Of a DNA stretch of 64,000 nt, positions 1 to 64,000 are shown piece after piece. Source of the DNA: Pyxidicoccus sp. MSG2. GTDB lineage: Bacteria; Myxococcota; Myxococcia; Myxococcales; Myxococcaceae. Numbering within the stretch: the first letter of the stretch is position 1; every line of letters starts with the position of its first letter. The notes under the pieces are model-generated. The model did no database searches. It was not told the origin of the DNA and worked only from the letters and a program-made list of their open reading frames with translations. The stretch covers positions 1,984,001 through 2,048,000 of the forward strand of contig NZ_JAPNKC010000001.1 in the NCBI RefSeq assembly GCF_026626705.1. Direction: 5' to 3'. The translations under genes were made by a program, and so were the position numbers.

Positions 1-1
1 G

Positions 2-34137
<34,136 letters not shown>

Positions 34138-34141
<4 letters not shown>

Positions 34142-35574
34142 CACCCCAAGCCCCTCCTTCACCGGGCTACTCGATGCGGACCTTCGGAACGGTCTGGGTC
34201 GGGCAGTTCCTCTCCATGCTGGGCTCGTCGCTGACGTCGTTCGCGCTCGGGGCGTACGTCTACCAGACGTCCGGCTCTGTCACCGGCTTCGCCCTCGTCG
34301 GCTTCTTCAGCTCGCTGCCCCTGGTGCTGCTGTCGCCCCTGGCGGGCGTGCTCGCGGACCGGTGGGACCGGCGCAAGCTCATGCTCGTGGGCGACCTGGG
34401 CGCGGCCCTGGGCATCTTCCTCATCTGGGGCCTGTTCGCCGGCGAGAGCGCGGGGTGGTGGACCATCAAGGTCTGGTACTTCTACGGCCCGCTCCTGCTC
34501 GGCTCGGCCTTCTCCACGATGTGCTTTCCGGCATGGACCTCCACCGTGCCGCTGCTCGTCCCCCGCAAGCACCTGGGTCGCGCCAGCGGGATGACCGAGC
34601 TGAGCGCCGCCATCTCCCAGATTGCCGGCCCGCTCATCGCCAGCGCGCTGCTGGGTGCCATCGGCCTGCGCGGCATCCTCCTCGTGGATGCCATCTCCTA
34701 CATCTTCGCCATCGGGGCGCTCATCGTCGTCCGCTTCCCCGTGCCGCCCCGCGGCGCCACGAAGCAGGCCGGTCAGCGCTCCCTGAAGGCGGACCTGGTG
34801 GAGGGCTGGCAGTTCATCCGTGAGCGCAGGGGCCTGTTCGGCCTGATGGTCTTCATCACCACCGGCGGCTTCGTCGTCAGCATGGTGATGCTGCTCATCA
34901 ACCCGCTGGTGCTGGCCTTCACGGACATCGACCACCTGAAGTGGATTGCCTCCATCGCCGGCATGGGCGCGCTGGCGGGCGGCCTCATCACCAGCATCTG
35001 GGGCGGCCCCCAGCGCCGCATCCTCGGCATCGCGGGCTTCTCCCTCCTGGCCGCGCTCATCCTCCCGCTGGCGGCCCTGCCGCCCAGCGTGCCGCTCATC
35101 GCCGTGTCGGCCGCCATCTTCGTGTTCACCTTCCCGCTCACCTCGGCCTGCAACCAGTTCATCTGGCAGACCAAGGTGCCGCCCGAGCTGCAGGGGCGCG
35201 TCGCCGCCCTGCGCCGGGTGGTGTTCCAGGCCATGGGGCTGGCGGTGACCCTGTTGGGCGGCGTCCTGGCGGACCAGGTCTTCGAGCCGCTGATGGCCAG
35301 GGACGGCGCGCTCGCCTCCAGCGTCGGACAGGTGATTGGCACCGGCCAGGGCCGAGGCGTCGCGCTCATGTTCGTCATGCTCAGCGTGATGATGCTGACG
35401 AACGTCGTCGTGCTGTGGCTGTCGCCCCGCACGCGCAACGTGGAGTCCGAGCTGCCGGACGCCCTGCCCACCCAACCGCGTCATCCCCAAGTGCCCACGC
35501 CCATGCCCGCGGACCTCGCGGCTGACGTCGGGACCGCACCGCGCCTCGCCACCACTGGGAGCACCGAGACATGA
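34138..35574 (+). CDS. MFS exporter (MFS_3 / enterobactin-exporter-like)
   Basis: A 478-residue inner-membrane transporter of the major facilitator superfamily, most likely exporting the NRPS product. The N-terminus has hydrophobic segments typical of MFS helices (QFLSMLGSSLTSFALGAYVY; FALVGFFSSLPLVLLSPLAG). The loop 2-3 signature GVLADRWDRRK lies near residues 70-80. The later GRVAALRRVVFQ segment is typical of the MFS_3 group of drug and siderophore exporters. The last 50 residues are polar and proline-rich, a probable cytoplasmic tail. The ATG overlaps the NRPS-1 stop (ATGA), with GGAG at 34123-34126 as a likely ribosome site, so translation is coupled to the synthetase. The substrate is inferred from context only. 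Confidence 0.93.
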
Positions 35575-38006
35575 GCACCTTCAACCGCTGGCTCCAGTTG
35601 CTTCGCAAGCTGCCCCCCGTGCTGGCCCTCGCCACGCCCGGCCTGGGCCCCTGGCTCGCCCGCCGCCGCTGGCCCCGCGCGCAGGGCGCGTTCCAGGTGG
35701 ACGGGCTGCACGGCCCGGTGGAAATCATCCGCGACACCTGGGGCACCCCGCACATCTACGCGCAGGACGAGCATGACCTGTTCTTCGCCCAGGGCTACGT
35801 GCACGCGCAGGACCGGATGTGGCAGCTCGAGTTCGGCCGCCTCACCGGCAACGGCCTGCTGGGCTCCGTGCTCGGCCCCGCGGTCGTCCCCATGGACCAC
35901 ATCATGCGCACGCTGGGACTGCGCCGGATGGCGGAGAAGACGCTGCCCCAGGTGACGGCGGAGTCGCGCGCCATCCTGGACGCATACTGCGCGGGCGTGA
36001 ATGCGCGCATCGCCAACGAGCCGCTGCCGCTGGAGTACACCATCCTGGGGACCACCCCGGCCCCGTGGACGCCGCTGGACACGCTGGTGCGCGGCAACCT
36101 GCTGTCGATGATGCTGGGCGGCAACCACCGGCTGGAAATCCTGCGGGCCCGGCTGGTGGCCGAGGCGGGCGAGGAAATCGCCGCGCTGCTGCTGCCCGTG
36201 CACGCGCCGCAGACGCCGCTCATCGTCCCCCCGGGGGCGATGTACAAGGGCCTGCGCGGCGTGAAGACGATGGAGGGGCTGGACGCCACGGACGCGGTGC
36301 TCGGCGACCCGAACATCGTCACCGGCAGCAACAACTGGGTGGTGCACGGCCAGCGCACCGCCAGCGGCAAGCCGCTGCTCGCCAACGACATCCACATGGG
36401 CCTGGGCATGCCGTCGCCCTGGTACGAGAACGGCCTGCACGGCGGCCGCTTCAACCACGTGGGCTTCTCGCTGCCGGGCGTGCCGCTGGTGGTCATCGGC
36501 CACAACGGCAAGGCCGCCTGGGGCATGTCCAACCTGGGACCGGACACCCAGGACTTCTACCTCGAGAAGCTGGACGACCCGAAGGCGCCCAAGCGCTACG
36601 AGTACCAGGGCACCTGGCATGACCTGGAGGTCATCCGCGAGGAGTTCCCCGTGCGCGGTGGCCCGAACGGGGCGGTGGTCATCCGCAGCACCCGGCACGG
36701 GCCGCTGCTCAACAAGGTGATGAGCCGCGCGCTCGGGGACTTCGAGCCGCTGGCGCTGCGGTGGGCCCACGCGGAGAGCCGGCCGCTCATCGACGCGCTG
36801 GTGAGCATGAACCTGGCGAAGAGCTGGGACGAGTTCCGCGCCGCCTGCAAGCTGTGGGAGAGCCCGGGGCAGAACTTCGTGTACGCGGACTCGGACGGCA
36901 ACGTGGGCTACCAGTCCACGGGCCGCATCCCCATCCGCGCCCCGGGGCACCAGGGCACGGTGCCGGTGCCGGGCTGGACGGGCGAGTACGAGTGGCAGGG
37001 CTACATCCCCTTCGAGGACCTGCCCTCCTCGCTCAACCCGCCCGCGGGCTTCGCCGCCACGGCCAACAACAAGATTACGTCCGACGACTACCCGTACGTC
37101 ATCGCCCACAACTGGTTCCCGGGCTACCGCGCCCGGCGGATTACGGACCTGCTGGAGGCGGGCACGAAGCACACGGTGGAGGACATGCGCCGCATCCAGG
37201 CGGAGACGTACTCCATCCCCGCCGAGCTGATGCGCCCGCACCTGCTGGCGATGAAGCCCGCGGACGACGCGCAGGCGAAGGCGCTGGCGGAGCTGGCCGC
37301 GTGGGACCTGCGCTTCGAGGTGGACCGCGTGGGCGCCACCGTCTTCCACGCCTGGTACATCCAGGTGCTGCGCGCCCTGCTGCGCCACAAGCTGGGGCCG
37401 AAGCTGGTGGAGCGCTACCTGGACAGCGACTACGAGCGGCACGGCAGCATGCACATGCCACTCGTCGTCGACTTGATGGGCAAGCCCGAGGACGCGTGGT
37501 GGGACGACCCGACGACGCCGGAGCGCGAGACGCGCGACGACATCCTCCGGCGCTCGCTCACGGCGGCGCTGCAGTGGCTGACCGAGCGCTTCGGCCCCGA
37601 GCTGAAGGGCTGGACCTGGGGCCGCGTCCACACGGTGACGTACCAGCACGTGGTGCTGGGCGGGCCGGGCAGCCCGAAGTCGCTGCGCAATGCCTTCAAC
37701 ACCCGGGCGCTGCCGGCGCGCGGGGATACCTACTCGGTGGACGGCGCCTCCTTCATCTGGAGCCGGCCCTTCGACGTGGTCCATGGCACCGCGCTGCGCG
37801 TGGTCATCGACCTGGGAGATTTGACGAAGTCAGTGGCCATTCACGCGCCCGGGCAGTCTGAGCACCTGGGCCACCCGCACCGTGATGACCTGATGGACAT
37901 GAGTCAGAAGGTCGAGTGCCACCCGCTGCTGTACACGCGGGAGGCCGTGGAGTCGCAGGCGAAGAGCACGCTGACGCTCCAGCCCACGACGAAGCGCCTG
38001 GGATGA
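35571..38006 (+). CDS. Penicillin acylase family Ntn hydrolase
   Basis: An 811-residue amidase precursor of the penicillin G acylase / acyl-homoserine lactone acylase / PvdQ family. These enzymes mature by autocleavage to an alpha and a beta chain, with the new N-terminal Ser as nucleophile. Here GSNNWVV places that Ser at residue 253 (codon 36327-36329), with cleavage expected after Gly252. ATANNKI (Asn499/500) fits the oxyanion-hole Asn of the family, followed by the conserved YRARRI. The N-terminus (RKLPPVLALATPGLGPWLA) is basic then hydrophobic and may be a weak export signal; no clear cleavage site. GGGAG at 35557-35561 is a good ribosome site, and the ATG overlaps the exporter stop (ATGA). 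Context suggests deacylation of an exported acyl-peptide, or self-protection by cleavage; quorum-signal degradation is an alternative. Confidence 0.93.
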   Translation: MSTFNRWLQLLRKLPPVLALATPGLGPWLARRRWPRAQGAFQVDGLHGPVEIIRDTWGTPHIYAQDEHDLFFAQGYVHAQDRMWQLEFGRLTGNGLLGSVLGPAVVPMDHIMRTLGLRRMAEKTLPQVTAESRAILDAYCAGVNARIANEPLPLEYTILGTTPAPWTPLDTLVRGNLLSMMLGGNHRLEILRARLVAEAGEEIAALLLPVHAPQTPLIVPPGAMYKGLRGVKTMEGLDATDAVLGDPNIVTGSNNWVVHGQRTASGKPLLANDIHMGLGMPSPWYENGLHGGRFNHVGFSLPGVPLVVIGHNGKAAWGMSNLGPDTQDFYLEKLDDPKAPKRYEYQGTWHDLEVIREEFPVRGGPNGAVVIRSTRHGPLLNKVMSRALGDFEPLALRWAHAESRPLIDALVSMNLAKSWDEFRAACKLWESPGQNFVYADSDGNVGYQSTGRIPIRAPGHQGTVPVPGWTGEYEWQGYIPFEDLPSSLNPPAGFAATANNKITSDDYPYVIAHNWFPGYRARRITDLLEAGTKHTVEDMRRIQAETYSIPAELMRPHLLAMKPADDAQAKALAELAAWDLRFEVDRVGATVFHAWYIQVLRALLRHKLGPKLVERYLDSDYERHGSMHMPLVVDLMGKPEDAWWDDPTTPERETRDDILRRSLTAALQWLTERFGPELKGWTWGRVHTVTYQHVVLGGPGSPKSLRNAFNTRALPARGDTYSVDGASFIWSRPFDVVHGTALRVVIDLGDLTKSVAIHAPGQSEHLGHPHRDDLMDMSQKVECHPLLYTREAVESQAKSTLTLQPTTKRLG

Positions 38007-38149
38007 ACCGATACCCCTGAGCCGTTTCGCCGTTGTTGCGCCAGTTTCAACTTCGAGTTGTCGTACTTCGTGAGCGCGCGCAGCGGACCGCCGGCCGGCA
38101 ACGGCCGTGCCGTGGCCGTGTGTGCTCGCGCAGTGAAAGGTAGTCGGTC
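38007..38149 (+). other. Only intergenic region in the window; probable 5' region of NRPS-2
   Basis: 143 bp between the acylase stop and the NRPS-2 ATG. It is AT-richer than its surroundings at 38020-38075. It contains a short dyad CAACT-TCG-AGTTG at 38048-38060 and a stem ACGGCC...GGCCGT with a 7-nt loop at 38101-38119. There is no T-tract, so no convincing intrinsic terminator. I could not find a confident sigma-70 or sigma-54 promoter match. AAAGG at 38136-38140 is the likely ribosome site for NRPS-2. No small gene is supported here. Confidence 0.6.
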
Positions 38150-41100
38150 ATGGCCCTGACCTCCGAACAGAAGCGCGCGCGGCTCGCGGAGCTGCTGCGC
38201 GACAAGGCCCGTCCGTCGCGGCGCGCTCCGCTGTCCTTCGCGCAGGAGCGGATGTGGTTCCAGGAGCGGCTCAATCCCGGAAGCGCCGCCTTCAACATCC
38301 CCACCGCCGTGCGCCTGTCCGGCGAGCTGAACGTCGACGCCCTCCGTCGTGCGCTCCAGGAGCTGGTGAGGCGTCATGAGGCCCTGCGCACCACCTTCGT
38401 GGAGCAGGACGGGCAGGTGCTCCAGCACGTCGCCGTGTCGCTCGACGTCGCGCTGCCCGTGGTGGACGCGGAGGGCGGCGAGCCGTCCGAGCGTGAGGCC
38501 GGGGCCTGGCGCCTGCTGCATGCCGACGCGCGAAAGCCCTTCGACATGGAGAAGGGCCCGCTGCTGCGCACGGTGCTCTACCGTTGGGACGTCAGCGAGC
38601 ACCTGCTGCTGCTCAACGTGCACCACATCGTCTCCGACGGTTGGACGATGGGCGTGCTGGTACGGGAGTTGGGTGCGCTCTACCCCGCGCTCGCCGCGGG
38701 ACAGGCCGCTCCGCTGCCCGCGCTGCCCATGCAGTATGCGGACTTCGCGACGTGGCAGCGCGGCTGGCTCCAGGGCGAGACGCTGGACACGCAGCTCGGC
38801 TACTGGCGCAGGCAGTTGGACGCCGATGCCATGCTGGAGCTGCCCACGGACAAGCCCCGTCCTTCCGTGGCCAGCACCGACGGTGCCCGCCTCACGGTGA
38901 TGCTGCCCCCGGCGCTGCTCCAGTCGCTGAAGGCGCTGGCCGGGCGCGAGGGCCGCACCCTCTTCACCCTCCTGCTGTCCGCGTACCAGGTGCTGCTGTC
39001 GCGCTACAGCGGCCAGGAGGACGTCGTCGTCGGCACGCCCATCGCCGGCCGCAACCGCTCCGAGCTGGAGGGCCTCATCGGCCTGTTCGTCAACACGCTC
39101 GCCCTGCGTGCGGACCTGTCCGGAGACCCGTCCTTCCTGGCGTTGATGGCCCGGGTGCACGAGGCGTCTCTTGGCGCCTTCGCGCACCAGGACGTGCCCT
39201 TCGAGAAACTGGTGGAGGTACTCCAGCCCGAGCGCAAGCTGAGCAGCACGCCGCTGTTCCAGGTGATGTTCGCCTTGCAGAACGCGCCCCTGCCGCCACT
39301 GCGGGTGCCGGGACTGACGCTGGAAGTGCAGCCGGTGGACAGCGGCACCAGCCAGGTGGACCTCACGCTGCTGGCCACCGAGGTGCCCCAGGGCCTGCGG
39401 CTCGCGGCGGTCTACCGCACGGACCTCTTCGAGGAGCCGACGGTGCGCCGGCTGCTGGCGCACTTCCAGACGCTGCTGGAGGGCATCGCCGCGCACCCGG
39501 AAGCGCGCCTGTCCGAGCTGCCACTGATGGACGAGGCCGAGCAGCGACAGGTGCTGCGGGAGTGGAGCGCCACCGCCTCCGACTACCCGCGCGAGTCCAC
39601 GCTGCCTGACGTCTTCGCCCAGGTGGTGGCCCGCTTCCCGGACCACATCGCCGTGGAGTCCAGCTCGTCGCGCCTCACCTACCGGCAGCTCGACGAGCGT
39701 TCCAATCAGCTCTCACACCACCTGCGCGGACTGGGCGTGGGTGCCGACTCCCGCGTCGCCCTCGCCGTCGAGCGCTCGCTGGAGCTGATGGTCTCGCTGC
39801 TGGCCATCCTCAAGGCCGGTGGCGCCTACGTCCCCCTGGACGCGTCCTACCCGCGTGAGCGCCTGGCCGGCATGGTGGAGGACGCGGCTCCCCATGCGCT
39901 CATCACCACACGCGCACTACTGCCCCGCCTCCCGGTGGAGGGACTCTCCACCTTGGTTTTGGAGGACGCCGCGCTCGCTTCCGAGCCGACGCATGCGCCG
40001 TCACCGATGGCGCTGCCCGACTCGCTCGCCTACGTGGACTTCACCTCCGGCTCCACCGGCCGCCCCAAGGGCGTGGGCACCACCCACCGCAACGTCCTGC
40101 GCACCCTCCTCGGCGCCGACTACGCCCGCTTCGGGCCCGACGAAGTCCTCCTCCAGTTCGCCCCCATCTCCTTCGACGCCTCCACCTTCGAAATCTGGGC
40201 GGCGCTACTGCACGGCGCTCGCCTCGTCGTCATGCCTCCGCAGGCCGCGTCGCTGGAGGAACTGGGCCACGTCATCCAGTCCTCGGGCGTCACCACGATG
40301 TGGGCCACCAGTGGTCTGTTCACCCAACTGGTGGACAACCCGCCTCCGGGGCTGAGCACCGTGAAGCACGTCATGACGGGCGGCGACGTGGTGTCGCCCA
40401 CTCACGTGCGCCGCGCCGTGGAGGAGCTGCGCATCCCCGTCACCAACCTCTACGGCCCCACCGAGACGACGGTATTCGCCACGTCCTGGCCGGTGACTCG
40501 CGCGGAGCAGGTGGGCACCTCCGTCCCCATCGGCCGTCCCATTGGCGGCACGCAAGTGTACGTGCTCGACTCTCACGGCCAGCCGGTGCCCGTGGGTGTC
40601 ATCGGAGAGCTGTACATCGGCGGCGACGGCCTCGCGCGCGGCTACCTGGGCCAGCCCTCGCTCACCGCCGAGCGCTTCGTCCCTGACTCCTTCTCCGGCA
40701 TCCCCGGAGCCCGCCTCTACCGCACCGGCGACCGGGTGCGCTGGCTCGCCGGACGCGTGCTGGACTTCGTCGGCCGCGCTGACACCCAGGTCAAGGTGCG
40801 CGGCTTCCGCATCGAGCCGGACGAAGTGCAGGCCGTCATCTCCACCTTCCCCGGCGTCCGAGCAGCCGTGGTGGTGACCCGCGAGGACGCGCACGGCGGC
40901 AAGCGCCTCGTCGGGTACGTCGCGGCGCCCGAGTCGCTGGACGTCGCCGCGCTGCGCACCTTCCTGGTGGAGCGACTGCCCGAGTACATGGTGCCCTCCG
41001 CCCTGGTGCGGCTGGACGCCCTGCCCCTCACCGCCAACGGCAAGGTGGACCGCAAGGCCCTGCCCGCCCCCGAGTCGATGGCCCTGGCCGCCACGGCGGA

Positions 41101-44100
41101 CTACGTCGCTCCGCGCACCTCCACCGAAGAAAACCTCGCGGCGCTCTGGGCCGAGCTGCTGGGCCTGCCGCGCGTGGGAACCGGTGACCACTTCTTCGAG
41201 CTGGGCGGCCACTCGCTGCTGGCCACCCGGGTGGTCTCCCGCATTCGCGCGTCCTTCGGCGTGGAGCTTCCGCTGCGCGAGCTGTTCCAGGCGCCCACCG
41301 TCGCCGCGCTCGCCGCGCGCATCGATGCGGCCGTGAGCGCCGGTGAGGTGGGCATGCTTCCGCCCATCGAGCGCGTACCGCGTACGGAGCGGCTTCCCGT
41401 CTCGTACTCGCAGCAGCGCCTGTGGTTCCTGGATCAGCTCGAGCCCGGCAGCGCGGCCTTCAACATGCCGTTCACCCTGGAGCTGGCCGGCACCCTCGAC
41501 GCAGAGGCGCTGCGGCGGGCCCTGGAGGCCCTGCTGCACCGCCACGAGTCCCTGCGCACCACGTTCCACGGCGAGGCCGAGGGCCCCGTGCAGCGCATCA
41601 ACGCGCCCGCTCCGCTGGAGATGGCCCTCGTCGACCTGAGTGGCCTGCCCCCGGAGCAGCGTCAGACGGAGTCGCGGCGACGCATCAACGCGGAGTCCCT
41701 GCGCCCCTTCGACCTCGCGGTCCGCCCGCTGCTGCGCGCCATGCTCCTGAAGCTGGAGGAGCAGTCGCACGTGCTGCTGCTCAACGTCCATCACATCGTG
41801 GCGGACGGATGGTCCACGAGCGTCCTGGTGCGGGAGCTCGGTGTCGTCTACTCCGCGCTCGCCTCGGGCCAGCCCTTCGTCCTGCCGGCGCTTCCGCTCC
41901 AGTACGTGGACTACGCGGCGTGGCAGCGGAAGTGGCTGAACGGCGAGGAGTTGGAGAAGCAACTCACGTGGTGGCGGCGCCAGCTCGACGGAGCGGCGCA
42001 GGACTTGGAGCTGCCCACCGACAGGCCGCGCACCCACCACCCCTCGCCGCCGGGCGCCCTGGCGCCGGTGCGACTCCCGCGCGAGCTGGCTGCAGCGGTG
42101 GAGTCCTTCTGCAACCGCGAGGGCCTCACGCCCTTCATGCTCTTCCTCGCGGCCTTCCAGCTCTTGCTGGCGAGCTACTCCGGCCAGGACGACATCTCCG
42201 TGGGCTCTCCCGTGGCCGGCCGCAACCGTGCCGAGCTGGAGGGGCTCGTCGGCTTCTTCCTCAACACCCTGGTGATGCGCACCCGCCTGGACGGCGACCC
42301 CACCGTGCGCGAGCTGCTCGGCCGCGTGCGGGAGATGGCGCTCGGCGCCTATGCCCATGAGCACGTCCCCTTCGAACAACTCCAGCCGATGCGCGATTTG
42401 CGCCAGGCGCCGCTGTTCCGGGTGATGTTCATCCTCCAGAACACACCGCCCGCGGAGCTGGCCCTACCGGGGCTGGCGATTCGCAGCGCGCCCGTGGGTG
42501 ACCACGTCGCGAAGTTCGACCTGACGCTGACGCTGACGCGCACCCAGGAGGGCTTCGAGGGCGCACTGGACTACCGCGCCGACCTGTTCGAGGCGTCCAC
42601 CGTGGAGCGGATGGCACGCCACCTGCGCACGCTCGTGGAGGCAGTCGTGGCCACCCCGGGGAAGCGCCTGTCCGCGCTGTCGCTCCTCTCCGGCGAGGAG
42701 CGACAGCGGCTGCTCGTGGACTGGAACGCCACCCGCGCGGACTTCCCCGAGGTGTGCATCCACTCGCTCTTCGAGGCGCAAGTACGGCGCGCGCCCGCCG
42801 CGCGGGCGGCCTCCTTCGAGGGACAGCACCTCACCTACGCTCAGCTCGATGCAAAGGCCAACCAGCTCGCGCACGCGCTGCGCCGCCGGGGCGTCGGGCC
42901 CGAGGTGCGCGTTGCCCTCAGCGTGGAGCGCTCGCTGGACATCGTCGTGGGCCTGCTCGGAATCCTCAAGGCCGGTGGCGCCTGGGTGCCCGTAGATCCG
43001 CTGCTTCCGCGTGAGCGACTGGCCTTCATGCTGGAGGACAGCGGCGCCACGGTGCTGGTGACTCAGGCTCCGCTCCTGGAGCGCTTCTCCGAGGCACACC
43101 ACGCCCGTGCGTTCTGCCTGGACACCGAGAAGGACGCGCTCTCTCGGGAGAGCACCGATGCACCGGTGACGAGCGTGGCCCCGTACCACCTGGCCTACCT
43201 GCTCTACACGTCCGGCAGCACCGGCACGCCCAAGGGCACCGCCGTCGAGCACCGCAGCGTGGCCAACCTCGTCACCCACGAGGCGGTGGCGTACGGCATC
43301 GGCCCGGGCAGCCGCGTGTTGCAGTTCGCCAGCCTGTCGTTCGACCTGTCGGTGGAGGAGATCTTCACCACGCTGTGCTCCGGGGCCTCGCTGGTGCTCT
43401 CTCCCCTGGAGAAGTTGATGCCGGGCGCGCCGCTGCAGAAGCTGCTGCGCGAGGAGTCCCTCACCGTCATCAGCCTCACGCCCGCGGCGCTGGCCGCCAC
43501 GTCAGCGGAAGGACTGCCCGCGCTGCGCACCGTCATCTCCGGTGGCGAAGCCCTGCCTTCCGAAGTCGTGGCGCGCTGGGCTCCGGGCCGACGCCTGCTC
43601 AACACCTACGGCCCTACAGAAGCCACGGTGATTGCCACCCTCACCGAGTGCGTCGCGGACGGGCGAATCCCGTCCATCGGCCGGCCCCTGGCCAATGTTC
43701 GGGTGTACGTGCTGGACGGGCGAGGAGAGCCGGTGCCCGTGGGCGTGAAGGGAGAGTTGTACGTGGGCGGTGTCGGCGTGGCGCGAGGCTACGCGGGCCG
43801 CTCCGCCCTCACCGCCGAGCGCTTCGTGCCGGACCGATTCTCGGGCGAGTCGGGCGCGCGCCTGTACCGCACGGGCGACGTGGTGCGCTGGCGCGAGGAC
43901 GGCACGCTGGACTTCGTCGGCCGCGCGGACGCGCAGGTCAAGGTTCGCGGCTTCCGCATCGAGCTGGGTGAAGTGGAGTCCGCCCTGGCGAAGCTGCCGG
44001 GAGTGCGCGAGGCCGTCGTCGTCGCACGTGAGGACGGCCCCGGTGGCAAGCGCCTCGTGGGCTACGTCGTTGCGCACGAGGGCACGCAGGCGGACGGCTC

Positions 44101-47100
44101 CACCCTGCGCGCCGCGCTGAAGGAAGTCCTGCCCGAGTACATGGTGCCCTCGGCCGTGGTGGTGCTGCCCGCGATGCCGCTCACGTCCAACGGCAAGGTG
44201 GACCGCAAGGCCCTGCCCGCCCCGGACCTCGCGGCAGCCAGCGGGCGTCCGGAGTTCATCGCGCCGCGCACCCCGACGGAAACGCTGCTGGCCGGCGTCT
44301 GGAGCGCGGTGCTCGGTGTGGAGCAGGTCGGCCTGTCCGACAACTTCTTCGAGCTGGGTGGACACTCCCTGCTGGCCACCCAGGCCATCAGCCGCATGCG
44401 CGCCGCCTTTGGCGTGGAATTGCCGCTGCGAGAGTTGTTCGACGCCGCCACGCTGGCCGACCTCGCGGCGCGGGTGGAGTGGGCGGTGCTGGCGGGCCAG
44501 GGTCCCCAGCTTCCACCGCTGGTGCCAGTGGCTCGCACGGACGAGCTGCCGGTGTCGCTGTCGCAGCAACGCCTGTGGTTCCTGGACCAGCTCGAGCCGG
44601 GCAGTGCCTTCTACAACCTGCCGGGCACGCTCCACCTGGAGGGCGCGCTGGACGTGAACGCCCTGCAACGCGGCCTGACGGAGCTGGTGCGCCGGCACGA
44701 AGCGCTGCGCACCACCTTCCGCGAGGGCCAGCGCGGGCCCGTGCAGGTCATCCACCCGGCCGCGCCCATTCCGCTGCCAGTGACGGACCTGTCCGAGCAG
44801 CCCGCTGCGCGCCGGAGCATCGCGGGCTGGGTGCGGGACGAAGCACTGCGTCCCTTCGACCTGACACGGGGACCACTGTTGCGGGCCGCCCTGCTCCGGC
44901 TCGGGGCCCAGGAGCACGTGCTGGTGCTCACGCAGCACCACATCGTGTCGGACGGATGGTCGATGGGCGTCGTGGTGCGGGAGCTGGCCGCGCTCTATCT
45001 CGCCTTCTGCGAGAGCCGGCCCTCACCGCTGCCGGAGCTGTCGGTGCAGTACGCGGACTTCGCGGCGTGGCAACGCGGATGGCTGCGGGACGAGATGATG
45101 GAGGGCCAGCTCCGTTGGTGGCGCGAGCGACTCGCCGGTGCGCCCCAGACCCTGGAGCTGCCCACGGACAAGCCGCGTCCGGCGGTGCAGACGTCCCACG
45201 GCGCCGCGCACCCGGTACTCCTGCCCGTGCCCCTGGCCGAGGCGCTGGAGGCGTTCTGCCGCCGCGAGGGCGTCACGCCCTTCATGGCGCTGCTCGGCAC
45301 CTTCCACCTCCTGCTCAGCCGCTACACTGGCCAGGAGGACCTGCTCGTCGGCTCCGTGGTGGCGGGCCGGGACCGCGGTGAGCTGGAGTCGCTCGTCGGC
45401 TTCTTCGTCAACACGCTGCCCCTGCGGGCCCGCGTGTCGGGCACGGACACCGGCCGCTCGCTGCTCGCTCAGGAGCGGGAGAGCGTGCTCGGCGCGTTCC
45501 CCTACCAGTCCGTGCCCTTCGAGCGGCTGGTCGAGACGCTCAAGGTGGAACGCGACTCGAGCCGCCCGCCGCTGGTGCAGGCGACGTTCGTCCTCCAGAA
45601 CGCCCCCGTGCCCGAGCTGTCGCTGCCGGGACTGACGCTGCGCGCGCAGCCAGTGGAGGACAGCCCGGTCCGCTTCGAGCTGGAGCTCGGCCTGTGGCGC
45701 ACCGCCGAGGGCTTCTCCGGCCAGCTCTCCTACAACGCGGACCTCTTCGCACCGGGGACCATCGCCCGGATGGCGGAGCACTTCCGCGTCCTCGCCGAGG
45801 GACTCGTCGCCCGCCCCGAAGCGCCGCTGGCATCCCTGTCCATGCTGACGGAGGCCGAGCGTCGCCAGGTCCTGGTGGACTGGAACGCCACCGCCACCGA
45901 CTACCCGCGCGACACGCCCATCCACGCACTGTTCGCCCGGCAGGCGGCCCTCTCGCCGGACGCGGTGGCTGTCGTCTTCGGAGATGCACAGCTCACCTAC
46001 GGAGAGCTGGACCGGCGCGCCAACCAACTGGCGAACCACCTGCGAGCCAGCGGCGTGGCGCCAGGCGCGCGCGTGGGCGTGTGCCTGGAACGCTCGCTGG
46101 AGCTGGTGGTGGCGCTCGTGGGCGTTCTCAAGGCGGGCGGCGCCTATGTGCCGGTGGACCGCAACCAACCCACCGAGCGCATCACCTTCCTGCTCCAGCA
46201 GGCGGGCGTCGGCGTGCTGCTGACGCAGGAGCACGTGGCGGATGAGTTGCCCGCGCTCGGCCAGCTCCTCGTGTGCCTGGACACCGAGTCGACGCAGGTG
46301 TCGCGCTGGCCGGAGACCGCGCCGGAGGTAGACGTCTCCGCCGATGCGCTGGCCTACGTCATGTTCACCTCGGGCAGCACCGGCCAGCCCAAGGGCGTCT
46401 GCGTGCCGCACCGGGCCGTGGTGCGCCTGGTGCGCGGCTCCACCTTCATCGACTTCGGCCCGGAGCACACCTTCGCGCAGCTCGCACCGGTGGCCTTCGA
46501 CGCCTCCACGCTGGAAATGTGGGGCGCGCTGCTCAACGGCGGCCGGCTGGTGTTGGCCCCACCGCACAAGGTGTCGCTGGAGGAACTGGGTGCGCTGCTC
46601 GTCAGCCAGGGTGTCACCACGCTGTGGCTGACGGCGGCCCTCTTCGAACAGATGGTGCTGCACCAGGGCGAGGCCCTGGCCCGCGTGCGGCAGGTGCTCG
46701 CGGGAGGTGACGTGCTGCCCGCCGAGCGCGTGCGCCAGCACCTGGAGCGGCTCCCCGAGGGCGCCGTCCTCGTCAACGGCTACGGCCCCACCGAGAACAC
46801 GACGTTCTCCGCCACGCACACGCTGCGGCGCGGGGACGCTCCAGGCACGTCGGTGCCCATCGGCCGTCCCCTGTCCAATTCCAGCGCGTACGTGCTGGAC
46901 GCGGCGCTGCAACCGGTGCCCGTGGGCGTGCCCGGTGGGCTGTACGCCGGCGGTGATGGCCTGGCCTGGGGCTACCTGGGCCGCCCGGAGCTGACCGCGG
47001 AGCGCTTCGTCCCGCATCCCTTCAGCACCGAGCCCGGGGCGCGCCTCTACCGCACCGGAGACCGGGTGCGCTGGAAGCCCGACGGCACGCTGGAGTTCCT

Positions 47101-48067
47101 CGGCCGCACCGACTTCCAGGTGAAGGTGCGCGGCTTCCGAATTGAGCCAGGCGAGGTGGAGGCCGTGGTGCGCCGCTTCGCTGGCGTACGCGAGGCCGTG
47201 GTGGTGGTGCGCGAGGATGTCCCGGGCGACAAGCGCCTGGTGGCCTACGTCGTGGCCGAAGAGGAGGAGATGCTGGAGGCCCAGGCCGTGCGCGCCTTCC
47301 TCCAGCAGAAGCTGCCCGAGTACATGGTCCCCTCCGCCGTGGTGGTGCTGCCGGCGCTGCCGCTGTCGCCCAACGGCAAGGTGGACCGCAAGGCGCTGCC
47401 CGCCCCGGGGGCGCCGGGCGGCGGCGACGGCGTGGAGTACGTCGAGCCCCGCACGGAGACAGAGCGCCAGCTCGCGCTGTTCTTCTCGGAACTGCTCCAC
47501 GCCGAACGCGTGGGAGCGCACGAGAACTTCTTCGACCTGGGCGGCCACTCGCTGCTGGCCACGCAGCTCGTGTCGCGGGTGCGCACGACGTTCGGCTTCG
47601 ACATGCCCCTGCGGGACCTCTTCGAGGCGCCCACCGTGGCCGAGCTGGCCGGTCGCATCGACGCCGCGCGGAGTACAGAGGCCGGCCCGACCCGTCCACC
47701 GCTGGTGCCCGTGCCGCGCACCGGACCGCTGCCGCTGTCCTTCGCTCAGCAGCGCCTGTGGTTCCTCGACCAGCTCGAGCCCGGCAGCGCCTTCTACAAC
47801 ATCCCCGCCGCCGTCCGGCTCGAAGGCCCCCTGGACGTGGGCTCGCTGGAGCGGGCTCTCCAGGAGCTCGTCCGCCGACATGAGGTACTGCGCACCACGT
47901 TCCGCCAGGACGCGGGCGGCGCCGTGCAGGTCATCGCGCCCGTCGCGGAATTGCCGCTGCGCGGGGTGGACCTGAGCGGGCTCGACGGCGACGCCGCCGA
48001 GGCGGAGACCCGGCGACTGTGGACGAGGACGCGCGGCGCCCGTTCTCCCTGGGCACGGGCCCACTGA
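38150..48067 (+). CDS. Nonribosomal peptide synthetase NRPS-2, first part (frame ends at a frameshift)
   Basis: 3305 residues: a short N-terminal leader (LTSEQKRARLAELLRDKA), three complete C-A-PCP modules, and the first ~115 residues of a fourth C domain. The ATG at 38150 has AAAGG 9 nt upstream. The frame then runs into a TGA after the out-of-frame tail WTRTRGARSPWARAH. Homology resumes at once in the next frame (see 48019-64000), so the stop results from a lost base and not from a natural C-terminus. As written, the protein would end before the HHxxxDG motif of C4 and could not pass on its chain. The gene starts with a C domain with no A domain before it, so it either acylates the first residue (starter C domain) or takes a chain from another protein. 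Confidence 0.92.
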   Translation: MALTSEQKRARLAELLRDKARPSRRAPLSFAQERMWFQERLNPGSAAFNIPTAVRLSGELNVDALRRALQELVRRHEALRTTFVEQDGQVLQHVAVSLDVALPVVDAEGGEPSEREAGAWRLLHADARKPFDMEKGPLLRTVLYRWDVSEHLLLLNVHHIVSDGWTMGVLVRELGALYPALAAGQAAPLPALPMQYADFATWQRGWLQGETLDTQLGYWRRQLDADAMLELPTDKPRPSVASTDGARLTVMLPPALLQSLKALAGREGRTLFTLLLSAYQVLLSRYSGQEDVVVGTPIAGRNRSELEGLIGLFVNTLALRADLSGDPSFLALMARVHEASLGAFAHQDVPFEKLVEVLQPERKLSSTPLFQVMFALQNAPLPPLRVPGLTLEVQPVDSGTSQVDLTLLATEVPQGLRLAAVYRTDLFEEPTVRRLLAHFQTLLEGIAAHPEARLSELPLMDEAEQRQVLREWSATASDYPRESTLPDVFAQVVARFPDHIAVESSSSRLTYRQLDERSNQLSHHLRGLGVGADSRVALAVERSLELMVSLLAILKAGGAYVPLDASYPRERLAGMVEDAAPHALITTRALLPRLPVEGLSTLVLEDAALASEPTHAPSPMALPDSLAYVDFTSGSTGRPKGVGTTHRNVLRTLLGADYARFGPDEVLLQFAPISFDASTFEIWAALLHGARLVVMPPQAASLEELGHVIQSSGVTTMWATSGLFTQLVDNPPPGLSTVKHVMTGGDVVSPTHVRRAVEELRIPVTNLYGPTETTVFATSWPVTRAEQVGTSVPIGRPIGGTQVYVLDSHGQPVPVGVIGELYIGGDGLARGYLGQPSLTAERFVPDSFSGIPGARLYRTGDRVRWLAGRVLDFVGRADTQVKVRGFRIEPDEVQAVISTFPGVRAAVVVTREDAHGGKRLVGYVAAPESLDVAALRTFLVERLPEYMVPSALVRLDALPLTANGKVDRKALPAPESMALAATADYVAPRTSTEENLAALWAELLGLPRVGTGDHFFELGGHSLLATRVVSRIRASFGVELPLRELFQAPTVAALAARIDAAVSAGEVGMLPPIERVPRTERLPVSYSQQRLWFLDQLEPGSAAFNMPFTLELAGTLDAEALRRALEALLHRHESLRTTFHGEAEGPVQRINAPAPLEMALVDLSGLPPEQRQTESRRRINAESLRPFDLAVRPLLRAMLLKLEEQSHVLLLNVHHIVADGWSTSVLVRELGVVYSALASGQPFVLPALPLQYVDYAAWQRKWLNGEELEKQLTWWRRQLDGAAQDLELPTDRPRTHHPSPPGALAPVRLPRELAAAVESFCNREGLTPFMLFLAAFQLLLASYSGQDDISVGSPVAGRNRAELEGLVGFFLNTLVMRTRLDGDPTVRELLGRVREMALGAYAHEHVPFEQLQPMRDLRQAPLFRVMFILQNTPPAELALPGLAIRSAPVGDHVAKFDLTLTLTRTQEGFEGALDYRADLFEASTVERMARHLRTLVEAVVATPGKRLSALSLLSGEERQRLLVDWNATRADFPEVCIHSLFEAQVRRAPAARAASFEGQHLTYAQLDAKANQLAHALRRRGVGPEVRVALSVERSLDIVVGLLGILKAGGAWVPVDPLLPRERLAFMLEDSGATVLVTQAPLLERFSEAHHARAFCLDTEKDALSRESTDAPVTSVAPYHLAYLLYTSGSTGTPKGTAVEHRSVANLVTHEAVAYGIGPGSRVLQFASLSFDLSVEEIFTTLCSGASLVLSPLEKLMPGAPLQKLLREESLTVISLTPAALAATSAEGLPALRTVISGGEALPSEVVARWAPGRRLLNTYGPTEATVIATLTECVADGRIPSIGRPLANVRVYVLDGRGEPVPVGVKGELYVGGVGVARGYAGRSALTAERFVPDRFSGESGARLYRTGDVVRWREDGTLDFVGRADAQVKVRGFRIELGEVESALAKLPGVREAVVVAREDGPGGKRLVGYVVAHEGTQADGSTLRAALKEVLPEYMVPSAVVVLPAMPLTSNGKVDRKALPAPDLAAASGRPEFIAPRTPTETLLAGVWSAVLGVEQVGLSDNFFELGGHSLLATQAISRMRAAFGVELPLRELFDAATLADLAARVEWAVLAGQGPQLPPLVPVARTDELPVSLSQQRLWFLDQLEPGSAFYNLPGTLHLEGALDVNALQRGLTELVRRHEALRTTFREGQRGPVQVIHPAAPIPLPVTDLSEQPAARRSIAGWVRDEALRPFDLTRGPLLRAALLRLGAQEHVLVLTQHHIVSDGWSMGVVVRELAALYLAFCESRPSPLPELSVQYADFAAWQRGWLRDEMMEGQLRWWRERLAGAPQTLELPTDKPRPAVQTSHGAAHPVLLPVPLAEALEAFCRREGVTPFMALLGTFHLLLSRYTGQEDLLVGSVVAGRDRGELESLVGFFVNTLPLRARVSGTDTGRSLLAQERESVLGAFPYQSVPFERLVETLKVERDSSRPPLVQATFVLQNAPVPELSLPGLTLRAQPVEDSPVRFELELGLWRTAEGFSGQLSYNADLFAPGTIARMAEHFRVLAEGLVARPEAPLASLSMLTEAERRQVLVDWNATATDYPRDTPIHALFARQAALSPDAVAVVFGDAQLTYGELDRRANQLANHLRASGVAPGARVGVCLERSLELVVALVGVLKAGGAYVPVDRNQPTERITFLLQQAGVGVLLTQEHVADELPALGQLLVCLDTESTQVSRWPETAPEVDVSADALAYVMFTSGSTGQPKGVCVPHRAVVRLVRGSTFIDFGPEHTFAQLAPVAFDASTLEMWGALLNGGRLVLAPPHKVSLEELGALLVSQGVTTLWLTAALFEQMVLHQGEALARVRQVLAGGDVLPAERVRQHLERLPEGAVLVNGYGPTENTTFSATHTLRRGDAPGTSVPIGRPLSNSSAYVLDAALQPVPVGVPGGLYAGGDGLAWGYLGRPELTAERFVPHPFSTEPGARLYRTGDRVRWKPDGTLEFLGRTDFQVKVRGFRIEPGEVEAVVRRFAGVREAVVVVREDVPGDKRLVAYVVAEEEEMLEAQAVRAFLQQKLPEYMVPSAVVVLPALPLSPNGKVDRKALPAPGAPGGGDGVEYVEPRTETERQLALFFSELLHAERVGAHENFFDLGGHSLLATQLVSRVRTTFGFDMPLRDLFEAPTVAELAGRIDAARSTEAGPTRPPLVPVPRTGPLPLSFAQQRLWFLDQLEPGSAFYNIPAAVRLEGPLDVGSLERALQELVRRHEVLRTTFRQDAGGAVQVIAPVAELPLRGVDLSGLDGDAAEAETRRLWTRTRGARSPWARAH
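38220..41335 (+). other. NRPS-2 module 1 (C-A-PCP), Val-like
   Basis: N-terminal C domain starting APLSFAQERMWFQERLNPGS with HHIVSDGWT. A domain (about 39570-41080) with SFDASTFEIW, MWATSGLF, HVMTGGDV and LYGPTETTVF, giving D-A-F-W-M-G-L-V-F-K, partly matching Val. Carrier FFELGGHSLLATR. A starter (fatty-acyl) C domain is possible, but cannot be told from an ordinary LCL domain by eye. Confidence 0.83.
41360..44490 (+). other. NRPS-2 module 2 (C-A-PCP), Lys-like
   Basis: C domain with HHIVADG. Near 42366-42400 it reads VPFEQLQPMRD, four residues shorter than the VPFEKLVEELQPERD form of other C domains in the window. A domain (about 42725-44225) with SFDLSVEEIF, VISLTPAAL, TVISGGEA and TYGPTEATVI, giving D-L-E-S-I-G-T-V-I-K. 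Glu at the third position and Ser-Ile-Gly resemble Lys codes (DAESIGSVCK); tentative. Carrier FFELGGHSLLATQ. Confidence 0.82.
44510..47670 (+). other. NRPS-2 module 3 (C-A-PCP), Val-like
   Basis: C domain with QHHIVSDG. A domain (about 45890-47405) with AFDASTLEMW, LWLTAALF, QVLAGGDV and GYGPTENTTF, giving D-A-L-W-L-G-G-T-F-K, close to Val DAFWIGGTFK. Its A6 motif is altered: GGLYAGGDGLAWGYL, where relatives have GEL and ARGY. Carrier FFDLGGHSLLATQ. Confidence 0.83.
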
Positions 48068-50840
48068 TTCGCGCGCTGCTGATGAAGCTCGGCGCCGCGG
48101 ACCATGTGCTGCTGCTCAACCTGCACCACATCGTCACGGACGGCTGGTCCTCCGGGGTGCTCGTCCGTGAGGTGGCAGCACTCTACGAGGCCTTCTCGGA
48201 CGGCCGTCCCTCGCCCCTGCCCGAGCTGCCGGTGCAGTACGCCGACTACGCCGTGTGGCAGCGCGGGTGGCTGCAGGGCGAGACGCTGGACGCGCAGCTC
48301 GGTTACTGGCGCCAGCAACTCGAGGGTGCCCCCAGCGCGCTGGAACTTCCCACCGACAAGCCGCGCCCGCCCGCGCAGTTGTTCCGTGGCGGCGTGCAGC
48401 AACGCATGTGGGAAAAGTCCCTCTGGGACGGCGCGAAGGCCCTGGCGCAACAGGAAGGAGCCACACCCTTCATGGTGCTGCTGGCGGCGTACCAGGCAGT
48501 GCTCGCGCGCCACGCGGGACAGGAGGACATCTCCGTCGGCTCGCCCATCGCCGGACGCACGCACGCGGAGACGGAGGGCCTCATCGGTTTCTTCGTCAAT
48601 ACGCTGGTGCTGCGCGCGCACGTCTCGCCCCAGGCCACCTTCCGCGAGCTGCTGGCGCAGGTGCGCGAGGTGACGCTCGGGGCGTACGCGCACCAGGACG
48701 TCCCCTTCGAGAAGCTGGTGGAGGAGCTGCAACCCCGGCGTGACTTGAGCCGCAATCCCCTCTTCCAGGTGGCGCTGACGTTGCAGAACACCCCGATGAC
48801 GGAGGTGAAGCTGCGGCAGGGGCTGGCGCTGAAGGGTATGGAGGCCGGCAACCTCACCTCGAAGTTCGACCTGTCCCTGCTGGTGTGGGAGACGGCCGAG
48901 GGTGCCTCCGCGGTGCTCAACTACGACAGTGACCTGTTCGAGCCGGACTCGGCCGGGCGGCTGCTGGAGCACGTGAGGGTCCTGCTGGAGGCCGCTGTCG
49001 CCGAGCCCGGGAAGCGGCTGCGCGAGCTGCCGCTCATGGGCGAGGAGGAACGGCGTCGGCTGGTGGAGCAGTGGAGCGGGACGGCCGCGAAGTACCCGCG
49101 CGAGGCGTCGCTGCCGGAGCTGTTCGAGGCGCAGGCGCTCAGGACGCCGCATTCGGTGGCCGTCGAGTACGAAGGCCAGAGACTGACGTACGACGCGCTG
49201 AACCGCCGCGCCAACCAACTGGCGCACCACCTGAGGACCCTGGGCGTGGGCCCGGAGGTACGGGTCGCCCTGTGCGTGGAGCGGTCGCTGGAGCTGGTGG
49301 TCAGCATCCTGGGCATCCTCAAGGCCGGTGGCGCGTACGTGCCGCTGGACGCCAACTACCCGCTGGAGCGGCAACGGTGGATGAAGCGCGAGGCCGACGT
49401 CTCGTTGCTCGTCGCGCAGGAGAAGCTGTCCGGGACGGTGGCCGAGGCCGGCGAAACGGTGGTGCTCGTCGACGCCGGGCGGAGCGAGCTCGCGCGCCAG
49501 CCGGAGAGCAATCCGTCGGTCCTTATCGGCGGCGGCCACCTGGCGTACGTCATGTTCACGTCGGGCAGCACGGGCAAGCCCAAGGGCGTGGGCGTTCCGC
49601 ACCGGGCGGTGTCGCGCCTCGTGCTGGAGACGGACTTCGCGCGCTTCGGACCAGATGAGGTGTGGCTGCAGCTCGCGCCCATCTCCTTCGATGCCTCGAC
49701 GCTGGAGCTGTGGGGCGCGCTGCTGCACGGCTCGAAGCTGGTGGTGCTCCCGGCGGGCGCGCCGTCGCTGGAGGAGCTGGGCCGCACGCTGGTGGCCTCC
49801 GGCATCACCTCGCTGTGGATCACCACGGCCCTCTTCGACCAGATGCAGGCCCGGCAGCCGGAGGCCCTGGCCCGGGTGCCGCAGGTGCTGACCGGGGGTG
49901 AGGTCCTCCCCATGGGGCGAGCCCGCGAACGGCTCGCCTCGGGGCGCACGCTCATCAACGCCTACGGCCCGACGGAGAACACCACGTTCTCCACCTGCCA
50001 CCGGCTGGAGCGGCTGGAACAGGTGGGTGCCCGCTCGGTGCCCATCGGCCGGCCCATCCGCAACACGACGACCTACGTGTTGGACGAGGCGATGCAGCCC
50101 GTCCCGGTGGGAGTCCCGGGCGAGCTGTACGTGGGCGGCGACGGCCTGGCGGTGGGCTATCTCGGCCGGCCGGACCTGACGGCGGAGCGCTTCGTCCCGC
50201 ATCCCTTCGGAAACGGAGAGCGCCTGTACCGCACGGGCGACGGGGCGCGTTGGCTCGCGGACGGGACGCTCGAGTTCCTCGGCCGCAAGGATGGCCAGGT
50301 GAAGCTGCGTGGCTTCCGCATCGAGCTGGAAGAGATCGAAGCGGCCCTGAGGCAACACCCCCAGGTGAAGGAGGCCGTGGCGCTGGTGCGCGAGGACACG
50401 GCTGGCGACAGACGGCTGGTGGCCTATGTCGTGGCACAGGGCGTGGAGGCCCAGGCACTCAAGGAGTTCCTGCGCACGAAGCTGCCCGAGTACATGGTGC
50501 CCTCGGTGCTGGTGCCGATGGACACGCTGCCGCTGACGCCTGCCGGCAAGGTGGACCGGCGCGCCCTGCCCGCTCCGACCGACTTCAGCCCCGCACAGCG
50601 TGAGTACGTCGCCCCCCGCACGGAGACGGAACAGCGCCTGGCGGTCCTCTGGGGCGAAGTGCTGGGCCACGTGCAGGTCGGTGCCGGCGACGACTTCTTC
50701 GAGCTGGGCGGCCACTCGCTGCTCGCCACGCAGCTCGTGTCCCATGTCCGTGCGTCCTTCGGCGTGGAGCTGCCGCTTCGCGCGCTGTTCGAGGCATCCA
50801 CGCTCGAAGCACTCGCCCTGCGTGTCGAGGCCGCGCGGCG
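47710..50840 (+). other. NRPS-2 module 4 (C-A-PCP) spanning the frameshift, Val-like
   Basis: The C domain starts PLSFAQQRLWFLDQLEPG at about 47732 in the first frame and continues past the shift to HHIVTDG at 48124-48144 in the second. A domain (about 49075-50580) with SFDASTLELW, LWITTALF, QVLTGGEV and AYGPTENTTF, giving D-A-L-W-L-G-A-T-F-K, Val-like. A6 has AVGYL instead of ARGYL. Carrier FFELGGHSLLATQ. Confidence 0.85.
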
Positions 50841-53800
50841 CGACGGCGCGGCGCCCGAGGCTCCTCCTCCCGTTCCCGTGTCCCGTGACGGCGCGCTCCC
50901 GCTGTCCTTCGCCCAGCAGCGCCTGTGGTTCATCGACCAGCTCGAACCCGGGAGCGCCGCCTACAACATCCCCGTCGTCCTGCGCATCGAGGGCGCCCTC
51001 CACGTGAACGCGCTCCAGCGGGCCTTCTCCGCCCTCGTCGAGCGCCATGAGGCCCTGCGCACCACCTTCGCCTCTCGCGAGGGCCAGCCCACCCAGGTCA
51101 TCCACCCGCCCTCGGACTTCGCGCTCGGCGTGGAAGACCTGTCCGCGATGCCGGAATCCGAGCGCTGGGAAGAGGCCCGCCGCCGTGCGATGCGCGAGGC
51201 GGCGATTCCCTTCGCGCTCGGAGCCGGCCCGCTGCTGCGTGCCACGCTGCTGCGGCTGGCGTCCGAAGAGCATGTGCTGGTGCTGGTGATGCACCACATC
51301 GTCTCCGACGGCTGGTCCATGGGCGTGCTCGTGCGCGACATGGAAGCGCTGTACTCGGCATTCTCCGAGGGCCAGCCGCCCGCGCTGCCAACGCTACCGG
51401 TGCAGTACGCGGACTACGCCGTCTGGCAGCGCCAGTGGCTGAGCGGTGAGACGCTGGAGGCGCAACTGGGCTGGTGGAAGCGACACCTGGCCGGAGCGCC
51501 CTCGCACCTCGAACTGCCCACGGACAAGCCCCGGCCCGCGGTGCTCTCGCACCAGGGCGGCGCGGTGCCGGTACGGCTCTCACCGGAGCTTGGCGAGTCG
51601 CTGGAAGCCCTCGCGAAGCGGGAGGGGGCCACCCCCTTCATGCTCCTGCTCGCGGCCTTCCAGGTGCTGATGTCTCGCTACTCGGGCCAGGATGACGTGC
51701 TGGTGGGCTCGCCCATCGCGGGCCGCCGGTATGCGGAGACGGAAGGGCTCATCGGCTTCTTCGTCAACACGCTGGTGCTGCGCAGCCGGGTGAATTCGCG
51801 CACCTCCTTCCGGACGCTGCTGGCCCAGGTGCGGGAGACGACGCTGGGCAGCTATGCCCACCAGGACGTGCCCTTCGAGAAGCTGGTGGAGGAACTGCGG
51901 CTGGAGCGGGACCTCAGCCGCCCCGCACTCTTCCAGGTCCTCTTCGCCCTGCAAAACGCGACCCGGGTGACGCCGCGGAAGTCCTCATTGGGCTTACGGC
52001 AGGTGGAGTTGGACAACCCCACCAACCGGTTCGAGCTGGAGCTCAACCTCGCGCAGTCGGGTCAGGGCTACGAAGGCGTGCTGAGCTACAACACGGGCCT
52101 GTTCGAGGCCGGTACCGCTCAACGGATGGCGGAGCACTTCCGCCTGCTGGTGGATGCGCTCGTGGCCCGGCCCGAGGTGCCCCTCGCGTCCGTGTCCATG
52201 CTGTCCGAGGCGGAACGCCGGCAGGTGCTCGTGGAGTGGAATGCCACCGCGCAGGTGGCGACCCGGTACGGGGACCAGGTCGCCGTCGAGCCTGGCAACA
52301 CGCGCGTGTACCTGCTGGAGTCCTCCGGTCAGCCGGTGCCCGTGAATGTCACCGGTGAGCTGTTCATCGGCGGCGACAGCGTGGCGCGTGGCTCCGTGGA
52401 GCAGCCCGCTCTCACCGCGGAGCGCTTCGTCCCCGATGCGTTCTCCGGTGTCCCCGGTGCGCGTCTGTACCGCACGGGAGACCTCGCGCGTTGGCGCCAT
52501 GACGGCGTGCTGGAGTTCCTGGGCCGTGCCGATGCGCCGGTGAAGGTGCGCGGCTACCGCATCGGCCTCGCCGAAGGCGAAGCAGCGCTGGCCTCCACTG
52601 CGGACTTCGTTGCTCCACGCACGCCGACCGAGGAGAAGCTGACGGAGCTGTTCACCGAAGTCCTGCGCCTGCGAAGGGTGAGCGTCACCGGCAGCTTCTT
52701 CGAGCTGGGCGGCCACTCGCTGCTGGCCACCCAGCTCATCTCGCGCATCCGCTCCACGTTCGAGGTGGAGTTGCCCCTGCGCGCCCTCTTCGAGGCGCCC
52801 ACCGCGGCCGCCCTCGCCGCTCGCATCGAGTCCGCCCGTCAGTCCACTTCGGGCCCTCGGGCGCCCGCCATCGTTCCCGTGCCTCGCACGGACGCCCTGC
52901 CACTGTCCTTCGCCCAGCAGCGCCTGTGGTTCACCGACCAGCTCGAGCCCGGCAATGCCTCCTACAACATGCCCACCTTCGTGCGCATGGAGGGGCAGCT
53001 CGACGTGGGCGCCTTGCGGCACGCCTTCGACGAGCTGGTCCGCCGGCATGAAGCCCTGCGCACCACCTTCGTCCAGCACGAGGGCGAGCCCGTCCAGCAT
53101 GTCTCTCCCACGGGCACGCTACCGCTGGACACCCCCGACCTCAGCGCGCTGGAGCCCCAGGCCGCGCGCGAGGAACTGGAGCGACACCTCCGCGCGGACA
53201 TGCTGCGCCCGTTCGACCTCACCACGGGCCCGCTGCTGCGCGCACAACTGCTGAAGCTGAGCCCCACCGAGCACGTGCTGTCGCTCAACATGCACCACAT
53301 CGTCTCGGACGGCTGGTCCCTGGGCGTACTGGTGCGGGAAGTGGCGGCCCTCTACGACGCCTTCTCGCAAGGCCGGCCTTCGCCCCTGCCGCCCCTGTCC
53401 ATCCAGTACCCCGACTACGCCGTCTGGCAGCGACAGTGGCTCCAGGGCGCGGTGCTGGACGAGCAGCTCGGCTGGTGGCGCCGTCAGCTCTCGGGCCGCA
53501 CCACGCTGGAGCTGCCCACCGACAAGCCCCGCCCGCCGGTGCAGACCTTCCGTGGCGCGCAGGTGCCGGTGGCCCTGTCGCCCTCGACGTCCGAGGCGCT
53601 CAAGGCACTGTGCCAGCAGGAGGGCGCCACGCCCTTCATGGCGCTGCTCGCCGCATTCCAGGTGCTCCTGTCCCGCTACTCCGGGCAGCAGGACGTCTCC
53701 GTCGGCTCGCCCATCGCGGGCCGCCAGCGCGGGGAGACGGAAGGCCTCATCGGCTTCTTCGTCAACACCCTGGTGCTGCGCTCCCAGGTGGACCCGAACA

Positions 53801-56800
53801 CCTCCTTCTTCCACCTGCTGCGTCAGGTGCGCGAGACGGCGCTGGGTGCGTACGCACATCAGGACGTGCCCTTCGAGCGACTGGTGGAAGAGCTCCAGTC
53901 CACGCGCGACCTGAGCCGCGGCCCGCTGTTCCAAGTGCTCTTCGCCTTGCAGAACACGTTCATGCCCTCGCTCGACATGAACGGGCTGAAGCTGCGCCCG
54001 CTGGAGGTGGACAATCCCTCGGCCCGCTTCGAGCTGGAGCTGAACCTGGGCGAGACGGCGAAGGGCGTCCAGGGCTCGCTGACCTACAACACCGACCTCT
54101 TCAATTCCGCCACGGCCAACCGCCTCGCGGAGCACTTCCGGGTGCTGGTGGAGGCGCTCGTCGCCCGGCCCGAGGTGCCCCTCGCCTCCGTGTCCATGCT
54201 GTCCGAGGAGGAACGCCGCAAGGTGCTGGTGGAGTGGAATGCCACCGCCACCGAGTACCCGCGCGCCTCCACCCTGCCCGAGGTCTTCTCGCAGGTCGTG
54301 GCGCGGTACGACAACAAGGTCGCCGTGGAGTCTGGCGAGGAGAATCTCACCTACCGGCAGCTCGACGCGCGCGCGAATCAGCTCGCCTGGCATCTGCGCG
54401 GGCTGGGCGTGGCCACCGACTCCCGCGTGGCCATTGCCCTGGACCGCTCGCTGGAGCTGATTGTCTCCCTCGTCGCCATCCTCAAGGCCGGTGGCGCCTA
54501 CGTCCCGCTGGACCCGTCGTATCCCCGTGAGCGCCTCGCCGCCATGGTGGAGGACGCGCGTCCTGGCGTGCTCATCACCTCGCGCGCGTTGCTGGCGAAA
54601 CTGCCTGGCGAAGGCCTGTCCACCGTGGTGCTGGACGAGGTGTCCCTGGCCGGCCAGCCGACGTCGACGCCTCCCGTGGCGGCCCTCCCGCAGAGCCTTG
54701 CGTATATCGACTTCACCTCCGGCTCCACGGGCCGGCCCAAAGGTGTCGGGACTCCTCAGGCCGCCGTGTTGCGCACCGTCTTCGGCAACGACTACGCGCA
54801 CCTCGGCCCGGACGAGACGTTCCTCCTCATCGCTCCCGTCTCCTTCGATGCCTCCACGCTGGAGCTGTGGGGCCCGTTGCTCCATGGTGCGCGGCTCGTC
54901 GTCTTCCCGCCGCACTCGCCTTCCGACTTGAAGGAGCTGGAGTCGGTCCTGGTGAAACATGGCGTGACGACGCTTCACCTCACGGCGGGTCTCTTCACCC
55001 AGGTGGTGGACAACAACTTCCAGGCCCTGCGCAACGTGAAGCAGTTGCTCACGGGCGGCGATGTGGTGAGCGCGCCGCACGTGCGCCGTGTTCTCGAAGA
55101 GCTGCGCATCCCCGTCACCGCCTGCTACGGCCCGACCGAGACGACGCTCTTCGCCTCGACCCACCGCATGACGGATGTGGCTCAGGTCGGCACGGCCGTG
55201 CCCATCGGCAAGCCCATGGGCAACACGTGCGTGTACCTGCTGGATGTCTCCGGTCAGCCGGTGCCCGTGGGGGTCGTGGGTGAGTTGTTCATCGGCGGCG
55301 ACGGCGTGGCGCGCGGCTATGTGGAGCAGCCCGCCCTCACCGCCGAGCGCTTCGTCCCCGATGCGTTCTCCGGTGTCCCGGGTGCCCGCCTCTACCGCAC
55401 GGGGGACCTCGCGCGTTGGCGCCCGGACGGAGTGCTGGGGTTCCTCGGCCGTGCCGACGCGCAGGTGAAGGTCCGTGGCTATCGCATCGAGCTCGCGGAA
55501 GTCGAAGCCGCCCTGCTCGCCTTCCCCGACGTGGCCCAGGCCGTGGCCCTGGTGCGTGAGGACGTGCCCGGTGACAAGCGCCTTGTCGGCTACGTCGCCG
55601 CTCCCGAGTCGCTCGACACGGCCGCCCTGCGCTCGGCCCTCAAGCAGCGGCTGCCCGAGTACATGGTGCCCTCCGCCCTGGTGCGGCTGGACGCCCTGCC
55701 GCTCACCGCCAACGCCAAGGTCGACCGCAAGGCCCTGCCCGCGCCCAACTCCAACGCCGCCTCGCGAGGTGAAACGTATGTCGCCCCGCGCACGCCCACC
55801 GAGCAACGACTGGCCGAGCTCTTCTCCCAGGTGCTGCGCGTGCAGCGCGTGGGCGTCCAGGACGACTTCTTCGAGCTGGGAGGCCACTCGCTGCTGGCCA
55901 CGCAGGTCATCTCCCGCATCCGCGCCACCCTCGGCGTGGAGTTGCCCCTGCGCGCCCTCTTCGAGGCTCCCTCTGTCGCCGCGCTCGCGGCGCGAGTGGA
56001 GACTCCTGTCTCTTCGCGTGCCCTCCAGGCGCCATCCCTGCTGCCCGTGTCCCGTTCGGGCCCGCTGCCGCTGTCCTTCGCGCAGCAGCGCCTGTGGTTC
56101 ATCGACCAGCTCGATCCGGGTGGCACCGCGTACAACATGCCCACCGTGCTGCGGCTGCATGGGCCCCTGGACGTGCCCGCGCTGGAGAAGTCCTTCACCG
56201 CGCTCGTCGAGCGGCACGAGTCGCTCCGCACCAGCTTTGGCGTGCTCGATGGCGAGCCCGTCCAGGTCATCGGCTCCCAGGCACGTTTCCCACTGTCGGT
56301 GGTGAACCTGAGCGCGCTGCCCGCCGAGGAGCGCGAGGCCGAGGCCTTGCGCCAGACACGGCTCGAGACGCAGCGTCCCTTCGACCTTGCACGAGGGCCC
56401 GTGTTCCGCGCCCTCCTGCTGCGCCTGGGCGCGCAGGACCACGTCCTCATCGGGACGATGCACCACATCGTCTCCGACGGCTGGTCCATGGGCGTCATGG
56501 TGCGCGAGCTGGCGGAGCTCTACGCCGCGCACTCCCTCGGCCGTGAGGCCCGCCTGCCCGCCCTGCCGGTGCAGTATGCGGACTTCGCCGCGTGGCAGCG
56601 CTCGTGGCTGCGGGGTGAATCACTGGAGAAGCAGCTGGGGTACTGGCGCGAGCAGCTCTCCGGCGCGGCCCCCGTGCTGGAGCTGCCCACCGACAGGCCA
56701 CGGCCTTCGGTCCAGTCCTCGCGCGGTGCCTGGCTCCCCGTCCACCTGTCTCGTGAGCTGACCGAACGACTGATGGCGCTGTGCCAGCAGGAAGGCACCA

Positions 56801-59800
56801 CACCCTTCATGGCCCTGCTCGCCGTGTGGCAGGTGCTGCTGTCGCGCTACTCGGGTCAGGACGACATCTCCGTCGGCTCGCCCATCGCCGGCCGCACCCG
56901 CGCGGAGACGGAAGGGCTCATCGGTTTCTTCGTCAACACGCTCGTACTCCGCACCCAGCTGGACGCACGCGCCACCTTCCGGGAGCTGCTCTCCAAGGTG
57001 CGGGCCACCACGCTCGGCGCCTACGAACATCAGGACGTCCCCTTCGAGAAGCTCGTCGAGGAGCTGCAACCCCAGCGCAGCATCAGCCACTCGCCCCTGT
57101 TCCAGGTGATGCTCGTCCTGCAGAACACGCCCGTGGCTTCACTGGAGGTGGCCGGCGTCCCTGGAGGCGCCGCGCCGCTGCGGATGCAGCCGGTGGATGT
57201 CGAGCTCCAGGCCGTGAAATTCGACCTCACGCTGTCACTGGCACAAACACCGGACGGACTGTCCGGCACGCTGAGCTACCGCACGGACCTGTTCGAGCGG
57301 TCCACCATCTCCCGCATGGCGGAGCACCTCGCCACCCTGCTGGAGTCCGCGGTGTCCTCGCCCGGGAGTCGCGTCGGAGAGCTGCCCCTGCTGCGCGACA
57401 CCGAGCGCCACCAGGTGCTGGAGGCCTTCAATGCCTCACCGGCACCCTTTGTCGCCGAAGGCCCCCTGCACGCACTCATCGAGGCACAGGCCGCGCGCCA
57501 CCCGTCCAGGCCCGCGGTGGCCTGTGAGGGACTGGTGCTCACCTACGGGGAGCTGGACAGGCGGGCCAACCAGCTCGCCTGGCACCTGCGCTCGCTGGGC
57601 GTGGGGCCCGAGACGTGTGTGGCCCTGTGTCTGGAGCGCTCCGTGGACACGGTGGTGGCGCTGCTGGGCATCTGGAAGGCGGGCGGCGCCTACGTCCCGT
57701 TGGACCCGGCACAGCCCGCCCTGCGCCTGCGGACGCTGGTGGAAGAAGTCCTGGCCCCGGTGGTGGTAACCCAGTCGCGCAATGCGGACGCCTTCGTGGG
57801 CGCTTCCGTCCAGCCGGTGTTACTGGACACGCAGGCCGAACAGCTCGCGGCCGGGCGAGTGGATGCACCACCGTGCGAGGTGTCCGCGGACCACCTGGCC
57901 TACGTCCTCTTCACCTCGGGTAGCACTGGCCGGCCCAAAGGCGTGGCCGTGGCCCACGGGCAACTCGTCCACTACGTGCGTGCCGCCACCGAGCGGCTCG
58001 GCCTGGCCGACTGCGACAGCTTCGCCCTGGTGTCCACCTTCGTCGCCGACCTGGGCAACACCGTGCTCTTCCCCGCCCTGTGCACCGGCGGCCTGCTGCA
58101 TGTCCTCACCCAGGAGCGCGCCAGCAGTCCAGAGGGCGTGGCCGAGTACTTCCAGCGCCATGCGGTGGAGTGCGTGAAGCTCGTTCCCTCTCACCTGTCC
58201 GCGCTGCTCACGGCCGCCGAGCCCAGGCACGTACTGCCTCGCAAGAAGCTGGTGCTCGGCGGTGAGTCCTCCACCTGGGCCCTCATGGAGCAGGTGCGCG
58301 CGCTGGCGCCTGACTGCGAGGTGTTCAACCACTACGGCCCCACGGAGACCACCGTGGGCGTGCTCGCCGGCCCGGTGGAGACGCCGGCCCCGGGCTCCGC
58401 GCCGGTGGCGGTGCCGCTGGGCCGGCCCCTGGACTGCTCGCGACTGTACGTGCTCGACGCGGCCTTCCAGCCCGTGCCCGTGGGCGTGCCTGGCGAGCTG
58501 TACATCGGCGGCGCTCAGGTGACGCGCGGCTACCTGCACCGGCCGGAATTGACGGCGGAGCGCTACCTGCCCGACCCCTATTCGCCCGTGCCGGGCGCGC
58601 GCATGTACCGCAGCGGAGACCGGGTGCGCTGGCGCGAGGACGGGCGCGTGGAGTTCATCGGCCGCGCGGACTTCCAGGTGAAGGTGCGTGGTTTCCGCGT
58701 GGAGCCGGGGGAAGTCGCCACCGTGCTGCGCGAGCACCCCGAAGTGCGCGACGCGGTGGTGCTGGCTCGCGAGGACGTCCCCGGCGACAAGCGCCTGGTG
58801 GCCTACGTCAGCCCCACCCTGGACGTCTCGGGCCTGCGCGCCTGGATGCGCGAGCGTCTGCCCGAGCACATGGTGCCCTCCGCCTTCGTGCCTCTGGAGG
58901 CGCTGCCGCTGACGCCCAACGGCAAGGTGGACCGCAAGGCCCTGCCCGCCCCCGTGATGAGCACGGACGCGAGCGCCACCTTCGTGGCCCCGCGTACGCC
59001 CACGGAGACGCAGCTCGCCGCCATCTGGGCCGAGGTGCTGCATCTGGAAACGGTCGGAGCCACCGACGACTTCTTCAACCTCGGCGGCCACTCGCTGCTG
59101 GCAACGCAGGTCGTCTCCCGCGTGCGCCGCGCCTTCGGAGTGGAGCTGCCCGTGCGCGCCCTCTTCGAGGCGACCACCCTCGCCACGCTCGCCTCGCGCG
59201 TGGAGTCCGCACGGCCGTCGCACGCCGCCGAGCAGCTCCCTCCGCTGGTGTCCGTGCCGCGCACGGGCCCGCTGCCCCTGTCCTTCTCGCAGCAGCGCGT
59301 CTGGTTCCTCGACCAACTCCAGCCCGGCAGCGCCTTCTACAACATCCCCTTCGCCGTGAGCATCGACGGCCCCCTGCACCGCGAGGCGCTCACCCGCACC
59401 CTCCAGGAACTCGTCCGTCGCCATGAGGTGCTCCGCACCAGCTTCCACACCCTGGAGGATGGCGAGCCCTTCCAGCGCGTCCACCCGGACGCGGAGCTCA
59501 CGCTGTCCTTCGTGGACCTGGGCCAGCTTCCCGAGTCGCAGCTCGACGAGGCGGCCCGGCGCGAGGCGCTCGCGGAGGCCCAGAAGCCCTTCGACCTGAA
59601 GCAGGCGCCGCTGCTGCGTGCCACGCTGGTGCGGCTGACGGACGAGCGCCACGTGCTGCTCGTCACCGTCCACCACATCGTCTCGGACGGCTGGACCAGC
59701 GGCATCCTCTTGCGCGAAGTGGGGGTGCTCTACCCGGTCTTCGTCCGCGGGTTGCCTTCGCCGCTGCCGCCGCTGCCGTTCCAGTACGCGGACTACGCGG

Positions 59801-62800
59801 CCTGGCAACGCGGCTGGCTGCGTGACGAGACGCTGGAGCGGCAGGTGGCCTGGTGGCGCCACCAGCTCCATGGCGTGCCCCATGCGCTGGAGCTGCCCAC
59901 CGACAGGCCTCGCCCGCCCGTGCAGACGGACCGCGGCGCCACGGTGCCGGTGCGCCTGGGGGCGACCCTCACGGCCACCTTCAAGCAGTGGTGCGAGCGC
60001 GAGGGCGTCACGCCCTTCATGGGCCTGCTCGCCGTGTGGCAGGTGCTGCTGTCGCGCTACTCGGGTCAGGACGACATCGTGGTGGGCTCGCCCATCGCCA
60101 ACCGCCAGCACACGGAGCTGGAGGGCATCGTCGGCTTCTTCGTCAACACCCTCGCCCTGCGCGGACGGCTGGCGCCCGGGATGAGCCTGCGCGAGCTGCT
60201 CGCCCAGGTGAAGGAGACCACGCTGGGTGCCTATGCCCACCAGGATGTTCCCTTCGAAAAGCTGGTGGACGCGCTGAAGCTGGAGCGGGACTTGAGCCGC
60301 ACCCCGCTGTTCCAGGTGATGCTCGGGCTGACGAACACCCCGCACCAGCGGACGCCAGAAGCCGACGGCGACGGTGCCGGCGTCGTGCGGCCGCTGGAGG
60401 TGGACAGCGGTACGTCCAAGTTCGACCTGGCGCTGCTGCTCGCGGACCTCGAGGACGGCATCTCCGGATGGCTCGAGTACAGCACCGACCTCTTCGACGA
60501 GGCGACGGCGCGGCGCATGGGCAGCCACCTGGTGCGGCTGCTGGAATCGGCCGTGGCCGACGCGGGCCAGCCCATCTCCCGCCTGAAGCTGCTGGGTGAG
60601 GACGAGCAGCGCCAGGTCCTGGTGGACTTCAACGACACCTCGCGCGCGCCCTACACGCCCGTGCTGGTGCACCGCCCGGTGGAGGCCCAGGCCCGGCGTA
60701 CGCCGCAGGCAGTCGCCGTCAGTGACGGCACGCGCTCGTTCACCTACGCGGAGCTGGACGCGCGCGCCAACCAGGTGGCGCACTACCTGGTCGAGCTGGG
60801 TGTGCCCGCCGGAGGCACGGTGGGCATCTGCCTGGACAAGAGCCTGGACATGGCCGTCGCCGTCCTGGCCACGCTCAAGGCCGGCGCCGCCTACCTGCCA
60901 CTGGACCCGAGCTACCCCGCCGACCGGCTCGCCTTCATGCTGGAGGACGCGCAGGCCCCGGTCCTCCTCACGCAGTCGCACCTGCTCTCCGCGGTGCCCG
61001 CCAACACGGGCGCGCTCCGCGTGTGCCTGGACACCGAGGCCGAGCTGCTCTCGCGCCAGCCGTCGCACGCGCCGGACCGCGACGTGTCGCCGGAGTCCAA
61101 CTGCTACTTCATCTACACGTCAGGCAGCACGGGCCGGCCCAAGGGCATCGTCATGCCCCACCGAGCGATCAGCTCTCTGCTGGCGTGGCAGAACCCGCGC
61201 TCCGTGGTGCGCCCGGAGGGCGTCACGCTGCAGTTCGCCTCGCTCAACTTCGACGTGTCCCTCCAGGAACTGTTCGGCGCGTGGTGGTGCGGGGGCTCGG
61301 TGCTGCTGCCCACGGGCGGCCTGCGCCAGGACATCCCCGCGCTGCTCGAGTTCATGGACACGCACGCGGTGGAACGACTGTTCCTTCCGTTCGTCGCGCT
61401 CCAGGCCATGGCGGACGCCGTGTCCCATGGCGCTCCGGTGCCGCACGCGCTCGTCGAGGTGGTGACGGCGGGTGAGCAACTCCAGGTGACACCGGCCCTG
61501 GTGGCCTTCTTCGAGAAGCTGCCCGGGTGCATACTGGAGAACCAGTACGGCCCGTCGGAGGCACACGTCGTCTCCGCGTACCGGCTGGAGGGCCTCCCGT
61601 CCGCGTGGCCGAAGCTGCCGTGCATCGGCGCACCGGTGGGTCATACGCAGCTCTACGTGCTGGACGCGCACGGGCAGCCCTGCCCGGTGGGCGTGCCCGG
61701 TGAGGTGTTCGTCGGCGGCACGCATCTGGCGCACGGCTACCTGGCGCGACCTGACCTGACGGCGAAGGCCTTCGTGCCGGACCCGTTCAGCACCGAGCCG
61801 GGAGCGCGGCTGTACCGCACCGGCGACGCGGCGAAGTGGAGGACGGACGGCACGCTCGAATTCCTCGGCCGCCTGGATGGACAGGTGAAGCTGCGCGGCT
61901 ACCGCGTGGAGCCAGGCGAGGTGGAGTCCGTCCTGCGCGCCGCGCCCGGAGTCCGCGACGCGGCCGCCGTGGTGCGCGAAGTGGTGGCGGGCGACAAGCG
62001 ACTGGTGGCCTACGTCGTCGCGGAGGGCGCGGTGGATGCGGAGGCCCTGCGCGGTTTCCTCCAGCAGCGGCTGCCCGAGTACATGATGCCCTCCGCCTTC
62101 GTCATGATGGAGGCCCTGCCGCTGACGCCCAGCGGCAAACTGGCGCGCAACCTGCTCCCCGCGCCCGACGCGGAGAGCCTGCGTGGCGACGCGCCCTTCA
62201 CCGCCCCGCGCAACCCGTTGGAGGAGAAGCTCGCGGAGCTGTTCTCCACCATCCTGCGCCTGCCGCAGGTGAGCATCACCGACAGCTTCTTCGAGCTGGG
62301 TGGACACTCGCTGCTGGCCACGCAGGTCATCTCGCGCATCCGCTCCCAGCTCGGAGTGGAGCTGCCGCTACGTGTCCTCTTCGAGGCGCCCACCGTCGAG
62401 CGGCTTGCCGCGCGCATCGAGTCGGCGCGTCAGTCCGCTTCTGGCACGCGAGCGCCGGCCATCGTCCCCGTGCCGCGCACCGGGCCGCTGCCCCTCTCCT
62501 TCGCCCAGCAGCGCCTGTGGTTCATCGACCAGCTCCAGCCCGGCAGTGCCTCCTACAACATGCCCACCTTCGTGCGCATGGAGGGGGTGCTCGACGTGGC
62601 CGCGCTTCAGCGCAGCTTCGAGGAACTGGTGCGTCGGCATGAGGCCCTGCGCACGACCTTCACCCAGCAGGAGGGCCAGCCGCTCCAGCTCATCACCCCC
62701 ACCGGGCGCCTGCCGCTGGAGGTTACGGACCTCAGTGGCCTGGGGCCCGTCGCCGGCCGCACCGAGCTGGAGCGTCGCCTGCGCGAGGAACTGCTGACCC

Positions 62801-64000
62801 CGTTCCACCTCTCCACCGGCCCGCTCATTCGTGCCCGGCTCCTGAAGCTGGGGGCGACGGACCACGTGCTCGCCCTCAACATGCACCACATCGTCTCCGA
62901 CGGTTGGTCCATGGGCGTGCTGGTGCGCGAAGTCGCGGCCCTCTACGACGCCTTCTCGCAGGGCCGGCCGTCGCCGCTGCCGCCGTTGCCGCTCCAGTAC
63001 GCGGACTTCGCCGTGTGGCAGCGCGAGTGGCTGCAGGGCGCGGTACTCGATGAGCAGATTGCGTATTGGAAGCAGCACCTCTCCGGAGCCGCCACCCTGG
63101 AGCTGCCCACCGACAAGCCGCGTCCGCCCGTGCAGACCTTCCACGGCGGAACGGTCCCCGTCGAGCTGTCGCTGGAGGTCTCCCACCGACTGGATGCGCT
63201 GTGCCAGCAAGAGGGCGCCACGCCCTTCATGGCCCTGACGGCCGCGTTCCAGGTGCTGCTCTCCCGTTACTCGGGCCAGCAGGACATCTCCGTCGGCTCG
63301 CCCATCGCCGGACGCAATAGGGGCGAGCTGGAAGGGCTCATCGGCTTCTTCGTCAACACGCTCGTGCTGCGGACGCAGCTGGATGCTCGCCACTCCTTCC
63401 GCGACGTGTTGCGACAGGTCAAGGAAGCGGCCCTGGGCGCCTATGCGCACCAGGACGTGCCCTTCGAGCGACTGGTGGAGGAGCTGCAGCGGACTCGCGA
63501 CATGAGCCGCAGCCCGCTGTTCCAGGTGTTCTTCGCCCTGCAGAACACGCCCATGCCCCAGGGGCAGGGGCAGAAGACGGCCCTGACGCTGCGCCCGGTG
63601 GAGAGAGTGGACAACCCCACCATCAAGTTCGAGCTCCAGCTCAGCCTCACGGAGACCCCGAACGGCTACCAGGGCTCGCTGGGCTACAACACCGACCTGT
63701 TCGAGAGCACGACGGCCCAGCGGATGGTGGAGCACTTCCGAGTGCTGGTGGAGGCCCTCGTCACCCAGCCTCGGGCGCCGCTCGCGTCCCTGTCCATGCT
63801 GACGCAGGCAGAGCGCCAGCAGGTGCTCGTGGAGTGGAACGCCACCGCCTCCGAGTACCCGCGCGGCTCCACCCTGCCCGAGGTCTTCTCGCAGGTCGTT
63901 GCCCGGTACGGCGACAAGGTCGCCGTGGAGTCTGGCGAGGAGAAGCTCACCTACCGGCAGCTCGACGAGCGTGCGAACCAGCTTGCCTGGCATCTGCGGG
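48019..64000 (+). CDS. Nonribosomal peptide synthetase NRPS-2, continuation after frameshift (3' truncated by window edge)
   Basis: Open reading frame, stop-free to the right edge, carrying the rest of C4, then A4-PCP4 and modules 5 to 9 (A9 cut by the edge). It follows directly from 38150-48067 in the -1 frame. A GTG at 48019 could start it, but that lies inside the N-lobe of a condensation domain, so this is almost certainly the second half of one broken gene. Restoring one G after 48019 (CTG-GTG-GAC instead of CTG-TGG-AC) gives the expected RRLVDEDARRPFSLGTGPL. All six C domains here keep HHxxxDG and all complete modules keep the carrier serine. Module 5 lacks a working A domain. The gene could be real decay or a sequencing error at the shift; the collapsed A domain favours some genuine decay. 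Confidence 0.9.
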   Translation, partial: MDEDARRPFSLGTGPLIRALLMKLGAADHVLLLNLHHIVTDGWSSGVLVREVAALYEAFSDGRPSPLPELPVQYADYAVWQRGWLQGETLDAQLGYWRQQLEGAPSALELPTDKPRPPAQLFRGGVQQRMWEKSLWDGAKALAQQEGATPFMVLLAAYQAVLARHAGQEDISVGSPIAGRTHAETEGLIGFFVNTLVLRAHVSPQATFRELLAQVREVTLGAYAHQDVPFEKLVEELQPRRDLSRNPLFQVALTLQNTPMTEVKLRQGLALKGMEAGNLTSKFDLSLLVWETAEGASAVLNYDSDLFEPDSAGRLLEHVRVLLEAAVAEPGKRLRELPLMGEEERRRLVEQWSGTAAKYPREASLPELFEAQALRTPHSVAVEYEGQRLTYDALNRRANQLAHHLRTLGVGPEVRVALCVERSLELVVSILGILKAGGAYVPLDANYPLERQRWMKREADVSLLVAQEKLSGTVAEAGETVVLVDAGRSELARQPESNPSVLIGGGHLAYVMFTSGSTGKPKGVGVPHRAVSRLVLETDFARFGPDEVWLQLAPISFDASTLELWGALLHGSKLVVLPAGAPSLEELGRTLVASGITSLWITTALFDQMQARQPEALARVPQVLTGGEVLPMGRARERLASGRTLINAYGPTENTTFSTCHRLERLEQVGARSVPIGRPIRNTTTYVLDEAMQPVPVGVPGELYVGGDGLAVGYLGRPDLTAERFVPHPFGNGERLYRTGDGARWLADGTLEFLGRKDGQVKLRGFRIELEEIEAALRQHPQVKEAVALVREDTAGDRRLVAYVVAQGVEAQALKEFLRTKLPEYMVPSVLVPMDTLPLTPAGKVDRRALPAPTDFSPAQREYVAPRTETEQRLAVLWGEVLGHVQVGAGDDFFELGGHSLLATQLVSHVRASFGVELPLRALFEASTLEALALRVEAARRDGAAPEAPPPVPVSRDGALPLSFAQQRLWFIDQLEPGSAAYNIPVVLRIEGALHVNALQRAFSALVERHEALRTTFASREGQPTQVIHPPSDFALGVEDLSAMPESERWEEARRRAMREAAIPFALGAGPLLRATLLRLASEEHVLVLVMHHIVSDGWSMGVLVRDMEALYSAFSEGQPPALPTLPVQYADYAVWQRQWLSGETLEAQLGWWKRHLAGAPSHLELPTDKPRPAVLSHQGGAVPVRLSPELGESLEALAKREGATPFMLLLAAFQVLMSRYSGQDDVLVGSPIAGRRYAETEGLIGFFVNTLVLRSRVNSRTSFRTLLAQVRETTLGSYAHQDVPFEKLVEELRLERDLSRPALFQVLFALQNATRVTPRKSSLGLRQVELDNPTNRFELELNLAQSGQGYEGVLSYNTGLFEAGTAQRMAEHFRLLVDALVARPEVPLASVSMLSEAERRQVLVEWNATAQVATRYGDQVAVEPGNTRVYLLESSGQPVPVNVTGELFIGGDSVARGSVEQPALTAERFVPDAFSGVPGARLYRTGDLARWRHDGVLEFLGRADAPVKVRGYRIGLAEGEAALASTADFVAPRTPTEEKLTELFTEVLRLRRVSVTGSFFELGGHSLLATQLISRIRSTFEVELPLRALFEAPTAAALAARIESARQSTSGPRAPAIVPVPRTDALPLSFAQQRLWFTDQLEPGNASYNMPTFVRMEGQLDVGALRHAFDELVRRHEALRTTFVQHEGEPVQHVSPTGTLPLDTPDLSALEPQAAREELERHLRADMLRPFDLTTGPLLRAQLLKLSPTEHVLSLNMHHIVSDGWSLGVLVREVAALYDAFSQGRPSPLPPLSIQYPDYAVWQRQWLQGAVLDEQLGWWRRQLSGRTTLELPTDKPRPPVQTFRGAQVPVALSPSTSEALKALCQQEGATPFMALLAAFQVLLSRYSGQQDVSVGSPIAGRQRGETEGLIGFFVNTLVLRSQVDPNTSFFHLLRQVRETALGAYAHQDVPFERLVEELQSTRDLSRGPLFQVLFALQNTFMPSLDMNGLKLRPLEVDNPSARFELELNLGETAKGVQGSLTYNTDLFNSATANRLAEHFRVLVEALVARPEVPLASVSMLSEEERRKVLVEWNATATEYPRASTLPEVFSQVVARYDNKVAVESGEENLTYRQLDARANQLAWHLRGLGVATDSRVAIALDRSLELIVSLVAILKAGGAYVPLDPSYPRERLAAMVEDARPGVLITSRALLAKLPGEGLSTVVLDEVSLAGQPTSTPPVAALPQSLAYIDFTSGSTGRPKGVGTPQAAVLRTVFGNDYAHLGPDETFLLIAPVSFDASTLELWGPLLHGARLVVFPPHSPSDLKELESVLVKHGVTTLHLTAGLFTQVVDNNFQALRNVKQLLTGGDVVSAPHVRRVLEELRIPVTACYGPTETTLFASTHRMTDVAQVGTAVPIGKPMGNTCVYLLDVSGQPVPVGVVGELFIGGDGVARGYVEQPALTAERFVPDAFSGVPGARLYRTGDLARWRPDGVLGFLGRADAQVKVRGYRIELAEVEAALLAFPDVAQAVALVREDVPGDKRLVGYVAAPESLDTAALRSALKQRLPEYMVPSALVRLDALPLTANAKVDRKALPAPNSNAASRGETYVAPRTPTEQRLAELFSQVLRVQRVGVQDDFFELGGHSLLATQVISRIRATLGVELPLRALFEAPSVAALAARVETPVSSRALQAPSLLPVSRSGPLPLSFAQQRLWFIDQLDPGGTAYNMPTVLRLHGPLDVPALEKSFTALVERHESLRTSFGVLDGEPVQVIGSQARFPLSVVNLSALPAEEREAEALRQTRLETQRPFDLARGPVFRALLLRLGAQDHVLIGTMHHIVSDGWSMGVMVRELAELYAAHSLGREARLPALPVQYADFAAWQRSWLRGESLEKQLGYWREQLSGAAPVLELPTDRPRPSVQSSRGAWLPVHLSRELTERLMALCQQEGTTPFMALLAVWQVLLSRYSGQDDISVGSPIAGRTRAETEGLIGFFVNTLVLRTQLDARATFRELLSKVRATTLGAYEHQDVPFEKLVEELQPQRSISHSPLFQVMLVLQNTPVASLEVAGVPGGAAPLRMQPVDVELQAVKFDLTLSLAQTPDGLSGTLSYRTDLFERSTISRMAEHLATLLESAVSSPGSRVGELPLLRDTERHQVLEAFNASPAPFVAEGPLHALIEAQAARHPSRPAVACEGLVLTYGELDRRANQLAWHLRSLGVGPETCVALCLERSVDTVVALLGIWKAGGAYVPLDPAQPALRLRTLVEEVLAPVVVTQSRNADAFVGASVQPVLLDTQAEQLAAGRVDAPPCEVSADHLAYVLFTSGSTGRPKGVAVAHGQLVHYVRAATERLGLADCDSFALVSTFVADLGNTVLFPALCTGGLLHVLTQERASSPEGVAEYFQRHAVECVKLVPSHLSALLTAAEPRHVLPRKKLVLGGESSTWALMEQVRALAPDCEVFNHYGPTETTVGVLAGPVETPAPGSAPVAVPLGRPLDCSRLYVLDAAFQPVPVGVPGELYIGGAQVTRGYLHRPELTAERYLPDPYSPVPGARMYRSGDRVRWREDGRVEFIGRADFQVKVRGFRVEPGEVATVLREHPEVRDAVVLAREDVPGDKRLVAYVSPTLDVSGLRAWMRERLPEHMVPSAFVPLEALPLTPNGKVDRKALPAPVMSTDASATFVAPRTPTETQLAAIWAEVLHLETVGATDDFFNLGGHSLLATQVVSRVRRAFGVELPVRALFEATTLATLASRVESARPSHAAEQLPPLVSVPRTGPLPLSFSQQRVWFLDQLQPGSAFYNIPFAVSIDGPLHREALTRTLQELVRRHEVLRTSFHTLEDGEPFQRVHPDAELTLSFVDLGQLPESQLDEAARREALAEAQKPFDLKQAPLLRATLVRLTDERHVLLVTVHHIVSDGWTSGILLREVGVLYPVFVRGLPSPLPPLPFQYADYAAWQRGWLRDETLERQVAWWRHQLHGVPHALELPTDRPRPPVQTDRGATVPVRLGATLTATFKQWCEREGVTPFMGLLAVWQVLLSRYSGQDDIVVGSPIANRQHTELEGIVGFFVNTLALRGRLAPGMSLRELLAQVKETTLGAYAHQDVPFEKLVDALKLERDLSRTPLFQVMLGLTNTPHQRTPEADGDGAGVVRPLEVDSGTSKFDLALLLADLEDGISGWLEYSTDLFDEATARRMGSHLVRLLESAVADAGQPISRLKLLGEDEQRQVLVDFNDTSRAPYTPVLVHRPVEAQARRTPQAVAVSDGTRSFTYAELDARANQVAHYLVELGVPAGGTVGICLDKSLDMAVAVLATLKAGAAYLPLDPSYPADRLAFMLEDAQAPVLLTQSHLLSAVPANTGALRVCLDTEAELLSRQPSHAPDRDVSPESNCYFIYTSGSTGRPKGIVMPHRAISSLLAWQNPRSVVRPEGVTLQFASLNFDVSLQELFGAWWCGGSVLLPTGGLRQDIPALLEFMDTHAVERLFLPFVALQAMADAVSHGAPVPHALVEVVTAGEQLQVTPALVAFFEKLPGCILENQYGPSEAHVVSAYRLEGLPSAWPKLPCIGAPVGHTQLYVLDAHGQPCPVGVPGEVFVGGTHLAHGYLARPDLTAKAFVPDPFSTEPGARLYRTGDAAKWRTDGTLEFLGRLDGQVKLRGYRVEPGEVESVLRAAPGVRDAAAVVREVVAGDKRLVAYVVAEGAVDAEALRGFLQQRLPEYMMPSAFVMMEALPLTPSGKLARNLLPAPDAESLRGDAPFTAPRNPLEEKLAELFSTILRLPQVSITDSFFELGGHSLLATQVISRIRSQLGVELPLRVLFEAPTVERLAARIESARQSASGTRAPAIVPVPRTGPLPLSFAQQRLWFIDQLQPGSASYNMPTFVRMEGVLDVAALQRSFEELVRRHEALRTTFTQQEGQPLQLITPTGRLPLEVTDLSGLGPVAGRTELERRLREELLTPFHLSTGPLIRARLLKLGATDHVLALNMHHIVSDGWSMGVLVREVAALYDAFSQGRPSPLPPLPLQYADFAVWQREWLQGAVLDEQIAYWKQHLSGAATLELPTDKPRPPVQTFHGGTVPVELSLEVSHRLDALCQQEGATPFMALTAAFQVLLSRYSGQQDISVGSPIAGRNRGELEGLIGFFVNTLVLRTQLDARHSFRDVLRQVKEAALGAYAHQDVPFERLVEELQRTRDMSRSPLFQVFFALQNTPMPQGQGQKTALTLRPVERVDNPTIKFELQLSLTETPNGYQGSLGYNTDLFESTTAQRMVEHFRVLVEALVTQPRAPLASLSMLTQAERQQVLVEWNATASEYPRGSTLPEVFSQVVARYGDKVAVESGEEKLTYRQLDERANQLAWHLR
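50860..52835 (+). other. NRPS-2 module 5 (C - collapsed A - PCP)
   Basis: The C domain (about 50900-52220) is intact with HHIVSDG, and the PCP (about 52615-52830) is intact with FFELGGHSLLATQ. Between them only 127 residues replace the usual ~518: the A domain has lost A1 to A5 and A9-A10. The module can still condense and carry but cannot activate an amino acid by itself. If expressed, it must be loaded by another A domain or skipped. Confidence 0.9.
52237..52618 (+). other. Remnant adenylation domain with in-frame internal deletions
   Basis: Reads WNATAQVATRY, then VAVEPGNTRVYLLES, then A6-A8 (GELFIGGD, YRTGDL, GRADAPVKVRGYR), then jumps from GEAAL to ASTADFVAPRTPTEE. Compared with module 6 of the same gene it lacks 1173 nt. 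Surviving motifs also carry changes: ARGS for ARGY, ADAPVK for ADAQVK, YRIGLAEGE for YRIELAEVE. It has no AMP-binding P-loop, no specificity pocket and no A10 lysine. Confidence 0.92.
52855..56000 (+). other. NRPS-2 module 6 (C-A-PCP), specificity X
   Basis: C domain with HHIVSDGWSL. A domain (about 54235-55745) with the pocket D-A-L-H-L-G-C-L-F-K and A10 ANAKVDRK, the same family as NRPS-1 modules 1, 2, 7 and 8, and the evident relative of the collapsed A domain just upstream. Carrier FFELGGHSLLATQ. Confidence 0.86.
56040..59215 (+). other. NRPS-2 module 7 (C-A-PCP), predicted Asp/Asn
   Basis: C domain with HHIVSDG, closely related to the C domains of NRPS-1 modules 5 and 10. A domain (about 57430-58950) with the divergent A4 stretch TFVADLGNTVLF, then VKLVPSHL, LVLGGESS and HYGPTETTVG, giving D-L-T-K-V-G-H-V-G-K. 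This differs by one residue from the Asp code DLTKVGHIGK as recalled; Asn codes are also close. Carrier FFNLGGHSLLATQ. Confidence 0.86.
59235..62430 (+). other. NRPS-2 module 8 (C-A-PCP), Pro-like
   Basis: C domain with HHIVSDGWTS. A domain (about 60630-62165) with NFDVSLQELF, LFLPFVAL, VVTAGEQL and QYGPSEAHVV, giving D-V-Q-F-V-A-Q-V-V-K, Pro-like, and the unusual A10 SGKLARNLLP. Near-identical and colinear with NRPS-1 module 6, about 41.86 kb away. Carrier FFELGGHSLLATQ. Confidence 0.83.
62455..64000 (+). other. NRPS-2 module 9 (C and start of A), cut by window edge
   Basis: C domain (about 62490-63815) with HHIVSDG, then the first ~55 residues of an A domain (WNATASEYPRGSTLPEVFS, KLTYRQLDERANQ). 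The start is of the same family as the X-specific A domains. It parallels NRPS-1 module 7, with an identical run of over 110 nt (21553-21670 against about 63411-63528). The pocket is outside the window. Confidence 0.85.

What the first reader, a model, noticed from the sequence alone, without database searches (positions are those of the whole stretch)
52237..52618. Adenylation domain collapsed by in-frame deletions while C and PCP remain intact
Against module 6 of the same gene, about 1173 nt (391 codons) are missing. The loss looks like three separate in-frame deletions: WNATA to QVATRY; VAVE to GNTRVYLL, joined at a shared GGC (885 nt between the two sites in module 6); and EAAL to ASTADFVAPR, joined at an Ala-Ala-Leu-coding microhomology. 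Extra missense changes hit conserved A6 and A8 residues. Keeping the frame through three deletions is odd for a simple pseudogene and fits either module skipping, loading in trans, or a snapshot of module contraction.
Basis: seen in the sequence. Interest (0 to 1): 0.85.

Follow-up and report, generated by a model that had tools for sequence, protein, structure and literature searches.

The report
NRPS module losing its adenylation domain
One station of a giant bacterial peptide-building enzyme has lost the part that picks its amino acid through frame-preserving deletions, the largest of them shared with a sister species, while its neighbouring parts stay intact, giving a view of how such assembly lines shrink or share parts.

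Summary
In module 5 of a ten-module NRPS gene, 378 nt stand where intact modules have 1545-1551 nt; against module 6 the loss is 1173 nt (42 + 885 + 246), all in frame. It is not an assembly artefact: a separately assembled sister species (G022, Pyxidicoccus caerfyrddinensis by contig match) has the same 885-nt deletion in the corresponding module. Three other relatives keep a full A domain there. The N-terminal deletion has different endpoints in the two species, so in-frame erosion continued after they split. The 97-aa remnant lacks motifs A1-A5, A9 and A10, departs from conserved residues more than any of 81 intact A domains of the array, shows relaxed but not neutral evolution, and is not confidently folded by AlphaFold. 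C5 shows no relaxation. PCP5 keeps its motif and ordinary residues, although its dN/dS is raised on few changes. Most likely PCP5 is now charged by another A domain of the same predicted specificity, as in fungal SidD and bacterial CmnI; module skipping is the main rival and not excluded. A second A-less module in the same array also lost an A domain that a relative retains. Known kind of system, unusually well staged example.

The parts
50872..52227 (+). C5, condensation domain of module 5, intact, active-site motif HHIVSDG
   Evidence: Domain search, motif; dN/dS 0.067 against 0.068 background
52231..52293 (+). C5-to-remnant joint with the G000-specific 42-nt deletion (WNATA to QVATRY) and the left side of the shared 885-nt deletion (VAVEP)
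   Evidence: Codon-level comparison with G022, G002, paralogue and module 6
52294..52584 (+). 97-aa remnant of the A domain (A6-A8 region only; A1-A5, A9, A10 missing; motif names recalled)
   Evidence: Alignments; PF00501 19.9 bits against cut-off 29.9; TIGR01733 130.7 bits against 317.4; pLDDT blocks 26-53
52585..52605 (+). Right side of the joint of the third, 246-nt deletion (ALASTAD)
52606..52830 (+). PCP5 with phosphopantetheine motif GGHSL, grouping with PCP5 of G022 and G002
   Evidence: Domain search, tree, PF00550 60.7 bits
52870..56004 (+). Module 6 (C6-A6-PCP6), intact; A6 code DALLLGCLFK, same as the A domain found in the corresponding module of the paralogue, G026 and G011
38150..48067 (+). 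First reading frame of the NRPS gene (modules 1-3 and the N-terminal part of C4)
48018..48024 (+). Approximate place of the single missing base that splits the gene inside C4 in this assembly; the base is present in G022, G002 and the paralogue
48019..63999 (+). Second reading frame (rest of C4, module 4, collapsed module 5, modules 6-8, part of 9), continuing beyond the window to module 10 and 282 aa after the last PCP

Best explanation
Module 5 of this ten-module NRPS lost its own adenylation domain in the common ancestor of two Pyxidicoccus-type species by a large in-frame deletion (885 nt, removing A1-A5) and, most simply, a second one (246 nt, removing A9-A10). The leftover 97 aa is decaying into a linker and was trimmed further in frame, separately in each species, while C5 and PCP5 are kept (sequence evidence). 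The frame is kept because modules 6-10 are still needed (inferred). PCP5 most likely still carries an amino acid, loaded by another A domain with the specificity of the lost one, first candidate the adjacent A6 (inferred, not shown), so that a ten-residue product is kept with nine A domains.
For: Same structure at 91% DNA identity over 1001 bp in G022; an intact A domain in the corresponding module of G002, G026 and G011, and its first 122 positions in G019 before a contig end. C5 and PCP5 group with C5 and PCP5 of G002. Shared VAVEP/xNTRVYLL joint; different retained residues at the N-terminal joint. Remnant dN/dS 0.318 against 0.084 background (2dlnL 11.75) and below 1 (2dlnL 10.6); C5 0.067 against 0.068. 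At conserved columns C5 departs at 3 of 90 (9 of 76 other C domains depart at 3 or more), all three changes also present in the intact gene-2 module 4 of both species, and PCP5 at 1 of 23 (38 of 84 other PCPs at 1 or more). Code of the A domain in the corresponding module: DALLLGCLFK (paralogue, G026, G011) or DALLLGGVFK (G002); in G000 A6 and A9 carry DALLLGCLFK and A10 DALLLGGVFK, in G022 A6, A9 and A10 carry DALLLGCLFK. Natural precedents with C and T kept and A lost: SidD module 2 (truncated A lacking about 290 N-terminal aa; T loaded by A1) and SidC (PMC10192304, passages); CmnI loaded by CmnA-A1 (PMC12400406, part 1 of 2 of section 4).
Against: No loading was observed. In the within-chain precedents read (SidD, SidC) the A domain lies upstream of the carrier it serves; here the same-code A domains lie downstream and the A1-A4 codes differ, except that A1 of G022 has DALLLGGVFK. 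PCP5 dN/dS is raised on the collapsed branches (0.49 against 0.062, 2dlnL 6.75, not distinguishable from 1); its amino-acid divergence is ordinary (5 of 75) but its synonymous divergence is the lowest of the 14 PCP pairs compared. C5 of G022 groups with the gene-2 C domain of its own species, so part of the constraint seen in C5 may come from gene conversion. The remnant's own tree does not follow module position: it falls beside module 6 of G000 or a gene-2 late module, so A segments have been exchanged between modules. Two intact A domains (A1, A10) diverge between the species as much at the protein level (19.5% and 18.7%, against 18.6% for the 97-aa remnant), though at dN/dS 0.31 and 0.27 against 0.60. 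Artificial deletion of the plipastatin A6 domain gave skipping and truncation (PMC5984369, passages), and a 381-bp A-domain deletion in apnB of one Planktothrix strain abolished production (PMC5311044, passage).
Confidence: 0.5

Rival explanations
1. Module skipping: PCP5 is never charged, C6 takes the peptide directly from PCP4, and the product is one residue shorter. C5 and PCP5 are structural passengers on the way to complete module loss.
For: A5 lacks its catalytic core. The tandem gene 2 has 7 modules against 10, so module number varies in this family (that gene 2 lost modules, rather than never having had them, is inferred). PCP5 dN/dS is raised. Plipastatin A6-domain deletion led to skipping, and myxochromide S module 4 skipping is cited in the same paper (PMC5984369, passages).
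Against: C5 shows no relaxation and PCP5 keeps its motif and conserved residues, unlike the remnant beside them; both points are weakened by possible gene conversion and by the small number of PCP5 changes.
Confidence: 0.35
2. The whole gene is inactive in these species and the collapse is pseudogene decay, with the tandem gene 2 doing the work.
For: In the window's assembly a missing base splits the gene upstream of module 5.
Against: In G022 the gene is open over the 6411 and 3941 aa held on two contigs, taken to be one gene by domain order (part of A7 between them is not seen). At least four length changes kept the frame and the remnant has no stop in either species. Interspecies dN/dS of the other gene-1 domains compared is 0.03-0.33. 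Six of seven breaks of frame in the array could be followed and all six go the same way, a lost base, as expected of long-read deletion errors.
Confidence: 0.1
3. Assembly artefact between near-identical modules.
For: The array is highly repetitive (100 matches listed for the 1 kb query).
Against: Closest copies are 91% (C part) and 87% (A part) identical; the separately assembled G022 has the same structure with species-specific differences.
Confidence: 0.02

Closest known systems
SidD / Nps6 module 2 (fungal) and SidC modules 4-5
   Same: C and T kept; A truncated by loss of about 290 N-terminal aa (here 295 aa in deletion 2) or missing; another A in the same chain has the needed specificity (PMC10192304, passages)
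   Different: Fungal; the loading A lies upstream, here the same-code A domains lie downstream; here further in-frame trimming is seen between two species and the C-terminal subdomain is lost too; loading not shown
CmnI / VioI (capreomycin and viomycin module 3)
   Same: Bacterial A-less module with C and T, loaded in trans by an A domain of another module (PMC12400406, abstract and part 1 of section 4)
   Different: Separate protein, described as lacking an A domain; here inside one multimodular chain with a decaying remnant
Plipastatin synthetase with engineered A6 deletion
   Same: A removed while C and T are kept inside a long line (PMC5984369, passages)
   Different: Engineered; gave skipping and shortened products
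Myxochromide S synthetase, module 4
   Same: Myxobacterial NRPS with a module that does not contribute its residue (cited in PMC5984369; original paper not read)
   Different: From recall, the module keeps its domains and its carrier is inactive; here most of the A domain is deleted and the carrier motif is intact
SyrE ninth module (syringomycin)
   Same: C-T-TE module without A, completed in trans (PMC8949500, passages); resembles the second A-less module of this array
   Different: Dedicated stand-alone A-T partner SyrB1; none was seen in this array

Membership tests
Canonical C-A-PCP elongation module | Complete A domain with core motifs A1-A10 | tested here: not met
   378 nt instead of about 1550; PF00501 19.9 bits against cut-off 29.9; TIGR01733 130.7 against 317.4
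A-domain-less module loaded from another module (SidD M2 / CmnI type) | C and T domains present with catalytic motifs | tested here: met
   HHIVSDG and GGHSL present in both species; PF00550 above cut-off
A-domain-less module loaded from another module (SidD M2 / CmnI type) | Own A absent or lacking its catalytic core | tested here: met
A-domain-less module loaded from another module (SidD M2 / CmnI type) | Another A domain of matching specificity available | tested here: inconclusive
   A6 and A9 (and A10 in G022) have the code of A5 in the paralogue, G026 and G011 by motif-anchored reading, but they lie downstream and specificity is only predicted
A-domain-less module loaded from another module (SidD M2 / CmnI type) | T domain aminoacylated by that A | not testable with these tools
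   Needs an intact-protein mass assay
Skipped module (myxochromide S type) | Residue of the module absent from the product | not testable with these tools
   Product unknown
Skipped module (myxochromide S type) | Carrier domain inactive (feature recalled) | tested here: inconclusive
   Motif intact and residues ordinary, but dN/dS raised on few changes
Pseudogene | Broken reading frame and loss of constraint across the gene | tested here: not met
   Open in the parts of G022 held, constraint in the other domains; the single-base split in this assembly is unverified

The most novel reading that the evidence does not exclude
A bacterial NRPS chain in which a downstream A domain (A6) charges the carrier of the module before it, after that module lost a redundant A domain of the same specificity, with the stages of loss visible: intact in relatives, core deleted in a common ancestor, remnant trimmed separately in two species, and, in a second line of the same array, an A domain replaced by a short Pro-rich linker.
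Probability: 0.3. Interest if true: 0.65.

Novelty: new member of a known kind. Interest (0 to 1): 0.45.

Why it matters
NRPSs are known to differ by whole modules or domains; intermediate states are, as far as I know, seldom caught. Here the intact state in relatives, the core deletion and lineage-specific trimming can be read at one locus, with the neighbouring C domain as an internal control. It makes a concrete question testable: can an A domain serve the carrier of the module upstream of it, or is the module skipped? Either answer bears on product prediction from sequence, since simple colinearity would fail here, and on engineering by A-domain removal.

Tried and rejected
Assembly collapse: rejected. 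Pseudogene: rejected for G022, left open for the single missing base in the window's assembly. A dedicated stand-alone A domain in the array: of the 129 PF00501 matches listed (309 first-look candidates, 129 scored), those inside 1.79-2.08 Mb lie in frames of 1108 aa or more that hold other NRPS domains; none stand-alone was seen, and that search did not list the remnant itself, so small pieces could be missed. The remnant as a surviving folded domain: in the AlphaFold model its residues (475-571) have block pLDDT 26-53, the same segment of intact module 6 with the same 18 sequences 53-76; shallow alignments, so supportive only. Independent origin of deletion 3 in the two species was considered because its joint codons differ at 5 of 9 bases, but the equal remaining length (20 aa in both) makes a shared deletion the simpler reading; left open. 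The dN/dS of the remnant below 1 may reflect pre-collapse time on the stem branch or gene conversion; not resolved. In the listings of paper searches I saw no report of this locus; of 34 papers naming P. caerfyrddinensis 8 were listed and none was opened (one search failed); the library holds open-licence PMC papers only. A junction-pattern search of 61 genomes matched the window's genome and one place in G034, not followed up; a looser junction pattern over genome contigs gave one record, P. caerfyrddinensis.

Rows dropped before counts: only A domains covering query positions below 30 to above 500 were counted (81); C domains under 300 bits or partial were left out (76 others kept, columns at least 95% conserved) and partial PCPs (84 others kept, columns at least 90% conserved); A domains of 430 aa or less; gapped codons were removed before dN/dS (97, 452 and 73 codons). 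Genus searches used strict cut-offs (1e-120, 1e-280, 1e-150; 27 genomes each), so weaker orthologues were not listed.

Full report
What is there. The window is part of a 13.3 Mb genome in 2 contigs and lies in an array of about 280 kb of NRPS genes; the genus is Myxococcus/Pyxidicoccus as inferred from the relative named. The finding sits in module 5 of a ten-module gene (modules 1-3 in the frame 38150-48067, the rest in the frame from 48019 onward). Between the last conserved residues of C5 and the PCP there are 378 nt where module 6 has 1551, gene-2 module 4 has 1548 and the corresponding module of G002 has 1545.

Is it real. A search of 27 genomes of the genus with the 1001-bp stretch at E 1e-120 gave a full-length match in one other genome, G022 (91%), and a match to the PCP-C6 part in G002 (93%). 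The G022 contig has the length and the junction of NZ_JAAIYA010000051.1 of Pyxidicoccus caerfyrddinensis CA032A (30907 bases). Within the window's genome the closest copies are 91% (C part) and 87% (A part) identical, rather different for an assembler to merge.

Intact state in relatives. With the C5 DNA as query 6 of 27 genomes match at E 1e-280: G000 and G022 (two places each), G002, G026, G019, G011. G002, G026 and G011 carry a complete A domain after the matching C domain (fifth module of its frame in G002 and G011, sixth in G026), and G019 the first 122 positions of A before its contig ends. In the trees C1 to C8 pair module by module across G000, G022 and G002 (C9 and C10 are mixed), and PCP5 of the three group together (PCP1 and PCP9 do not pair cleanly). 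The A domain was therefore lost on the lineage of G000 and G022. Both species also have a tandem gene 2 (seven modules in G000; five held in G022) whose module 4 corresponds to module 5 and is intact.

History. The joint of the 885-nt deletion is the same in both species (VAVEP, then G or D, NTRVYLL). The N-terminal joint differs: G000 keeps VEWNATA and lost the following 14 aa, G022 lost VEWNATA and keeps PEAFSQV, so these are separate events after the split. The third deletion leaves 20 aa in both, but its three joint codons differ at 5 of 9 bases. Four length changes all in frame have chance (1/3)^4, about 1 in 81, without selection on frame (own arithmetic).

Selection. C5 has 0.067 against 0.068. 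PCP5 has 0.49 against 0.062 (2dlnL 6.75) and is not distinguishable from 1; in the pairwise table its amino-acid divergence (5 of 75) is ordinary and its synonymous divergence is the lowest of 14 PCP pairs. At conserved columns the remnants depart at 5 and 6 of 39 (intact: mean 0.46, maximum 4, n = 81), C5 at 3 of 90 in both species and PCP5 at 1 of 23; all three C5 departures are also in intact gene-2 module 4 of both species and two of three in G002. Against this: two intact domains, A1 and A10, differ between the species as much as the remnant at the protein level (19.5%, 18.7%, 18.6%), at lower dN/dS; C5 of G022 groups with the gene-2 C domain of its own species, a sign of gene conversion that weakens the C5 argument; and the remnant's own tree does not follow module position, so its placement rests on the flanking C5 and PCP5.

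Structure. With 18 window sequences, AlphaFold gives most of C5 and PCP5 moderate to high confidence but the remnant block pLDDT 26-53; the same segment of intact module 6 has 53-76 in the control. The remnant is best seen as a linker.

How it may work. The codes read from aligned motifs (positions recalled from the GrsA-based scheme) give DALLLGCLFK for the A domain of the corresponding module in the paralogue, G026 and G011, and DALLLGGVFK in G002; in the window's gene A6 and A9 have DALLLGCLFK and A10 DALLLGGVFK, in G022 A6, A9 and A10 all have DALLLGCLFK. Loss of a redundant A domain with loading of PCP5 by a neighbour is thus possible. The natural A-less modules I read about are loaded from another module or a stand-alone A: SidD and SidC (passages), CmnI (part of the text), SyrE (passages). 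In SidD and SidC the A domain is upstream of the carrier; here the candidate lies downstream. Skipping is the rival, supported by plipastatin A6 deletion (passages). A 381-bp A-domain deletion in apnB of one Planktothrix strain is reported to abolish production (PMC5311044, passage), and loss of domains and modules is described as a driver of diversification in cyanobacterial megasynthases (PMC12184294, passages).

A second case. The line at G000:C1:1794427-1809843 ends C, Pro-rich linker, PCP and a tail that looks like a thioesterase by eye, with no A domain between C and PCP. G022 has the same stretch (94% over 1301 bp). G026 has a full C-A-PCP at the corresponding place (C domains 1-5 of the two lines match best in order, 73-83%), code DVSLIGGVFK, similar to A3 of that line (DVMLIGGVFK). 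So two A domains appear to have been lost from two lines of this array in this lineage.

Frame split. The gene is split in C4 by one missing base. Of seven breaks in the array six could be followed and all six go from frame 2 to frame 1, a lost base, which suggests residual sequencing errors, not proven.

Verdict. A real, shared collapse of an A domain in an otherwise maintained module; known kind, well-staged example; function undecided between loading from another A domain (favoured) and skipping.

Noticed in passing
G000:C1:1794427-1809843 (L025/L024), last module of that line: Second A-less module: C, a short Pro-rich linker, PCP, thioesterase-like tail (by eye). G022 has the same stretch; G026 has a full A domain at the corresponding place.
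   Followed up: partly
G000:C1 frames 1860801-1894010, 1894286-1936855, 1936933-1948314: Three parallel lines contain PCP-A-PCP with no C domain between, only about 60 aa that end like a C domain, as if a C domain had collapsed before the lines were duplicated.
   Followed up: partly
window 48018-48024 and six other places in 1.81-2.07 Mb: Breaks of reading frame inside domains; the six of seven that could be followed all correspond to a lost base, suggesting residual long-read errors.
   Followed up: partly
window 34138-38006: MFS transporter and a penicillin-amidase family gene directly upstream of the NRPS gene, which begins with a C domain; an acylase that removes an acyl cap is a possible role (role inferred).
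   Followed up: no
window 33293-34138: The preceding NRPS frame ends in a thioesterase domain; several other frames of the array have about 260-290 aa after their last PCP, so the array may consist of several complete lines.
   Followed up: partly
G011:C333 module 5 A domain: A5 is intact but carries a tandem repeat insert (GQPASSSTS units) in its N-terminal part.
   Followed up: no
G034:C7:164881-164903: Only other match of the first junction pattern among 61 genomes, on the reverse strand; nature unknown.
   Followed up: no
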